Assembly (NCBI RefSeq): GCF_007556815.1
Contig: NZ_CP041743.1
Span: 1,860,001 to 1,924,000 of the forward strand
DNA: 64,000 bases
Reading direction: 5' to 3'
Origin: Paraburkholderia megapolitana
Lineage (GTDB): Bacteria > Pseudomonadota > Gammaproteobacteria > Burkholderiales > Burkholderiaceae
Shown here: positions 1 to 64,000 of the stretch, piece after piece
Numbering within the stretch: the first letter of the stretch is position 1
Layout of the letters: each line of letters begins with the position of its first letter
Made by a program: the position numbers and the translations under genes
The notes under the pieces: generated by a model
Databases searched by the model: none
The model's input: the letters and a program-made list of their open reading frames with translations, nothing else
Told to the model about the DNA's origin: nothing

Positions 1-379
1 GCGCACAGGCAGCAGCTACTGCATGTCGCATTTTTCTGTAGCAAGGGGGAGCCGGATGCAGAAGCGGCGTTCGAACGGATGCGCGAAATCGTCGGCAAGG
101 CGCCGGTCGCGACCTGCTCCATTTCCGCAAGCGCTATGCGTGACGGAGCAGCCCCCGACATACTCGGTACCTTCGCGAGGAAGATACGCAGTCGGCTGGC
201 GATTATGGAGGCGGTGGATCGAGCGTCGGCCGTAGGTGCGCATGCAGGTCGAGGCTCGCGTCGCACAGTGCGCAGCATGTCGCTGCGCGGCAGCTAGCCG
301 GCGAGCGTTCGCGCTCCCTCCTGCCGGACGGCCGTGCCGCTGAGTGGCGCGCCCCGTTCCGACGTGCGAATGAGGCTGA
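1..379. other. No gene recognised at window start
   Basis: Short open frames exist on both strands, but none has a convincing ribosome binding site, a domain or a recognisable sequence. It may include the tail of a gene that starts outside the window. An FNR-type palindrome follows directly at 380-393. Confidence 0.4.
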
Positions 380-393
380 TTGATGCACGTCAA
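380..393. promoter_or_regulatory. FNR/ANR-type box
   Basis: TTGATGCACGTCAA fits the FNR consensus TTGAT-N4-ATCAA with one arm change (GTCAA). It lies 109 bases before the ribosome-associated protein gene at 503, a usual place for an activator site. Four more such boxes stand before other low-oxygen genes of this window. Confidence 0.7.
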
Positions 394-502
394 CACCATT
401 CTCCGGCAGTAGACGATGATTGTATCCAGGGCCTTTGGTGAGTGGGTCTACCGCGCCGCATCGGCCGATACCCCTGGCTGAATGGATTTCGGGAGAAGTG
501 AA

Positions 503-826
503 ATGGGAGTCGGCATGCATATCGTCTATCTGGGCTTCGCCGGTTCCATACCGATCGAGGCTGAGGCCGGCGTGCAGCTCGTGCGCCTCGAGCGCTTCGC
601 AGGCGTACTGGCCGGGTGTCATCTGGCGATCGAAGCGTTGAAAACCCCGACAGGCCAGACACTGTACGACGCTCGTCTCGACCTGATGACCCGAGTGGAT
701 GGTTTCACTCCGATCGGGCATTGCTCGAGTCCCGATCCCAGGGAGGCTGTGCGGCAGGCATTCGATGCGGCAGAACGACTTCTGGGTGATGCGAACAGGG
801 AGCTGCGACGGTCCGCCACTGAATGA
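503..826 (+). CDS. HPF/RaiA-type ribosome-associated protein
   Basis: A 107-residue protein resembling the short sigma-54 modulation (HPF/RaiA) proteins of Burkholderiales. These bind the ribosome and hold it inactive in starved or oxygen-limited cells. The family pattern is visible: a Leu-Glu-Arg-Phe helix (about residues 22-30), a central strand ending in TLYDARLDL (about 53-61), then a helix EAVRQAFDAAERLL (about 81-94). The ATG at 503 is preferred to 482 because GGGAG (491-495) stands 7 bases before it. It follows an FNR-type box, which suggests induction at low oxygen. Similarity was judged by eye, so the family call is probable rather than certain. Confidence 0.6.
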   Translation: MGVGMHIVYLGFAGSIPIEAEAGVQLVRLERFAGVLAGCHLAIEALKTPTGQTLYDARLDLMTRVDGFTPIGHCSSPDPREAVRQAFDAAERLLGDANRELRRSATE

Positions 827-1009
827 TTGCGGTGCGCTACGCCGACGACCAGGCGCCACGGCCACATGTTGTGACTCGATGGGGCGAGAATCGCGTAGCG
901 AAGCGCAGTTTGCCGCAGAGGTTTTCGTGCGGATCGAGGACCATGCGCAGCGAGGCCCGGATCTTATGCGGGGAGCCGCCCCCTTTGTTATCGACGCTGT
1001 CGGCGCAAC

Positions 1010-1801
1010 TCATACCTGCTCGAGCCCCTCCAGATCGACGATGCGAATCTCTTTGCCGTGCGTGTCGATCAGGCGGTCACGCTGAAACTTCGAAAACATC
1101 CGGCTTACGGTTTCGAGCTTCATCCCGAGATAGCAGCCAATTTCTTCGCGCGTCATCCGCAGGTTGAATTCGGCGGCCGAGTAACCGCGCGCCCTGAAAC
1201 GTGCTGACAGATTAAGGAGGAAAGCGGCGACGCGTTGCCCGGCGGTCATCGTACCGAGTAGCATCATCAAGTCCGATTCGCGGACGATCTCGCCGCTCAT
1301 CATCCGGTGAACATGACGCTGCATCGAGCGCATTTCGCGGCAGATGGCTTCGAGCTGCGCATAGGGAATAATGCACACGACGCTGTCTTCCAGTGCAATC
1401 GCGTCGCCGTTGTGGCGATCACTGCAGACGCCGTCAAGTCCGAGCGTTTCGCCGGAAATCTGAAAACCCGTGACGTGCTCCTGGCCATCGCGGTGCATGA
1501 CCACCGTCTTGAACGATCCGGCCCGGACCGCATAGAGGCTCTGGAACGTGTCACCCGAGCGGAACAGTGCTTCGCCGCGCCGGATATGGCGAGACGAACA
1601 GATGATCGAGTCGAGGCGAGTGAGCTCGGCGGCTGTCAGATCGGGCGGCAGGCACACCGAGCGTATCGAGCAGGTCGAACAGGCACGTTTCGTCACGTCC
1701 ACGAACTCGAGCGGACGCGCGGCGTGATGGGCATCGAGGGGAAATGCCATGCCGATCGGTGCATGGGACGGGCGGACTTCACCTGCGGATACGGAAAGCA
1801 T
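1010..1801 (-). CDS. fnr: FNR-family oxygen-sensing transcription regulator
   Basis: A 263-residue Crp/Fnr regulator. The N-terminus has CSTCSIRSVC (about residues 41-50), the cysteine cluster that with a further central cysteine holds an oxygen-labile [4Fe-4S] centre in FNR proteins. A cyclic-nucleotide-type beta-barrel follows (about 60-180), then a helix-turn-helix with MTREEIGCYLGMKLETVSR, close to the FNR recognition helix (ExxSR). The ATG at 1801 has AGGAG just upstream and is preferred to 1849. It lies downstream of a sensor kinase/response regulator pair on the same strand. It is the best candidate to read the five FNR-type boxes in the window, which is an inference from family specificity. 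Confidence 0.9.
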   Translation of the reverse strand: MLSVSAGEVRPSHAPIGMAFPLDAHHAARPLEFVDVTKRACSTCSIRSVCLPPDLTAAELTRLDSIICSSRHIRRGEALFRSGDTFQSLYAVRAGSFKTVVMHRDGQEHVTGFQISGETLGLDGVCSDRHNGDAIALEDSVVCIIPYAQLEAICREMRSMQRHVHRMMSGEIVRESDLMMLLGTMTAGQRVAAFLLNLSARFRARGYSAAEFNLRMTREEIGCYLGMKLETVSRMFSKFQRDRLIDTHGKEIRIVDLEGLEQV

Positions 1802-2061
1802 GCGCGACTCCTGTCTGTCCGGCGACGTGTCGCAATGATGCTGGCGCAATCGTCCGAAACCTGTGGCTCGTGGCGTTCCTGGTGAGAAACCCCGTCAAGG
1901 TAGCCGGTTACGCCGGCATCCATGAAGCACAGTATCGTGCTTGCCACGCAGGATAGAAATCGGCCGGCATTGAAGTTGAAGTAAGCCTGGCGGAAGGCGT
2001 GTAGGGATCGTCCTACAGCCGAACCTCGAAGCAGGTTCGCAAGAATGACCGGTTGAGCTGC

Positions 2062-2712
2062 TCAGACCTCGTCTTCGTCGTCGTCGAGCAGCTTATGGCG
2101 CATGGCATAGCGCACCAGCGCTGCTTCATGCGGCATCTGCATCTTTTCGAGGATGCGTGTCTTGTAGGTGCTGACCGTTTTCGCGCTGACGCATAGCTGG
2201 TGCGCGATCTCCGAAATGGTCTGTCCGGCGGCGATCCGGCGAAACACGTCGAACTCGCGGTCGGAGAGCCGCTGGTGCGGCAGCGTATCGGCCGGTTCGT
2301 TCAGGCTCTCGGCAAAGCGTTCCGCCATCGCAAGACTCACGTAGACTCCACCCGAGGCCACCTTGGCCACTGCGCCCACCAGTTCCGCGCTCGCGCTCTC
2401 CTTGGTCAGGTAGCCGGATGCGCCGGCCTTGAACGCGCGTACGGCGTACTGTCGCTCCGCGTGCATGGTCAGCACGAGGATCCGGAGGTCGGGTTTTTCG
2501 TCCTTGATCTGTTTGATCAGTTCAATGCCGTTGCGCCCCGGCATCGACAGATCGAGTACCAGCACGTGGGCGGGGGTCGAGCGGATCAGTGCGATGGTCG
2601 TCGCGCTGTCACGCGCCTCGCCCGCAACCTCGAGCCCGCTTGCGTTGCTGAGGATGTGACGCAGCCCGTCGCGCACCAGCGTATGGTCGTCAGCGATGAG
2701 TACCCTGGTCAT
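2062..2712 (-). CDS. NarL/FixJ-family response regulator
   Basis: A 216-residue two-component regulator. The receiver domain (residues 1-120) shows the acidic pair in ADDHTLV, the phospho-acceptor Asp in VLVLDLSMPGRNG (about 54) and the conserved Lys in YLTKES. A LuxR-type helix-turn-helix follows (about 148-210: LSDREFDVFRRIAAG, then EIAHQLCVSAKTVSTYKTRI). Its start overlaps the end of the kinase gene by four bases, so the two are translationally coupled partners. The target genes cannot be read from the sequence; the adjacent fnr and stress genes suggest a role in oxygen or redox response. Confidence 0.93.
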   Translation of the reverse strand: MTRVLIADDHTLVRDGLRHILSNASGLEVAGEARDSATTIALIRSTPAHVLVLDLSMPGRNGIELIKQIKDEKPDLRILVLTMHAERQYAVRAFKAGASGYLTKESASAELVGAVAKVASGGVYVSLAMAERFAESLNEPADTLPHQRLSDREFDVFRRIAAGQTISEIAHQLCVSAKTVSTYKTRILEKMQMPHEAALVRYAMRHKLLDDDEDEV

Positions 2713-4874
2713 GGGATCGGATCCTCCGCTTCAATGGCGTGCAGCGGAAACGCGACCGTGAGGGCGAAACCCCGGTCCCGCGAAGTATCGATAGTCACGG
2801 TGCCGCGTAGCATATGAGCCCGTTCGCGAATCCCGATTAACCCAAACGATTTGTCGGCGTGTGCGCCGCGCTCGATGTGCGTGCGGACGCCGGCGTCGGT
2901 GCCACGACCGTTATCGACAATGCGCAATACACAGTAGCCGCCCTCGGTTTCCAGCGTCAGGACGACGAGCGTTGCGTCGGCGTGGCGTGCAACATTCGCC
3001 AGTGCTTCCTGGACAATCCGGAACACGGTGGTCGCGCCACGCTTTGCGAAGCGAGTGTCGCCGGGATCGATGTGCCGTTCGACGTCGATGCCGTAACGGT
3101 TCGTGAAGTCATTAGCGAGCCATTCGATTGCCGGGACGAGTCCAAGATCGTCGAGCATAACTGGTCGCAGATCGGCGGCGATGCGGCGCACCGACGCAAC
3201 CGTCGAGTCGATCAGCAGACGCATCGAAAGCAACTGCCCGGAGACGCTCGCGATCGCATCCGGTTGTGCGGGCGGGTGCGCATCCAGTGTCTGCTCAACC
3301 GCCGACAGATCCATCTTCAGTGCAGTCAGCTGTTGTCCTAGATCGTCGTGCAGTTCGCGGGCGATGCGAGTCTTCTCTTCTTCGCGGACGTTTTGCAGGT
3401 TGGCGGACAGATCGCGTAATTCTTCGCGGGACTGTTTGAGGGCATTGTCTGCCCGGAGCCGTTCGGTGACGTCGCGCAGCATGACGGTATAGAGCTTGCC
3501 GGTCGCGTCACGGATCTGCGATATCGAAGCTTCGATCGGAAATTCTTCGCCGTTCGCGCGCAGTCCGAACAGCACGCGCTGCCGGCCCATCAGTCGTTCC
3601 GACACGCCGGTGACGCCGAATTGCTCGACATGCCGGCCGTGGGCCTGGCGAAATCGTTCAGGAATGAAGCGCGACAGCGGTGCACCGACCGCTTCCATCG
3701 CCGATACGCCGAACACGTGCTCGGCCATGGGGTTGAAGATCACGACAGTTTGCGCTTCGTCGATCGTGATGATCGCTTCCATCGACGAGCGGATGATACC
3801 CATCATGCGTGCCTCGTTGAGTGTCGCGACGCCAGGCATGAGCATGTTTTTCGCATAGGTTGCCGTGAGCGCGTAGGCCAGCCCGGCAAGTGCGAAGGCC
3901 ACGCCGATTCCCATCAGCAGAATGGTGCCGTTGACGACGTCGGCACCGGTTGCGCTCGCGCTGCCGTTTGCCGTATAGACCAGCGTCAGTGGCATGCCAC
4001 CATAAGTCAGCGTATCGGTTTTCCGGAACAGCGAGGTCGTAGCGGGAGCTTCCACAGATCCGCTATCGGTAGCATAGATGAATGCGCCTGGCCGTCCCGC
4101 CTGAACGTTCAGTTCGATGCTGGGCCGCCCTGCGACGAGCGGTTCGAACAGTCGCCGCGTATCCAGCGACGCAAATAGAAAACCCCTTGGCGAAGTGCGG
4201 TGCGCTTCGGGTGAAGCAGGGACAGTGCTGCCGCTATAGCGCGGAAGGCATAGCAGCAGTACCGCTTCGTTGTCGGCCGCCGCATCGACGTCCGACGCGA
4301 AATGGACGGCGAGTGCGACCTGATTGTCTTGTGCCGCGCGCAGTAGCGCGGCATGGACGAAAGAATCCTGGTCGAAGAGATCGGGGCGTACGAGTCCACC
4401 CGCCGGCGCGAGTAGCGTCACAGAAAGGTGTCGGCCCGTGAGCGGTGAATTTCCGATGATGCCGGTCGATGCACTGGCAACATCAGCATAGCCGAGCGCA
4501 CGGATCGGTAACGCGGAACTGTCCAGTTCGAGCTTCTCGACATACTGCTGCCATGCCGCGGACGTCATCGAGGGCGAGAGGTCTAGCGCGGCGCGCGCAC
4601 CGTACAGCACCGTTTCACTTGCGCTGAGCAGGCGCCGCAGACGGGTGGTGACACGCTCGGTCCGGGCGTCGAAGCGGGCTTGTGCCGCTGCTTGCCACTG
4701 ATGCTCGACGAACGACGTAACGGCGAATATCGCGGCCGCGCTGATGCACAGGATCAGCAGTGCCACGAGCAAAGGACGACGTCGCAGCCCAGCGGCGCGC
4801 GAACGAACCCGCCGTCCGGCTGTGTGGGCGGTGTTGCCGCTCGTGTCCTCTGGTTCGGCGCTGCTGGAAGTCAC
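2709..4874 (-). CDS. CHASE-PAS hybrid-membrane sensor histidine kinase
   Basis: A membrane sensor kinase of about 721 residues. Order: a short N-terminus, membrane helix LLVALLILCISAAAIFAVTSF, a periplasmic CHASE sensor domain, a second membrane helix (LLMGIGVAFALAGLAYAL), a PAS domain (SSMEAIITIDEAQTVVIFNP), then HisKA_3 with the phospho-acceptor His in RIARELHDDLGQQLTALK, and a HATPase domain with DNGRGTD. This is the NarX/NreB class that pairs with NarL-type regulators, matching the overlapping gene downstream. The frame is open to 5054, but a GTG at 4874 with AAGGTGG before it is the better start. The ligand of the CHASE domain is unknown. Confidence 0.9.
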   Translation of the reverse strand: MTSSSAEPEDTSGNTAHTAGRRVRSRAAGLRRRPLLVALLILCISAAAIFAVTSFVEHQWQAAAQARFDARTERVTTRLRRLLSASETVLYGARAALDLSPSMTSAAWQQYVEKLELDSSALPIRALGYADVASASTGIIGNSPLTGRHLSVTLLAPAGGLVRPDLFDQDSFVHAALLRAAQDNQVALAVHFASDVDAAADNEAVLLLCLPRYSGSTVPASPEAHRTSPRGFLFASLDTRRLFEPLVAGRPSIELNVQAGRPGAFIYATDSGSVEAPATTSLFRKTDTLTYGGMPLTLVYTANGSASATGADVVNGTILLMGIGVAFALAGLAYALTATYAKNMLMPGVATLNEARMMGIIRSSMEAIITIDEAQTVVIFNPMAEHVFGVSAMEAVGAPLSRFIPERFRQAHGRHVEQFGVTGVSERLMGRQRVLFGLRANGEEFPIEASISQIRDATGKLYTVMLRDVTERLRADNALKQSREELRDLSANLQNVREEEKTRIARELHDDLGQQLTALKMDLSAVEQTLDAHPPAQPDAIASVSGQLLSMRLLIDSTVASVRRIAADLRPVMLDDLGLVPAIEWLANDFTNRYGIDVERHIDPGDTRFAKRGATTVFRIVQEALANVARHADATLVVLTLETEGGYCVLRIVDNGRGTDAGVRTHIERGAHADKSFGLIGIRERAHMLRGTVTIDTSRDRGFALTVAFPLHAIEAEDPIP

Positions 4875-5226
4875 GTCGCCACCTTGATGTCCCGGAGGGC
4901 TGAGTGCGGTGCCGCCGCCTTGCAGTGGCTGCGGCACTGCTCGATCGACAGGCAATTGTGTCGCGCTTCCCTGGTTCCCGCCAATTGGGGCGCCACCGGT
5001 GTTCCGGTTGCGCGTCGAATGGCCTGATGAACGACAGACGCTGCTGGGCGGCACGATCCGGGCGACGCTGGTACCTGACCGCTTGCCCCGGCGTCATCTT
5101 CGCGAACTGGTGGAACAGGCCGCCGCGCAGGCGGTCAGGTCGCGGCGCAATGAACTCGGATGGTGATCGCACCACGTGCGTTTCTTTGCGCCCTGTCGCC
5201 GATATGGACCAGTATGCGCTTGAAAC
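4875..5226. other. Intergenic, no gene recognised
   Basis: This lies between the kinase start and the end of the first universal stress gene, all on the minus strand. The kinase frame continues open through part of it, giving a Pro/Gly-rich extension without a domain, so an alternative longer kinase start cannot be excluded. Confidence 0.4.
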
Positions 5227-5733
5227 TCACGACGGTTCCTTTACGGATTCCACTGCAGTCGTTGTCCCGGCAGCGGAACGCTCGGCGGCCCGCGCGCCAA
5301 CCATCAGGACCGGGCATTCGGCTATGCGAAGAAAACGTTCTGCGACACTGCCCAGGACAAGCCGCCGGATACCGCTTCGCCCATGCGTTCCCATCACAAC
5401 GAGGTCGGCATTGAAGGTAGCGGCAGCGCGCAGTATGCAGTGAGCGACATCGAAGTCGGTCACGTTGGTTTCGACGATCCGGTCAATTCCTTGAACGCCA
5501 TCTCGCTTCATCGACGTCAACGCGCCGTTGATTACATTCCTGCCGTCCTCGTAGAGTGTCTGGCGGATGATGCTTGCGTTAAAACCAGGTGAATCGTACG
5601 ACATTAGCGGAACGTCGACGACGTAGAGCGGTTGCAGGGTAGCGCACGTTTCGCGGGCGAGCCGGAGAGCAGTGTCGAACGCGTACCCGGATGTCTTGCT
5701 GTCGTCGACGGCAACCATGATGCGTTTGTACAT
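5227..5733 (-). CDS. Universal stress protein (single UspA domain)
   Basis: A 168-residue UspA-fold protein. It begins YKRIMVAVDDSKTSG and carries the ATP-binding signature VVMGTHGRSGIRRLVLGSVAERFL (G-2x-G-9x-G type) near residues 120-143, with the closing strand CPVLMVGA. The family supports survival under starvation, hypoxia and stress. The C-terminal Thr/Ser-rich tail is slightly longer than usual. The ATG at 5733 is chosen; its upstream GTG at 5745 is possible, and no strong ribosome binding site is seen. It follows the tandem-domain universal stress gene on the same strand after a 93-base gap. Confidence 0.9.
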   Translation of the reverse strand: MYKRIMVAVDDSKTSGYAFDTALRLARETCATLQPLYVVDVPLMSYDSPGFNASIIRQTLYEDGRNVINGALTSMKRDGVQGIDRIVETNVTDFDVAHCILRAAATFNADLVVMGTHGRSGIRRLVLGSVAERFLRIAECPVLMVGARAAERSAAGTTTAVESVKEPS

Positions 5734-5826
5734 GTTGTATCTCACTGAGGAGGTGGCCCGGAAGACCCGGACGTCGGCTCGCAGCGGAGCGGCGCGAACC
5801 TGATGTAGACGTCGTAATGCGTAAGA

Positions 5827-6666
5827 TCAGTGCGACATCAGCACGGGTACCGTCATCGATTTCAGGATCGTTCGGGTGACGCCGCCCATGACCAGTTCGT
5901 GCCAGCGCGCGTGCCCGTAGCACCCCATCACGAGCAGATCAGCGCCGAGATCGGCGGCCTGCGACAGCAACACGTCACCGATAGCTTCGCCGTGTGCCAG
6001 TTCAACATCGTGTACCTCGACGTTCACGCCGTGACGCGCGGTGAAAGCAGCGATATCCGAGCCAGCAATCCGGTTGGCTAACGCCCCGCTTTTTGCTTCA
6101 TTGATGATCACCACAGTCGTTTTCCTCGCGCGCCGTATGAACGGTAGTGCGTCGTGGATAGCGCGCGTGGCTTCACGGCTGCCGTCCCACGCGACCATCA
6201 CGTGCGTGCCGAGCGAAGAAAAGGCGCCGGCGTAAGGCATCAACAGTACGGGGCGTCCGACCGACATGATCAGATTCTCTGGAAACTGGTCGCCTACGTA
6301 GGATTCGGGGTCATCCGGATCATTCTGGCTTGCCACGATCAGGTCTGAGCAGCGGCCCGCGCGCCGGACCGCAACGCTGGCGTGTTCATTGGTCGCCGTC
6401 CAGGTACCCATCAATTCCGCGCGGGTCACTTCGGCATGAAACAGGCGCTCGAGCGCCGCGCGGCGCTCGAGCCGCGCTGGTTCGCGGTCGAGGTAGTACT
6501 CCGCGGTACCGGCCATGACATAGAGCGGCTGGGGCTGGGGCGTAAACATCGCGTAGATGCCGTCCAGATGCGCGTCGAACTGCCTGGCGAGGCGAAGTGC
6601 AAGTTCGAGTCGCGGATGCGCGTGTTCGCTCGCGTTGAGGTGAACAAGGATGCTCTTGTAGGTCAT
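5827..6666 (-). CDS. Universal stress protein (two tandem UspA domains)
   Basis: A 279-residue protein with two UspA folds in a row: MTYKSILVHLNASEHAHPRL at the start and HVMVAWDGSREATRAIHDAL from about residue 155. The second half ends with the nucleotide-binding pattern LLVMGCYGHARWHELVMGGVTR and PVLMSH. AGGAG stands just upstream of the ATG. It diverges from the phasin gene, and the FNR-type box at 6742-6755 lies 76 bases upstream, so both directions may respond to low oxygen. Tandem-domain universal stress proteins of this size are frequent in Burkholderiales anaerobic-response loci. Confidence 0.92.
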   Translation of the reverse strand: MTYKSILVHLNASEHAHPRLELALRLARQFDAHLDGIYAMFTPQPQPLYVMAGTAEYYLDREPARLERRAALERLFHAEVTRAELMGTWTATNEHASVAVRRAGRCSDLIVASQNDPDDPESYVGDQFPENLIMSVGRPVLLMPYAGAFSSLGTHVMVAWDGSREATRAIHDALPFIRRARKTTVVIINEAKSGALANRIAGSDIAAFTARHGVNVEVHDVELAHGEAIGDVLLSQAADLGADLLVMGCYGHARWHELVMGGVTRTILKSMTVPVLMSH

Positions 6667-6741
6667 CGCACTGACTCCTGAAAAGATGGTCGGGCGCGTA
6701 AATGCGTGATCTGGAGTCTATGAGTGGCGCTGGGACGGAGG

Positions 6742-6755
6742 TTGACCCAGGTCAA
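6742..6755. promoter_or_regulatory. FNR/ANR-type box
   Basis: TTGACCCAGGTCAA has perfect inverted arms (TTGAC/GTCAA) spaced by four bases, a known variant of the FNR/ANR box. It sits between the divergent universal stress gene (start 6666) and phasin gene (start 6876) and could serve either or both. Confidence 0.65.
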
Positions 6756-6875
6756 TGCACGGCGCGATCGTTTCTTTACAGTGAACCGGACTGTCGTAGC
6801 GGCGCGATTTCCATCTACCCATCACAGTGGGAGCATGCCGCTTCATCTATCGTTTCAATCCACGAGGAGCCGACC

Positions 6876-7445
6876 ATGGTGACCGGATATACCCGTCCCT
6901 TTGAAATCTATCGCGCGAATCTGACGCTCGCGCTGCGCATGCTTTCGTTTGGCCAGGATTGGCGCCAGCGCGCCTGCACGCTCGAGAAGCTTCGGACCGA
7001 GCGCGATTTCGAGACGCTGCGTCGGACCCGCGAGGCTGCGACGACAGCCCGCGACTGGAGCGAATTCAACGCCAACATCCAGACCGCGGCGCGCGACTAC
7101 TTCTCGAACAGTTCGAACATCTGGCAACAAGGCTTGGGGTTTACGGTGCACGACCAGAATGCGTTCGGTGACGCGATTCGCGAAGCGCTGCGCGGATGGC
7201 AGGCGAACTGGGGAGACCAGTGGCAACGACAGTGGCAGGAACAGTGGAAGAAGGTCGTCGACCTGAATGCAGCAGGGACCCTTGTGCGGGACTGGATGCA
7301 GCAAGTCGAACAGACGGTTTCGAGCGCGTTGGACAGTCGAGGCTTCGCGGCCGCCCACCTGGGAGATGCGCCGCCGCAGACGTCCAGTGTAACTGCCCCC
7401 GCTGTGCGAGCGGACGTGTCACGCGGAGATCAGCATGTCGGCTAG
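6876..7445 (+). CDS. Phasin-like polyhydroxyalkanoate granule protein
   Basis: A 189-residue, mostly helical, Trp- and Gln-rich protein without membrane segments or a signal peptide (for example WQANWGDQWQRQWQEQWKK at about 107-125). Composition, length and the overlapping acetoacetyl-CoA reductase gene mark it as a phasin, which coats polyhydroxybutyrate granules and guides their size. The ATG at 6876 has GAGGAG 7 bases upstream, so the longer open frame from 6702 is not used. It ends 11 bases inside the next gene. An FNR-type box at 6742-6755 suggests low-oxygen expression. Family assignment is by character and context more than by a strict motif. Confidence 0.75.
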   Translation: MVTGYTRPFEIYRANLTLALRMLSFGQDWRQRACTLEKLRTERDFETLRRTREAATTARDWSEFNANIQTAARDYFSNSSNIWQQGLGFTVHDQNAFGDAIREALRGWQANWGDQWQRQWQEQWKKVVDLNAAGTLVRDWMQQVEQTVSSALDSRGFAAAHLGDAPPQTSSVTAPAVRADVSRGDQHVG

Positions 7446-8181
7446 ACGCGTGGCATTCGTGACCGGAGGCATGGGTGGGCTCGGCGCCGCGATCAGCCGG
7501 AGGCTGCTCGATGCAGGCATGGTCGTCGCAATGTCCCACACCGAACGCAACGACCATGTCGCGACGTGGCTGACACATGAGCTCGATGCGGGGCGCCATT
7601 TCCAGTCATTCGAGGTTGACGTGACCGAATACGATTCTTGCGCGCGCTGTGCGCAGCGCGTGCTTGCCGAGTACGGTGAGGTTGATGTCCTTGTCAATAA
7701 TGCCGGCATCGCGCGCGATTCGACGTTCGAAAAAATGACGAAATCCGACTGGGATGCGGTAGTACACACGGATCTTGACGGACTGTTCAACATGACGAAA
7801 CCGTTCATGGGTGGAATGATCGAGCGGGATTTTGGCCGGATCGTCAACATCGGGTCGGTGAACGGTTCGCGCGGTGCGTTCGGGCAGACGAACTATTCTA
7901 CGGCCAAGGCGGGTGTCCACGGCTTTACGAAATCGCTTGCACTGGAAGTCGCGACGCATGGCGTCACGGTCAACACCGTGTCGCCGGGCTACCTTGCGAC
8001 TGAGATGATCGCCTCCATGTCGAACGAAGTGATAGAAAAGCGGATCCTGCCGCAGATTCCGCTTGGCCGGCTGGGTCGACCCGAAGAGGTCGCTGCACTC
8101 GTGGCATTTCTCTGTTCCGACGATGCAGGCTTCGTCACGGGAGCGAATCTCGCCATCAACGGCGGCATGCATATGCAATGA
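7435..8181 (+). CDS. phaB: Acetoacetyl-CoA reductase
   Basis: A 248-residue short-chain dehydrogenase that reduces acetoacetyl-CoA to (R)-3-hydroxybutyryl-CoA with NADPH in polyhydroxybutyrate synthesis. Visible are the dinucleotide motif TGGMGGLG (10-17), NNAG, the Ser-Tyr-Lys triad (S in IGSVNG, then YSTAKAG) and the C-terminal INGGMHMQ typical of PhaB/PhbB. The start codon lies inside the phasin gene, indicating coupled expression. Under oxygen limitation such a step can act as an electron sink. FabG is the closest alternative; GGMHMQ and the phasin neighbour favour PhaB. Confidence 0.9.
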   Translation: MSARRVAFVTGGMGGLGAAISRRLLDAGMVVAMSHTERNDHVATWLTHELDAGRHFQSFEVDVTEYDSCARCAQRVLAEYGEVDVLVNNAGIARDSTFEKMTKSDWDAVVHTDLDGLFNMTKPFMGGMIERDFGRIVNIGSVNGSRGAFGQTNYSTAKAGVHGFTKSLALEVATHGVTVNTVSPGYLATEMIASMSNEVIEKRILPQIPLGRLGRPEEVAALVAFLCSDDAGFVTGANLAINGGMHMQ

Positions 8182-8349
8182 GACGCAATTTCCTTCGCAC
8201 AGCTGTGCCCGATTCCATTGCATCGCGAAGCACGAACCGTCGGGCGGACATCCCCGTATTGCCAGGCGATTGCGAGGTGTACGGCAAGTGCCGGAATCGC
8301 TCTCGGTGCGCGTGCCCGTCGCCCTGACCAGCCGGACCGACAACATAGT

Positions 8350-8363
8350 TTGATCTACATCAA
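8350..8363. promoter_or_regulatory. FNR/ANR-type box
   Basis: TTGATCTACATCAA matches the FNR consensus TTGAT-N4-ATCAA in all ten arm positions. It lies 68 bases before the alcohol dehydrogenase start at 8432. Confidence 0.8.
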
Positions 8364-8431
8364 CTGGTTCTTCGTATGCGAGTCTAGAGTTTCGTCAGAG
8401 AGGAACTTTCGCTCCTGATAGAGGTTTGACG

Positions 8432-9469
8432 ATGAAAGCACTTGTGTATCACGGGTCTGGCAGGAAATCGCTCGACGAGCGGCCGATGCCCAAACTGGCA
8501 GCAGCAACCGACGCAATCGTCAGGATGACCCGCACGACGATCTGCGGTACCGATCTTCACATCCTGAAGGGTGACGTGACGACCTGCGAGCCGGGCCGCA
8601 TTCTCGGACACGAGGGGGTTGGCATCGTGCATCAGACCGGTGCCGCGGTTTCCTCGCTCAAGCCCGGCGATCACGTCCTGATCTCGTGTATCTCGTCGTG
8701 CGGCAAATGCGACTATTGCAGGCGCGGCATGTATTCGCACTGCACGACGGGTGGCTGGATTCTCGGCAACCGGATCGACGGCACACAAGCCGAATACGTG
8801 CGCATTCCTCATGCGGAGACTAGCTTGTATCCCATTCCAGCTGGCGCCTACGAAGAAGCGCTGGTGATGCTTTCCGACATTCTGCCGACCGGTTTCGAAT
8901 GCGGTGTGCTGAACGGCAAGGTGCAGCCGGGCAGCACCGTCGCGATCGTCGGGTCCGGTCCGATCGGTCTTGCGGCGTTGTTGACGGCACAGTTCTATTC
9001 GCCGGCGCAGATCGTAATGATCGACCGCGACGTGAATCGTCTCGAGGTGGCTCGCCGTTTCGGCGCGACAGCGTGTGTAGACACCGGCCAGACCGACCCG
9101 GTCGATGAAGTGATGCGGCTGACGGGCGGTATCGGTGTCGATTGCGCGATCGAAGCCGTTGGTGTGCCGTCGACGTTCGAGCTCTGCCAATCGATCATTG
9201 CACCGGGCGGCGTCATCGCGAACGTCGGCGTGCACGGTGTGAAGGCGGATCTGCATCTGGAAGTGCTATGGGATCGCAACATCACGATCACGACGCGTCT
9301 GGTCGACACGGTCAGCACACCAATGCTGCTGAAAACCGTACGTTCTGGCCGGGTCGATCCCCAAAAGCTGATTACCCACCGCTTTCGCCTGGACGAGGTA
9401 GTCGAGGCGTACGACACATTTGGGCGGGCCGCAGACACGCACGCGCTGAAGGTGATTATCGAAGTGTAG
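8432..9469 (+). CDS. Zinc-dependent alcohol dehydrogenase
   Basis: A 345-residue medium-chain dehydrogenase. The catalytic zinc site is seen as CGTDLH (Cys) and GHEGVG (His-Glu); the structural zinc loop has four cysteines in CGKCDYCRRGMYSHC; the NAD site is VAIVGSGPIGLAA. It resembles the fermentative alcohol dehydrogenases of Burkholderiales that oxidise or form short alcohols. AGAGG lies 7 bases before the ATG at 8432. The perfect FNR box upstream suggests that it works at low oxygen, probably to reoxidise NADH. The substrate cannot be set from sequence. Confidence 0.88.
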   Translation: MKALVYHGSGRKSLDERPMPKLAAATDAIVRMTRTTICGTDLHILKGDVTTCEPGRILGHEGVGIVHQTGAAVSSLKPGDHVLISCISSCGKCDYCRRGMYSHCTTGGWILGNRIDGTQAEYVRIPHAETSLYPIPAGAYEEALVMLSDILPTGFECGVLNGKVQPGSTVAIVGSGPIGLAALLTAQFYSPAQIVMIDRDVNRLEVARRFGATACVDTGQTDPVDEVMRLTGGIGVDCAIEAVGVPSTFELCQSIIAPGGVIANVGVHGVKADLHLEVLWDRNITITTRLVDTVSTPMLLKTVRSGRVDPQKLITHRFRLDEVVEAYDTFGRAADTHALKVIIEV

Positions 9470-9511
9470 TGCGTGAGTGGCGGGCGGCAGCGAATCGAAG
9501 GAGCGGCCGCG

Positions 9512-9772
9512 ATGCAAACAGGTCCAGGGATTGCTATGGCATTGACAGGTTGTGTCCACGAGGACGACTGGTCCGTTTCAGGTGAAGCGCGCCGGACAAC
9601 GGGCGGGTTCACGTGTCAGATTCGCGTTCAACATGCGATACCGGGCGGTGAATTCGATCATGCGTTCACGCAAAGTGGTGTCTTCTCGACGGAACACGAA
9701 GCGATGATCGAAGGTTTGCGGGAAGGGATGGTCTGGATCGGATTGAAGCGGGTAAATGCATTTCATCTTTAA
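9512..9772 (+). CDS. Small conserved-type hypothetical protein
   Basis: An 86-residue soluble protein without a recognised domain. The middle (CQIRVQHAIPGGEFDHAFTQ) and end (FSTEHEAMIEGLREGMVWIG) suggest a small alpha/beta fold like the many short stress-locus proteins of Burkholderia. GAAGGAG stands before the ATG at 9512. It follows the alcohol dehydrogenase after 42 bases and may belong to the same transcript. Confidence 0.6.
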   Translation: MQTGPGIAMALTGCVHEDDWSVSGEARRTTGGFTCQIRVQHAIPGGEFDHAFTQSGVFSTEHEAMIEGLREGMVWIGLKRVNAFHL

Positions 9773-10183
9773 CGGGGAAATTATGCACAATGACATTTCC
9801 GATTTAGCAGTGTAAAAATGATCTTCAGGTTGTTTATTTTTTAACTTGTTAGTTCGATCAGATCGATTAAAGCACGGATCTATGGCTGTCGCCGATCGAT
9901 GTCAGTCAATGCTGGCAGGCGATTCCCGCGAAATCCGTGAAGTGAGGAATCGGGCATCAAATCCATGACTTGAATTGAGGGGATTTTCGCTGTTTGCCCC
10001 GAAATTTAAAACTATCGTACGGAATCCAGAAGAATCTATCAGTTTCGACGTAATGGTCTAACCTATAAATATTAAATCCGTTTTTTATATGAGCATCTCC
10101 AGGGATTGGGCGGCCTGCGTGATCAGGAAGTAAGACCGGTCATCACCGATGCTTTGCGGTATTACTTGCCGGAGAGGCAACAA
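9773..10183. other. AT-rich intergenic region before fimbrial operon
   Basis: About 400 bases with clearly lower GC than the flanking genes. It probably carries the promoter of the fimbrial operon that starts at 10184; no operator was identified with confidence. Confidence 0.5.
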
Positions 10184-10708
10184 ATGAACAAGCAATTTCT
10201 GTCACCCGTCTTTGCCGTGGTTCTGGCATTCGGAGCGGGCGCACCGTTAGCAAACGCCGCGACATACAGCAATGGCACAGCGACGGCGACATTCAACGTC
10301 ACGCTCACGCTCCAGGCCAACTGCACCATCGCAGCGACGCCGCTGAACTTCGGCACAAGCGGCGTGCTGACCACTGCTCTCAACCAGCAAACGTCGGTCG
10401 CGGTAACCTGCACCAATACCACGCCGTATAACGTCGGGCTCGATGCCGGCACGGTTGCCGGTTCGAGCATCGCAAGCAGGCTGATGGCTGGCACCGCAAC
10501 GGGCAACACTGGTACGACGGTCGGCTTCCAGCTTTATCAGGACGCGGGCAGAGCGACCGTTTGGGGCAATACGCAGGGCACCAATACCGTCGCGGGCACC
10601 GGTACCGGGTCGGCGCAGTCGATTACGGTCTACGGCCAGGTGCCGGCGCAAGCCACGCCGAAGCCTGACACGTACCAGACAACTGTCACCGCGACGGTCT
10701 ACTTCTGA
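10184..10708 (+). CDS. Spore coat U domain fimbrial major subunit (Csu type)
   Basis: A 174-residue secreted pilin. A signal peptide (about residues 1-26, ending PLANA) is followed by one spore coat protein U domain, with the paired cysteines in ANCTIAATPLNFGT and TCTNTTPYNVGLD and the terminal strand YQTTVTATVYF. The last strands of such subunits pack into the neighbouring subunit by donor-strand exchange. GGAGAGG lies before the ATG at 10184. First of four genes arranged as in the Acinetobacter csu operon: pilin, chaperone, usher, tip adhesin. Confidence 0.85.
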   Translation: MNKQFLSPVFAVVLAFGAGAPLANAATYSNGTATATFNVTLTLQANCTIAATPLNFGTSGVLTTALNQQTSVAVTCTNTTPYNVGLDAGTVAGSSIASRLMAGTATGNTGTTVGFQLYQDAGRATVWGNTQGTNTVAGTGTGSAQSITVYGQVPAQATPKPDTYQTTVTATVYF

Positions 10709-10723
10709 CGGCCCGCCGCGACC

Positions 10724-11470
10724 ATGATCAGGTTCCGTCGTTGTCTGCTTCCGCTGCTGGTTGCCGCCGGTCTGTTGTTATCCGTGTGGCCGCTGGCAGC
10801 ACCTGCCGCAACACTGCAGATCTCGCCGGTGATGGTCGACATGCAGGCGGAGGAGAGTGCATCTGGCGTCACGTTGCGCAACCCGGGTGACAGCCTGCTC
10901 TACGGACAGGTGCGGGTGTTCCGCTGGGACCAGGTCAATGGCGAGGACACGTTGACACCAACCCAGGACCTGATCGCGAGCCCGCCCCTGATCCAGATCG
11001 CGGCGCAGAACGACCAGCTGGTCCGGCTCGTGCGGGTTACGCCTGGCGCTGTCGCCACTGAACAGAGCTTTCGCATCCTGATTGATGAACTGCCGCAGCC
11101 CAACGCGGCGCCGACGAACGGCGTAACGATCCGGCTGCGCTATTCCGTGCCGGTCTTCATCGAACCCGCCAGCGCGGCAGGTCAGCCCAGTCTCTCCTGG
11201 CGTCTCGTGCGAACCGGTCAGGGATGGGTGATGCACGTCGCGAACACCGGCACGAAACGCGCGCAGATCGCTGCGGTCCAGCTGGTGAGTGGCACCGGTA
11301 GCGCTTATGTGATCAACAAGGGACTGCTCGGCTATGCGCTTGCAGGACGCGCGGGCCAGTGGCAGGTGCTGCTGCCGCCCAATGCAGACCTGGGGGGCAC
11401 CGTAAGGGTCCGGGCGTCAGTCAATTCGCTGCCGGTCGAAGCCGTCGTGACGGTGGAACACCCGGGCTAA
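10724..11470 (+). CDS. Fimbrial periplasmic chaperone (CsuC-like)
   Basis: A 248-residue protein with signal peptide (LLVAAGLLLSVWPLAAPAA) and the two-domain PapD-type fold: TLQISPVMVDMQAEESASGVTLRNPG at the start of domain 1, FRILIDELP and the chaperone strand IRLRYSVPVFIEP. It binds unfolded pilins in the periplasm and hands them to the usher. Length and motifs fit the archaic (sigma/Csu) branch. It starts 16 bases after the pilin gene. Confidence 0.9.
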   Translation: MIRFRRCLLPLLVAAGLLLSVWPLAAPAATLQISPVMVDMQAEESASGVTLRNPGDSLLYGQVRVFRWDQVNGEDTLTPTQDLIASPPLIQIAAQNDQLVRLVRVTPGAVATEQSFRILIDELPQPNAAPTNGVTIRLRYSVPVFIEPASAAGQPSLSWRLVRTGQGWVMHVANTGTKRAQIAAVQLVSGTGSAYVINKGLLGYALAGRAGQWQVLLPPNADLGGTVRVRASVNSLPVEAVVTVEHPG

Positions 11471-11565
11471 CCGCGCGCATTGCTTACTACTCATGTACTG
11501 CCCGGAGCCGACACCGTGCGCCAATGTCCGATCAATGCAACAAGATGCGACTGCAGGGACCCCAG

Positions 11566-13896
11566 ATGCGCCGCCTTCGTGCAGCGCTCGCCGCGGTGTG
11601 CCTCGTCGCAGTGGGGTGTACACGGGTTTATGGACAATCGTCCCTGCTGATGGTGGATGCCAGTACGAGCATGCCGAATGAGGTAGTACTCGAAGTCGAA
11701 ATCAACGGGCAACGCACTTCACTGCTCGCGCGTTTTCGTGAGCTTGACGGTCACCTTGCCGCGACGGGCAAGGACCTGAGCGATATCGGCCTGACCACCG
11801 ACCGTCTTGGCATTGCAGACGCGGCGCAAGTGCAGCTCGATGCGATTCCAGGCTTGCAGTACACCTATGATGTTGCGCGCCAGGCCGTCGACCTGCGCAT
11901 TCCCGACACCATGCGCAAACCCTATACGTTCGACAGCCGCTCATTGCCGAAAATACCTCCTGCGACTGCGTCGAGCGGACTGGTAATCAACTATGACGCC
12001 TTCGCGCAGAGCAACGCCGGAGAGGACCTTGCGCTGTATTCTGAAGAGCGTTACTTCAACCCTCTGGGTGTGTTCAGGAATACGGGCATCGCCTACCTGT
12101 ACCGTAACGACCAGCGCTATACACGCTACGACACGTCGTGGAGCTGGTCCAACCCCGCCACTCTCGGCACGACGCAGATCGGCGACACTATTTCGTCGTC
12201 ACTCGCGTGGTCGCGTTCGATCCGCATTGGCGGATTCCAGTGGCGCAGCAATTTCGCGTTGCGCCCGGACCTGGTCACCTTTCCCGTCCCCGCGCTTGCA
12301 GGGACGGCGGTCGTGCCGTCGGCGGTCGATCTGTATATCAACAATGTCCGGCAATTTAGCGGCAACGTGCCGAGTGGTCCGTTCGTCGTCAGTGACGTGC
12401 CCGGCATTACCGGTGCCGGACAGGCTACCGTCATCACGCGCGACGCGCTTGGACGCACCGTCGTCACGTCCGTGCCGCTCTATGTCGACACGCGTCTGCT
12501 GACGCCAGGACTTTCGAGCTATTCGTTCGAAGCCGGTTTTCTGCGACGCAACTACAGTCTCGATTCGTTCGATTACGACCCGCGGCCAGCGATGAGCGGA
12601 TCAGTTCGCCGGGGAGTCAGTGACTCGCTGACCGTCGAAGCTCACGCGGAAGCCACCGGTGGTCTCTACAACGCCGGCGCCGGCGCGCTCGTGCGGCTTG
12701 GCATGGCAGGCGTCGTCAACGGTTCGCTCTCGGCGAGCGCGGGGCGCCTGGCCGGCACCCAGACGAGTCTCGGCTACCAGCTGGTCACCCCGCACTTTTC
12801 CGTTAGCGCTCAGACCATCCGGGCGTTCGGCAACTATGGCGATCTTGCCGCGCGCGACGGCACACCGGTACCGAGCGCGACCGACCAGGTCACGCTCGCC
12901 CTGCCGTTCCTGCGCCACCAGACATTCTCCGTGAGCTACATTGGCTTCAGGCTACCGCAGGGGCCGAGCTCGAAAATCGGCTCAGTGTCGTACACGCTGA
13001 ATTTCGGCAATCTGGCGACACTCAATGTCAGTGCCTACAAGGACTTCCACGAGCGCGACTCAAGCGGCGTGTTCCTGAGCGTGAGCTTCGGCTTTGGTCA
13101 CAACACATCGGTCAACGCCTCGGTCGGCCGACAGAATGGTCAATCGAACTACGACGTCAATGCGATCCGTCCGCCCGACTACGACGGCGGCTGGGGCTGG
13201 GGCGTGCAGGCGGGCGGTACGGGGCCGGTGGCATACCGTCAGGCGCAGGTGCAATATCTCGGCCGATATGGCGAGGTGACCGCGATCGGTCAGGACGTAG
13301 CGGGCCACTCGAGCATGTCGCTGGACGTGAGCGGCGCGCTCGTGCTGATGGATGGAAGTGCCGAGCTGTCGCGCCGTATCGACGATGGTTTTGCGCTGGT
13401 GTCGACCGATCGCGTCGCTGGTATCCCGGTGCTCCACGAAAACCGGTTGATCGGCACGACCGATGGTTCCGGCCACCTGCTGGTACCGGATCTGAATGCT
13501 TACCAGAACAACCAGGTCAGCATCGACAGCATGAAGCTGCCGGCCGATGCGCGGATCGCCAGCACCTCGATCGATCTCGTGCCGCAGGCGCAATCGGGTG
13601 TGCTCGCCCATTTCGGGGTGACGCGTTACAGCGCGGCATCGGTGATACTCGATGGTCCGGACGGTAAGGTCCTGGCAGCCGGCACGTCCGTGCGTCATGT
13701 GGAAAGCGGCAAGGAAACCATCGTCGGCTACGACGGACTGACCTTCATCGAGAGCCTTCAGCGCGACAACCATCTCGTGGTCAACAGCAGCACGCTGCAT
13801 TGCACGGTGGAATTTGCGTATGTCCGTCCCGTCAACGGCACGCTGCCGACAATCGGGCCGCTGACATGCCATCCCGAGCCTGGAGGCCAGCCATGA
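11566..13896 (+). CDS. Fimbrial outer-membrane usher (CsuD-like)
   Basis: A 776-residue FimD/PapC-family usher. A signal peptide (MRRLRAALAAVCLVAVGCTRVYGQ) leads to the N-terminal chaperone-binding domain (LEVEINGQ), a 24-strand barrel with plug (VDLYINNVRQFSGNVPSGPFVVSDVP at about residues 248-273), and C-terminal domains. It forms the pore through which subunits are assembled. The frame is open from 11359, but the ATG at 11566 gives a proper signal peptide and has AGGGA upstream. It ends by overlapping the adhesin start (ATGA). Confidence 0.88.
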   Translation: MRRLRAALAAVCLVAVGCTRVYGQSSLLMVDASTSMPNEVVLEVEINGQRTSLLARFRELDGHLAATGKDLSDIGLTTDRLGIADAAQVQLDAIPGLQYTYDVARQAVDLRIPDTMRKPYTFDSRSLPKIPPATASSGLVINYDAFAQSNAGEDLALYSEERYFNPLGVFRNTGIAYLYRNDQRYTRYDTSWSWSNPATLGTTQIGDTISSSLAWSRSIRIGGFQWRSNFALRPDLVTFPVPALAGTAVVPSAVDLYINNVRQFSGNVPSGPFVVSDVPGITGAGQATVITRDALGRTVVTSVPLYVDTRLLTPGLSSYSFEAGFLRRNYSLDSFDYDPRPAMSGSVRRGVSDSLTVEAHAEATGGLYNAGAGALVRLGMAGVVNGSLSASAGRLAGTQTSLGYQLVTPHFSVSAQTIRAFGNYGDLAARDGTPVPSATDQVTLALPFLRHQTFSVSYIGFRLPQGPSSKIGSVSYTLNFGNLATLNVSAYKDFHERDSSGVFLSVSFGFGHNTSVNASVGRQNGQSNYDVNAIRPPDYDGGWGWGVQAGGTGPVAYRQAQVQYLGRYGEVTAIGQDVAGHSSMSLDVSGALVLMDGSAELSRRIDDGFALVSTDRVAGIPVLHENRLIGTTDGSGHLLVPDLNAYQNNQVSIDSMKLPADARIASTSIDLVPQAQSGVLAHFGVTRYSAASVILDGPDGKVLAAGTSVRHVESGKETIVGYDGLTFIESLQRDNHLVVNSSTLHCTVEFAYVRPVNGTLPTIGPLTCHPEPGGQP

Positions 13897-14855
13897 GACG
13901 GATGGTGTTCACGCTGCTGCTTCTTGCCGTGATGCTCGGCGTGTCCGGCCGGGTGAGTGCGCAGACGTGCTCGGCCACCGCTTCGTCGGTCAATTTCGGC
14001 TCGGTTAGTCCAATCAGTCGCAGCGCGGTCAGCGCGACCGGCACGGTCAGTGTGACCTGCACCTGGCCCGTGATCACGCTTACACCCTACGTGCAGGTGT
14101 GCCTGAATCTGGGCGGCACCAGCCCGCGCAGCCTCGTGAACGGCACGAACCAGATGCAGTACGACCTGTATCAGGACTCGGCCCATTCACTCGCGTGGGG
14201 CTCGATCTACTACGGCACTACACCGATTCCGCTCACGCTCACCAAACCCGCGCTCGGCACCAGCGCCACCCAGTCGGTCACCATCTATGGCCAGATCGCC
14301 AGTAACCAGCCCACCGTGCCGACTGTCGGCAACAGCAGCACGATCTACACACAGACATTCGGGGGCACTTCGACATCGATCAACTACGGCTTTTATCTGC
14401 TTGGAGCGCCGAGTTGTACATCGCTCACTAGCGCCGGGGGTAGTTTCCCGTTCAGCGTGTCGGCCACCGTCGTCAACAACTGCAACATCACTGCGACGAA
14501 TATCAGCTTTGCTGCTTCGAGCGTGCTGAACTCCGCGCTGAGTGCGACGGGCTCGATCACCGCGCAATGCACAAACAGCGACGCTTATCGCATTGCGTTG
14601 AACGGCGGCATCAGTGGCAACGTGGTCGCGCGTACGATGCAGCGCTCGGGTGGCGGAGGGGCGGTGAATTATCAGCTGTATACCGATGCAGCTCACACCA
14701 CCACATGGGGCGACGGTACAGCTGGCACCACGATGGTCACCGCGACCGGTTCCGGTAACCAGCAGGTGATCAGCGTTTATGGCGTTGTTCCGCCGCAGAC
14801 CACGCCGGCGCCGGGCAGCTATAGCGACACCATCACTGCGACGATCAGTTTCTGA
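13893..14855 (+). CDS. Two-domain spore coat U tip adhesin (CsuE-like)
   Basis: A 320-residue secreted protein with signal peptide (MRRMVFTLLLLAVMLGVSGRVSAQ) and two spore coat U domains: CSATASSVNFGSVSP from residue 26 and NCNITATNISFAASSVLNS from about 197. The second closely resembles the major pilin and ends with the same type of terminal strand (DTITATISF). In Csu pili the two-domain subunit sits at the tip and binds hydrophobic surfaces. Its start overlaps the usher stop by four bases. Confidence 0.85.
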   Translation: MRRMVFTLLLLAVMLGVSGRVSAQTCSATASSVNFGSVSPISRSAVSATGTVSVTCTWPVITLTPYVQVCLNLGGTSPRSLVNGTNQMQYDLYQDSAHSLAWGSIYYGTTPIPLTLTKPALGTSATQSVTIYGQIASNQPTVPTVGNSSTIYTQTFGGTSTSINYGFYLLGAPSCTSLTSAGGSFPFSVSATVVNNCNITATNISFAASSVLNSALSATGSITAQCTNSDAYRIALNGGISGNVVARTMQRSGGGGAVNYQLYTDAAHTTTWGDGTAGTTMVTATGSGNQQVISVYGVVPPQTTPAPGSYSDTITATISF

Positions 14856-14886
14856 CCTGGTGGTGTTGACTTACCTGTATCACCGG

Positions 14887-15177
14887 TCAGAACATCACCG
14901 TCCAGATGGCGCGCTGCGCAGTGCGATCGGCAGGCAGCAAGGGGGCGGTGGGCTCCGTAGATCTGCTCGGCGCAAGCGCCACGCTATAAGGCGTGCCGTG
15001 TAGACACGAGACCCCGGGCGTCCCTGTGGTAGCCGAATTGACTGCGGACTGGATCACGCAGCTCTCCTGGATGATCAGGCTGACCTGGATAGGGGCCTGT
15101 CCTGCGGGAGATCCGTGCGACGTGGATGTGCCTAGCAGGAGAGCCGCTACTCCAAGAATCTGAATGTTGCGCAACAT
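14887..15177 (-). CDS. Short secreted protein resembling half a spore coat U domain
   Basis: A 96-residue protein with signal peptide (MLRNIQILGVAALLLGTSTSHG). The rest, with IQVSLIIQESCVIQSAV, GVSCLHGTPYSVAL and a final IWTVMF strand, follows the two-cysteine and terminal-strand pattern of spore coat U pilins but is much shorter. It points towards the fimbrial operon, tail to tail with the adhesin gene. It may be an accessory fimbrial subunit or a decaying one. No clear ribosome binding site was seen; a GTG at 15186 is an alternative start. Confidence 0.5.
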   Translation of the reverse strand: MLRNIQILGVAALLLGTSTSHGSPAGQAPIQVSLIIQESCVIQSAVNSATTGTPGVSCLHGTPYSVALAPSRSTEPTAPLLPADRTAQRAIWTVMF

Positions 15178-15186
15178 ATAGAGCAC

Positions 15187-15556
15187 TTTTGCTGCCGTCT
15201 GGTTTGTCGCGCTTCCGGATACTCAGTGGGCATCCGGTGCGATACCTCGATATCGGCCGCGTGTGGAAAAACCTGAGCGAACGGTAGGCTGTGAATTCTG
15301 AGTCCATCGCGTGACGCCTGTCCAGGCGGTCCACCGGACGGGCTGGGCCTGCACACGTTGTGCATCACGCGCAACACGACGTACCTATCCGGGGCACCGA
15401 TTCTTCTGACTGGCGTGAGGCAGTAACAGGGTACCTAAGCGCGCGCCTTGTTCATCCCCTACATGCCCAAACGTCCGGCATCGGACAGACCTCGAACGGG
15501 AACGCAGTCATAGCTGCAGCACCGGGCTGAGCTCCCTTGCAGCGGTCCGACCTTTT
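15187..15556. other. Intergenic, no gene recognised
   Basis: No coding frame with support. It forms the space between the short secreted protein (minus strand) and the cyd promoter (plus strand). Confidence 0.4.
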
Positions 15557-15939
15557 GCCAATGCGCGGGAGCTTGATCGATATCAAAAATCGATCGCAGT
15601 GGATGGTTAAGGTGACTTTCATCCAGGGCGTGTCGCGTATCGCCGGCGTCTCGCTGTGGACTCATCTGATAGCGGTACAGGAAAACTGATGCTTATCGTC
15701 GACGAGCGACGGCCGGGACACAGACAAGAGGGAAGCCGCATTCATCTTCTGTTGCGGCGACGGTGTCTCGCACGCGATCTGGCCGTGGCACTCGCAGTGA
15801 AGTTTGCGTTGCTCGGCGCGCTATATATGGTTTTTTTCTCAAACACACAGAGCGTTGAACCACGCGTCGTTTCTGCCGCCGTTGCGCACATTGTGGCCGG
15901 CGATCCCCGACCGTCCGCGGAGACCCATGATGATCGATA
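15557..15939 (+). repeat. cyd promoter-cydP segment, copy 1 (functional)
   Basis: A 383-base segment covering the FNR box, leader, cydP and the first codons of cydA. A diverged inverted copy lies at 35240-35621, before the phosphoketolase gene. Here the T-run at 15831-15837 has seven T and the cydP frame is open; the other copy has six. Confidence 0.85.
15573..15586. promoter_or_regulatory. FNR/ANR-type box of the cyd operon
   Basis: TTGATCGATATCAA matches the FNR consensus in all ten arm positions. It lies 102 bases before cydP. The bd oxidase is a classic target of low-oxygen regulators. Confidence 0.82.
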
Positions 15940-15940
15940 A
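15689..15940 (+). CDS. cydP: Cytochrome bd oxidase small subunit-type protein CydP
   Basis: An 83-residue protein with one membrane helix ([21 protein letters not shown], about residues 30-50) after an Arg-rich start, then a short tail [12 protein letters not shown]. This matches the CydP family found directly before cydAB in Beta- and Gammaproteobacteria, thought to be a small accessory subunit of the oxidase. AGGAAA precedes the ATG at 15689. It overlaps the cydA start by 14 bases. A frameshifted relative lies at 35238-35489. Confidence 0.8.
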   Translation: MLIVDERRPGHRQEGSRIHLLLRRRCLARDLAVALAVKFALLGALYMVFFSNTQSVEPRVVSAAVAHIVAGDPRPSAETHDDR

Positions 15941-17531
15941 CACCGTCGTCGAACTGTCCCGCCTGCAGTTTGGCATTACGGCGCTCTATCACTTTCTTTT
16001 CGTACCGCTCACGCTGGGTCTGTCGTGGATCCTCGTCATTATGGAGTCGGTATATGTGATGACCGGCAAGCCCGTCTACCGGGACATGACGCACTTCTGG
16101 GGCAAGCTGTTTGGCATCAACTTTGCGATGGGTGTCACGACCGGTCTTACGCTTGAATTCCAGTTCGGTACTAACTGGGCCTACTACTCGCACTATGTCG
16201 GCGATATCTTCGGTGTTCCGCTTGCGATCGAGGGCCTGATGGCATTCTTTCTCGAATCCACGTTCGTCGGGCTGTTCTTCTTCGGCTGGCGACGCCTGTC
16301 GAAGGTCCAGCATCTCGGAGTGACGTTCCTCGTGGCACTCGGTTCCAATCTGTCAGCGTTGTGGATTCTCGTGGCAAACGGCTGGATGAACAATCCGGTC
16401 GGCGGTCACTTCAACTATCGAACGATGCGTATGGAGCTCACGGACCTTTCCGTGGTGGTGTTCAACCCGGCCGCGCAGGTGAAGTTCGTGCATACCGTCT
16501 CTGCCGGATACGTCACCGCTTCGATGTTCGTGCTGGGTATCTCCGCGTGGTATCTGCTTCGACGTCGTCATACCGCAATCGCGTTGCGGTCGTTCGCGAT
16601 TGCATCGGCTTTCGGGCTCGCTTCAGTACTGTCGGTGATTGTGCTCGGAGACGAATCGGGTTACACGACCGGGCAGGTCCAGAAGGTCAAGCTCGCTGCG
16701 ATCGAGGCGGAGTGGGACACGGTCCCCGCTCCGGCAGCCTTCACGCTGTTCGGGCTGCCCGACCAGACCAAAGAGCACACCGATCTTGCCGTGCGGGTGC
16801 CGTGGGTGCTTGGCCTGATTGCGACCCGCTCGGTCGATACGCCGATCGAAGGTCTGAGGCAGCTCAAGACAGAAAACGCCGACAAGGTCCGTAGCGGAAT
16901 GATCGCCTACGGAGCGCTGCAGCAACTGCGTGCAGGCAATGAGTCTGCGTCCGTCGCCGCGCAGTTTGCCGCACACGGTGACGACCTGGGCTATGGGTTG
17001 CTGCTCAAGCGCTATACGTCGAAAGTACTCGATGCCTCTGCAGCGCAGATCGACTCCGCTGCCGCCGATACGATTCCCCGCGTTGCACTGCTCTTCTGGT
17101 CGTTTCGCGGGATGGTTGGTCTGGGCATGCTACTACTCGCCACATTCTCGTTTGCCGTGTGGCTGTGTGCAAGGCGCCTCATGCTACTGGGCCGGTATCG
17201 CTGGTTCCTGCGTTGGTCGGTACTGGCGATTCCACTGCCCTGGGTCGCGGCCGAGCTGGGCTGGATCGTGGCGGAGTGCGGGCGACAACCGTGGACCATC
17301 GCCGGCGTTCTGCCCACACAACTTTCGGCATCGACCCTGCATGTGAGCGATCTCGTCTTCAGCCTCGCGAGCTTCCTGCTGTTCTATACGGTGCTGTTCG
17401 TCATCGAGATGTTCCTGATGATCAAGTATGTGCGGCTTGGGCCGCCGGATCACGATGAGCAGGAGCGTGCGCAGTCCGCGCTGGATCGGGGCGGCGAGCG
17501 TACCGAAACGCTTGAAAGGGGACTGATGTGA
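15927..17531 (+). CDS. cydA: Cytochrome bd ubiquinol oxidase subunit I
   Basis: A 534-residue membrane protein that oxidises ubiquinol and reduces oxygen at haems b558, b595 and d. It begins with the conserved SRLQFGITALYHFLFVPLT (haem ligand His) and has GRQPWTIAGVLPT near the end. The long Q-loop is present (GYTTGQVQKVKLAAIEAEWDT onward), so it is of the E. coli long-loop type and not the short-loop cyanide-insensitive type. The bd oxidase has high oxygen affinity. ATG at 15927 or 15930 are both possible; GGAG lies 4 or 7 bases before. It overlaps cydB by four bases. Confidence 0.97.
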   Translation: MMIDNTVVELSRLQFGITALYHFLFVPLTLGLSWILVIMESVYVMTGKPVYRDMTHFWGKLFGINFAMGVTTGLTLEFQFGTNWAYYSHYVGDIFGVPLAIEGLMAFFLESTFVGLFFFGWRRLSKVQHLGVTFLVALGSNLSALWILVANGWMNNPVGGHFNYRTMRMELTDLSVVVFNPAAQVKFVHTVSAGYVTASMFVLGISAWYLLRRRHTAIALRSFAIASAFGLASVLSVIVLGDESGYTTGQVQKVKLAAIEAEWDTVPAPAAFTLFGLPDQTKEHTDLAVRVPWVLGLIATRSVDTPIEGLRQLKTENADKVRSGMIAYGALQQLRAGNESASVAAQFAAHGDDLGYGLLLKRYTSKVLDASAAQIDSAAADTIPRVALLFWSFRGMVGLGMLLLATFSFAVWLCARRLMLLGRYRWFLRWSVLAIPLPWVAAELGWIVAECGRQPWTIAGVLPTQLSASTLHVSDLVFSLASFLLFYTVLFVIEMFLMIKYVRLGPPDHDEQERAQSALDRGGERTETLERGLM

Positions 17532-18631
17532 TCGACTACGACGTGCTCAAGGTGGTCTGGTGGGCGCTCATTGGGGTGCTGCTGATTGGCTTTGCGTTGA
17601 CCGACGGCTTCGACATGGGGGCCGGTATGTTGCTGCCGTTCATCGCGCGTACCGACATCGAGCGACGAGTCGTCGTTAATTCGGTGGGCGCGACCTGGGA
17701 AGGTAACCAGGTCTGGCTGGTCACCGCCGGTGCGGCAATCTTTGCCGCGTGGCCGATGGTATATGCGACGGCGTTCTCCGGTTTCTACATCGCGTTGCTG
17801 CTGGTGCTGTTCAGCCTGTTCTTCCGTCCCGTCGGATTTGACTATCGAAGCAAGGTGCAGGACCAGCGCTGGCGTTCAACGTGGGACTGGGCACTGTTTG
17901 TGGGGAGCGCAGTACCGGCGCTCGTATTCGGTGTAGCGTTCGGCAATCTCCTCGAAGGCGTGCCGTTTCAATTCGACGCGGACATGCGTCTCGCGTACGG
18001 CGGATCGTTCTGGGCGTTGCTCAATCCGTTTGCGCTGCTTTGCGGGCTCGTGAGTGTCGCAATGCTGGTCATGCACGGCGCAGCGTTCCTCCGGCTGAAG
18101 GCGTCGGGGGTCATCGTCGCGCGGGCTGCTTACGTCAACGTCGGGGCGGGTATAGCGACGTTTGCGCTCTTTGTTATTGCCGGTGCGTTGATTGTCACGG
18201 TGGTGCCGGGTTACCAGCTATCGGGCAACGGCAGCGTCACGACAGCAAAGGGTTTATGGGTGAGTAACTACGGGTTCGACGTCTGGTTTTCCCTTGCTCC
18301 GGCATTGGGGCTTACGGGGGCGCTGGCGTCGGCTCTATGCGCGCATCGCAACCATCCGGTGGGCGCGTTTGCGGCGAGTAGCGTGAGCGTCGCAGGCGTC
18401 ATCCTGACCGCGGGCGTGTCGATGTTCCCGTTCGTTGTGCCATCGTCGACGGTGCCGCTCCAGAGCCTGACGATGTGGAACGCGACGTCAAGCCGGTTGA
18501 CGCTGCAGATCATGCTGGTGGCCGTCGCGGTGTGCTTGCCGATTGTCCTGCTCTATACCGCATGGGCCTATCGCGTGATGTTCGGACGTGTGACGGCGGA
18601 ATCGGTCGAACAGGATCACGCATCGTATTGA
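17528..18631 (+). CDS. cydB: Cytochrome bd ubiquinol oxidase subunit II
   Basis: A 367-residue membrane protein with eight or more helices. It has the family start YDVLKVVWWALIGVLLIGFALTDGFDMG and the motif TWEGNQVWL. It stabilises the haem groups bound by CydA. Length is near the E. coli protein. It is translationally coupled to cydA by the GTGA overlap (GTG start at 17528) and is followed after 19 bases by cydX. Confidence 0.96.
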   Translation: MIDYDVLKVVWWALIGVLLIGFALTDGFDMGAGMLLPFIARTDIERRVVVNSVGATWEGNQVWLVTAGAAIFAAWPMVYATAFSGFYIALLLVLFSLFFRPVGFDYRSKVQDQRWRSTWDWALFVGSAVPALVFGVAFGNLLEGVPFQFDADMRLAYGGSFWALLNPFALLCGLVSVAMLVMHGAAFLRLKASGVIVARAAYVNVGAGIATFALFVIAGALIVTVVPGYQLSGNGSVTTAKGLWVSNYGFDVWFSLAPALGLTGALASALCAHRNHPVGAFAASSVSVAGVILTAGVSMFPFVVPSSTVPLQSLTMWNATSSRLTLQIMLVAVAVCLPIVLLYTAWAYRVMFGRVTAESVEQDHASY

Positions 18632-18650
18632 CTTCAGGGGGGGCTCGATC

Positions 18651-18755
18651 ATGTGGTACTTCGCATGGATTCTCGGTATTGGTTTTGCTGTGGCAGTCGG
18701 AGTGATCAACGCGATGTGGCTGGAAGCAAATTCGGACTTCACCGTCGAGTCTTGA
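18651..18755 (+). CDS. cydX: Cytochrome bd oxidase small subunit CydX
   Basis: A 34-residue protein consisting of one membrane helix, beginning MWYFAWILGIGFAVAVGV and followed by INAMWLEA. This is the CydX/YbgT signature (WYFAWILG, then NAMWLE). CydX binds CydA and is needed for a stable and active oxidase. It is too short for usual gene finding. A G-rich ribosome binding site lies just upstream. It completes the cydP-A-B-X operon. Confidence 0.93.
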   Translation: MWYFAWILGIGFAVAVGVINAMWLEANSDFTVES

Positions 18756-18966
18756 TGTCGCGACCGCCTTCCGGCGTGTTCGCGCGTGCGGTAGAGAGCG
18801 ACTGACCGTTGTTGTGAGCCGCAGCAATTTTCTGCCGTCATCTCGATAGGGCCAGCGCAGGGCATCTGATCCGCCCGAAAACCGGCTCGGCTCATATATC
18901 TTGTGCATGGGCTAACTGGAGCGCAACCGCTCCGGGTTCACGTCGCCGATACCGAAGGTAGTCCGC

Positions 18967-19710
18967 ATGCCTATCAATTATCTTCGTGGGTTCACGAAAC
19001 CTGAACGCAGCGACGCGACGAATCGGCGCCTTGGGCAATCGCTCGCGTTTGTCGCCGGGGCAGCGAACGCCGGCGGATTCCTTGCTGTGGGCCAGTACAC
19101 ATCCCACATGTCCGGCGTTGTGTCGGCGCTCGCCGAGAACCTCGCGCTTGGCGGCGTCAATGCGGTCGTGGAGGGATTGAGCCCGTTGCTGTCGTTTCTT
19201 GTCGGGGCGGCTACTTCCGCAATCCTGATCAACTGGGGGCGCGGCAGGAGCTTGCGCAGCCAGTACGCGATGCCGTTGATGCTCGAGGCTGCGCTGCTAC
19301 TCCTTTTTGGCCTGCTCGGCTCGAATCTCGAAACGCACCGCCTGCTGTTCGTGCCGACAACCGTCTGTCTTCTCTGCTACGTGATGGGGCTGCAGAACGC
19401 CATGATCACAAAGATTTCAAAGGCGGAGATACGTACGACGCACGTCACCGGCCTTGTGACAGATATCGGCATCGAACTCGGCAAGCTCTTTTACTGGAAT
19501 GTTGGAACAACACCCCGTAGCCTGGTGCGTGCAGATCGACAGAAACTAGGTCTGCTCGGATCGCTGCTGCTATCGTTCTTTGCTGGTGGATTTGCAGGTG
19601 CCATAGGCTTCAGACATCTAGGGTTCGTGTCGACCATTCCTCTCGCTATTGTCCTGCTTACTCTCGCCGTTGTTCCAGTCGTTGATGATGTGCTGGCTCA
19701 GCGACGTTAG
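18967..19710 (+). CDS. DUF1275 (YoaK-type) membrane protein
   Basis: A 247-residue protein with about six membrane helices. The family pattern is clear: AFVAGAANAGGFLAVGQYTSHMSG (residues 24-47), GLQNAMITKIS, and TTHVTGLVTDIGIELGK. Function is unknown; members are often beside stress or transport genes. GAAGG lies before the ATG. It has its own upstream gap of 210 bases after cydX. An insertion element follows directly. Confidence 0.85.
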   Translation: MPINYLRGFTKPERSDATNRRLGQSLAFVAGAANAGGFLAVGQYTSHMSGVVSALAENLALGGVNAVVEGLSPLLSFLVGAATSAILINWGRGRSLRSQYAMPLMLEAALLLLFGLLGSNLETHRLLFVPTTVCLLCYVMGLQNAMITKISKAEIRTTHVTGLVTDIGIELGKLFYWNVGTTPRSLVRADRQKLGLLGSLLLSFFAGGFAGAIGFRHLGFVSTIPLAIVLLTLAVVPVVDDVLAQRR

Positions 19711-19724
19711 CTGAGCGGTCCAGT

Positions 19725-20900
19725 TACGGGCCTGTTTAAGGCATAACATGCTCTCAAGGAGAGACTATGCCTCGCAAACCGAAAGCCAAACCGGCAGATC
19801 TGCCGGCGATTCCGGCTGAACTGCTTGAACAGTTCGGTGGCCCGATGACGGCCGAAGCCATCAATGCGGCCACGATGGCCCTCAAGAAGGCGCTGATCGA
19901 GCGGGCGCTGGGCGGCGAGATGAATCACCATCTCGGTTATCCGTCAGGCGCCACCAAACCGGTCACCGTCACCAACCAGCGTAATGGCCGCGACGCCAAG
20001 ACGGTGCTGACCGAGGACGGCCCGATGTGCATCGAGGTGCCGCGCGACCGTGACGGAAGTTTCGAACCACTGCTGATTCCCAAACACGAGCGACGCTTCG
20101 CGGGCTTCGACGACAAGATCGTTGCCGTGTACCCCCGAGGCATGACCGTGCGCAAGATTCAGGGCTTCCTGCTGGAGCACTACGGTACGGAGGTCTCGCC
20201 CGACTTCGTCAGTTCGGTAACCGACGAGGTCACGGCCGAAGTCACGGCCTGGCAGGCCCGACCGCTCGACCCGATGTACCCGGTCGTATTCTTCGACGCA
20301 CTGCGCGTGAAGATCCGCGAAGATGCCGTGGTGGGCAACAAGGCGGTCGGGCGTACTGCCAGACGGTACACGCGATATCCTGGGGGCTCTGGATCGAAGG
20401 TGCCGAGGGCGCCAGGTTCTGGATGAAGGTCTTCAACGATTTGAAGACGCGCGGCGAACGATATTGACGGCCTCGAGGGCATGCCCGAAGCGCTGGCAGC
20501 CGTATTCCCCGGGACTACGTTGCAGACCTGCATCGTCAATGAATTTGCCGACGGACCCTGGGGCGAGAAACTTCTGATGACCAGCATGGCCTGACGCAGT
20601 GCATGGGATCGCGTGATCCCGTTCTTTGCGTTTCCGCCCGAGATAGGCAAGATCATCTACACCACCAATGCCATTGAGAGCATTGATGCGCAGTTGCGCA
20701 AGATCCTCAAGACCCCGCGGCCACTTCCCGAGCGACGAAGCCGCTACCAAGCTCATCTGGCTGGCCTTGCGCAATACCACTGCCAGCTGGGGGCACGCCG
20801 CTCACGACTGGAAGACGGCCGCGAACCAGTTCGCTATCCTTTATCAGGATCGCTTCCTCAGATCATCCGTGTAATTCTCAACCCGCCTTGAACACGGAAA
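19725..20900 (+). mobile_element. Degenerate IS256-family insertion sequence
   Basis: The element carries a broken transposase (19767-20874). Possible terminal inverted repeats are TGTTTAAGGC (19733-19742) and GCCTTGAACA (20885-20894), matching in nine of ten bases. The exact ends and target duplication were not resolved. With several lesions it should be immobile. Confidence 0.6.
19767..20874 (+). pseudogene. IS256-family (Mutator-type) transposase, broken
   Basis: The N-terminal half is intact (GGEMNHHLGYPSGA, PRDRDGSFEP, the first catalytic Asp in YPVVFFDALRVKIREDA). After about residue 195 the frame shifts repeatedly: conserved pieces ([62 protein letters not shown]) appear in different frames, and the segment between CIV and the FFAFPPE block is deleted. 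It measures 1108 bases against about 1250 for intact relatives. AAGGAGAG precedes the start. Confidence 0.9.
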
Positions 20901-21397
20901 TTCTGCCCCCCTCAAGTCAGTTCACATTTTGCACGAAGCTTCTGAAGCTCCTAGTCAATCCGCCGCGCTCCGAATTAACCCCGGATCTAAATTGGCACGG
21001 AAGGGTCATTGCGGTTGTCAAATGTCACTGATTTTTACAACTTTGCCAGCATTGAGAGGGAGTCGAATATAAGTGCGTATAGCGACGTAAATACCCGATT
21101 AATGCTGTGAAAATACGATTCCACGCGGCTCGCGCAACAGTTTTTTGGCCTCATAAAGTCAAAAGTTGCCAAAAATTCGGTCGTGTCGCACGTTATGATA
21201 TCAGCCTTCAATGTATCAATGAATGATGCTGCGAATCTGGCCTACAGTCGCCTGATCAGGCGCTATATTTCTTCTCATGAAACAGCGGTAGAAATCAGTT
21301 CGGTGTCTGGGAGACAGCTATTCCCCTTACTGAGGGATTCCGGCGACAGATCTGCGCGCCGTCAATCAACCGGATAATTAGTTAGAGGTCTTAAGTT
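20901..21397. other. AT-rich intergenic region before the glycan operon
   Basis: About 500 bases with lower GC than the flanks and no supported gene. It is the likely promoter region for the wecB-to-ybcH-like operon. AGAGG before the ATG at 21398 serves wecB. Confidence 0.5.
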
Positions 21398-22594
21398 ATG
21401 CCATCGAGGATCCTGTCGATATTCGGCACGCGGCCGGAAGCCATCAAAATGGCGCCGCTCGTCAAACAGCTCGAACTGGATCCGGCCATTGAATCGATCG
21501 TCTGCGTGACGGGACAGCATCAGCAGATGCTCGATCAGGTGCTGGATCTGTTTCAGATCACCCCTCATTACAATCTCGCATTGATGAAGGGTAACCAGAC
21601 GCTCAACGGTCTGGCGTCGAGTCTGATCGCTTCGCTCGACGATGTGCTTGCCACTGTTCAACCTGACCGCGTGCTGGTCCATGGCGACACCACGACGGCG
21701 TCGGCGGCCGCACTTGCCGCATTTCATCGCCGCATCCCGATCGGCCACGTGGAGGCAGGGTTGCGTACCGGCAATCTGATGCAGCCGTGGCCGGAAGAAA
21801 TGAACCGCCGTATCGTCGACGTTATGAGCGACCTGATGTTCGCGCCCACGGCGAGTTCAAAAGCGAATCTTGTGGCCGAGGCCCTGTATGGCGAGATCAT
21901 TGTCACCGGCAACACGGTGATCGACGCACTGAGCCTGACGACCACCCGTATCGCCAACGACGCGGCGCTGCGTGCCAGGCTCGACGCGTACCTGCCGTTT
22001 CTTGACGGTTCGCGGCCAATTCTGCTTGTTACCGGCCATCGCCGCGAAAGTTTCGGCGGGGGCTTTGCGAATATCTGCAACGCGCTGGCCGATCTGGCGA
22101 AGACCGACACGGTGCAGATCGTATATCCGGTGCATTTGAATCCGAACGTGCACGGTCCCGTACAGAGTGCGCTCGGAAAGGCGCGTAACGTGCATCTCAT
22201 TGAGCCACTCGACTATCTGGGTTTCGTGCGGTTGATGCAGCGTGCGACGATCATCCTGACCGATTCGGGCGGCGTACAGGAAGAGGCACCTGCGCTCGGT
22301 AAGCCGGTGCTGGTGATGCGCGACGTGACAGAGAGACCTGAGGCGGTCGCTGCCGGTACGGTACGCCTTATTGGCACGGCACGCGAAGCCATCGTGCATG
22401 CGGTGACGGACCTGCTCGAGGACGCACAGGAACGCGATGAATTCGCACACCGGATCAATCCGTACGGCGACGGCCGCGCGTCTGAACGGATCGTTGCGGC
22501 CCTGGCCGGCCGTCCGTTCGACGAATTCGCAGGCGGTGCGGGTCGGCAGGCCCATCCGGCCATGCCTGTCGCATCGCAGGAAGTCGCAGGATAG
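21398..22594 (+). CDS. wecB: UDP-N-acetylglucosamine 2-epimerase (non-hydrolysing)
   Basis: A 398-residue cytoplasmic enzyme that converts UDP-GlcNAc to UDP-ManNAc. Family motifs: FGTRPEAIKMAPLV (8-21), VHGDTTTASAAALAAFH, HVEAGLRTG, and DSGGVQEEAPALGKPVLVMR with TERPEA. The C-terminal 30 residues are a low-complexity extension. As first gene of the operon it would supply ManNAc units. In E. coli, WecB is required for the NfrA/NfrB-dependent glycan that serves as the phage N4 receptor, so its placement next to nfrB and nfrA is meaningful. Confidence 0.95.
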   Translation: MPSRILSIFGTRPEAIKMAPLVKQLELDPAIESIVCVTGQHQQMLDQVLDLFQITPHYNLALMKGNQTLNGLASSLIASLDDVLATVQPDRVLVHGDTTTASAAALAAFHRRIPIGHVEAGLRTGNLMQPWPEEMNRRIVDVMSDLMFAPTASSKANLVAEALYGEIIVTGNTVIDALSLTTTRIANDAALRARLDAYLPFLDGSRPILLVTGHRRESFGGGFANICNALADLAKTDTVQIVYPVHLNPNVHGPVQSALGKARNVHLIEPLDYLGFVRLMQRATIILTDSGGVQEEAPALGKPVLVMRDVTERPEAVAAGTVRLIGTAREAIVHAVTDLLEDAQERDEFAHRINPYGDGRASERIVAALAGRPFDEFAGGAGRQAHPAMPVASQEVAG

Positions 22595-22755
22595 TGCCCC
22601 CCGCGCGAACCTCGTTTCGCTGATGCCTCAGGCGAGGGCGGCTCCGGCGTGGTTTCAACCGGTCCTGCTCTAACGCTGGCAACCTCTGCTTTCATGGAAC
22701 CCTCAGTGCAACGACTTCGCTGCGCTGCTTATGCACCCATTCGAGAAAGAACGAC

Positions 22756-24975
22756 GTGACCATCAATACGCTTGTGCGCAGTTTTGCGCTCTCTCAGTTG
22801 AACGCGCTTGCCGTGTTGTTGCTGCTGGCTTCCACCGCTTATGCGCAACAACCTCAACTGCCCCAGCGGGCGACCGACGTCGCCGGCAGCTTTGCACAAC
22901 TCGGCAGCGGGCGTCTCGCGACACGCACCGTGTCATTGACTGGCCTGGGTATTCGCGATCCGTTGGTGCTGCATGCACCCGACGGCCGTCAGGAACTGTA
23001 TCTGCCGGTGCCAGCCAACGTGCCGCTGACCGATGCGACACTGCAGATCGACGGTAGCTATTTGCGCGGCGACGGCGGCCGCACCACCATGCTGCTTTCA
23101 CTCGACGGTTCACCGGTGCTCTCGCGCAGCCCCACGCAGCCCCAGGGCGACGGCTCCGCAACGCTCGGAGTGGACGGCGCCCCGCGACCGAACGGCATGG
23201 TGCGTGTCGGTCTCGACTGGTCATCGGTGATCAACGATAACATCTGTACCGATCAGACTGCGATCGGCAACGTCTGGCGTATCGCGCCGACTTCGCGTCT
23301 GACCTACCGCTACGATCCGGATGCAATAGTCGATCTGCGCAGCGCGTGGAGCGCGTTGCCGCAAGAGCCGGTGGTGATGCTCGGGGCCGCCACGCTAGCT
23401 GCGCCCGCGTTCGATGCTGGCTGGCGTGTCGAGGCGCTGCTGCAGCGTGACGGCCATACGCCTGTGACGCGCGCATGGCCGGCCGTTGGCGAGACCGTTG
23501 ATCTGGGCAACGTGCAGGTGCCGGCTCCACTTCGTGCGATTCCGGCGTTTGCCGCGCTCGCTGCGGGGGGCTCGCACAAGCTCGCAAGTCCCGCGGAAGT
23601 CGGTGCCCTGATGGCGCTCGCGCCCGGTTCCGCGTTCGCGCCCGACGTGATCGTTGCCGACGACACCCTGCGCAACACGCTGAAAACCACGCTCGACGCG
23701 TTGCGCGAGCAGGTGGTCGGCGCATCGCCGGATGCGGCCGCCGCGTTCGACGCATGGCGAGAACGCGCGGTCGATCCGATCGCGCAGCCGCTTGCAGCGG
23801 GCGAAGTGCGCCTCGCGCATCTCGGTGGCCAGACCGCGATCGTGGTGGGCGATAACAATGGCGTCGCGCTGCTCGCGCGCAGCTGGCGTCCGATCGATGT
23901 TGCAAGCCGCCTCGTCGTCCATGAGGTGGACAACGCGCCGGATACGCGCGGTGACCGGATTGCACTGTCGCTCCTCGGTGGCGAGCCGCGTACGCTCGAC
24001 GTGCAGGGTCGTGCGACGTGGGACGCGAACTTCGACCTCGGCGCGGCTTCTGGCAACGGCAAGCTGCCGGGTGCCGTGGTGCTCGACGTCGCCGCATCGC
24101 CCACACCGAACAACACCGCGCAAACGGCGTCGGTGTATTTCAACGACGTGCTGATTGGCTCGCAACTGCTGGGTGCCAACGGTAAGCCACAGCGTATTTC
24201 CGTGCGTGTGCCGCGCTACGCGCTCGCGCCGAACAACCTGCTGCGCGTGGTGTTCCAGCGCCAGCCAGAAGGCGGTTGCCAGCCGCGCAGTCAGGGTTAT
24301 CCGATCGCCGTGCTGCCGACCAGCCATCTGACGCTGGTCGATGCGAAGGTTGATGACGATTTCACCGGCATGGATGCGCGATACGCGTCGGACGCGAATG
24401 TGGTGGTGCCCACGTCCTACCTGAACGACGCCATCCATACGTTGTCGCGGATCGCGCGACTGGCGAATGCGAGCGGTATCGCACCGACGCGCGCGAATTT
24501 CAGCGTCGCACAGGATGGTCAGTCGTTCGCGCCGAAGGGCGCGTTCCTTGCCGCCGATGTGATGCTCGCCGACGAGAAAAACCTGACACGTCTGAGCAAG
24601 GACCGTCTGTCGCTGACCGATGCCTCCGGCAAGATGCTCATCGACGTGTCTGGCCTGAGCCGTATCGGTGTGATCGAGGTGGTGAGGTCGGGTAGCGTGT
24701 CGGGCATCGCCTATCGTACCGTCGGCGACACTTCGGCGATTTTCCCGGCCTCGCTGCAGCTGTCGCACGGCGATATCGCGATTGTCGACGGTAGCGGTGT
24801 GCTGCGTCAGTTCGACACGCGGCATCCGGGCGAAGTGATCGACGACGACGCGCAGGATCAGCGATTTGTGCTGGGTTGGGTGCGCTGGGGCGTTCCGGTC
24901 GTACTGGTCGGCCTGCTGATTGTGCTGCTGCTGGTGGCCAGGATCGCGCGCCGCAGGAATCGGGACAAGTCGTGA
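22756..24975 (+). CDS. BcsB-like periplasmic, membrane-anchored polysaccharide synthase subunit
   Basis: A 739-residue protein with signal peptide (ALAVLLLLASTAYAQQ), a large periplasmic beta-rich part and one C-terminal membrane helix (VPVVLVGLLIVLLLVARIARRR). The layout and pieces such as NTAQTASVYFNDVLIGSQLL and NNLLRVVFQRQPEGGCQ match BcsB, the cellulose synthase partner that guides the growing chain through the periplasm. It starts with GTG. The last bases overlap the nfrB-like start (GTGA). Since no BcsA is present, it probably serves the NfrB-type transferase instead. Confidence 0.75.
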   Translation: MTINTLVRSFALSQLNALAVLLLLASTAYAQQPQLPQRATDVAGSFAQLGSGRLATRTVSLTGLGIRDPLVLHAPDGRQELYLPVPANVPLTDATLQIDGSYLRGDGGRTTMLLSLDGSPVLSRSPTQPQGDGSATLGVDGAPRPNGMVRVGLDWSSVINDNICTDQTAIGNVWRIAPTSRLTYRYDPDAIVDLRSAWSALPQEPVVMLGAATLAAPAFDAGWRVEALLQRDGHTPVTRAWPAVGETVDLGNVQVPAPLRAIPAFAALAAGGSHKLASPAEVGALMALAPGSAFAPDVIVADDTLRNTLKTTLDALREQVVGASPDAAAAFDAWRERAVDPIAQPLAAGEVRLAHLGGQTAIVVGDNNGVALLARSWRPIDVASRLVVHEVDNAPDTRGDRIALSLLGGEPRTLDVQGRATWDANFDLGAASGNGKLPGAVVLDVAASPTPNNTAQTASVYFNDVLIGSQLLGANGKPQRISVRVPRYALAPNNLLRVVFQRQPEGGCQPRSQGYPIAVLPTSHLTLVDAKVDDDFTGMDARYASDANVVVPTSYLNDAIHTLSRIARLANASGIAPTRANFSVAQDGQSFAPKGAFLAADVMLADEKNLTRLSKDRLSLTDASGKMLIDVSGLSRIGVIEVVRSGSVSGIAYRTVGDTSAIFPASLQLSHGDIAIVDGSGVLRQFDTRHPGEVIDDDAQDQRFVLGWVRWGVPVVLVGLLIVLLLVARIARRRNRDKS

Positions 24976-27137
24976 GCATCGGGCTGATCAAATGGTATAG
25001 CGGGTACGTCGTCGCTCACTATTACCAGGGGCTTGAGTACGTCGCGGCGGTAGTGGCGGCCATTATCCTGCTGTCCAGTTTCGACGATCTGTTCATCGAT
25101 GCCTGGTACTGGACGCGCACGCTCTATCGCTGCTTCACGGTGAAGCGCATCTACAAACCGCTAACTACTGCACAGCTGTATCAGCGCGAGGAGCAGCCGA
25201 TCGCGATCATGGTGCCGGCGTGGCATGAGTACGACGTGATCGCCGCGATGCTCGAAGACCTGGTGCGAGTGGTGGATTACCGCAACTACGTGGTGTTCGT
25301 CGGTACCTATCAGAACGATCCCCAGACGATCGCCGAAGTGGATCGCATGCGTCGCCGTTATAAGCAACTGCAGCGCGTCGAGGTGCCGCACGACGGCCCG
25401 ACCTGCAAGGCCGACTGCCTGAACCGGGTGATTCAGGCGATCTTGCGGCATGAGAGCGAGGCGGATATCGAGTTCGCGGGTGTCGTGCTGCACGATAGCG
25501 AAGACGTATTGCATCCGGTCGAGCTGAAGTTCTTCAACTACCTGCTGCCGCGCAAGGACATGATCCAGCTGCCAGTTGCGTCGCTCGAGCGCAACTGGTT
25601 TGAACTGGTGGCAGGAACCTACATGGATGAATTTGCCGAGTGGCATGCGAAGGATCTGGTGGTGCGCGAGAGCCTTGTCGGCTGGGTACCGTCGGCGGGT
25701 GTCGGCACCTGTTTCTCGCGCCGCGCGCTGCTCGCGTTGATCGACGAAACCGACCGGCAGCCGTTCAATACCGAAAGCCTGACCGAGGATTACGACGTCG
25801 GGGCAAGGCTCGGCAGGATGGGCATGCAGTCGATCTTTGCGCGCTTTCCGGTGCAGTTCGCGACGCGCCGCAAGGCCTGGTTCGGCCTCGGCAAGGAGCG
25901 CGATATCACCGTGACGATGCCGCTGTGCGTACGCGAATTTTTCCCCGACACACTCCGCACCGCGTACCGGCAGCGCGCGCGCTGGGTGCTCGGCATCGGT
26001 CTGCAAGGCTGGGAGCAGACCGGCTGGACCGGCTCGCTGGTAAATCGTTATCTGCTGTTTCGTGACCGCAAGGGGATCGTGACCGCGTTCGTCAGTATTC
26101 TCGCGTACGTGCTGGTCGTTCAGTTTTTGCTGTTTGCCGCGGCCGATGCGCTCGGTGTGATGCCAGATCTGATCGCGTCGCCGTTCTCCGACTCGGGCTG
26201 GATGCGAGCGTTGCTATGGATGAACGGCTGCGCGCTCCTGTTGCGCGTCGCGCAACGCTTCTATTTCGTGACCCGCCTGTATGGCTGGGAGCACGGTGTG
26301 CTTTCCGCCCCGCGGATGGTAGTCGGCAATTTCATTAACTTCATGGCCGTATCGCGTGCGTGGAAGTTGTTCGTCTCGCACCTCGTGACCGGTAAGCGGC
26401 TTGCGTGGGACAAGACCATGCACGATTTTCCTTCCGCGGATGGTTTTATCAATCGCCGTCAACGCCTGGGCGAGCTGCTGATGTCGTGGCAGGCGATCGA
26501 TGCAGACAGGCTTGAGCAGGCACTCGGCGACAGGCATGCGCGCGAAGCGCCGCTTGGCCGCGTGCTGATGGCGAAGGGCTGGCTGGACGACGAAACCCTC
26601 GCCGAAGCGATTGCGTTCCAGGCGGATCTGCCGCGCGGCAGGCTCGATGTGCCAAGACTCGCGCAGGACGCCATACATTTGCCACTCGAAGCGATCGTGC
26701 GTCACCGCGTGTTGCCGCAATCCAGTGAAGCAGGTAGTCCCATCGTTTTGCTGACGGCGGGCCCGCTCACCGAACCCGCGATTGCTGAATTGACCGGGCT
26801 GGCGAGCGGTCCGATCGCGCAGCGCATCGTCCGCGAAGGCGAGATCGCCGCGGGGTTGCGGTTGCTGCGAGGTGTCGACGTCGCAACGCCGGTGGCTACA
26901 CCTGCCTCCGCCGGCGAGGTGCCCACGCGCGGCGCACCGCTGATTGGTGATCTGCTGATCGAATACGGCCACGTGCGGCGCGAAGCGTTCGAAGTCGCGA
27001 TGCAGCACTATCGTCCGGATCTCCATGGCCGTATCGGCGAGTACATGGTGGCGTGCAACGTCATCTCGCGTGTCGCACTCGACAACGTAATCCAGCAGCA
27101 GCGTCGCCTGCTTGACGATCCAGCGGCCGCCAAATGA
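24972..27137 (+). CDS. nfrB: NfrB-type inner-membrane glycosyltransferase with c-di-GMP-binding MshEN domains
   Basis: A 721-residue protein. An N-terminal membrane helix (VAAVVAAIILL) leads to a family 2 glycosyltransferase domain (IAIMVPAWHEYDVI; VLHDSEDV as the DxD-like site; TEDYDVGARL; QRARWVLGIGLQGW as the QxxRW motif), then membrane helices (to about residue 470). The C-terminus has MshEN units: RLGELLMSWQAIDADRLEQAL with PLGRVLMAKGWLDDETLAEA, and later IGDLLIEYGHV and RIGEYMVACNVI. E. coli NfrB is activated by c-di-GMP through this domain type. The GTG start overlaps the upstream stop codon. Confidence 0.9.
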   Translation: MSIGLIKWYSGYVVAHYYQGLEYVAAVVAAIILLSSFDDLFIDAWYWTRTLYRCFTVKRIYKPLTTAQLYQREEQPIAIMVPAWHEYDVIAAMLEDLVRVVDYRNYVVFVGTYQNDPQTIAEVDRMRRRYKQLQRVEVPHDGPTCKADCLNRVIQAILRHESEADIEFAGVVLHDSEDVLHPVELKFFNYLLPRKDMIQLPVASLERNWFELVAGTYMDEFAEWHAKDLVVRESLVGWVPSAGVGTCFSRRALLALIDETDRQPFNTESLTEDYDVGARLGRMGMQSIFARFPVQFATRRKAWFGLGKERDITVTMPLCVREFFPDTLRTAYRQRARWVLGIGLQGWEQTGWTGSLVNRYLLFRDRKGIVTAFVSILAYVLVVQFLLFAAADALGVMPDLIASPFSDSGWMRALLWMNGCALLLRVAQRFYFVTRLYGWEHGVLSAPRMVVGNFINFMAVSRAWKLFVSHLVTGKRLAWDKTMHDFPSADGFINRRQRLGELLMSWQAIDADRLEQALGDRHAREAPLGRVLMAKGWLDDETLAEAIAFQADLPRGRLDVPRLAQDAIHLPLEAIVRHRVLPQSSEAGSPIVLLTAGPLTEPAIAELTGLASGPIAQRIVREGEIAAGLRLLRGVDVATPVATPASAGEVPTRGAPLIGDLLIEYGHVRREAFEVAMQHYRPDLHGRIGEYMVACNVISRVALDNVIQQQRRLLDDPAAAK

Positions 27138-29806
27138 CTGAGTTACTTCTCATGACAGGCACGCGGGCAGTATCCGCAACTGCTTGCAGGCAGACTCGCG
27201 TGTCTGTGTGTGTGCCACCTTCCGTGTCTTCGATGCGGCACGTTGCCGCCGTTATGGTGACGGGTGTGCTGTGCTTTGGCGCAAGCTCCGGACATGCGCA
27301 AACATCGACGCAGGCGCAGGGCGAAGTGGGCGCAGCACGGATGTCAGGTGCATCCGGCACGCAGAACGCGCCTGATACATCCGGTGCAGTGAGCATCGCG
27401 AGTGCGCAGCTGCCGGCCGCCTCGGAGCCGCTGCCGCTGAGCGGTGCCGCGTATCGGGTCGCGCAGGACGCCTACGCGGCCTATGCGCGCCACGACTACC
27501 CGACGGCAGTTGCGGCCGCGCGCGAAGCGATTCGCCAGCGGCCCGACGTCGCATCGCTGCGCCTCCTGCTTGCCAATGCGCTGGCGGCAGAACGTCACTC
27601 TGGCGAGGCGAGCCGTTCAGGTCCTGGTAGCCGCGAACTGCCCGGCGACCCGAACGCCCTGACCGGCGCGGCGCTGACCAGTGCGCAGCAGGCGTACAAC
27701 GCCTATGACGCGAAGGATTTCCCGGCCGCGGTCCGATATGCAAACGAGGCGATCGCGCAACGTCCCGACGTGCTGCGGCTACGTTTGCTGATGATCGACG
27801 CGGCCAGTGCTGCCGGTCAGGACGCCGATGCCTGGAGCGCCGATCTCGACGCCGTCAGGCGTTTCGGCGACCGCGACGAATTGAGTTTGCGTCGTCGCTT
27901 TATCGGCAACCGGCTGGCGCCGAAGGCATCCGGCAGCTCGTATGCGGCGCTCAAGCGTGGCGACGATGCGCAGGCAGTAGCACTCGCGCGGCAGACAGTC
28001 GAGTACGAGCCTGATAAGGCCAGCTATCGCGTGCAGCTGATCGATACGCTGTTCGCCACCAACGATCTGGCTGGCGTGCAAGCCGCTGCAAGCGCGGCGA
28101 TTGCTGCCGACGACATCGGGATCATGCTGTTGACGCTGCACGGTTACGCGCTCGCTGCGCAAGGCAAGACGAGCGAGGCCGATACAGACTTCTCGAAAGT
28201 GCAGCAGGCACACGATGCGACGCAGCGCAATCAGCGCATTGCGCGTGTGATCATCGCCGACGTGTGGATTGCCGAGGGCGAGGCGCAGCGCGCACTCGAC
28301 CTGCTCGCGCCACTGAAGACGAACGGCGATGACACCGACCCACCGATCGCCCTGCGCCGTTACCAGGCGCGGCAGTTGCTGGCGAAGGCTTCGTCGCAGG
28401 TGCCTGCCGTCGCGCCTGCACGAGCCGTGACTGCCCAGGCGATCGATCCAGCGAGGCGCCCGGTGATCGACTGCACCGTTGATCAATTCGGCGCGAGTTG
28501 CGACGTCTACGCAGCCGACCCCGGCTTCTTCGCCGCACGAGCCTCCGCTGCCGCGACGACTGCGAAGGACAGGACCGGCGCAGTCGGTTACGCACGCGAA
28601 GCAGTCAAGGCTGCACCGGACGACCCGCAGCATCGGATCGAGTTGATCGATGCGCTGAGCGCAGCGGGCGATGCGAAGTCGGCGACCCGCGAAGCGCGCA
28701 GGATGATCGACGCGGGCATGGACGCCGCGATGCCGGACCTGAGCGCGGCGTACATCGCACAGCGGGCCGGCGATAGCCGTCTCGCCTATGAGCACTTCAG
28801 GCGAGCCGACGAAGCCGGGCAACTGCCGGCTCGCGCGAATGCCGACGCCGGCTACGCAGCGTGGCGGGCACACCGTAACCGCGACGCCGCGAAGTATTTC
28901 GAACGCGCGATCGATGCAAACACGGCAGTCGACGCAACGATAGCGACGTCAGCGGCGCCGACGACAAGCGCTGCTCCAGCCGTGCCCAAAGAAGTCGCAA
29001 ACGACGCGCTGAACGGCGGCAACGCACCTGTCACCCCAATCGCGCTGAACGACATTCGCAGCGCGCATGCGGACGTCACCCGCAACTGGGGTTTCAACGT
29101 GTCGATGAACTATCGTGGTGCGGGGATACAACCGGGTTTCTCGCCGTCTCCGGCGCAGAGCACGTCGAACAACTGGCAGACCGGTGTCGAAGCATACTGG
29201 CGGCCGTTCGGCAGCCTGGGTGACCGGATGTTCGAAGTCTACGCACGCGGTTACGAAAGCTTCGGCGTGAAGGGCGGCAGTCCAAGCGGCGCCGACACAC
29301 TGCAGGCAGCGGTCGGCGCGCGCGCGAAGCCGTTTTCCCAGATCGATGCGATCGTCGCCTTCGAACGGATCATTCCGATCGGGTCGTCGGTCAATCCGGA
29401 CTGGCTCGCGCGGCTCGCGTATTCGGGCGGCTTCGGCACCGCACGTCGCGTCGACGTGCCGTCGTGGTGGACCGCGCAGATCTACGCCGAGGCCGGCCAC
29501 TACCTGAATGGCGATTCGACCTACGCAACCACTAACCTTGAATTCGGCCGCACGTTCCGGATGGACCGCTACAGCCCGAAGTGGACGGTGTTTCCGTACG
29601 CGGTGATCGGTGCGGACTACGACTCGACCGTCGATCACAGCATTCCGCTCGGCGCAGGCATCGGCATTTCGACGCGCTACTGGATGCGCGACAGCATGTA
29701 CGATACACCGCGTTCGTATATCGATCTGTCGGTGCAGTATCGTTTGAAGATCACCGGCGACGATCGCGCGCGTGGCGTTTTCTTCGGCGCCACCTACTCG
29801 TATTGA
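27134..29806 (+). CDS. nfrA: NfrA-type outer-membrane glycan exporter/phage N4 receptor-like protein
   Basis: An 890-residue protein. The first ATG overlaps the nfrB stop codon (ATGA), but the signal peptide begins at the Met of residue 34 (MRHVAAVMVTGVLCFGASSGHA), so 27233 is an alternative start. TPR-like helical repeats follow (YAAYARHDYPTAVAAAREAIRQRP and AYNAYDAKDFPAAVRYANEAI at about residues 115-215, more near 460-600), then a C-terminal beta-barrel of about 230 residues, rich in aromatic strands and ending with YSY. This matches NfrA, the outer-membrane component of the N4 glycan receptor system. Confidence 0.85.
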   Translation: MTELLLMTGTRAVSATACRQTRVSVCVPPSVSSMRHVAAVMVTGVLCFGASSGHAQTSTQAQGEVGAARMSGASGTQNAPDTSGAVSIASAQLPAASEPLPLSGAAYRVAQDAYAAYARHDYPTAVAAAREAIRQRPDVASLRLLLANALAAERHSGEASRSGPGSRELPGDPNALTGAALTSAQQAYNAYDAKDFPAAVRYANEAIAQRPDVLRLRLLMIDAASAAGQDADAWSADLDAVRRFGDRDELSLRRRFIGNRLAPKASGSSYAALKRGDDAQAVALARQTVEYEPDKASYRVQLIDTLFATNDLAGVQAAASAAIAADDIGIMLLTLHGYALAAQGKTSEADTDFSKVQQAHDATQRNQRIARVIIADVWIAEGEAQRALDLLAPLKTNGDDTDPPIALRRYQARQLLAKASSQVPAVAPARAVTAQAIDPARRPVIDCTVDQFGASCDVYAADPGFFAARASAAATTAKDRTGAVGYAREAVKAAPDDPQHRIELIDALSAAGDAKSATREARRMIDAGMDAAMPDLSAAYIAQRAGDSRLAYEHFRRADEAGQLPARANADAGYAAWRAHRNRDAAKYFERAIDANTAVDATIATSAAPTTSAAPAVPKEVANDALNGGNAPVTPIALNDIRSAHADVTRNWGFNVSMNYRGAGIQPGFSPSPAQSTSNNWQTGVEAYWRPFGSLGDRMFEVYARGYESFGVKGGSPSGADTLQAAVGARAKPFSQIDAIVAFERIIPIGSSVNPDWLARLAYSGGFGTARRVDVPSWWTAQIYAEAGHYLNGDSTYATTNLEFGRTFRMDRYSPKWTVFPYAVIGADYDSTVDHSIPLGAGIGISTRYWMRDSMYDTPRSYIDLSVQYRLKITGDDRARGVFFGATYSY

Positions 29807-29982
29807 AAGGACTGAATCAGATCAATCTCTACAGGATATGATCCGTTCGGAATCGCTGGTGTGCCAGTCATTTCCGGTGTCGGTGAACTTCAGGGTCGAT
29901 CGTGTTCAGCTTGCTCAGGATTACCGTGACGCCCACCTCGAATCGTAGCGCCAGTGCAAAGCGTGACTCGCCGGAGATTCAT

Positions 29983-30852
29983 ATGCAACAACAGCGCATT
30001 ACGTCGCGGCAACGCGTCCTGCTAGCCGCAGGGTTATACGCGGCGCTGGTATGCGGCTGTTCGATACAGAACCCGGGCGACAGTGGCGCTCTGGCACAAG
30101 GCGTGGTCTGGCAGATTGACGAGAATCACATCGATCCGCACGGCGACTGGGACAAGCTCGGTGTCAGCGACCTGCTGGTGCAATGGACCGCAGTGGACGA
30201 CACGTCGTTTCTACCCGGCGCCGGTATGCAGACAGCAGCGCGTTTACCGGACTGGACCCGCGTCGCCGGAGAAAAGTGGGCGCGCAACGTGATCGTCGGC
30301 CTCGCGGGCCGTTTCGACGAAACCACGGCGCGTGCGCAGACTGCACAACTGATCGAGCGGTCGAAGAAACTGGCTGCCGTGCACCCCCCGGTGCATGTGG
30401 TTGGCTACTACTTTCCGGTCGAAGTCGATCCGACGTGGAAGGACGCTTCGGCATTGAGGCCACTGCTCGACACGCTTCCGCGGCCGCTATGGATCAGTGT
30501 CTACGACAGATCGAACATCGGCGGTCCGGCGCTCGCCGCGTGGCTCGATAGCTGGTTGCCGCGCGACGTCGGCGTGTTTCTGCAGGACGGATGCGGTGTC
30601 TACGCACGTGGCCCGGCTGTGGCGCGCGAGTATGCGGACGCACTGGCGGCCCGGCTTGGCAAGGATCGAGTGCGGATCATCGCCGAGGCCTTCAGGCCGG
30701 CGCAGGGCGGGGGCTTTCGATCTGCCACGGCCGCCGAGTTGTCGTCACAACTGACAGCCTATCGTGGCTATCCAGCTTATCTGTTTGACGGCCCGCATTA
30801 CGTGTCCACCCAGCTCGTGCAGGAGCTGCTGCGCGCCCAGGGACTGCACTGA
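29983..30852 (+). CDS. YbcH-like periplasmic lipoprotein (DUF4434-type)
   Basis: A 289-residue protein with a lipoprotein signal (LLAAGLYAALVCGCS, lipidated Cys at about residue 24). The rest looks like a TIM-barrel of glycoside-hydrolase type: VVWQIDENH, VGLAGRFDE, VVGYYFPVEVDPTW, DVGVFLQDG and RIIAEAFRP. It follows nfrA, as ybcH clusters with nfrA and nfrB in E. coli, where YbcH is needed for the glycan. Start at 29983 has GGAG upstream. Whether it cuts or modifies the glycan is unknown. Confidence 0.7.
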   Translation: MQQQRITSRQRVLLAAGLYAALVCGCSIQNPGDSGALAQGVVWQIDENHIDPHGDWDKLGVSDLLVQWTAVDDTSFLPGAGMQTAARLPDWTRVAGEKWARNVIVGLAGRFDETTARAQTAQLIERSKKLAAVHPPVHVVGYYFPVEVDPTWKDASALRPLLDTLPRPLWISVYDRSNIGGPALAAWLDSWLPRDVGVFLQDGCGVYARGPAVAREYADALAARLGKDRVRIIAEAFRPAQGGGFRSATAAELSSQLTAYRGYPAYLFDGPHYVSTQLVQELLRAQGLH

Positions 30853-31498
30853 CAGGCAGATATGCGCCGTCAAGGCAACGGCCCACGCTCACTTGTAGTC
30901 TTTCCGCCGCACTGAGATTTTTGAATCGGCGACGCGGAAATCTCGTCGGGCTCGGTGTTGTTTGCGTAACAGGTCGTTGCACAAATATTTTACCCTGGGG
31001 GCAGAGATCAAAATTGTGTAAAAGAGGAAGAGGTTCATGCAAACGAACTGCGGCCGCCGGTGAGAGCGTGCAAAACTTGCCCCTTAGGGGCCACCATTAG
31101 GACATCCTGCTAAAGTCGAAAAAGTCTCAACTTTAGTGGCAAATTCGTACCGACTTTGCTTCGTTTGACACCAGTCGAAATACGCTAACAATGCTAGGAG
31201 CCGTCGAGGTTTCTTTTGCCCCTTTACATGCGTCCGGCGCTACCGGTGTGCTAAAAAAACACGACGGAACACCAGAAATCGCATCAAATCCACGTGAAAG
31301 TAGACGGAGTAACGCTGGAGTACCCGCATCAATATCCCCGGGCTATACTCATTCCGGGAAATCTATTTCGTATCGGATTTTTACGCACACCGCTGCAGAT
31401 TGTCTATTAAGGTGTGGTTACTGCAACGCGCAAACTACCGTTACGCGAAGATGCAACCCGTTTGCGGATGTCTGAACCCACCACACGCACGCCGCGCT
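30853..31498. other. Intergenic between two convergent operons
   Basis: About 650 bases, AT-richer than the neighbours. A GCCCC-TTA-GGGGC stem lies at 31079-31091 without a T-run. A 94-codon open frame (31191-31475, plus) has no recognised sequence and weak support. No gene is called. Confidence 0.4.
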
Positions 31499-32659
31499 TC
31501 AGTCTTCCGTCTCGCGCAGCAACGCTTGGCAATGCCGGGCGATCTGCCGTTCCTCGTTGGTGTGCATTGCCTTGACCTTACCGTTCGCATCCTCCGCGAA
31601 CAGCCCGAGAAAACCGAGCCCCTCGCAAACGCGGCTCCGCACTTCGGCGCTGTGCTCGCCGATACCACCAGTGAACACCAGCAGATCGATGCCGCCTAGC
31701 AGCGCCGCGTAAGCGCCGATGTATTTGCGCACGGCCGTGACGAGCACGTCGACAGCGAGCGCGGCATCGCGATCGCCGGCAGCGCTGCGGCTGAGTAACG
31801 CCTGCATGTCGCTCTCGCCGCCCGCCAAACCCGCGAGGCCGCTGTCGCGATTCAGCAGGTTCTCGATCTGCTGTGCGTCGAGTCGCTCCGTGCGCATCAG
31901 ATAGAGCACGACGCCGGGATCGAGATCGCCGCTGCGGGTGCCCATCGGTACGCCGCCAGTCGGCGTGAGCCCCATCGACGTATCGACAGAACACCCGTCC
32001 CGCAATGCGCACACACTCGAGCCGTTGCCGAGATGCGCCAGCACCGCGCGCCGCGGCAACGCGTCTCCCAGACGATGCACCAGCGATTCGTACGACAGCC
32101 CATGAAAGCCGTAGCGAATCACACCGGCATCCGCATAGCGGCGCGGCAACGCGAGATGGGACGCATGCGGTGGCAACGTGCGATGAAATGCCGTATCGAA
32201 ACAGACGAACGCCTGCGCGCCGTCGAAAATCTCAGTTGCCTGGTCGATCAATGCAAGTGCCGGCGGAATATGCAGCGGCGCAAAATGCACGGCTTCCTGC
32301 AACTGCTGCCGCACCTGCGGCGTCAGACGCTGATGCGTGCGCAAATGCGGACCGCCGTGAACCACGCGATGACCGACCGCCGCCGGGCGGCCGTGGCCAT
32401 GTTCGGCGAGCACATCGGCGAGCGTGCGTAGTGCGTCGGTCTGCGACTCCATCACGTGGGTCTTCTGCCACCGCACGGAGCCATCGGGCGAGCGCATCTT
32501 CAAGCTGCCGTCGGGCCGACCGATGCCCTCCGCGCTGCCTTCGAGGAGCACCGTCTCGTCGTGCGCCTCTCCCGCGGTGCCGTCGGTGTCGAACAGTCCG
32601 AACTTGAGCGACGACGAGCCACTGTTCAACACGAGAATGGTCTGTCCTGACGTATTCAT
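31499..32659 (-). CDS. ackA: Acetate kinase
   Basis: A 386-residue enzyme that turns acetyl phosphate and ADP into acetate and ATP. Motifs: [15 protein letters not shown] (9-23), [38 protein letters not shown] and [13 protein letters not shown]. It overlaps the phosphoketolase gene by four bases (ATGA). With phosphoketolase it forms a two-step route from sugar phosphates to ATP and acetate without respiration, fitting a low-oxygen operon. Confidence 0.96.
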
Positions 32660-35055
32660 GCTCGCGTACCTTCGCCAGCCCACGTCCAGTTGCGAATCTC
32701 CTCCCTGTCGATGCCCTCGGCATGCGCATACGCAAGATGCTCGATGATCTGGCCACGCAACCATTCCTTCGCATGATCGCCGACGCCGCGCAGCCTGGGC
32801 ACACGGTCGATCACATCGATTGCGAGCGAGAAGCGGTCCACCTCGTTGATGATCGCCAGTTCGAGCGGCGTGTTGATGTTGCCCTTCTCGCGGTAGCCGT
32901 GCACGTGCATGTTGTCGTGGTTGTTGCGCTTGTAGCTCAGCTTGTGCACCAGCGACGAATACGAATGGAAGTTGAAGATGACCGGCTTGTCGGCGGTGAA
33001 GATCGAATCGAAGTCGCGGTCCGACAGCCCATGCGGATGCTCGGTGTCCGGCATCAGGCGAAACAGATCGACCACATTGACGAAGCGGATCTTCAGGTCG
33101 GGGAACTGCGCCTTCAGGATCTCGACGGCGGCGAGCGATTCCATCGTCGGGATATCGCCCGCACACGCCATCACGACGTCAGGATCGGCGTGCTGGTCGG
33201 TCGACGCCCATTCCCAGATGCCAATGCCCTTCGTACAGTGCGTGACCGCCGCGTCCATGTCGAGATACTGCAGATGCGGCTGCTTGTCGGCGACGATCAC
33301 GTTCACGTAGTCACGCGAGCGCAGGCAATGATCGGCCACGCTCAACAGGCAGTTGGCATCGGGCGGCAGATAGATCCGCACGACGTCCGGACTCTTGTTC
33401 GTGACGACATCGAGAAAGCCCGGGTCCTGATGCGTGAAGCCATTATGATCCTGGCGCCAGACCAGCGAGGTGATCAGCAGGTTGATCGACGGCACGGGTT
33501 GACGCCACCTCAGTTCGCGCTTCGCTTTCTCGAGCCACTTCGCATGCTGGTTGAACATCGAATCGATCACGTGCACGAACGCTTCATAGGTGGCGAAGAG
33601 TCCATGCCGCCCGGTCAGCACGTAGCCTTCGAACCAGCCTTCGAGCGTGTGTTCGCTCAGCATTTCCATCACGCGGCCGTCGACCGACAGTTCGCCGCCG
33701 TCCGCATCGTCGGCGATCGTTTCGGCTAGCCAGGTTTTCTGGGATGCCTCGTAGATCGCGGTGAGCTTGTTGCTCGATGTTTCGTCCGGGCCGAACACGC
33801 GGAAGTTGCTCATATTGCGCCGCATGACCTCGCAGAGAAACTTCCCGAGCACATCGGTCGGTGACACGTAACGGCTTGCGGGCGTCGTCACGTCGACGCC
33901 GTATTCGCGAAATGACGGCATGTCGAGCGCGCGACACAGCAGGCCGCCGTTCGCATGCGGATTCGCGCTGATGCGTCGCGTGCCGGTGGGCGCCAGCTCG
34001 CGCAGCTCTGCCACAAGGCGTCCTGATTCGTCGAACAGTTCTTCAGGCCGGTAGCGCCGCATCCAGCTCTCGACGAGCTTCAGGCTCGTTTCGTTAGTCG
34101 CGGGATCGAGCACCGGCACCTGGTGCGCGCGCCACGAGCCCTCTACTTTGTGCCCGTCCACTTCCCGTGGACCGGTCCAGCCTTTCGGCGAACGCAGCAC
34201 GATCATCGGCCAGCGCGGTCGCCTGGCGCTGCCTGTCGAACGCGCATGCTGCTGGATCGCGCGGATTTCCTCGATGCAGTGCTCCATCGTTGCGGCCATT
34301 TTCTGATGCATCTGCGCAGGGTCGTCGCCTTCGACGAAATACGGCCGGTGGCCGTAGCCGATGAACAGCGCTTCCAGTTCCTCGTGCGGGATACGCGCGA
34401 GGATCGTCGGATTGGCGATCTTGTAGCCGTTCAGATGCAGGATCGGCAGCACGGCGCCGTCGCGGATCGGGTTGAGGAATTTGTTCGAATGCCAGGACGT
34501 CGCGAGCGGACCGGTTTCGGCTTCGCCGTCGCCGACCACAACCGCGACGATCAGGTCGGGATTGTCGAAAGCCGCGCCGTAACCATGCGAGAGGCTGTAA
34601 CCCAGTTCACCGCCCTCGTGGATCGAGCCGGGCGTTTCGGGCGTGCAATGCGAGCCGATGCCACCCGGAAACGAGAATTGCCGGAAGAACTGACGCATTC
34701 CGGCCTCGTCCTCGCTGCGGTCCGGGTAGATCTCGGAGTAATGCCCTTCCAGATAACAGCTGGCCAGTGTGGCCGGCGCACCGTGGCCGGGACCGGCGAT
34801 ATAGATGACGTCGAGGTTGAGCTTCTTGATGAGCCGGTTCAGATGGACCAGCACGAAGCTCTGCCCGGCATCGGAGCCCCAATGCCCAAGCAGACGGTTC
34901 TTGATGTGCCCGGGCTTGAGCGGTTCGCGCAGCAACGGGTTTTCGCGCAGGTAAATCATTCCCGCTGCGAGGTAATTGCAGGCGTGCCAATACCGATCCA
35001 TCTTGCGTAGCGCATCGGCGCTGAGAGGCGATTCGCTACCACGGGTATCGGCCAT
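32656..35055 (-). CDS. xfp: Xylulose-5-phosphate/fructose-6-phosphate phosphoketolase
   Basis: A 799-residue thiamine-diphosphate enzyme that splits xylulose 5-phosphate or fructose 6-phosphate with phosphate to acetyl phosphate and a shorter sugar phosphate. Motifs: [55 protein letters not shown] (thiamine diphosphate site), [19 protein letters not shown]. Usual length is about 790-830 residues. The frame is open upstream to 35415, but ATG 35055 has GGAG before it and begins the conserved region. The upstream DNA is a copy of the cyd promoter with an FNR box. Confidence 0.96.
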
Positions 35056-35237
35056 TTCGCTGCTCCAGGAAGTGAACTGCCTGCTCAGGATGAGGGCGTT
35101 CGTCGATTGGGGCGCCAAAGTACGCCAGGGTTGACGCAAGCCTTGCGGGGCAAGCGTTTGTGGGACACGAGATCCGTAGATCTGACACGTGTGAGCGCCG
35201 CTGTCGCGAACGAGATGGCTATCGGTTGAGGTTCGGA

Positions 35238-35489
35238 GGTATCGATCATCCTGGGTCTCCGCGGACAGTCGGGGATGGCCGGCCACAATGTGCGCGACGG
35301 CGGCGGCAACGACGCGTGGTTCGACGGTCTGTGTGTCTGAGAAAAAACCATATATAACTCGCCGGGCAAAGCAAACTTCACTGCAAGTGCCACGACCCGA
35401 ACGCGTGCGAAACACGGGCGTCGCAGCAGTAGCTGGATGCTGTTTCCCCCGCGTCGGTGTCCCGGCTGTCGCCCGTCGACGATATGCAT
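35238..35489 (-). pseudogene. cydP: Frameshifted cydP copy upstream of xfp
   Basis: Reading from 35489, the protein starts as CydP ([13 protein letters not shown], then [18 protein letters not shown]), but the run of six T (minus strand, 35342-35347) is one short of the seven in the intact gene, so the rest ([20 protein letters not shown]) falls in another frame. The stop codon is also lost: the frame runs on towards xfp. It keeps the actual ATG, the ribosome binding site and the FNR box of the cyd copy. Confidence 0.85.
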
Positions 35490-35621
35490 CAGTTTTCCTG
35501 TGCCACTATCGGATGAATCGATGGCGAGCCGTCAGCGCCATGCGGGATGCCCTCGCTGAAAGTCACTTTAGCCATCCACTGCGATTGATACTTGATATCG
35601 ATCAAGCTCCTGCGTATTGGC
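35240..35621 (-). repeat. cyd promoter-cydP segment, copy 2 (drives xfp-ackA)
   Basis: A 382-base inverted copy of 15557-15939. Similarity runs from GCCAATACGC upstream of the FNR box through the cydP remnant to ATGATCGATA, the first codons of cydA, and stops there. Most bases match by eye. Confidence 0.85.
35592..35605. promoter_or_regulatory. FNR/ANR-type box of the xfp-ackA operon
   Basis: TTGATATCGATCAA matches the consensus in all arm positions and is the exact reverse complement of the cyd box. It was kept intact although the adjoining cydP has decayed. It lies 537 bases before the xfp start, but only about 103 before the old cydP start. Confidence 0.8.
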
Positions 35622-35935
35622 GAGATGAATTGGACAGGTCGTCCCTGTGCCGCTTCCGAGCAGCAGTTGGTCAAACGCATAACGAGCCACGCAGTGAACC
35701 AAAGACAGATTGATTGCCGATGAGGCTACCGACGAGTACTCATAGAGCGAATCACTTCAGTGCGGCGAGCCGTGCAAGCGAGTTAAGCCAGGTACTGCAG
35801 CTATGACTGTGTTCTCAGTCGAGGTCTGTCCGGTGCCGGACGTTTGAGAGTGTGCAAGAGTTGGGAAGGCTCCAGGGATGGTCGTCGGCTTCGTGTGGAG
35901 TACGCTGAGCGGTATTGGAACGGCGGGAGTAGATC
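35622..35935. other. Intergenic, no gene recognised
   Basis: No supported coding frame. It separates the xfp promoter from a transposase remnant. Confidence 0.4.
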
Positions 35936-36355
35936 ATGCGCTGGATCATCGAAGCAAGGTTGGCCGACAGCGACACGGTCACTGATAGTGACGAAGTTCT
36001 GGCCGTGATTGAACGCCGTGGCTGCAGTCTTGCCCAGCTGGGCCCGAGCCTCGCAAAGGGGTGCACACTGCTGGCCAAAGTGCAGGCGGGGCTGGTTTCA
36101 AAACAGGTGGAGGGGTCGGCGATGAATCAGGTCGTCAGCCACCGCATGGCGAAGAAGCAGCAGATGCGCTGGACTGACGAAAGAGCGCACTGCATGGCAC
36201 AGGTCAGGATCGCGGTTCTGAACGGAGAACTTCACCCCGCTGTATCGCGGCGCTCCGGGCAGCGGCCTTGCGGCACGTCAAGTGCAGCGGGACAGCGTCG
36301 ACAGGTCAGCTCCGTCTATCGAACAAACCAGGCATGCAGAGCTGCCTATATTTAA
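35936..36355 (+). pseudogene. Probable transposase C-terminal remnant
   Basis: A 139-codon frame. Its middle and end (SKQVEGSAMNQVVSHRMAKK, then QQMRWTDERAHCMAQVRIAVLNGEL) look like the C-terminal region of DDE transposases (ISKra4/ISL3-like proteins end in a similar KQQMRWTxxGAHxxxQxRxxVLNGEL). The N-terminal catalytic part is absent. Family assignment rests on memory of such endings and is uncertain. It marks a recombination scar next to the xfp promoter copy. Confidence 0.45.
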
Positions 36356-36632
36356 GGATTCCAGATTAAATAGGCCTCACTAGGTTTTTGCTCGCTCTCC
36401 TTGATTCAACCTGTTGAACTCGCTGGGTCTCCGGCAAGTCTGACCGCACGAGTGTGCGAATTGACAACTCTATAGACGAAGTTGTGACAACTTCAATTTG
36501 GTCTACGCGAGGCGGTTTGTTCATCGTGCGGCGTGCCAGTGACGAGTCCGACGGGGCGCCGTACGGTAGCGTGCAGACATTGCAAACTGGTACGGACATG
36601 CTCAGTGCCACGGGCGACAACATCCCGGGGGC

Positions 36633-36863
36633 ATGATGGCGTATTTACAATTCCAGCAAGAACTGAAGCACCTCGAATACATCGTCCCCCGGCTCGCGCG
36701 GGATAGTCCACTCGGTCTCGTGTACTGGGCAAGCCGCGTCACGTCGCTATCGACGCATCCGGGTCTATGCCGGAACGACACCGTACGCGTAACAAGGTTG
36801 CTTAAACTCTTTGCAGCAATAGAACGCATGTCGGAACTGACGACGGAGCTGCACGTCGCGTAG
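36633..36863 (+). CDS. Small hypothetical protein
   Basis: A 76-residue helical protein with start ATGATG preceded by GGGGG. It has no recognised domain (YLQFQQELKHLEYIVPRL, LLKLFAAIERMSELTTELHVA). Its composition is protein-like and its end is close to the convergent gene at 36948. The 277 bases before it hold no supported gene. Support is moderate. Confidence 0.4.
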   Translation: MMAYLQFQQELKHLEYIVPRLARDSPLGLVYWASRVTSLSTHPGLCRNDTVRVTRLLKLFAAIERMSELTTELHVA

Positions 36864-36947
36864 CGTTCAGCTATACCGGCGCCCGTGTAATCGGCAAACA
36901 CGACCGGCTGCCGCGATGGCGGATGGGGCTTCGGTAAATCTCGCTCT

Positions 36948-37259
36948 CTATCCGTGAACCTCGAGTTCAGGAAAGATGACCCGGAAAACTTCCCGCAGTT
37001 GCAAGGCGCAGCGTCGCGCATCGTCGGGCGCGTTCGTGTCCATGACTTCGAAGAGATTGACGAACACCGCGAGAAACGCATCCGAGACCGGCGTTTCCCG
37101 GGCGTGCTCGTGCAGGTGCGCGCAATAACTGAACACGTGCCTGACGAATTCGATTTGATGGGCGGCAAACTCGTCGTCATCGATCGACGACGGCACAGTC
37201 ATCAGCCGCTTATCGGACAGTGCGGAAGGCAAACGGATGTAGTTGGTGATATCGCTCAT
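36948..37259 (-). CDS. Hypothetical protein divergent to the XRE-Crp fusion
   Basis: A 103-residue acidic, helical protein (MSDITNYIRLPSALSDKRLM; VFVNLFEVMDTNAPDDARR). No known family recognised. AAGGA lies before ATG 37259, preferred to 37286. It shares a 180-base divergent promoter region with the Crp-fusion gene at 37439, including two operator-like palindromes, so it may be controlled by that regulator. Confidence 0.6.
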   Translation of the reverse strand: MSDITNYIRLPSALSDKRLMTVPSSIDDDEFAAHQIEFVRHVFSYCAHLHEHARETPVSDAFLAVFVNLFEVMDTNAPDDARRCALQLREVFRVIFPELEVHG

Positions 37260-37344
37260 GCTGTCCTTCCATAGGTACACGAGCACGGCGTGAATGCAGA
37301 AGGCGTTGACCTAGCATTACGACAAGGGGTGTATATGATATAAA

Positions 37345-37362
37345 TGTCGAGGATATTTGACA
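37345..37362. promoter_or_regulatory. Operator-like site, copy 2 (imperfect)
   Basis: TGTCGAGGATATTTGACA agrees in 14 of 18 positions with the perfect palindrome at 37402-37419 and keeps its TGTC and ATTTGACA ends. The two centres are 57 bases apart, between divergent genes. Confidence 0.5.
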
Positions 37363-37401
37363 TAGTATGCCTGCTTGAGTGTTTCATGCTGGCGAGGGTT
37401 G

Positions 37402-37419
37402 TGTCAAATGTATTTGACA
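37402..37419. promoter_or_regulatory. Operator-like perfect palindrome
   Basis: TGTCAAATGTATTTGACA is a perfect inverted repeat (arms of eight, two-base centre). It ends 19 bases before the start of the XRE-Crp fusion gene, a place suited to autoregulation. It is not an FNR box, which has a four-base spacer. Confidence 0.65.
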
Positions 37420-37438
37420 TCTTTCTGGCTATCAAACG

Positions 37439-38464
37439 ATGCAGTTCGATTGGTATGAGTTGTTCGACGAGTTGAAGCGCCGCGGCCATTTCGACAGCGA
37501 TGCACAACTGGCGGATAGCCTGGTGCTCACCCGCTCCCAGATCTCTGCGTGGCGAACCGGCAAGAGCGATCTCGGAACGCTGACCAAGATCAAGATCCTC
37601 GATGCGCTCGGCCACGACACCTTGCGCTCGGCGGTGTTGAGCCTGCTGCCTGAGAAGAATCGCGTGGAGCAGGTCCGGCAGCAGGAGCATCTGATCGCGC
37701 GCGTGAGCGGGCGCGCTCACGCGTACGGAAGAAACGGCGCGTATCACGAGAGCACGCCCGATTCCCCGGTGAGCCGCAATAGTCTGCTGGCCGCATTGCC
37801 GAAAGAGGAACGCGAGCGTATCGAGCCGCATCTGTCGACGGTGACGTTGCCACTCGGCCAGGTCGTGTATGAATCGGGCGACCACCTCAGTCACATCTAT
37901 CTACCCACCACCGCGATCATCTCGATGTTGTACGTGATGGAGAACGGCGCGTCGGCGGAGATCGCGGTGGTCGGTCGGGACGGATTGCTCGGCGTCGCGC
38001 TCTTCATGGGCGGCGAGACGATGCCGAATCGTGCGATCGTGCAGAGCGCCGGCGAAGCCTTCCGCCTGAGCGGACAGGTCGTCAAGGATGAGTTCGCGCG
38101 CGGCGGTGCGATACAGCGCCTCTTTCTACGCTATACCCAGGCGCTCATCACGCAGATGGCGCAAACGGCAGTCTGCAACCGGCATCATTCGATCGCCCAG
38201 CAGTTCTGCCGGTGGCTGCTGCTGAGTCTCGACCGTCTGGAGTCGAGCGATGTCCGCATGACGCAGGAACTGATCGCGAACATGCTGGGCGTGCGTCGGG
38301 CCGGCGTCACGGAAACGGCGAAGAAACTGCAGGAGGACGGCGTCATCCGTTACACCCGTGGGCTGATCGAGGTGCTGGATCGCGCGGCGCTGGAAACCCA
38401 GGTCTGCGAGTGCTACAAGGTGGTGAAGCGCGAGAGCGACCGGTTGTTCAGCGGGTTGCTATAA
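37439..38464 (+). CDS. Cro/CI-like (DUF3693-type) plus Crp-family fusion regulator
   Basis: A 341-residue protein. Residues 1-70 form a phage-repressor-like helix-turn-helix (DSDAQLADSLVLTRSQISAWRTG), of the type in DUF3693/Cro-CI proteins. After a linker, residues 115-335 are a Crp-family regulator (PLGQVVYESGDHLSHIYLPTT, ALFMGGETMPNRAIVQSAG, then MTQELIANMLGVRRAGVTE as helix-turn-helix). The Crp part is a close paralogue of the proteins at 41266 and 45879, which lack the N-terminal domain. No Fe-S cysteine cluster is present. Two DNA-binding domains in one chain are unusual. A poor ribosome binding site precedes the ATG. Confidence 0.88.
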   Translation: MQFDWYELFDELKRRGHFDSDAQLADSLVLTRSQISAWRTGKSDLGTLTKIKILDALGHDTLRSAVLSLLPEKNRVEQVRQQEHLIARVSGRAHAYGRNGAYHESTPDSPVSRNSLLAALPKEERERIEPHLSTVTLPLGQVVYESGDHLSHIYLPTTAIISMLYVMENGASAEIAVVGRDGLLGVALFMGGETMPNRAIVQSAGEAFRLSGQVVKDEFARGGAIQRLFLRYTQALITQMAQTAVCNRHHSIAQQFCRWLLLSLDRLESSDVRMTQELIANMLGVRRAGVTETAKKLQEDGVIRYTRGLIEVLDRAALETQVCECYKVVKRESDRLFSGLL

Positions 38465-38762
38465 GAAACAGAAAGAAACAGCAAAGGGCCGCTGCAATTT
38501 TTCGCCAGCGTGCAATGCGTCGGGTACGCAACCGTACCGACAGGCACCAGCGCTTCGTGCATCCTCAGACGGTATGCGATGGTCCGTGCATCAAGGGCAC
38601 GGGGCATTGCCATGTCCAGATTCTCCGGATTCTCCGGACACGTCGCGGCGCCATCCGACGGGACCGGTCTCACACCTGCCGCATCGCTAAAAATGCGGTG
38701 CGCACTGTGCTGCAGCCAACGCGACCGTCGACGGTCGAGCTGTCCGCGGAAAGAAGGTCCTC

Positions 38763-39959
38763 TTGTTGAATGCGTCTCTTGCTTTTCTTTCCCACGGCAT
38801 GCTCGCTTTTTCGTGGTGGCAGATCGTACTCGCTACGCTGGCCGTCACGCATGTCACGATCATCAGCGTCACGGTATATCTGCATCGCTGCGAAGCGCAT
38901 CACGCGCTCGATCTGCATCCCGTCGTCAGCCATTTTTTCCGCTTCTGGCTATGGATGACGACCGGCATGCTCACTGGCCGGTGGGCCGCGGTGCATCGCA
39001 AGCATCATGCGAAATGCGAAACCAGCGACGATCCGCACAGTCCGCAGTTCTACGGCATCTGGAGCGTGCTGCTAGGCGGCACCGAACTGTATCGCCGCGA
39101 AGTGCTCAATGAAGAAACGCTGCGCCGCTTCGGTCACGGCACACCCGACGACTGGATGGAGCGGCACGTCTATTCCCGCTATCCGAATCTCGGCATCGGT
39201 CTGCTGATGGTGATCGACGTCGCGCTGTTCGGTGTAATTGGCGTATCGGTCTGGGCGATCCAGATGATCTGGATTCCGTTCTGGGCCGGCGGCATGGTAA
39301 ACGGGCTGGGCCACTACTGGGGCTACCGCAACTTCGATCCCGCCGATGCAAGTACCAACGTGCTGCCCTTCGGCATCCTGATCGGCGGAGAAGAATTGCA
39401 CAACAACCATCACGCGTATGCGACCTCCGCGAAGCTGTCGAGCAAATGGTACGAGTTCGACATGGGCTGGATGTATATCCGCATGCTCTCGGCGTTTGGG
39501 CTGGCCCGTGTCCGAAAGCTCGCGCCGACGCCGCTGCTCGTCAAAGGCAAGATGACGGTCGACGACGACACACTGCAGGCGGTGCTGCGCAATCGTTACG
39601 AGGTGATGGCGAGCTATGCGAAAGTAGCCGAGCGCGACTACCGGCAGGAACTGGCGCATCTGAAGGATCTCAGCCGTCGCGAGAAATCGCGACGTGTGCG
39701 CGCGGTAAGCAAGGGTCTGTGCCGCGAGCAGAGCGATCGGGATGCAATGCGCTGCGTGCCCTTCGTCGACGTGTATGCATCCAGCGAGAAGCTGCGCACG
39801 TACGCCGACCTGTGCCGCGACCTGGCGTCGCTATGGCAACGTTCGACGGCGACCCGCGAACAGCTGTTGATCCAGTTGCAGGAGTGGTGCAGGCGTGCGG
39901 AGCAAAGCGGTATCGAGGCGCTCGCGGAGTTCTCGCTGCGCCTGCGCCAGTATGCGTGA
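38763..39959 (+). CDS. Membrane fatty-acid (acyl-CoA) desaturase
   Basis: A 398-residue di-iron desaturase. The three histidine boxes are HRCEAHH (about 42-48), HRKHH (80-84) and HNNHH (215-219), with membrane helices between them (WWQIVLATLAVTHVTIISVTVYL; VIDVALFGVIGVSVW). It would introduce double bonds into fatty acids and so adjust membrane fluidity; the reaction needs oxygen. A C-terminal soluble helical tail of about 120 residues is long for the family. The start appears to be TTG at 38763 (or 38766) with AAGAAGG upstream; ATG 38799 is an alternative. The 298 bases before it hold no supported gene. Confidence 0.9.
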   Translation: MLNASLAFLSHGMLAFSWWQIVLATLAVTHVTIISVTVYLHRCEAHHALDLHPVVSHFFRFWLWMTTGMLTGRWAAVHRKHHAKCETSDDPHSPQFYGIWSVLLGGTELYRREVLNEETLRRFGHGTPDDWMERHVYSRYPNLGIGLLMVIDVALFGVIGVSVWAIQMIWIPFWAGGMVNGLGHYWGYRNFDPADASTNVLPFGILIGGEELHNNHHAYATSAKLSSKWYEFDMGWMYIRMLSAFGLARVRKLAPTPLLVKGKMTVDDDTLQAVLRNRYEVMASYAKVAERDYRQELAHLKDLSRREKSRRVRAVSKGLCREQSDRDAMRCVPFVDVYASSEKLRTYADLCRDLASLWQRSTATREQLLIQLQEWCRRAEQSGIEALAEFSLRLRQYA

Positions 39960-40252
39960 CGCGGCGCGCTACCCGTGTCGCTCCTTTCGAGGCGGCGGCG
40001 CTGGCAGCAAAAGGTCTTGAGTTATTTTGCTGTTTTAACCCGCACCGTACAGACGCCTCTGATCAGCCATGGCATGCTGATTGCTCAAGCTGCTTGCGTA
40101 CGCGATCTACCGATCGATTCCGTTGAGCAGGCACTGGCGAACCGCCGGTCACTGGCTCTGCACAGAGCGCCTCCGCCGTCGTCGAACGGCAAGTCTCCCA
40201 TCGCGATTCGCTAATCTCGTGCGGCCCATCGGGCTGCAACATGGGGATTATC
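39960..40252. other. Intergenic, no gene recognised
   Basis: No supported coding frame between the desaturase and the next sensor kinase. Confidence 0.4.
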
Positions 40253-41128
40253 ATGTCAGCCCATACGGCGTCTCTCCAGACGTCAGTTAACGGTTCTATC
40301 CACCACCACGCATTCGTGGCCGATGAAATGATGGAGTTGATGGAGCATTTTCCCAAAGACGCTCCGTCGGCAACACAAACAGGTTCTCTCGCGGCTGACG
40401 TTTCCGTCGACGCGCTCAGACACAAGAACGAAGTCCTCGCCATCGTCGCGCACGAATTGCGTGGGCCGCTGTCGTCGTTGCGGCTGGCTGCTTACCTGAC
40501 CCGCAAGACGCTGCCGGGTCGAAGCGACATCCAGCCGATGCTCGATGTAATCGACCGGCAGATTGTCGGCATCGCGAGGCTCGCGGACGATCTGACGGAT
40601 GCCGTACACGTCGATCACGACACGTTGCGTCTGATGCGTGTGCCAGTAGATGTAGCCGACATCCTGATCGACCCGCTCGAAGCAGCTGCCGCCGCCGCGG
40701 CTGTACGTAGCCAGACGTTCACCACGCGGGTGCCGCGCGGCACGCTGCGACTCGAATGCGATCCGGTTCGCCTCTCCCAGGCAATCGGCAACATGCTGCG
40801 CAATGCCGTCAAATTCACGCCGGCGGGCGGCGCGATCGAGCTGGACGTACTGACTGAAGGAGTCGACCTGGTCATCAGTGTGAGAGACAACGGACCCGGT
40901 ATCTCCGCACTGCTGCTACCACGTATTTTCGATCTGTTCGTGCAATCGAACCGGACCATCGGTGCCTGCGCAGGTGGCCTCGGCATTGGTCTTGCGGTGG
41001 TGAAAGCGATCGCGATGGCGCATGGTGGAACGGTATCGGCGGCGAGCAGCGGGCCGGGTACCGGCAGTGAATTCACGCTCAGGCTGCCGATCGTCGTTCA
41101 GCACGATACGGCCTGCAGTAACGCGTGA
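40253..41128 (+). CDS. Soluble sensor histidine kinase without adjacent regulator
   Basis: A 291-residue kinase with no membrane segment. A short N-terminus is followed by HisKA with the phospho-acceptor in VLAIVAHELRGPLSSLRLAAY (His at about residue 69), and a HATPase domain with N-box IGNMLRNAVKF, DNGPGIS and GLGIGLAVVKAI. No PAS or receiver domain and no adjacent response regulator, so the partner is elsewhere. GGGGATT precedes the ATG; an in-frame ATG at 40241 is possible. Confidence 0.9.
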   Translation: MSAHTASLQTSVNGSIHHHAFVADEMMELMEHFPKDAPSATQTGSLAADVSVDALRHKNEVLAIVAHELRGPLSSLRLAAYLTRKTLPGRSDIQPMLDVIDRQIVGIARLADDLTDAVHVDHDTLRLMRVPVDVADILIDPLEAAAAAAAVRSQTFTTRVPRGTLRLECDPVRLSQAIGNMLRNAVKFTPAGGAIELDVLTEGVDLVISVRDNGPGISALLLPRIFDLFVQSNRTIGACAGGLGIGLAVVKAIAMAHGGTVSAASSGPGTGSEFTLRLPIVVQHDTACSNA

Positions 41129-41265
41129 CCGCGCACGTACATTGGCCGGCGATCTGAAGAGAGCGCCGCTCGCAGTATTCATTCAACGATTGCTTTATGA
41201 CGATTGTGTCGGGAGCGGAGCGGCGAACATTCTGCCGTTTTCGACCCGGCAGCGGGAGTGCGAAC

Positions 41266-41985
41266 ATGTTGCAAGAACATCATCAAAACAGGAATCACCT
41301 GCTCTCGGTCCTTCCAGAACCCGAGTGGGCGCGCGTGGCACCGCATCTGGTGCTGATGGATATGCCGTTGGGGCAGGTCGTCTATGAATCGGGCGACCGT
41401 CTGCATCACGTCTATTTCCCGACCACGGCGATCGTATCGCTGCTGTACGTCATGGAGGATGGCGCGTCCGCCGAAATCGCGATCGTCGGTAACGAGGGGG
41501 TAGTCGGCATTGCGCTCTTCATGGGCGGCGAAACGACGCCTAGCCGCGCAGTGGTGCAAAGCGCTGGGCAGGCGTACCGACTCGAAGCGAGGATTCTGAA
41601 AGAAGAATTTCACCGCGCCGGTCCGGTGCAGCGCCTGCTGTTGCGCTACACCCAGGCGCTGATTACGCAGATGGCGCAAACGGCGGTCTGCAACCGGCAC
41701 CATTCGATCGACCAGCAATTGTGCCGGTGGCTGCTGCTCAGCATCGATCGTTTGCCGTCGAACGAACTGAAGATGACGCAGGAACTGATCGCCAACATGC
41801 TCGGTGTGCGCAGACCCGGCGTGACCGAAGCGGCGATGAAACTGCAGGACGCCGGGTTGATCCGCTATAGCTACGGCCACATCGAGTTGCTGGACCGGCC
41901 GGGACTCGAGCGCCGGGTTTGCGAATGCTATGGCGTTGTGAAGCGCGAGTTCGATCGCCTGCTGCCCGATCTGAAAGCGCTGTAG
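41266..41985 (+). CDS. Crp-family transcription regulator (paralogue 2)
   Basis: A 239-residue regulator with N-terminal cyclic-nucleotide-binding-like barrel (PLGQVVYESGDRLHHVYFPTT; ALFMGGETTPSRAVVQSAG) and C-terminal helix-turn-helix (MTQELIANMLGVRRPGVTEAA). It lacks the FNR cysteine cluster, so it is not an Fe-S oxygen sensor. Start 41266 has GGGAG upstream and gives the same length as the paralogue at 45879. The ligand is unknown. Confidence 0.9.
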   Translation: MLQEHHQNRNHLLSVLPEPEWARVAPHLVLMDMPLGQVVYESGDRLHHVYFPTTAIVSLLYVMEDGASAEIAIVGNEGVVGIALFMGGETTPSRAVVQSAGQAYRLEARILKEEFHRAGPVQRLLLRYTQALITQMAQTAVCNRHHSIDQQLCRWLLLSIDRLPSNELKMTQELIANMLGVRRPGVTEAAMKLQDAGLIRYSYGHIELLDRPGLERRVCECYGVVKREFDRLLPDLKAL

Positions 41986-41998
41986 ACGGGGCTGCATG

Positions 41999-42808
41999 TC
42001 AGCTGCGGTCCGGCGGCAATGCGGATCGTCCGTGGTCCCAGTACCCTTCCTTGCCGTAGAACGCGTGCAGCGCCAGTTCGTAACTACGCTCGATCGCAAC
42101 CGAGTTGTCGTAGGGCGGGCTGTGTTTGACCGCATCGAGCGTCAACGAGGTCGACACGGTCGCGGTGAGCTCGTCGATCAGATCGACCCAGTGCGTCGCA
42201 ATCAATACCTCTTTGCTAACGGGCCACCAGGTGCGCGTATCGATCGTCAGATAGCGGATCGCCCACGCCTCGTCGTCGTAGACGAAGCCGCAGACGTGGC
42301 CGATCTTGCCGTCGATCGTCTCGAGGTGATAGCCCTTTACGACGCTGGTGTCACACAGGTGGGTATCGAGCGGTCGGTCGCTGTCGGCAAGCGGCGGGAG
42401 TCGCGGTTCGAGTGCCTCCGGCTGCTGCGCGATCGAGGCCGGATCGAACGCCGGGTAGGCGCCCATGCCCCACAGATTGGGGCCGCCCCAATAAGTTGGG
42501 TAGCGGTAGTAGCGCAGATATTCGATTTCATGCTGGCGCGACACGGGCTTATGCGAGTCGATGCTCGGGCTGTCGCGCACCTGCTGGCGCGTCAGACGCA
42601 CGTGAACCTGGTTCGTGGCCGCATCGACGCGCTCGACCGAGTAGGGCGACACCAGCACCTGTCGGTCGCGCAGCCAGTCTCCTGTATCGACGACGAGGTA
42701 ACGGATGCCCCATGCCTTGTCGTCGAAGTACACCTTGCCGACGCGGCCGATGTCGCCATCCGAGGCGCAAATCGTGTACCCGTGCAGATCTGCTACGCCG
42801 CGTAACAT
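41999..42808 (-). CDS. Two-domain PRC-barrel protein
   Basis: A 269-residue soluble protein with two PRC-barrel domains: HGYTICASDGDIGRVGKVYFDD with WGIRYLVVDTGDWL, and GYHLETIDGKIGHVCGFVYDD with WAIRYLTIDTRTWW. Between them lies a Pro/Tyr-rich linker (RYYRYPTYWGGPNLWGMG). PRC barrels occur in ribosome maturation and photosynthesis proteins; in Burkholderiales this two-domain form is common in stress loci, role unknown. GAGGAG lies before the ATG at 42808. It is convergent with the Crp gene. Confidence 0.85.
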   Translation of the reverse strand: MLRGVADLHGYTICASDGDIGRVGKVYFDDKAWGIRYLVVDTGDWLRDRQVLVSPYSVERVDAATNQVHVRLTRQQVRDSPSIDSHKPVSRQHEIEYLRYYRYPTYWGGPNLWGMGAYPAFDPASIAQQPEALEPRLPPLADSDRPLDTHLCDTSVVKGYHLETIDGKIGHVCGFVYDDEAWAIRYLTIDTRTWWPVSKEVLIATHWVDLIDELTATVSTSLTLDAVKHSPPYDNSVAIERSYELALHAFYGKEGYWDHGRSALPPDRS

Positions 42809-42866
42809 GGTGGCACTCCTCGCCGAAAAGCGCTGTTCCGGTGCGCACACCAGATCAGCCTTGTTG

Positions 42867-43454
42867 TCATAGCGAACTTATCCGCGTGACCTTGGTACCT
42901 TCGAGCGACGCGCCGGCCATCAGCCCGTTGTTGGTCAGCAGGAAAGCGTCGACTTGCCCAGTGGCCATGCTCGTATCGAGATTGCCGTTGGCGCCGACCT
43001 TCAGCAACGCGACCGATGCGTCTCCACCCGCCGACCAGCCGTCCGCGCTGCGGAACCGCCCGAGCGCCGCTTCGGTCATGAACAGAAACACGATGGCGCG
43101 CGATTGCGCGCCGATCTGCCAGCCGATCGAGCCCGTTGTCGTGCTGTAGTACCCAACGGTGCGATCGGCGATGCGCAGCGAACCTTCGCCGTACTGGCCA
43201 CCCACGACGAAGCCCGCATCGATAACCGACGGAAACGTCAGCACACCGTGCGCTTTCGCGACCAGCTCGTGCGAGCCTCGTGCCGCAACGTACAGGCGCG
43301 AGAGCGTCGAGTCGACGCCGGCATCGATGGTGCGGCGCTTGTCCATCTGTGTGCTGCTGCTGTCCGTCGGGCTCGTCGTCGTGCAGCCGGAGACCGCGAG
43401 CCCCAGCGCAAGCAGGGAACCCGGTGTGCTCCAGATAAATGTTCGTCTCAGCAT
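42867..43454 (-). CDS. SYLF/YSC84-domain lipoprotein
   Basis: A 195-residue lipoprotein. The signal ends LALGLAVSGC (lipobox). The SYLF domain follows: LTFPSVIDAGFVVGGQYGEGSL, YYSTTTGSIGWQIGAQSRAIVFLFM, and DAFLLTNNGLMAGASLEGTKV. Relatives bind phospholipids; several are induced by stress. The ATG at 43454 has GGAGAAG close upstream; an in-frame ATG at 43466 is possible. It precedes the PRC-barrel gene on the same strand with a 58-base gap and may share its transcript. Confidence 0.88.
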   Translation of the reverse strand: MLRRTFIWSTPGSLLALGLAVSGCTTTSPTDSSSTQMDKRRTIDAGVDSTLSRLYVAARGSHELVAKAHGVLTFPSVIDAGFVVGGQYGEGSLRIADRTVGYYSTTTGSIGWQIGAQSRAIVFLFMTEAALGRFRSADGWSAGGDASVALLKVGANGNLDTSMATGQVDAFLLTNNGLMAGASLEGTKVTRISSL

Positions 43455-43751
43455 GATCTTCTCCATGTGATCCAGCGATATGAACGACAGTACGCGTTCG
43501 TGGAGCCACAAGCGGTACGACAGCGTACAAACCCGGCCGCCGGTTTCGGCTGCGAGCGAGCTGGGCAGCGGATACGGTGCGTCGCCGCATGCGATGCGCA
43601 CAGGGTCCTGCAGCGTACAGATTGCGTGATCCGTCTGGTCGCATGATGTGTGCTTGCCGGGGCGTCTTCTCGCGTGTCGATTCACGGGGCTGCCGCATTC
43701 GATCAGTCGATCGTGCCGATCTGTTTGCTGCCGGCGTCAGGGGAGGACGCG

Positions 43752-43910
43752 TTGAACCAGTCATTCATCGAGCTCGCAGCAGGCCTTGCCGTGTTACTGC
43801 TCGTCGCGATTTACTCGGTGGCGCGTCTGCGCCGTGCGCGTAGCGAGTCCGCGCCCATCGCGCAGATAGAGCCGCAGCAGGCCGCGAGCAGGCCGGACAG
43901 CAACCACTAG
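43752..43910 (+). CDS. Small single-helix membrane protein
   Basis: A 52-residue protein starting with TTG: NQSFIELAAGLAVLLLVAIYSV forms one membrane helix, then an Arg-rich cytoplasmic stretch (ARLRRARSES) and a Gln/Ala/Pro tail. GGGGAGG lies before the TTG. No known family recognised. Confidence 0.5.
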   Translation: MNQSFIELAAGLAVLLLVAIYSVARLRRARSESAPIAQIEPQQAASRPDSNH

Positions 43911-43976
43911 AACCGGGAGCGCCGAATTCGCGAGCGCATATCGGACTTCAATCGACCGTCGACGGGAAGGTGCGAC

Positions 43977-44063
43977 ATGACCGCAATGAGTGGAGTCGTC
44001 ATCGGGATGGTGCTGATAGTCGCTTTTTCGCTGAACCGGTATCGGCGTCGACTGATGCGTTAG
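43977..44063 (+). CDS. Tiny single-helix membrane protein
   Basis: A 28-residue open frame, MTAMSGVVIGMVLIVAFSLN followed by RYRRRLMR: one membrane helix with a positive end. GGGAAGG precedes the ATG. It lies between the small membrane gene at 43752 and the slipin gene. No family recognised. Confidence 0.5.
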   Translation: MTAMSGVVIGMVLIVAFSLNRYRRRLMR

Positions 44064-44241
44064 CCGTTCGCGAGACGTCGCTCACGCGTGATGAACGCCG
44101 GTACGGCACCGTACCGACTCTCCTCCGCCATCTGGCGCACCGTCTCCGAGTGCGGCGAGCGTTCCGTTCGTCACGCGAGGCACCTTTTCGGCGGGAAAAC
44201 GATCCTGCGCTGCGGGTGTCGTCAGCCGGGAGGTGCCCATC

Positions 44242-45111
44242 ATGAATCCCATCACACTCTTTCTAGCCGCCGTGTTCGTGCTCGCGGGCGTTGCCGCTGG
44301 CGAATGGGCCAACCTGTATCTGGCGCCGCTTTTCTTTGCGATTGCCGCCTTGATTGTTCTGTCGGTGAGAGTCGCCAACGTCTGGCAGAAATTCGTGATC
44401 CTGCGAGTCGGGAAACTGCAAAGCGTGAAGGGCGCAGGGTTCTTCATGATCATCCCGGTTCTCGACAACATTGTCGCGATTATCGACGAGCGGATTCAGA
44501 CGACGTCGTTCAACGCAGAACAGGCGCTGACGAAAGACACGGTTCCCGTCAACGTCGATGCGATCATCTTCTGGCATGTGCACGACGCGCAAAAGGCCGC
44601 GCTCGCCATCACCGATTACCGTCAGGCGATCGACCGGGTCGCACAGACGTCGTTACGCGAGATGATCGGCTCGTCGATGCTTGCAGCGCTCCTGTCCGAT
44701 CGACGCGCCACGGACGAGCAACTGTGCGCCGAGATCGGCGCCAAGACGGCCGCGTGGGGCATCACGGTCGGATCGGTCGAGATCCGCGATGTGGCGATTC
44801 CGGTGGCGTTGCAGGATGCGATGTCCCGCCAGGCGCAGGCCGAACGCGAGAAACAGGCGCGCGTGATTCTTGGCTCCGCGGAAGCGGAGATTGCGGCGAA
44901 GTTCGTCGAAGCTGCGCAGGTCTATGAGAACCATCCGGGTGCACTGCAGTTGCGCGCGATGAACATCATCTACGAGACGACCAAGGAGCGCGGCGCGACA
45001 ATCCTGATTCCGAGTTCGATGGTGGATAGCCTGAACCCGCCGCTTGCACTTGCGATTGCCGGACATGAGATCGCAGGCACGGCGATGGCGCCGCTCAAGA
45101 CCGCAGCCTAG
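44242..45111 (+). CDS. Slipin (SPFH/band 7 stomatin-like protein)
   Basis: A 289-residue membrane protein. Two N-terminal hydrophobic segments (ITLFLAAVFVLAG; LYLAPLFFAIAALIVLSV) are followed by an SPFH domain (RVGKLQSVKGAGFFMIIPVLD; TKDTVPVNVDAIIFWHV; SLREMIGSSMLAALLSDR; GITVGSVEIRDVAIP) and a helical coiled part (QAEREKQARVILGSAEAEIA). Slipins form membrane scaffolds and usually work with an NfeD protease, not found here. GGGAGG precedes ATG 44242. Confidence 0.92.
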   Translation: MNPITLFLAAVFVLAGVAAGEWANLYLAPLFFAIAALIVLSVRVANVWQKFVILRVGKLQSVKGAGFFMIIPVLDNIVAIIDERIQTTSFNAEQALTKDTVPVNVDAIIFWHVHDAQKAALAITDYRQAIDRVAQTSLREMIGSSMLAALLSDRRATDEQLCAEIGAKTAAWGITVGSVEIRDVAIPVALQDAMSRQAQAEREKQARVILGSAEAEIAAKFVEAAQVYENHPGALQLRAMNIIYETTKERGATILIPSSMVDSLNPPLALAIAGHEIAGTAMAPLKTAA

Positions 45112-45147
45112 ACGCAGACGGGCCTTCGACGACTGGGGGAGGCCAGT

Positions 45148-45400
45148 CTGAAGTGGCAACGCGCGAAGCCGTACGAGAAGTTCGCCGCGATGATCGAGCG
45201 CTATTGGGATGGAACCACTGCTTTTTGTAAGCCAGAGGACAGGGTGCCACCTGGTTTCGTTGAGGGACTCGTAAACAAGATCCGGGCCATCCAGCGCCGA
45301 GTTTACGGGTTGCGTGACACAAAGTATCTGCACCTGAAGACCCTCACCTGCATGCTGCCTCATCTACGAAAACACCATTTTCACCCACACGATTTCCAGA
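45148..45400 (+). pseudogene. ISL3-family transposase C-terminal fragment
   Basis: The reading frame from about 45151 gives KWQRAKPYEKFAAMIERYWD, then GFVEGLVNKIRAIQRRVYGLRD and KTLTCMLPHL, the typical end of ISL3-family transposases. The N-terminal and most catalytic parts are absent. The frame then continues without a break into a piece of another gene, so the insertion or a deletion joined two fragments. Confidence 0.8.
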
Positions 45401-45411
45401 AACCACTTTTT

Positions 45412-45590
45412 GGGAGTGCCGTCATTAAGAGCGTCATCACAGTCCCGATCATGGTGCTCATGATGAAGATGGCATCGCATCGGGACATGATGGGGACGTA
45501 TCGCACTTCAGGCACGTTGCGGGTTGTTAGCTGGCTGGCGACGATTGTGATGGTCGTTGCCGTTGTGGGAATGTCCTGCTTTCTTCAGGA
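45412..45590 (+). pseudogene. Nramp-type metal transporter C-terminal fragment
   Basis: In the same frame as the transposase fragment: SAVIKSVITVPIMVLMMKMA, SHRDMMGTYRTSG and LRVVSWLATIVMVVAVVGMS. This resembles the last two helices of Nramp (MntH) manganese/iron transporters (VPIM...MASxRxxMG...LGWLATxVMxxAxxGM). The other roughly 370 residues are absent. It appears to be what remains after transposon-linked deletion. Confidence 0.6.
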
Positions 45591-45792
45591 AGCGATCCCG
45601 ACGTATGACAATTGTCAGGGCGGTTACGGTGGGTACCAGTACGGGATCGTACCGACATGCCGGGCCGTTGCGTACATCGTGCACAGGAGTAATCCGTGCA
45701 CAACGCGGTGAAGTCAAATCAATGCGCGCACGGAACATGACGTCCAGTTCTCTGGTCACGATTGCCGCCGATCTCACGAATGGATAACAACC

Positions 45793-45879
45793 ATGAATCC
45801 TCTATCGCTGTTTCTTCTCGCCGCGGTTGTTTTCGCGCTCCTCGATCCGGTTTTTGACAGGATATTGAGGCGCCGCTAA
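45793..45879 (+). CDS. Tiny single-helix membrane protein
   Basis: A 28-residue frame, MNPLSLFLLAAVVFALLDPV followed by FDRILRRR. Its first residues resemble the start of the slipin at 44242 (MNPITLFLAAVFVLAG). Its stop overlaps the start of the following Crp gene by one base (TAATG), so the pair is translationally coupled. Confidence 0.55.
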   Translation: MNPLSLFLLAAVVFALLDPVFDRILRRR

Positions 45880-46598
45880 TGCCGAACGTATACCAACCCA
45901 AAGACAATCACCTGCTGGCGATGCTCGCGCAAGCAGAGTGGGAGCGCATGGCACCGTATCTCGTGGCGATTGACCTCCCGCTGGGACAGGTTATTTACGA
46001 GTCAGGAGACCCCATCCAGCATGTCTACTTTCCCTCAACGGCCATCGTCTCGCTGCTATATGTGATGGAAGACGGTGCCTCTGCGGAGATCACGATCGTC
46101 GGCAACGAGGGGCTCATCGGTATTGCTGTCTTTATGGGGGGCGAGACGACCTCGAGCCGTGCCGTCGTGCAAAGCGCCGGTCGCGCATATCGGCTCGGCG
46201 CACGAATCCTGGGAGACGAATTCCATCGCGGCGGTCCTGCGCAGCGGTTACTGCTGCGCTATACCCAGGCGCTGATGGCTCAGATGGTGCAGACCGCCGC
46301 GTGCAACCGGCATCACTCGATTGACCAGCAATTGTGCCGCTCGCTGCTGCTCAGTCTCGACCGTCTCCCATCGAGCGAACTGAGGATGACGCAACAACTC
46401 ATCGCCAACATGTTGGGTCTCCGTCGCCCTGGTGTAATGGATGCAGCAATGAAACTGCAGGAGGCAGGATTGATCCGCTACAGCTATGGCAACATCGAAG
46501 TACTGGATCGACCAGGTCTGGAAAAGCGGGTGTGCGAATGCTATGCCGTGGTGAAACGGGAATTCGACCGGCTGCTGCCGGATCTGCAGGCGATATAG
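45879..46598 (+). CDS. Crp-family transcription regulator (paralogue 3)
   Basis: A 239-residue protein very similar to that at 41266 over its full length (PLGQVIYESGDPIQHVYFPST; VFMGGETTSSRAVVQSAG; MTQQLIANMLGLRRPGVMDAA; VCECYAVVKREFDRLLPDLQAI). It has no FNR cysteine cluster. The start is coupled to the 28-residue membrane protein. Three such paralogues within 9 kb suggest local duplication. Confidence 0.9.
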   Translation: MPNVYQPKDNHLLAMLAQAEWERMAPYLVAIDLPLGQVIYESGDPIQHVYFPSTAIVSLLYVMEDGASAEITIVGNEGLIGIAVFMGGETTSSRAVVQSAGRAYRLGARILGDEFHRGGPAQRLLLRYTQALMAQMVQTAACNRHHSIDQQLCRSLLLSLDRLPSSELRMTQQLIANMLGLRRPGVMDAAMKLQEAGLIRYSYGNIEVLDRPGLEKRVCECYAVVKREFDRLLPDLQAI

Positions 46599-46736
46599 AG
46601 GCCGTGATATTTGCAAACGCCTATGCGCCATACCCACTCTTTTAACCAAAGTTCATTAGCGTACAGACGCGAGGTCGGGTAGAGCGCACGATCCGTACCT
46701 GGCGATAGTTCGCGTTGCGCAACTTCGGAGGGCGCT

Positions 46737-47183
46737 ATGCAATATCCACTCTATATTCATCGACAGGCCGGCGGGGGCTATCGCGGCCATTTCCCCGATC
46801 TTCCCGATGCCGATGTTCATGCGGACGCGTTCGGCGAGCTGGAGCGCAATGCACAGGACGTCGTGCAGCGGATGTACCACCGAAGCGAGCAACTCATTCC
46901 GGCACCCACCCACGACACGTCGGCACTACAGACGCTCGACATGGACGATGGCAAAGGACTGTGGCTGTTTGTCGATATCGACCTCTCACGGGTCGTATCG
47001 CGCGCGGTCAGTATTCAACTCAGTATGAGCAGGAGCGTGCTGCGGGATGTCGAGGCGACGGCGCTCGCACATCGCATGACAAGGAGCGCATTCATCGCGC
47101 TCGCTTGCCTGCGTGAGATGAGATACACGGGTGTGGAGGGGGCACAGAAGCAATTCAAAACAAGGCTCGCTTTACTGACATAG
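46737..47183 (+). CDS. HicB-family antitoxin-like protein without HicA
   Basis: A 148-residue protein. The N-terminus has the HicB partial RNase H fold (YPLYIHRQAGGGYRGHFPDLP, with the FPDLP motif) and the C-terminus a ribbon-helix-helix-like part (SIQLSMSRSVLRDVEATALAHRMTRSAFIALA). GGAGG lies before the ATG. No hicA toxin frame of about 60 residues is seen on either side, so this is a lone HicB-like regulator. Confidence 0.82.
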   Translation: MQYPLYIHRQAGGGYRGHFPDLPDADVHADAFGELERNAQDVVQRMYHRSEQLIPAPTHDTSALQTLDMDDGKGLWLFVDIDLSRVVSRAVSIQLSMSRSVLRDVEATALAHRMTRSAFIALACLREMRYTGVEGAQKQFKTRLALLT

Positions 47184-47237
47184 AGAGCAATCAGTGGCAG
47201 ATTTTGAGCTCTATCGCACGCGATGACAGAAGGTTTT

Positions 47238-47447
47238 ATGCCAAATCTATTGGATGCACACAATCAAACCCGGGACCGGCGCGCGGAATATGGCCATGCC
47301 GATGAAGTGCGGGCGGAGCAGCGCAAACAGGACGCTACCCATAACGATCCTGCTGCGACCAAGTGGCGATATCGGCCCGCCCCGCGCCTTCCAGAGCCTG
47401 CCAGTAAGGCACCGAGCGTCGAGCCCGCTGTACCGGAGCCGGTATAG
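47238..47447 (+). CDS. Small hypothetical hydrophilic protein
   Basis: A 69-residue charged protein (MPNLLDAHNQTRDRRAEYGH; Pro-rich end PRLPEPASKAPSVEPAVPEP). No domain recognised. AGAAGG precedes ATG 47238; an upstream in-frame ATG at 47223 is possible. Confidence 0.45.
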   Translation: MPNLLDAHNQTRDRRAEYGHADEVRAEQRKQDATHNDPAATKWRYRPAPRLPEPASKAPSVEPAVPEPV

Positions 47448-47490
47448 CCGGACGCAGTCATCCTGCGGACGCTCGCCCGGAGCGGCCGTG

Positions 47491-47685
47491 CTACTCCGTG
47501 TGCCGGGTCAGCCACCGCCTGCCTGCGGCCGTCATATTGATAGCGCCGCCCAGGCGTGACTCGTACGCGAGCCCGCACGTCAACAGTTCGTCGGCGACAG
47601 GGCGTGGGAGCGTCGCTTGCGAGTCTGGAATGTGATCGAACGATTTGAGCGACCAGATTGCTTCGGGGGAAAGTGAGATGTCCAT
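47491..47685 (-). CDS. Small hypothetical protein
   Basis: A 64-residue protein (SPEAIWSLKSFDHIPDSQAT; GLAYESRLGGAINMTAAGRR) reminiscent of a small winged-helix end but not assigned. GAGGAGG stands at a good distance before the ATG, which is the strongest support. Confidence 0.6.
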   Translation of the reverse strand: MDISLSPEAIWSLKSFDHIPDSQATLPRPVADELLTCGLAYESRLGGAINMTAAGRRWLTRHTE

Positions 47686-47797
47686 GATGACCTCCTCGGA
47701 CTGAACTCATCATGGAGCGAATGCGACTTTTATGTCTGTCCGGTAGCGATCATTGGATTGCGCGTTCAGTTCGCAGTGGGGTTGTTGATGGGTCTGT

Positions 47798-47974
47798 TCA
47801 CAATCGTTTCTTGAGACGTGCCCTGGCGTCGCCATAGGACGCCTGAGTCTTGCCGATCACCTGTTCCACGCGACCCTTCCATGTGACGGTCCGATCTCCG
47901 ATGGCTTTGCCGATACCCGACCTCAGACGGCCGGTCATTTCCTTGATCCAACCCTGCATCTGGTCGTTGTTCAT
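47798..47974 (-). CDS. CsbD-family stress protein
   Basis: A 58-residue protein: MNNDQMQGWIKEMTGRLRSG, then IGKAIGDRTVTWKGRVEQVI and GKTQASYGDARARLKKRL. The pattern WKGRVEQVIGKTQASYGD is typical of CsbD, small stress-induced proteins in many bacteria whose biochemical role is unknown. CAGGAG precedes the ATG. Confidence 0.88.
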   Translation of the reverse strand: MNNDQMQGWIKEMTGRLRSGIGKAIGDRTVTWKGRVEQVIGKTQASYGDARARLKKRL

Positions 47975-48254
47975 CGTTTGACTCCTGGAGCGTCATTCAA
48001 CGCGGATGCGTTCACAGCAGTGTGACGTCCGACGGTGCCACTGTCGGTACGGCGGCGGACGCAGCGTTATTTTGTCGTGCGCTCTCTGTATTTGACGGGC
48101 GTACCGGAACGCGCAGAGGGCGTAACATCGTTGCGTGAGCCACGCGCCTGGATCGAAACGGTCCGATATTCTTGTACAAGAGCCTTGTCACCATGTCCGG
48201 CCTCCACCACCGCCGTTTGTGTAAATGTTGTGAACCGATGTTCGGGGGACATTC

Positions 48255-49391
48255 ATGATGCACGTTTTTTTGGCGAACAATCGCCATGAATTGATAGAGC
48301 GCTGCCGGGTAAAGGTCGCGCAGCGGCCCGCGCGGAAGGCAACGGCGATGCAGCTTCAGAATGGTGTGCCACTGTTTCTGGAGCAGCTCATCGCGACGCT
48401 GCGGACAGAACAGACAGCGAAGCCGATGGATAGCCGCGGCATTTCTGGCCCTTCGGGCGGTGGCGCATCTTCATCCGAGATTGGCAAGACAGCTGCTCTG
48501 CACGGACGGGAGTTGCTGACGCTCGGGTTCTCGGTGGACCAGGTCGTTCACGATTATGGCGACCTGTGCCAGGCCATTACGGATCTCGCGTACGAACGCG
48601 ATGCGCCATTTCTGATTGACGAATTTCGCACGCTCAATCGTTGTCTGGACAATGCAATTGCCGATGCAGTCACCGAATTCAGCTATCAGCACGACCTTGC
48701 TATCGCGGACAGGCAAGCCAGCGAGGCGAATGAGCAATTGGGAGTGTTCGCACACGAACTACGTAGCCGTCTTCAAACGGCTACGCTCGCTTTTACGGCA
48801 GTGAAAACCGGAAACCTGAGCCTGTCTGGTGCGACGGGAGCGGTTCTGGAGCGGAGCCTGGGAGAGTTGAGAAATTTGATCGATCAATCGATGGATGAAG
48901 TGCGCGTCGCAGCCGGCACTTCCTTGCGGCCCAGGACTTTTTCTGTCGCAGACTTCATCGCGGAAGTGAGAATTGCCGCTGACCTTGCGGCTCAGATTCG
49001 CGGATCGCAGCTAACGGTTTCCAAGGTGGACCCAGGGCTTGCGATCCACGGGGACCGCGACCAGCTGTATTCGGCAGTAGCCGGTCTGCTACAAAACGCG
49101 TTCAAGTTCACGCACCATCACACTGAGGTCACGCTGAATGCCTATGCTTTGGCGGATCATATCCTGATCGACGTGAGGGATCACTGTGGCGGTCTTCCAC
49201 CCGGCAGTGCAGAAAAGATGTTTCTGCCCTTCGTGCAGAATAGCGAGGACAGGAGCGGCGTGGGGCTGGGGCTCTCGATGGCGAGGCACGGCGTCGAGGC
49301 AAACGGCGGCGTTCTCAGCGTCCGGAATATACCTGACACAGGCTGCGTCTTCACGATCACCTTGCCTCGATATGCAAATGAGACGGAATGA
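48255..49391 (+). CDS. Soluble sensor histidine kinase with RsbRD-like N-terminus
   Basis: A 378-residue kinase without membrane helices. Residues 1-150 (ELIERCRVKVAQRPARKATA; GRELLTLGFSVDQVVHDYGD) look like the RsbRD_N/RsbT co-antagonist sensor region. HisKA follows with the phospho-acceptor in LGVFAHELRSRLQTATLAF, and a HATPase domain (GLLQNAFKFT, DHCGGLP, GVGLGLSMARHGVEANGG). No response regulator adjoins; the gene at 49501 follows after 109 bases. Confidence 0.85.
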   Translation: MMHVFLANNRHELIERCRVKVAQRPARKATAMQLQNGVPLFLEQLIATLRTEQTAKPMDSRGISGPSGGGASSSEIGKTAALHGRELLTLGFSVDQVVHDYGDLCQAITDLAYERDAPFLIDEFRTLNRCLDNAIADAVTEFSYQHDLAIADRQASEANEQLGVFAHELRSRLQTATLAFTAVKTGNLSLSGATGAVLERSLGELRNLIDQSMDEVRVAAGTSLRPRTFSVADFIAEVRIAADLAAQIRGSQLTVSKVDPGLAIHGDRDQLYSAVAGLLQNAFKFTHHHTEVTLNAYALADHILIDVRDHCGGLPPGSAEKMFLPFVQNSEDRSGVGLGLSMARHGVEANGGVLSVRNIPDTGCVFTITLPRYANETE

Positions 49392-49500
49392 GCGCTGCGG
49401 TCATTGATGTTTTTGCTCCGCACTTTTCCATTGAGGCACAGATGCGGGGGTCCCCTGCATCTGGGCTATCAGAAGAACGTTTCAGCAGTGGGAGCTAGAG

Positions 49501-49959
49501 GTGAGTAACGAAAGGCGGGATCTATTGTCTCTACTAGGTAGCGCCCATGCCATGGAGTTCGATGCCGAACGGCTGCTGAGAAAGCTCAATACCGGCCCTG
49601 TTCACGATACGGAGCTTGCGTCGCATATTGCAACCAGCCTGAGAGAGACGCTTGAACATCGTATGCAGATGGCTAGCTGCATCGAGCGAATAAACGGGGC
49701 CGGGAACGAGGATGATACCCAGATGTCCATGGAGGATATCCCCGCTATTCCTGAAGCCAGGCTCGGTAGACCGCCTGAAAGCGAGCGCGCGGATCTCGAA
49801 CGCCTTTACGACGAGATAACCCGCGAGATCGCTACGCAAACGTCGCTAGTTGCGCTGGCAGAGGCCGGGGGCTTTTTTGAAACACGGCTCATCTGTGACG
49901 CGGTTTTGTCCCAGAAGTCGATTGCGGCGGCCTGGTTGCGAGATCGGCTGGATCGGTAG
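49501..49959 (+). CDS. Hypothetical helical protein, ferritin-like appearance
   Basis: A 152-residue all-helical acidic protein with GTG start and GGGAG upstream. Helices such as LLSLLGSAHAMEFDAERLLRK and LRETLEHRMQMASCIERING recall DUF892/YciF-type ferritin-like bundles, but no metal-ligand pattern is certain. It follows the sensor kinase on the same strand and may be co-expressed. Confidence 0.6.
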   Translation: MSNERRDLLSLLGSAHAMEFDAERLLRKLNTGPVHDTELASHIATSLRETLEHRMQMASCIERINGAGNEDDTQMSMEDIPAIPEARLGRPPESERADLERLYDEITREIATQTSLVALAEAGGFFETRLICDAVLSQKSIAAAWLRDRLDR

Positions 49960-50695
49960 GGCCGAGGTCCACGTCCCGTTCGAATTAGAGCAATGCACGG
50001 GGACGTGGTGCGATCTGGGGGAGTGTCTGTGTGTACGTGCACAGCTCTCGAGACCACGCTGAGACGAAGATCTGGCGCGGTCAGGCGCTGACGTACGCCC
50101 CAAAGAAGGTCACGGTGGGACACGACGATCATGTACTGGCTCAAGCGTTTCACGCTGGAGTCGTCAAGCTCTGGAATCACTTTGCTACGATAGTCGGCCC
50201 GGTGTGGTGTCTTGCATGCATTCACAGTGTTGGAAACGTGACTGTTAAGATAACTATTCTTATCTTAATGACTGCATTTGCGACCCAAACCTACCCCGTG
50301 AAAACGGGTTTCCCTTCCGCAACAGCAGTCCCATACCAGCCAGCTTTCCCGACGAGCTAACTGTACTGCTCGGCTGATATGTAGGCCTGTTGACCGACGA
50401 GGCGACCGTCCGCTGCGTGCGTGGCGCTAGCTACAATTCACGCTGGCTGAAGCGGTCGATGCGTGTACAGGGGCGCCGATTCATTGACGACTCCCTTGGA
50501 AGGCACGTAACTCCGTCGAACCGGCCATGCTGGAATGGGCAATGTGGTGCAATCACCATCACTGATGCAACCGGCCGGCCATATGCAGCACGCCGAAGTT
50601 GAGGCAAGTACTGTCAGCAACTACGCAATGTCGCTGTTGCTCCTGCATGAACCTAAACTGACCGGCCTCCATGGTTCCCGGAGCGGTTCGCATTT
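49960..50695. other. Intergenic with inverted repeats, no gene recognised
   Basis: About 735 bases. It holds a perfect nine-base-arm inverted repeat (50245-50268) and a small hairpin CCCGT-GAAA-ACGGG followed by TTT (50295-50311). Open frames of 70-109 codons show no known sequence. Confidence 0.4.
50245..50268. repeat. Perfect inverted repeat, 9-base arms
   Basis: TTAAGATAA and TTATCTTAA are separated by CTATTC. The AT-rich arms and even spacing suit a dimeric regulator site or a stem. No gene start lies close on the plus strand. Confidence 0.6.
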
Positions 50696-50971
50696 CTATT
50701 GATAGGCTCCGGTTTGCATGCCTGCGAGAATGCGAGTTATCTGAACAACCCCGTCCGGCGTATGAAGAAATTCGACAGGCAAACGCCCACCGAGTGCCGG
50801 AACGGGTCCACGCAGCCACCGGTTCAGCCACTGTCTGGCGTCAAATCCGATCGGATCGCCAGACTCTGCAACCATCCGCTGGACCAGCGCGACTAGCGCC
50901 TCCATTACTTCTGCCGGTACCTCGTCCTGAGCTGATAGTGGTGTCTTGCCAGAGTCGTGTGCCTTTGCCAT
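50696..50971 (-). CDS. ParS/MbcA-type antitoxin C-terminal domain protein (orphan)
   Basis: A 91-residue protein. The C-terminal half (FDARQWLNRWLRGPVPALGG, then VEFLHTPDGVVQITRILAGM) matches the DUF2384 toxin-binding domain of Xre/MbcA/ParS antitoxins. The usual N-terminal Xre helix-turn-helix is replaced by a short helix, and no RES-domain toxin gene lies beside it. GAGGAC precedes ATG 50971; ATG 50986 is possible. Confidence 0.75.
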   Translation of the reverse strand: MAKAHDSGKTPLSAQDEVPAEVMEALVALVQRMVAESGDPIGFDARQWLNRWLRGPVPALGGRLPVEFLHTPDGVVQITRILAGMQTGAYQ

Positions 50972-50986
50972 CGTGTCCTCACACAT

Positions 50987-51412
50987 TTCGTCGTTACATG
51001 GCCCGCGCTCTGGCTCACTCGCAGTTTTCTAGCCCCTTCTCCCCATCCCCTGGCCTGCATCGACGCTCGAAGGGGCTTTCAAGGAATCCGAGGCAGATGT
51101 ATCGGTGCCGGCGAACCTGCATCAATTGCCTGGATTCTTGCGGCGTGCAGTTGGGGGCGAACCTCAACGCTACTACTGTTGCGTGATCGCCGGTCACACA
51201 ACTTACGCAGCCAGCTTTTCTGAGAATTTCAATGCCCAAGGACACTTTCTCTGAGACGAGCGGCATGCGGTCGTTTCAGAAAAGGTGTCCAGGTCATTGA
51301 TTTGTATGAGGCTCCGATGACAGCTTTTCTGAGAGCCTACAATGTGGCGGGTGGCAGGGTTAATCGCGCGGGTACTCAGATGAAGCGCACGCGAAATGCT
51401 TTGCCGCGCACA
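50987..51412. other. Intergenic with transposon-end-like repeats
   Basis: No supported gene. It contains the 14-base direct repeat CAGCTTTTCTGAGA (51212-51225 and 51321-51334) and an imperfect 17-base inverted repeat (51240-51256 and 51274-51290, 14 of 17 matching). Confidence 0.45.
51212..51334. repeat. Cluster of TTTTCTGAGA repeats
   Basis: Two direct copies of CAGCTTTTCTGAGA flank GGACACTTTCTCTGAGA and the facing TTTCAGAAAAGGTGTCC. The shared CTGA/TCAG-AAAA core recalls ends of Tn3-family transposons, but the match is loose. Confidence 0.5.
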
Positions 51413-52888
51413 TCAGGTATTGCCGGTAGCCGAACTGGTTTCACCGGTCCGCGCACCGTGCGCGGCGTCGGGTGCGCCTGCGTGTGTGCCGACGCGCAGA
51501 AAGAACCCACCCAACAGCGCTGCGAGTGCTGCAAACACCGCGCCGAACACAAACGCTACGTGATAACCGCTGTTTAGCGCGACCACTTCCTGCACGTGCG
51601 CTGCTGCGAGCGTCTCACTGCGCGCAGCAGCAAGACTCGCGAGCACGGCGAGACCGAGTGCGCCGCCCATCATGAACGAGGTGTTGACCATACCCGAAGC
51701 AAGACCCGACTCGCCTGGCTCGATGTCGCTCATGGCGGCGAGCAGCATCGGGTTGAACGCAACCCCGGCACCGAAGCCGAGGAGGAGCATGCCTGGCAAG
51801 ACATCAACAACGAACTGTCCATCGAGCGGTGCGCGAGCAAATAGCAACAGACCCACGGCAGCGGTACCGAGCCCAACGGCGAGCGGTATCCGGATACCGA
51901 AACGCATCACGAGTTTTGCTGACAGACCCAGCGAGAAAAGCGCCATGATCACGTTGGCCGGAAGGAAGGCGAGGCCGACCTGCATCGGCAGGTAACCGAG
52001 TACGCGCTGCAGATACAACGCAGAAATGAAGAACCACGCGAACATCGCTGCGGCCCATAGCACAGCGCCCACATTGGTCACCGCAACGTTGCGCTTACGA
52101 AACAGGCCGAGCGGCATCAGCGGATGCTGTACGCGTGCCTCGATCAACAGGAACGCAGCAAACAGCACGACAGCGACGGCCAGCAGTCCGAGCGTCTGTG
52201 CAGAGGTCCAGCCTGCCTCGTTGCCGTTGACGATCGCATAGACCGCGAGCATCAGCGACACCGTCACGGTTGCGGCACCGGCCACGTCGAGCTTTTCACC
52301 TTCCGCATGGCCGCGGCCGTCGGGCAACAGGCCGATACACAGCGCGTAGACCGCGATGCCGATGGGCAGATTGACGAGGAAGATCCAGTGCCAGTTGAGC
52401 ACGTTGGTCAGCAGTCCGCCGAGCAGCACACCGATGCTGCCGCCGCCCGCGCACACGAAGCCGTAGACACCCATCGCTTTCGCACGTTCGGCGGGTTCGG
52501 TGAACAGATTCATGATCAACGACAGCGACACTGCGGACACCACCGCACCACCCAACCCCTGCACAGCGCGCGCACAGACCAGCAGCACCTGCGAGTTCGA
52601 AAGTCCACATGCAAGCGACGCAACCGTAAACAACACGATGCCGCCGAGAAACAGCCTGCGGTGCCCATACAGGTCGCCGAGGCGCCCGCCGAGCAGCAGA
52701 AAGCCGCCAAACGTCAGCATGTACGCATTCACAACCCACACAAGCGAGGTCTCGGAGAAGCCGAGATCGGCCGCGATCGACGGCAGTGCGACATTGACGA
52801 TGGTCGTGTCGAGCACGATCATCAGCACGCCGAGACAGAGCACGATGAGCGCGAGCCAGCGCTTACGGCCCTCTATATTGTGGGTCAT
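51413..52888 (-). CDS. DHA2-family (EmrB/QacA-type) drug exporter
   Basis: A 491-residue protein with about 14 membrane helices. Helix 1 carries LDTTIVNVALPSIA (motif D1 of the 14-helix exporters), the loop between helices 2 and 3 has LGGRLGDLYGHRR (motif A), and helix 5 has the antiporter motif C-like GGGSIGVLLGGLL. It exports toxic compounds by proton antiport. No EmrA partner or regulator lies next to it. Confidence 0.93.
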   Translation of the reverse strand: MTHNIEGRKRWLALIVLCLGVLMIVLDTTIVNVALPSIAADLGFSETSLVWVVNAYMLTFGGFLLLGGRLGDLYGHRRLFLGGIVLFTVASLACGLSNSQVLLVCARAVQGLGGAVVSAVSLSLIMNLFTEPAERAKAMGVYGFVCAGGGSIGVLLGGLLTNVLNWHWIFLVNLPIGIAVYALCIGLLPDGRGHAEGEKLDVAGAATVTVSLMLAVYAIVNGNEAGWTSAQTLGLLAVAVVLFAAFLLIEARVQHPLMPLGLFRKRNVAVTNVGAVLWAAAMFAWFFISALYLQRVLGYLPMQVGLAFLPANVIMALFSLGLSAKLVMRFGIRIPLAVGLGTAAVGLLLFARAPLDGQFVVDVLPGMLLLGFGAGVAFNPMLLAAMSDIEPGESGLASGMVNTSFMMGGALGLAVLASLAAARSETLAAAHVQEVVALNSGYHVAFVFGAVFAALAALLGGFFLRVGTHAGAPDAAHGARTGETSSATGNT

Positions 52889-52924
52889 GCAGTTGCTCCT
52901 ACGTTTTGTGTGTGACGCCTACGA

Positions 52925-53165
52925 TTATTTGCACAGCGCTTCGGGCGCGACCGGCACACCGTTGGCTGCCCACGAGGTACCGACGCGATCGACCGCCATG
53001 CCAAACGGTTCGGCTCAGAAGGTTCTTTGCAACGGCATGGTGACCTTGCTGCCCTCGGTGAGGTCAGCAAAAATGCGTTCCGCATCGGCAACGATTGGAT
53101 AGCGCAGTGCCAGCATGAAACCCTTCCCTCCTTCGTCGGGCTCATCGTATCCGACGCCATGGCTT
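52925..53165 (-). pseudogene. VOC-family (PhnB/YjdN-like) protein, broken
   Basis: Pieces of a PhnB-like glyoxalase-fold protein are read in two frames: MASDTMSPTKEG, then after a shift LALRYPIVADAERIFADLTEG, SKVTMPLQRTF, an in-frame TGA where relatives have Trp, and AEPFGMAVDRVGTSWAANG. The N-terminal half is absent. At least one frameshift and one nonsense change are therefore seen. It lies upstream of the exporter gene. Confidence 0.78.
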
Positions 53166-53640
53166 TGTCAATTTGGCACCAGAAAGTCTCGACGTCTGAA
53201 AGTCGATCGGATCGAAAACGTGAAGGGATTTTCCCGGTGTATGTGTTCCTTCAAAGCCTACGTTGGGGTAGACGCTATCGCAGGTCTATTACCTGCGAAG
53301 GAATTGTGATGAATAGCGGGATGTAGTCGATCGCTCTAGCCGCGTTCGCAGTGAGGCTGGCTATTACCTCACATGTAATTGTTGAGCTTGACACCCCTCG
53401 CCAGGATTTCTGTGTTGTGTCATGGCTCTCATCGACCATGACGAACTACACGGCGAGCGTCACGCAGCCGCCGCTGGAAGAGGTCTTCCAGTCGCACGCG
53501 TGGCAGCCCTGAGGTCAGCAAACGGCCGGCCCTGGCTGGTCGTTCTCTCCCAGGAGTTTTCTCGTTTTCTTCAAGTTAATCGTGCTGCTTTGAGGTTCCC
53601 CACAGCCTGCTGTGGGGTAGTTCATTCTGGAGTCCGTGAC
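53166..53640. other. Intergenic, no gene recognised
   Basis: No supported coding frame. A perfect hairpin lies at 53598-53617, just before the next gene. Confidence 0.4.
53598..53617 (+). promoter_or_regulatory. Perfect 8-base hairpin in a leader
   Basis: CCCCACAG, loop CCTG, CTGTGGGG. It ends 23 bases before the start of the membrane protein gene and only a short AT stretch follows, so it could be an attenuator or an RNA-stabilising stem rather than a full terminator. Confidence 0.5.
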
Positions 53641-54144
53641 ATGTCAATCTCGACATTGGGTGCCGTGCACGTTGCAGTCAGTCTCACTGGAATAGTCTCT
53701 GGTGTGGTCGCGCTGGTGGGCATGGCTTGCAGAACCAGACTTCCCCGATGGATAGCACTGTTTCTCGCTACCACAGTGTTCACCAGTGCCAGTGGCCTGG
53801 CGATTCCTTCGACGTCTTTCGGACCCGCCGATGTGCTCGCCGTGATCTCGCTTCCTTTGCTGACGCTCGCGTTATTCGCAATCTACATGCGCGGTTTGGT
53901 GGGGATATGGAAGCCCGCATATCTCGCGAGCAGCGTCGCGGCTCTCTATCTGAATGTGTTTGCCGGCGTGGTCGCGGCGTTCCAGTTCTTGCCGACACTC
54001 AGGCAAGTGACTCCTTCGCTTGCCCACCCGCCGCTGCGGGTGGAGCAGCGTGCCGCAGCGTTTGCTGTTCCATCGTTCGCGATCACGCAAGTCGTCTTGA
54101 TTCTGACGTTCATTGCGCTTGGGATGATGGCCGCGACCCGATAG
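53641..54144 (+). CDS. Small integral membrane protein, four helices
   Basis: A 167-residue protein with four hydrophobic segments: GAVHVAVSLTGIVSGVVALV, ALFLATTVFTSASGL, VLAVISLPLLTLALFAIYM with AALYLNVFAGVVAAFQFL, and AITQVVLILTFIALGMMA. No known family is certain. GGAG lies 8 bases before ATG 53641. It stands alone between two gene-poor stretches. Confidence 0.65.
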   Translation: MSISTLGAVHVAVSLTGIVSGVVALVGMACRTRLPRWIALFLATTVFTSASGLAIPSTSFGPADVLAVISLPLLTLALFAIYMRGLVGIWKPAYLASSVAALYLNVFAGVVAAFQFLPTLRQVTPSLAHPPLRVEQRAAAFAVPSFAITQVVLILTFIALGMMAATR

Positions 54145-54846
54145 CGCGATGTCGCGACTTCCTGAGATGATCGAGGCCCGGCTTCGTTACATGATGCGGA
54201 GTTAAAGCGCGTTAAGACTACCGAAAACAATTCCGTGCTTCGTCGCCCCGGATATCCAGGGAATATCTACCCGCGGTAGATGCTGGCTAGTTTATCGACA
54301 TGCCTCGAATCATCAATTACGTGGCAGGTAATCGAAATGGCGACGCATGCTCGTCCGATATATGAACATGACCATGAATCGTTACCAGGTAACGGAGCGG
54401 TTGTCGTTCGGCGTGGGTGAGCGGCTTCGCAAAATCTGCATAACGCGTTCTAGCGAGTCATCCGGCATCAGATTCATTTGACATTGATGCGCACTAAATC
54501 TGGCTTGCCTCGTGATGTTTGTCCCAGAAACATCTGACATCGCCTGCTGAACCGATGCAGTACGATGGTTCTCTGGGTATTGCATGAGAACGCGTGTCAC
54601 CACATCGTCGAAGGTCACGAGAATAGTCAATCGTTTGCCGGACAAACGTCGCAAAACAAGTCAAATCTTGCCGTTCGCGATCCCGAATGATTCGCTAGAA
54701 CAGATTATGCCTTTTGCGTGGCATGTCCCATCCGGACGAAGGACCGAATCTTGATGCTTCTTATGCGACTTTGATGAACAAGGGCGTGCCCCTGTACAGG
54801 AATGGATTGCGCGAAGCATCGGCAGTCCCAAATTGAGAGATTTTTC
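54145..54846. other. AT-rich region before the peptide synthetase
   Basis: About 700 bases of markedly lower GC, continuing into the first 1.3 kb of the synthetase gene. A 90-codon minus-strand frame (54382-54654) has no recognisable sequence. It probably holds the synthetase promoter. Confidence 0.45.
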
Positions 54847-57800
54847 ATGAATTACATCGATCACGAAAGCGGATCTGCCATATATCCACTCTCATCGGCT
54901 CAAAGGGATATATGGCTTGACGAGGAAATTAATAGTGAGTCTTTGGCGTATACAATCGGCGGTCATTTACGCATTGAAGGTGTAGTGGAAGCGGCTCGAT
55001 TGAGCAAGGCTTTCGATAAAATCGTCATGCGCCATGATGCGCTGCGTATTCGTATATTACCGCCTACATCAGAACATTCGCTACCCCGGCAAGAGATCTC
55101 ATCTAGTACGAACATCCCCATGTCGATGCTCGATTTTACGCAGGCATCAAACCCTGAAAGTGAAGCTATCGAGTGGGTTAACAAGAAATTGCGAACCAAG
55201 ATATTCTGGTTCGACTGGCCGTTGCTGGACGTTACATTATTAAAAATAAAGAGTGATTTGTTCTATCTTGTGCTCCGTATCCATCATTTAATTAGTGATG
55301 GATGGTCCATGGGTGTGATAGCTAGAGATCTCTGCAACGAGTATAATAATCGCCCGCACTCCGCTGTAGCTTCTTCTTTTTTAAATTTTACAGCGCAGGA
55401 AGATAATTTTGCCAAGACCTCGGAATTTTTAAAAAATCAAGAATATTGGATTAATAAATACGCCACCCCTCCAGAAGCTTTTTTTGGAGTCGCCAGCAAT
55501 TCTGACAAAACCAGATCCGGGTACGATTCATTAAGTTTTGTCATGGAGGAAAGTATTTTTTCTCAGGTGGAAAATTTCTCTCAAAATCATAAACACTCAA
55601 AATACAATATCATACTGGCTGCGTTTTATGTATATCTATCCATAACAAATAAAAAGTCAGATATTGTTCTGGGAATTCCGGTCGTCGACCGATGGGGTAG
55701 CGAGAAGTCCTCGGCAATTGGACTGTTTTTAAATCTGATTCCTTCAAGATTCAATATTTCCCCGGAAGCTTCTTTTTTGTATGTAATTTCCTGCGTAAAA
55801 GAAATTCTGCGTGAAGATTATAAATTCAGAAAATTCTCCGCGGACCAGTTTTATAAAAAAATACATCTCCCGGGATCTCGACTCAGAAAAATCTACGATG
55901 TCATTTTTTCTTATGAGCATCGAGGCGAGGGTCTGAATTTTGATGGTGCGTCTGCTCAATTCATCAGATTCCCAAACCTGATAGCGGAAACGCCGCTAGC
56001 TATTTCCGCAGTGGAGGAGATGGCCGGCGCCGACAGGGTCAAGATAAATATAGCGTTCGATCTAAAGTATTTCGAGGCAATCCAGATAAGGGATCTTTTT
56101 AGAGGCGTATCCCGCATCCTGGAGGCAGGGTTAAGGAACCCGGAGATACCGGTAGATCGATTGCCCCTGTTGAACGAAGCGGAACGTAAGCAGGTGCTGG
56201 TGCGGTTCAACGCTACGGACACCGAGTACCCGCGCGAGGCGCTCATCCATCAGCTGTTCGAAGCCCAGGTGCAGGCTACCCCGCATGCCGTGGCGCTCGT
56301 CTACGAAGACACGTCGCTCACCTACGTCGAACTCAACGCACGCGCCAACCGGCTCGCGCACCGCCTCCATGCGCTCGGCGTGCAGCCCGATCAGCGCGTG
56401 GCTATCTGCGTGGAGCGAGGCTTCGAGATGGTCGTGGGGCTGCTGGGTATTCTCAAGGCCGGAGGTGCCTACGTGCCGCTGGACCCGGACTATCCCGCCG
56501 GGCGGCTGGCCTTCATGCTGGAGGACAGCTCACCGGTGGCGCTGCTCACGCAAAGCGCGCTGCTTCCGGCACTGCCTCGCGTTACCGCCCCCGTGATTCT
56601 GCTCGACACTCCGGTGCTGGACACCGAACCGGAGCACAACCTCGAGCCTGCAGGGCTCGGTCTCAACCCACATCATCTCGCCTACGTCATCTATACCTCC
56701 GGCTCGACCGGCACCCCCAAGGGCGTGATGAACGAGCATGGTGGCGTTGTCAACCGGTTGCACTGGGCACGCAGCGAGTACACCGTCGGCCCGCAGGATC
56801 GCGTTCTTCAGAAGACCTCACTAAGTTTTGACGTTTCTGTCTGGGAGGTCTTCCTTCCGTTGCTCTCGGGCGCCCAGCTGGTGCTCGCCAGACCGCATGG
56901 ACACAAGGATTCCCAATACCTTGCCGGGCTTATCCAGGCGCGGGGTATTAGCATCGCCCACTTTGTCCCTTCGATGCTGCAGCTGTTCCTGGCACAGGTC
57001 CGTGTGGGTCGCGACTTCCCGCTGAGGTGTCTGCTCGCCAGTGGCGAAGCGCTATCTTCTACCTTGCAACTGCGTACCGCGGAAGTGCTCCCCGGGGTCG
57101 AACTGCATAATCTGTACGGCCCGACGGAAGCAGCCGTTGACGTCACCGCCTGGCATTGCCGCCCGGGAATCTATGCCGGCATCGTTCCAATTGGCCGGCC
57201 GGTTGCGAACACGCAGATCTATATTCTGGATGCCCACGGCAATCCGGTTCCGATCGGTGTGGCGGGAGAAATCCATATCGGCGGGGTACAGGTGGCGCGC
57301 GGCTACCTGTACCGCCCGGAACTCACCGCCGCCCGTTTTGTGCGTGACCCCTTCAGCTCGCACTCCGGCGCACGCCTGTACCGGACCGGGGACCTCGGGC
57401 GCTGGCTACCCGATGGCAACATCGAGTTCCTGGGGCGCAACGACTTCCAGGTGAAGATCCGCGGCTTTCGTATCGAGCTCGGCGAGATCGAGGCCCGGCT
57501 CGCCGCCTTGCCCCAGGTGCGCGACGCCGCTGTCATCGCGCGCGAGGACACCCCGGGCAACCAGCGCCTGGTGGCGTACCTGATTCCTCACGTGCCTGCG
57601 GTACTGGACATCGCCACGGTGCGCGAACAGCTCGCCAGTGTGCTGCCCGAGTACATGGTGCCTGGTGCATTCGTCGGTCTCGCGGCGTTCCCGCTTACAC
57701 CGAACGGCAAGCTCGACCGTCACGCGCTGCCTGCGCCCGACGACAGCGCGGTGATCAGCCACGTCTACGCTGCACCCGTGGGGCCGCTCGAATCCACCAT

Positions 57801-60800
57801 TGCCGGAATCTGGCAGGACCTGCTCGGTCTGCAACGCGTCGGGCGGCACGACAACTTCTTCGAACTCGGCGGCCACTCGCTGCTGGCGGTCACGCTGATC
57901 GAGCGATTGCGCCAGCAGGACATCAATACGGATGTGCGCTCGGTATTTACCACCTCTTCAGTGGCCACGCTGGCCAGCCTGATCGGACGCAACCGTCCCG
58001 CACCGGTCTTTCTGGTTCCCGACAATCTCATCCCGCGAGGCAGCACCGCCATTACTCCGGCCATGCTGCCACTGGTCCAGCTCAGCCAGGAACAGATCGA
58101 CCGGATTGTAGAGCAGGTGCCGCAGGGCGCATCCAACATCCAGGATATCTATCCGCTGGGTCCGTTGCAGCAGGGCATCCTGTTCCACCATCTGCTCGAG
58201 AGCGAGGGCGATGCTTACATCATGCGCTCGGTCCTGGCCTTCGATAGTCGTGCACGCCTGGACAGATTCGTGGATGCCCTGCAGGAGGTTATCGATCGTC
58301 ACGATATTCTGCGCAGTGCCGCTTACTGGAACGAGCTACCCGAGCCCGTACAGGTTGTGCATCGCCACGCTCCCCTGCCGGTTGAAGAGCTCGATCTAAG
58401 CGCAGCCAGCGATGTACTCGAAGCACTGCGCAAGCACACGGACCCCCGACATCTACGTCTGGACTTGCGCCGCGCTCCGCTGCTGGCTGCCTATGCGGTG
58501 TGCGATCCGCACTCTGGGGAATGGCTGCTTGCGCTGCTCAATCATCATCTGGTCTGCGATCACCTGACAGTGGAGCTACTGGTCAGCGAGGTGCAGGCCG
58601 TGCTTCAGGAGCGGCGCCAGCAGTTGCCCACGCCATTGCCCTATCGCAACTTTATCGCCCAGGCTGGAGCGATTGCGCGAGGCGAGCACGAAGCGTATTT
58701 CCGTGAACAACTCGGCGATATTGAAGAACCCACCATACCCTTCGGTTTCCTGAACACCCGCGGCGATGGCAGCGAGCTTGACGAGGCGCGGTCGTTGCTC
58801 GATCCGGAACTGGCCCAGCGCATCCGCGAGAACGCGCGGCAACTGGGCGTGACGCCCGCCGTGCTGTTCCATGTTGCGTGGGCCCAGGTGCTGGGATGCT
58901 GCACCGGGCGCGACGACGTGGTCTTCGGTACGGTCCTGTCCGGACGCCTGCAGGGCTCGGCCGGTGCCGACCGGGTGCTGGGCATGTTCATCAACACCCT
59001 GCCGGTAAGGATCTCGCTGGGCAATGTCACTGCACGGCAGGCCATACTCGATACTCATACGCGGCTTGGCGAATTGCTCGTTCACGAGCAGGCGTCGCTG
59101 ACGCTGGCGCAGCGCTGCAGCGCGGTGCCGCCATCCATGCCGCTATTTACCGCGCTACTCAACTACCGGCACAGCGCACCTGGAATGACAGAAGCTGCCG
59201 GTACTCTTGCCTGGGAGGGTATCCGGATTCTTGGCAGCGAGGAGCGGAGCAACTATCCCCTGGCATTGTCGGTGGATGACCTGGGCGCGGATTTCTCACT
59301 CACTGCCCAGTGCGTGCGCGGTATTGTCGCGACCCGCATCACCGCCTACCTGGTGCAAGCTCTTGAGGGGCTGCTGCAGGCCCTGGTGGCAGGCTCGTCG
59401 GAGCCGGTCGGACATATCACTGTATTGCCCGAAGCCGAACGCGAGCAGGTGCTGGTGCAGTTCAACGCTACGGAGGCCGCGTATCCGCACGAGGCGCTCA
59501 TCCATCAGCTGTTCGAAGCCCAGGTCCAGGCGACCCCGCATGCCGTGGCGCTCGTCTACGAAGACACGTCGCTCACCTACGCCGAACTCAACGCGCGCGC
59601 CAACCGGCTCGCGCACCGCCTCCATGCGCTCGGCGTGCAGCCCGATCAGCGCGTGGCTATCTGCGTGGAGCGCAGCTTCGAGATGGTGGTGGGGCTGCTG
59701 GGCATTCTCAAGGCCGGGGGTGCCTACGTGCCGCTGGACCCGGACTATCCCGCCGGGCGGCTGGCTTTCATGCTGGAGGACAGCTCACCGGTGGCGCTGC
59801 TCACACAAAGCGCGCTGCTCCCGACACTGCCTCGCGTTACCGCCCCCGTGATCCTGCTCGACGCTCCCGTGCTGGATACTGAACCGGAGCACAACCTCGA
59901 GCCTGCAGGGTTCGGTCTGAACCCACATCATCTCGCCTACGTCATCTATACCTCTGGCTCTACCGGCACCCCCAAGGGCGTGATGGTCGAACATGCTGGC
60001 GTCATCAATCTGGTAACCGCACAGACTAACGTTTTCAACGTACAGCAAGATAGTCGCGTCCTGCAGTTTTCGTCCTTTAGTTTCGACGCGAGCTTGTCCG
60101 AGATCGCCATGGCGTTGTGCAGCGGAGCGGCGTTGTGCCTGGCATCGCGCAATGAACTCATGCCTGGGGTGCCCTTGCGAGATACCCTGCGTCGCTACGC
60201 GATTACGCATATCACCTTGCCGCCATCTGTTCTCCGCCTTCTGTCAAAAGAATCAGCCGCACCTGGTATCACCTACATTGCTGCGGGGGAAGCGCTCAGG
60301 CTTGATTCACTCGCATCGTTCGAAAAGGATCGCGCCAGCATTTTCAATGCATATGGGCCGACAGAGTCGACTGTCTGCGCTGCAATCTATCCCCATCCAT
60401 CGGTACAGACCGGCATTGTTCCGATAGGCCGCCCGATTGCGAACACGCAGATCTATATTCTGGATGCCCACGGCAATCCGGTTCCGATTGGCGTGGCAGG
60501 TGAGCTGTACATCGGCGGGGCAGGCGTCGCGCGGGGCTATCTGAACCGCCCCGAACTCACCGCCACCCGCTTTGTGCGTGACCCCTTCAGCTCGCACTCC
60601 GGTGCACGCCTGTACCGGACCGGGGACCTCGGGCGCTGGCTACCCGATGGCAACATTGAGTTTCTGGGCCGCAACGACTTCCAGGTGAAGATCCGCGGCT
60701 TTCGTATTGAGCTCGGCGAGATCGAGGCCCGGCTCGCCGCCTTGCCCCAGGTGCGCGACGCCGCTGTCATCGCGCGCGAGGACACCCCGGGCAACCAGCG

Positions 60801-63800
60801 CCTGGTGGCGTATCTGATTCCTCAAGAGCCCGCGATACTGGACATCGCCGCGGTGCGCGAACAGCTCGCCAGTGTGTTGCCCGAGTACATGGTGCCTGGC
60901 GCATTCGTCAGTCTCGCGGCGTTCCCGCTCACACCGAACGGCAAGCTCGACCGTCACGCGCTACCCGCGCCCGATGACAGCGCGGTGATAAGCCATGAAT
61001 ACGCTGCACCCGTTGGGCCGCTCGAATCCACGATTGCCGGAATCTGGCAGGACCTGCTCGGTCTGCAACGCGTCGGGCGGCACGACAACTTCTTCGAACT
61101 CGGCGGCCACTCGCTGCTGGCGGTCACGCTGATCGAGCGATTGCGCCAGGTGGGTTTCCAGACAAATGTTCGCGTGCTGTTCGGAAAACCGACGGTCGCG
61201 GCACTGGCTGGCACCGTGAGCGAACCGGTCGAGGTGGTCGTACCGCCGAACCTGATCGCCGCCGGCTGCACGGCGATCGAACCGCAGATGCTGCCGCTGA
61301 TAAGCCTGACGCAGAAGCAGATCGACGGGATCGTCGCGGGTGTGCCGGGTGGCGCCGCCAATGTGCAGGACATCTACCCGCTTGCGCCGTTGCAGGAAGG
61401 CATCCTGTATCACCATCTGTCGACGGCGCAGGGCGATCCGTATGTGCTGCATGCTGTGTTCAGCATGCAGAGCCGCACGCATCTGGACGGTTTTGCCGCG
61501 GCGCTACAAGCCGTGATCGCGCGGCACGACATCCTGAGGACGTCGGTTGCGTGGGATGGACTCGATGCGCCGGTGCAGGTGGTTTGGCGTGAAGCGCCAC
61601 TGGGTCTCGACGAAATCGTGCTGAACCCACGCGAAGGAGACACTGCGCAGCAATTGCAGGCGCGCTTCGATACGGCCCACACAAAGCTGGAGATCCGCGA
61701 GGCACCGCTGATACGGCTCGCGTATGCGCACGACGAGGTGCGTGACCGCTGGGTGGCGCTGCTGATGGCCCATCACATCGTACTGGACCATGTGGCGATG
61801 GCGGTGCTGCAGAAGGAAGTGCAGATGTGGCTGACCGGTGAGGCGGCGCACCTGCCCCCTGCGATACCGTATCGCACGTATGTCGCGCAGGCGAAGCTCG
61901 GTGTGAGCGAGGCGTCGCACGAAGCGTTCTTCCGCGACATGCTGCAGGACGTGGACGAGCCGACGCTGCCTTTCGGACTGACAAACGTCCAGGGCGATGG
62001 AAGCGGCATTGCCGAGGCGAAACTGCCGCTGGGCAGTACTCTCGCGCAGCGCATGCGCACGCAGGCGCGGGCGCTGGGCGTGAGCGCGGCGAGCCTGTGT
62101 CATCTTGCGTGGGGCCGCGTGCTCGCGGCGGTGTCGGGACGCGACACGGTGGTGTTCGGCACGGTATTGCTCGGGCGCATGCAGGGCGGAGCGGGAGCAG
62201 ACCGGGCGCCAGGGCTCTTCATCAATACCTTGCCCCTGCGCGTCAGCGTGGGGACGCAGGACGTGCAGGCGGCCGTGAAGGAAACGGGCGTCCGGCTTGC
62301 GGCATTGCTCGAGCACGAGCATGCATCGCTCGCGCTCGCGCAACGTTGCAGCGGCGTAGCGGCGCCCGTGCCGTTGTTCAGTGCGCTGCTGAATTACAGG
62401 CATAGCGATCGCGCAGCGGCGCATGCAGGGCAGGATCTGTGGCCGGGCATCGCGATGCTGGAAGCGTATGAGCGGACGAACTATCCGCTGGTGCTGTCGG
62501 TAGACGATTTCGGTGAAGAGTTCGAACTGACGGTGCAGGCGGTCTCCGGGATCGACGCGCGGCGAGTGGGCGGCTATATGCGCACTGCTCTGGAGAGTCT
62601 GCTCGATGCGCTGGAAACAGCACCGCACACGGCCGTGCATGCACTGACCGTCCTTCCCGCAGACGAACGACTGCTGGTGCTGGAGACCTTCAACACCGCG
62701 GAGGCCGCATGGCACCAGGACCACACTGTTCACCAGTTGTTCGAGGCACAGGTCGCGCGCACGCCGGCAGCTGTTGCGGTGACGTTCGACGGGATATCGC
62801 TGACCTACGGCGAGCTGAACGCACAGGCCAACCAGGTAGCGCATCGTCTGCGCGAGTTCGGTATCTCACCGGACGATCGCGTGGCGCTGTGCGCCGAGCG
62901 CGGTATCGAGATGATGGTGGGTATCCTGGCAATCCTGAAGGCAGGTGGCGCGTATGTGCCGCTCGACCCCGCCTATCCGCGCGAGCGGCTCGCGTACGTA
63001 CTGACAGACAGCGCACCGGTGGCGGTGCTGGCACAAGCAGGTGTACGTGAAGTGCTTGGGGACATCCCGGTCCCGCTGATCGAACTCGACCCTTCCACAT
63101 TCGCCGCCGGACCGGACCACAACCCGGTCGTTCCGGGCCTGAGCCCGCACCATCTGGCCTACATCATCTACACGTCGGGCTCCACCGGCGAGCCGAAAGG
63201 CGTGATGATCGAACACCGTAATGTGCCGCGCCTTTTCGCGGCAACGGTGCAGCAGTTCGGATTCGGCGAGCACGACGTGTGGACACTGTTTCACTCGTTT
63301 GCGTTCGACTTCTCGGTATGGGAGATGTGGGGTGCACTCCTGCATGGAGGACGCCTCGTCGTGGTTCCCAAACAGGTGAGCCGTTCGCCGCACGACTTCT
63401 ACCGCCTGCTGCACGAGGAGGGCGTAACGATCCTCAACCAGACGCCGGGCGCGTTTCGTCAATTGATCGCCGCACAAGGCGAGAGCGATCGGCCGCATCG
63501 ACTGCGTCAGGTGATCTTCGGCGGCGAGGCGCTGGAGCCCGCGATGCTGCAGCCGTGGTATGCGCGTCGCCAGAACGCGAACACGCAACTGGTGAACATG
63601 TATGGGATCACCGAAACGACGGTACACGTGACCTATCGGGCGTTGAATGTGGAAGATGCACGGCACGCGGGCCGCAGTCCGATCGGCAAACAGTTATCCG
63701 ACTTGCGCCTGTACGTTCTGGATGAACGAGGTGAACCGGTACCGGTGGGCGTAGCGGGCGAGATCTACGTCGGTGGCGCCGGTGTGGCACGCGGCTACCT

Positions 63801-64000
63801 GAATCGCGCCGGCCTCACCGCAGAGCGGTTCATGCAGGACCCGTTCAGCGCGCCGCCGTCGGCGCGGATGTACCGGACTGGCGATCTGGGCCGATGGCTT
63901 GCGGACGGCAGCATCGAATACCTTGGGCGTAACGACGACCAGGTGAAGATTCGCGGTTTCCGTATTGAACTCGGCGAAATCGATGCGCAGTTGAGTCAGA
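54847..64000 (+). CDS. Multimodular non-ribosomal peptide synthetase (3' end outside window)
   Basis: An open frame of over 3050 codons, with GAGAGA before the ATG. Order: C1 (residues 1-430, active site HHLISDG), A1 (450-950), T1 (FFELGGHSLLAV), C2 (about 1060-1500; HHLLESEGD and HHLVCDH), A2 (about 1530-2020), T2, C3 (about 2140-2580; HHLSTAQGD and HHIVLDH), A3 (from about 2620, incomplete). The HHxxxxxGD motifs mark C2 and C3 as dual epimerisation/condensation domains. Pocket residues read by eye: A1 DVWHLSLVDK (Ser), A2 DASTIAAVCK (Tyr or other aromatic), A3 DFWNIGMVHK (Thr). Predicted start of product: X-D-Ser-D-Tyr-Thr. C1 at the very N-terminus suggests an acyl starter. C1 is AT-rich, unlike the rest. 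Confidence 0.95.
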   Translation, partial: MNYIDHESGSAIYPLSSAQRDIWLDEEINSESLAYTIGGHLRIEGVVEAARLSKAFDKIVMRHDALRIRILPPTSEHSLPRQEISSSTNIPMSMLDFTQASNPESEAIEWVNKKLRTKIFWFDWPLLDVTLLKIKSDLFYLVLRIHHLISDGWSMGVIARDLCNEYNNRPHSAVASSFLNFTAQEDNFAKTSEFLKNQEYWINKYATPPEAFFGVASNSDKTRSGYDSLSFVMEESIFSQVENFSQNHKHSKYNIILAAFYVYLSITNKKSDIVLGIPVVDRWGSEKSSAIGLFLNLIPSRFNISPEASFLYVISCVKEILREDYKFRKFSADQFYKKIHLPGSRLRKIYDVIFSYEHRGEGLNFDGASAQFIRFPNLIAETPLAISAVEEMAGADRVKINIAFDLKYFEAIQIRDLFRGVSRILEAGLRNPEIPVDRLPLLNEAERKQVLVRFNATDTEYPREALIHQLFEAQVQATPHAVALVYEDTSLTYVELNARANRLAHRLHALGVQPDQRVAICVERGFEMVVGLLGILKAGGAYVPLDPDYPAGRLAFMLEDSSPVALLTQSALLPALPRVTAPVILLDTPVLDTEPEHNLEPAGLGLNPHHLAYVIYTSGSTGTPKGVMNEHGGVVNRLHWARSEYTVGPQDRVLQKTSLSFDVSVWEVFLPLLSGAQLVLARPHGHKDSQYLAGLIQARGISIAHFVPSMLQLFLAQVRVGRDFPLRCLLASGEALSSTLQLRTAEVLPGVELHNLYGPTEAAVDVTAWHCRPGIYAGIVPIGRPVANTQIYILDAHGNPVPIGVAGEIHIGGVQVARGYLYRPELTAARFVRDPFSSHSGARLYRTGDLGRWLPDGNIEFLGRNDFQVKIRGFRIELGEIEARLAALPQVRDAAVIAREDTPGNQRLVAYLIPHVPAVLDIATVREQLASVLPEYMVPGAFVGLAAFPLTPNGKLDRHALPAPDDSAVISHVYAAPVGPLESTIAGIWQDLLGLQRVGRHDNFFELGGHSLLAVTLIERLRQQDINTDVRSVFTTSSVATLASLIGRNRPAPVFLVPDNLIPRGSTAITPAMLPLVQLSQEQIDRIVEQVPQGASNIQDIYPLGPLQQGILFHHLLESEGDAYIMRSVLAFDSRARLDRFVDALQEVIDRHDILRSAAYWNELPEPVQVVHRHAPLPVEELDLSAASDVLEALRKHTDPRHLRLDLRRAPLLAAYAVCDPHSGEWLLALLNHHLVCDHLTVELLVSEVQAVLQERRQQLPTPLPYRNFIAQAGAIARGEHEAYFREQLGDIEEPTIPFGFLNTRGDGSELDEARSLLDPELAQRIRENARQLGVTPAVLFHVAWAQVLGCCTGRDDVVFGTVLSGRLQGSAGADRVLGMFINTLPVRISLGNVTARQAILDTHTRLGELLVHEQASLTLAQRCSAVPPSMPLFTALLNYRHSAPGMTEAAGTLAWEGIRILGSEERSNYPLALSVDDLGADFSLTAQCVRGIVATRITAYLVQALEGLLQALVAGSSEPVGHITVLPEAEREQVLVQFNATEAAYPHEALIHQLFEAQVQATPHAVALVYEDTSLTYAELNARANRLAHRLHALGVQPDQRVAICVERSFEMVVGLLGILKAGGAYVPLDPDYPAGRLAFMLEDSSPVALLTQSALLPTLPRVTAPVILLDAPVLDTEPEHNLEPAGFGLNPHHLAYVIYTSGSTGTPKGVMVEHAGVINLVTAQTNVFNVQQDSRVLQFSSFSFDASLSEIAMALCSGAALCLASRNELMPGVPLRDTLRRYAITHITLPPSVLRLLSKESAAPGITYIAAGEALRLDSLASFEKDRASIFNAYGPTESTVCAAIYPHPSVQTGIVPIGRPIANTQIYILDAHGNPVPIGVAGELYIGGAGVARGYLNRPELTATRFVRDPFSSHSGARLYRTGDLGRWLPDGNIEFLGRNDFQVKIRGFRIELGEIEARLAALPQVRDAAVIAREDTPGNQRLVAYLIPQEPAILDIAAVREQLASVLPEYMVPGAFVSLAAFPLTPNGKLDRHALPAPDDSAVISHEYAAPVGPLESTIAGIWQDLLGLQRVGRHDNFFELGGHSLLAVTLIERLRQVGFQTNVRVLFGKPTVAALAGTVSEPVEVVVPPNLIAAGCTAIEPQMLPLISLTQKQIDGIVAGVPGGAANVQDIYPLAPLQEGILYHHLSTAQGDPYVLHAVFSMQSRTHLDGFAAALQAVIARHDILRTSVAWDGLDAPVQVVWREAPLGLDEIVLNPREGDTAQQLQARFDTAHTKLEIREAPLIRLAYAHDEVRDRWVALLMAHHIVLDHVAMAVLQKEVQMWLTGEAAHLPPAIPYRTYVAQAKLGVSEASHEAFFRDMLQDVDEPTLPFGLTNVQGDGSGIAEAKLPLGSTLAQRMRTQARALGVSAASLCHLAWGRVLAAVSGRDTVVFGTVLLGRMQGGAGADRAPGLFINTLPLRVSVGTQDVQAAVKETGVRLAALLEHEHASLALAQRCSGVAAPVPLFSALLNYRHSDRAAAHAGQDLWPGIAMLEAYERTNYPLVLSVDDFGEEFELTVQAVSGIDARRVGGYMRTALESLLDALETAPHTAVHALTVLPADERLLVLETFNTAEAAWHQDHTVHQLFEAQVARTPAAVAVTFDGISLTYGELNAQANQVAHRLREFGISPDDRVALCAERGIEMMVGILAILKAGGAYVPLDPAYPRERLAYVLTDSAPVAVLAQAGVREVLGDIPVPLIELDPSTFAAGPDHNPVVPGLSPHHLAYIIYTSGSTGEPKGVMIEHRNVPRLFAATVQQFGFGEHDVWTLFHSFAFDFSVWEMWGALLHGGRLVVVPKQVSRSPHDFYRLLHEEGVTILNQTPGAFRQLIAAQGESDRPHRLRQVIFGGEALEPAMLQPWYARRQNANTQLVNMYGITETTVHVTYRALNVEDARHAGRSPIGKQLSDLRLYVLDERGEPVPVGVAGEIYVGGAGVARGYLNRAGLTAERFMQDPFSAPPSARMYRTGDLGRWLADGSIEYLGRNDDQVKIRGFRIELGEIDAQLSQ
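56179..56730 (+). repeat. Adenylation N-terminal part, copy 1
   Basis: A 552-base segment nearly identical to 59434-59985. It covers the linker and the first half of the adenylation domain up to YTSGSTGTPKGVM. Confidence 0.88.
57181..57915 (+). repeat. Adenylation C-terminal part plus carrier domain, copy 1
   Basis: A 735-base segment nearly identical to 60415-61149, without length difference. It covers the end of the adenylation domain (from IVPIGRP) and the carrier domain. Confidence 0.88.
59434..59985 (+). repeat. Adenylation N-terminal part, copy 2
   Basis: Partner of 56179-56730. The following core (59986-60414) is unrelated in detail to the core of A1 (56731-57180). Confidence 0.88.
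60415..61149 (+). repeat. Adenylation C-terminal part plus carrier domain, copy 2
   Basis: Partner of 57181-57915. After 61149 the two modules diverge again within the carrier-to-condensation linker. Confidence 0.88.

Follow-up and report, generated by a model that had tools for sequence, protein, structure and literature searches.

A decayed copy of the cytochrome bd oxidase leader in front of the phosphoketolase–acetate kinase operon of Paraburkholderia megapolitana

The cyd and xfp-ackA operons and their relatives

The window, by which we mean the whole stretch of 64,000 nucleotides analyzed here (Paraburkholderia megapolitana, contig NZ_CP041743.1, positions 1,860,001 to 1,924,000 of the forward strand), carries the cydPAB operon for the cytochrome bd oxidase on its plus strand and the xfp-ackA operon for phosphoketolase and acetate kinase on its minus strand, the two pointing at each other, together with a gene for an FNR-type regulator. 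The genes and their matches to protein family models are as follows.

1010 to 1849, minus strand: fnr-type regulator gene with the motif C-x2-C-x5-C (NF008365, 234.7 bits; cut-off 228)
15689 to 15940, plus strand: cydP, intact, 83 codons (NCBIfam NF045611, 37.3 bits; cut-off 29.6; no Pfam family)
15927 to 17531, plus strand: cydA, cytochrome bd oxidase subunit I (PF01654, 560 bits)
17528 to 18631, plus strand: cydB, cytochrome bd oxidase subunit II (PF02322; TIGR00203 over the cut-off)
31499 to 32644, minus strand, start approximate: ackA, acetate kinase (PF00871; TIGR00016 over the cut-off)
32656 to 35055, minus strand: xfp, phosphoketolase, 799 aa (PF09364, PF03894, PF09363; NF003617, 1534.5 bits; cut-off 1143)

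The start of ackA is approximate, as homology begins near residue 175 of the open reading frame at 31499-33166. Genes for chaperone, usher, and spore coat U domain proteins lie just upstream of cyd (10724-14855), and those for a UDP-GlcNAc 2-epimerase, a BcsB-like protein, a glycosyltransferase, and an NfrA-like protein lie between cyd and ackA (21398-29806). Signs of past mobile elements were also noted, namely a short Mutator-family transposase open reading frame at 19767-20426, which matches profile positions 22-183 of 379, and a weak ISL3 transposase match at 45190-45711 (E 0.0006, below the cut-off).

The order xfp then ackA was also found in P. fungorum (L053), P. graminis (L054), and Caballeronia glathei (L057), with xfp being 79-85% alike (85% in P. 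fungorum), and xfp-ackA is native to the genus. Beyond xfp-ackA, the flanks of these three loci (for C. glathei, 1.3 kb downstream) gave no match at E 1e-10 to any other open reading frame of at least 120 codons in the window.

The CydA of the window was at best 75% alike to the CydA proteins of the genus, and its nearest matches were two proteins at 83%, that of Trinickia symbiotica at 81%, and others down to that of Caballeronia sp. LjRoot29 at 78%. Because the protein is unlike those of the genus and has its nearest relatives elsewhere, the cyd operon would belong to a separate group and was probably transferred. The linkage of cydP with cydA holds across the genus loci compared, as each of these 29, which were the best 29 relatives from a genus-wide CydA search, has a CydP match upstream of its cydA (28 at E <1e-5 and one at 0.008). 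Within 1.5 kb, no exact FNR box was present in any of these 29 cyd leaders; one has a degenerate site, TTGACTTCCGTCAA, at −436. FNR control of cyd through this motif is therefore not a general trait of the genus. G248, a genome from the same family but another genus (CydA 82%), has the box TTGATGTACGTCAA, then cydP, and then cydA; no xfp match was found in it at E 0.001, an empty answer that is weak evidence.

The cydP-cydA-cydB order with an upstream TTGATN4ATCAA site is also that of Burkholderia cenocepacia H111, for which a box, TTGATCTCGATCAA, is reported in front of cydPAB (PMC9104464) and Anr is reported to activate cyd, with a decrease from 82 to 1 Miller units in a double mutant in liquid culture (PMC11742914). 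The window differs from H111 in that its CydA is of the separate group and in that these accounts, in what they say of cyd, describe no copied leader before phosphoketolase.

The duplicated leader and the decay of its cydP

A second, decayed copy of the cyd start region is present in front of xfp-ackA. The sequence-only reading had proposed an end-to-end match of 15557-15939 to 35240-35621 taken in reverse complement, and global alignment bore this out: the segments, of 383 and 382 bases, were 84% alike, differing in 60 of 383 columns by 59 substitutions (36 transitions and 23 transversions) and 1 gap. Each leader retrieved its partner at E ~1e-117 in a DNA search of the own genome, a similarity far beyond chance. 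The limits that the same reading had given hold for this main block and fail on the 5' side, where a further homologous block shows that the duplicated unit is larger.

15468 to 15541, plus strand: upstream block of the copied unit on the cyd side (74 b, 86% alike to 35773-35846)
35773 to 35846, minus strand: upstream block of the copied unit on the xfp side (homologous to 15468-15541)
35622 to 35772, minus strand: spacer between the copied blocks on the xfp side (151 b vs 15 b in the cyd copy)

A longer version of the upstream match covers 81 b at 84%. The difference between the spacers may represent either an insertion on the xfp side or a deletion on the cyd side. At the 3' end, the similarity stops inside the first cydA codons, at 15945 on the cyd side and 35234 on the xfp side, and as a result the copied unit comprises ~478 b of the cyd leader, about 15468-15945, the two copies forming an inverted pair ~20 kb apart. 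A dispersed repeat was considered and rejected, as the leader occurs at only two places in the own genome and the plasmids gave no match at E 0.001; the leader searches of the genome showed no third place, apart from a 32-base match of 35094-35125. The latter aligns at 94% with positions 2107693-2107724 of another replicon (G000:C3) and also at 91% in a further genome (G090).

The place where the similarity stops bears on the possibility that the copy is the remnant of a second whole cydPAB operon, whose cydAB were deleted or replaced so that xfp-ackA came to lie behind the promoter, an origin that would give the same control and is compatible in function. A stop inside the first cydA codons is what a deletion junction could leave. 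Against this, 35001-35300 showed no significant similarity to cydA or cydB past the first codons (best protein E 1.8 and best DNA E 0.1), and the leader was found at two places in the genome only. We consider such an origin possible but doubtful.

The divergence, which the sequence-only reading had suggested comparing among regions, was 0/14 in the FNR box, 23/102 from the box to the cydP start, 25/142 in cydP before its T-run, and 8/88 after it. The copied cydP is represented by two features of the minus strand.

35240 to 35489, minus strand: cydP remnant (frame shifted at the T-run 35342-35347, loss of the stop, substitutions at invariant residues)
35085 to 35489, minus strand: 134-codon open reading frame opened by the frameshifted remnant, ending 29 nt before the xfp start

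As had been read from the sequence earlier, one T fewer in a T-run breaks the copied cydP, and its stop codon is lost. The missing T, which is the sole gap of the main block (7 T at 15831-15837 vs 6 T at 35342-35347), puts the copy out of frame past codon 47; the TAA stop of the cyd side, at 15938-15940, has no counterpart. Codons 30, 31, 42, and 44 encode V, R, P, and E in the copy vs D, L, L, and A in the intact cydP of the window (D30V, L31R, L42P, and A44E); among the 27 readable relatives, residues 30, 31, and 42 are D, I, and L in all 27, and residue 44 is A, V, T, or I. It is by the frameshift, the lost stop, and the changes at invariant residues that cydP is broken. Furthermore, 35085-35489 matched no family at E 0.001 in Pfam and NCBIfam, including the CydP model NF045611. 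The differences between the two cydP copies had no third-position excess, being 5, 12, and 8 of 47 each at the three codon positions before the T-run and 3, 2, and 4 after it. The dN/dS of the pair was 0.59 over 82 codons and 0.39 on a control core of 52 codons from 27 relatives (51 usable codons), where the 138 non-independent pairs of intact genes had 0.21 as their median and 0.53 as their highest value, 13 of them reaching 0.39; dN/dS thus gives modest support for the decay.

It could be argued that the missing T is a homopolymer assembly error and that the true product is a CydP-like N-terminus fused to phosphoketolase. The gap is the single indel in 383 aligned columns and falls in a homopolymer, one of the frames past the T-run continues without a stop, in phase, into xfp (that of the frameshifted cydP stops at 35085 and the third has stops), and dN/dS, once computed on the control core, speaks less strongly against a real protein. 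On the other hand, D30V, L42P, and A44E affect residues that are invariant or small in the 27 relatives, the codon differences have no third-position excess, the xfp of P. fungorum is matched from residue 1, at an ATG, and, among the 120 listed of 157 proteins matching the first 160 residues of the extended frame, the coverage was at most 38%, the xfp part being 25%. An open in-phase frame of such length would not be rare enough to count as evidence of a former cydP-xfp fusion. An assembly error is quite improbable in our judgment. RNA folding into a structured element was also considered for the junction upstream of xfp and set aside, with a z-score of −0.58.

As for the direction of copying, the cyd side is supported as the source and the xfp side as derived. 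Because cydP accompanies cydA at all 29 loci of the genus and the G248 genome has the box, cydP, and cydA in this order, the box and cydP belong with this cyd group, from which xfp received its copy; the derived state of the xfp side is likewise indicated by the loss of the frame, the stop, and residues invariant in 27 relatives from its cydP. The opposite direction, with the xfp side as the source, and gene conversion homogenizing the two leaders were considered in view of the uneven similarity, which is 91% past the T-run vs 70% in the leader. Both are opposed by the association of cydP with cydA throughout the 29 genus loci and by the presence of the cyd layout in an outgroup genome where no xfp was found, and we give them hardly any weight.

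Predicted promoters, the FNR-type regulator, and the xfp regions of relatives

Three exact FNR boxes were found in the window, each followed by a hexamer at the same distance.

8350 to 8363, plus strand: exact FNR box, the third in the window, 68 nt upstream of an alcohol dehydrogenase-like (adh) gene
8385 to 8390, plus strand: hexamer TAGAGT of adh, 21 nt after the box
15573 to 15586, plus strand: FNR/Anr box TTGATCGATATCAA upstream of cydP-cydA, among the 9 exact boxes of the genome
15608 to 15613, plus strand: predicted −10 hexamer TAAGGT of cyd, 21 nt after the box
35592 to 35605, minus strand: FNR/Anr box upstream of xfp, with the same sequence as the cyd box, also among the 9 exact boxes
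35565 to 35570, minus strand: predicted −10 hexamer TAAAGT of xfp, 21 nt after the box

The 7.63-Mb genome contains 9 exact TTGATN4ATCAA boxes. When these were read in both directions, TAnnnT occurred 18-24 nt behind the box in 3 of 18 cases, always at 21 nt, against a background frequency of 0.0036 per position on the plus strand; these three, facing adh, cyd, and xfp, are the only such promoters among the 9 boxes, and all of them are in the window. The cyd promoter of G248 has TACAGT at the same 21-nt distance behind a box with one mismatch, and the build of box, 21 nt, and TAnRGT is common to xfp, cyd, adh, and the G248 cyd. The region of the adh-like gene (8350-9469) shares the spacing with cyd and xfp and is otherwise different in sequence. 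In class II FNR promoters, the box lies about 41 bases before the start site. The build found here, with the box at a fixed distance before a predicted −10 hexamer in a genome encoding an FNR protein with the cysteine motif, resembles such promoters; the hexamers agree with TATAAT at 3 of 6 places in cyd and 4 of 6 in xfp.

The FNR box of the copy is unchanged, as the sequence-only reading had pointed out (15573-15586 is identical to 35592-35605), and what had to be revised is its value as sole evidence, which is weak, because 14 unchanged bases are expected at the overall divergence with P ~0.10. The core promoter differed at 8/66 positions and the leader behind it at 16/53 (Fisher P 0.02), and the ribosome-binding site with the cydP start differed at 1/16.

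These values bear on the possibility that the duplicated leader is an inert, neutral relic and that xfp-ackA is transcribed from another promoter, within the 184 b that precede xfp or further up. The chance expectation for the box alone would agree with a relic, as would the broken cydP and the distance of the copied box, which lies 550 b before the xfp start, the copied segment itself ending 184 bases upstream of that start. What a relic would leave unaccounted for is that the box, the 21-nt spacing, and the hexamer were all kept and that the core promoter changed less than the leader behind it. A scan of 34950-36000 also found no sigma-70-type site that could serve instead, though it misses the proposed promoter site as well. 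On balance, we consider an inert relic unlikely.

The candidate regulator is encoded in the same window. The genome has 18 CRP-type matches, of which 10 are over the Pfam cut-off (150 of 204 candidates scored), and, among these 10, for which the open reading frames were read, only that at 1010-1849 has the motif C-x2-C-x5-C. It adjoins genes for a sensor kinase of the PAS type and a response regulator; these matched several models weakly, and among the models shown only the PAS domain was over the cut-off. A nearer CRP-type regulator, at 37439-38464, was considered as the oxygen sensor and rejected for lack of the cysteine motif; it is one of three paralogous CRP-type regulators without this motif on the plus strand (37439-38464, 41197-41985, and 45879-46598), which are spaced 3.5 and 4.6 kb apart and whose 300-b samples are 68-78% alike to the reference copies.

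The upstream regions of xfp were then compared among relatives in 45 regions including the own one, comprising 30 genus loci and 15 named loci picked from 80, with L047 and L053 seemingly from the same genome. Within 1.5 kb of xfp, the box TTGA[TC]N4[AG]TCAA was present in none of the 44 relatives' regions, and a significant CydP match in none of them, the region of the window being the only one with either; looser box patterns were found in 2 of the 44. A further 59 regions of 1 kb, from 40 nearer and 19 more distant genes of a longer list, had no such box and no CydP match at E 0.1. Accordingly, the cydP fragments in front of xfp that the sequence-only reading had suggested looking for in other Paraburkholderia genomes were found in none of the 44 and 59 regions. 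Its claim that a copied cyd leader sits before xfp-ackA is supported by the alignment, and xfp occurs without the exact box or a significant cydP match in these 103 regions; the reading is thus supported in part, the low-oxygen control of xfp-ackA that it drew from the copy being a prediction.

A one-mismatch box was present in the xfp regions of six relatives (5/59 and 1/29), four of them at −239 to −242, so that a native FNR-like xfp site may exist in some relatives. TAnnnT was found 21 nt behind none of these six boxes; one locus (L183), with its box at −537, has TACCGT at 22 nt.

The leader DNA was found in none of 143 other genus genomes (E 1e-8) or 397 other family genomes (E 1e-6). As these searches did not find the cyd leader of any relative either, they exclude close copies only, and an older, diverged copy could be missed. 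With the limit relaxed to E 0.001, the leader had matches in 14 of 116 other genus genomes, all of them short (26 to 50 b) and none beside a listed cydA or xfp place. A genus-wide CydP family search gave two matches in the own genome, of which only the cyd one was detailed, and conclusions on broken copies elsewhere are therefore based on the DNA searches and the upstream scans. A CydP search of a set of 5.8 billion proteins returned no match at E 0.001, and so it neither places nor dates the copy.

Proposed capture of xfp-ackA and its relation to known systems

The most plausible explanation, and one that we consider probable, is that a duplicated FNR-dependent promoter captured xfp-ackA. A stretch of ~0.5 kb, with the predicted FNR-dependent cydPAB promoter, cydP, and the first cydA codons, was copied in inverted orientation to a place ~20 kb away. 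At low oxygen, the FNR protein would bind the copied box ~41 bases before the start site, in class II geometry, and recruit RNA polymerase to the copied promoter. As a consequence, we infer that phosphoketolase and acetate kinase, the latter converting acetyl phosphate to acetate with ATP formation, would be made together with the bd oxidase at low oxygen. The cydP remnant would then be a mere transcribed, perhaps partly translated, leader, with xfp translated from its own start.

More tentatively, the FNR gene, the three promoters built of box, N21, and TAnRGT, and the recruited native operon might together make the window a self-contained low-oxygen island whose regulon grows through copies of its own promoter. 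In a bolder form of this tentative suggestion, the copy might first have joined cydP in frame to phosphoketolase, the loss of one T then separating them and leaving the 134-codon frame as a translated leader before xfp.

Bacterial operons often change regulators, but promoters, being short and prone to decay, seldom keep a visible trace of such a change. In the present case, the broken cydP marks the source, the direction, and the boundaries of the copied segment, and thereby the sequence itself records how a central carbon pathway was probably brought under oxygen control. If capture did occur, the phosphoketolase-acetate kinase route, which yields ATP, and the bd oxidase would be under one regulator encoded nearby.

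Capture of a promoter by duplication is known as a process from citT in the Lenski experiment (Blount et al, 2012, cited in PMC4718724), in which, as in the capture proposed here, a duplication brings a structural gene under a promoter that belongs to a different operon; the expression of citT was changed thereby. The citT event is recent, arose in the laboratory, and was shown experimentally, whereas the present copy is an old, natural, inverted one ~20 kb away that is recognized from sequence alone and, unlike citT, is labeled by a broken gene. Two homologous segments lie before different operons, with the source and the copy distinguishable, and the best reading of the locus is a well-marked natural case of promoter capture beside its probable regulator.

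A link of phosphoketolase to low oxygen would not be unique to the window, since a putative phosphoketolase is among the predicted FixK targets in the FNR/FixK regulons of alphaproteobacteria (PMC2908626). That work differs in being a binding-site prediction in another class, and its account of these targets does not mention a copied promoter. Among the titles and abstract beginnings of the open-licence literature, we found no report of a cyd leader before phosphoketolase.

The duplicated leader also has a likeness to mobile promoters and promoter propagation (Matus-Garcia et al, 2012, cited in PMC8049555), in that a promoter-bearing segment is present at more than one place in the genome. A mobile promoter family has many copies, whereas the leader has two, both in the own genome, and none in the 143 genus and 397 family genomes searched, and the copied unit includes a whole small gene. 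The window also contains repeats of another kind, at 56170-63967, where three units of ~3.2 kb follow each other in direct order, with 300-b samples 63-93% alike to the reference copies.
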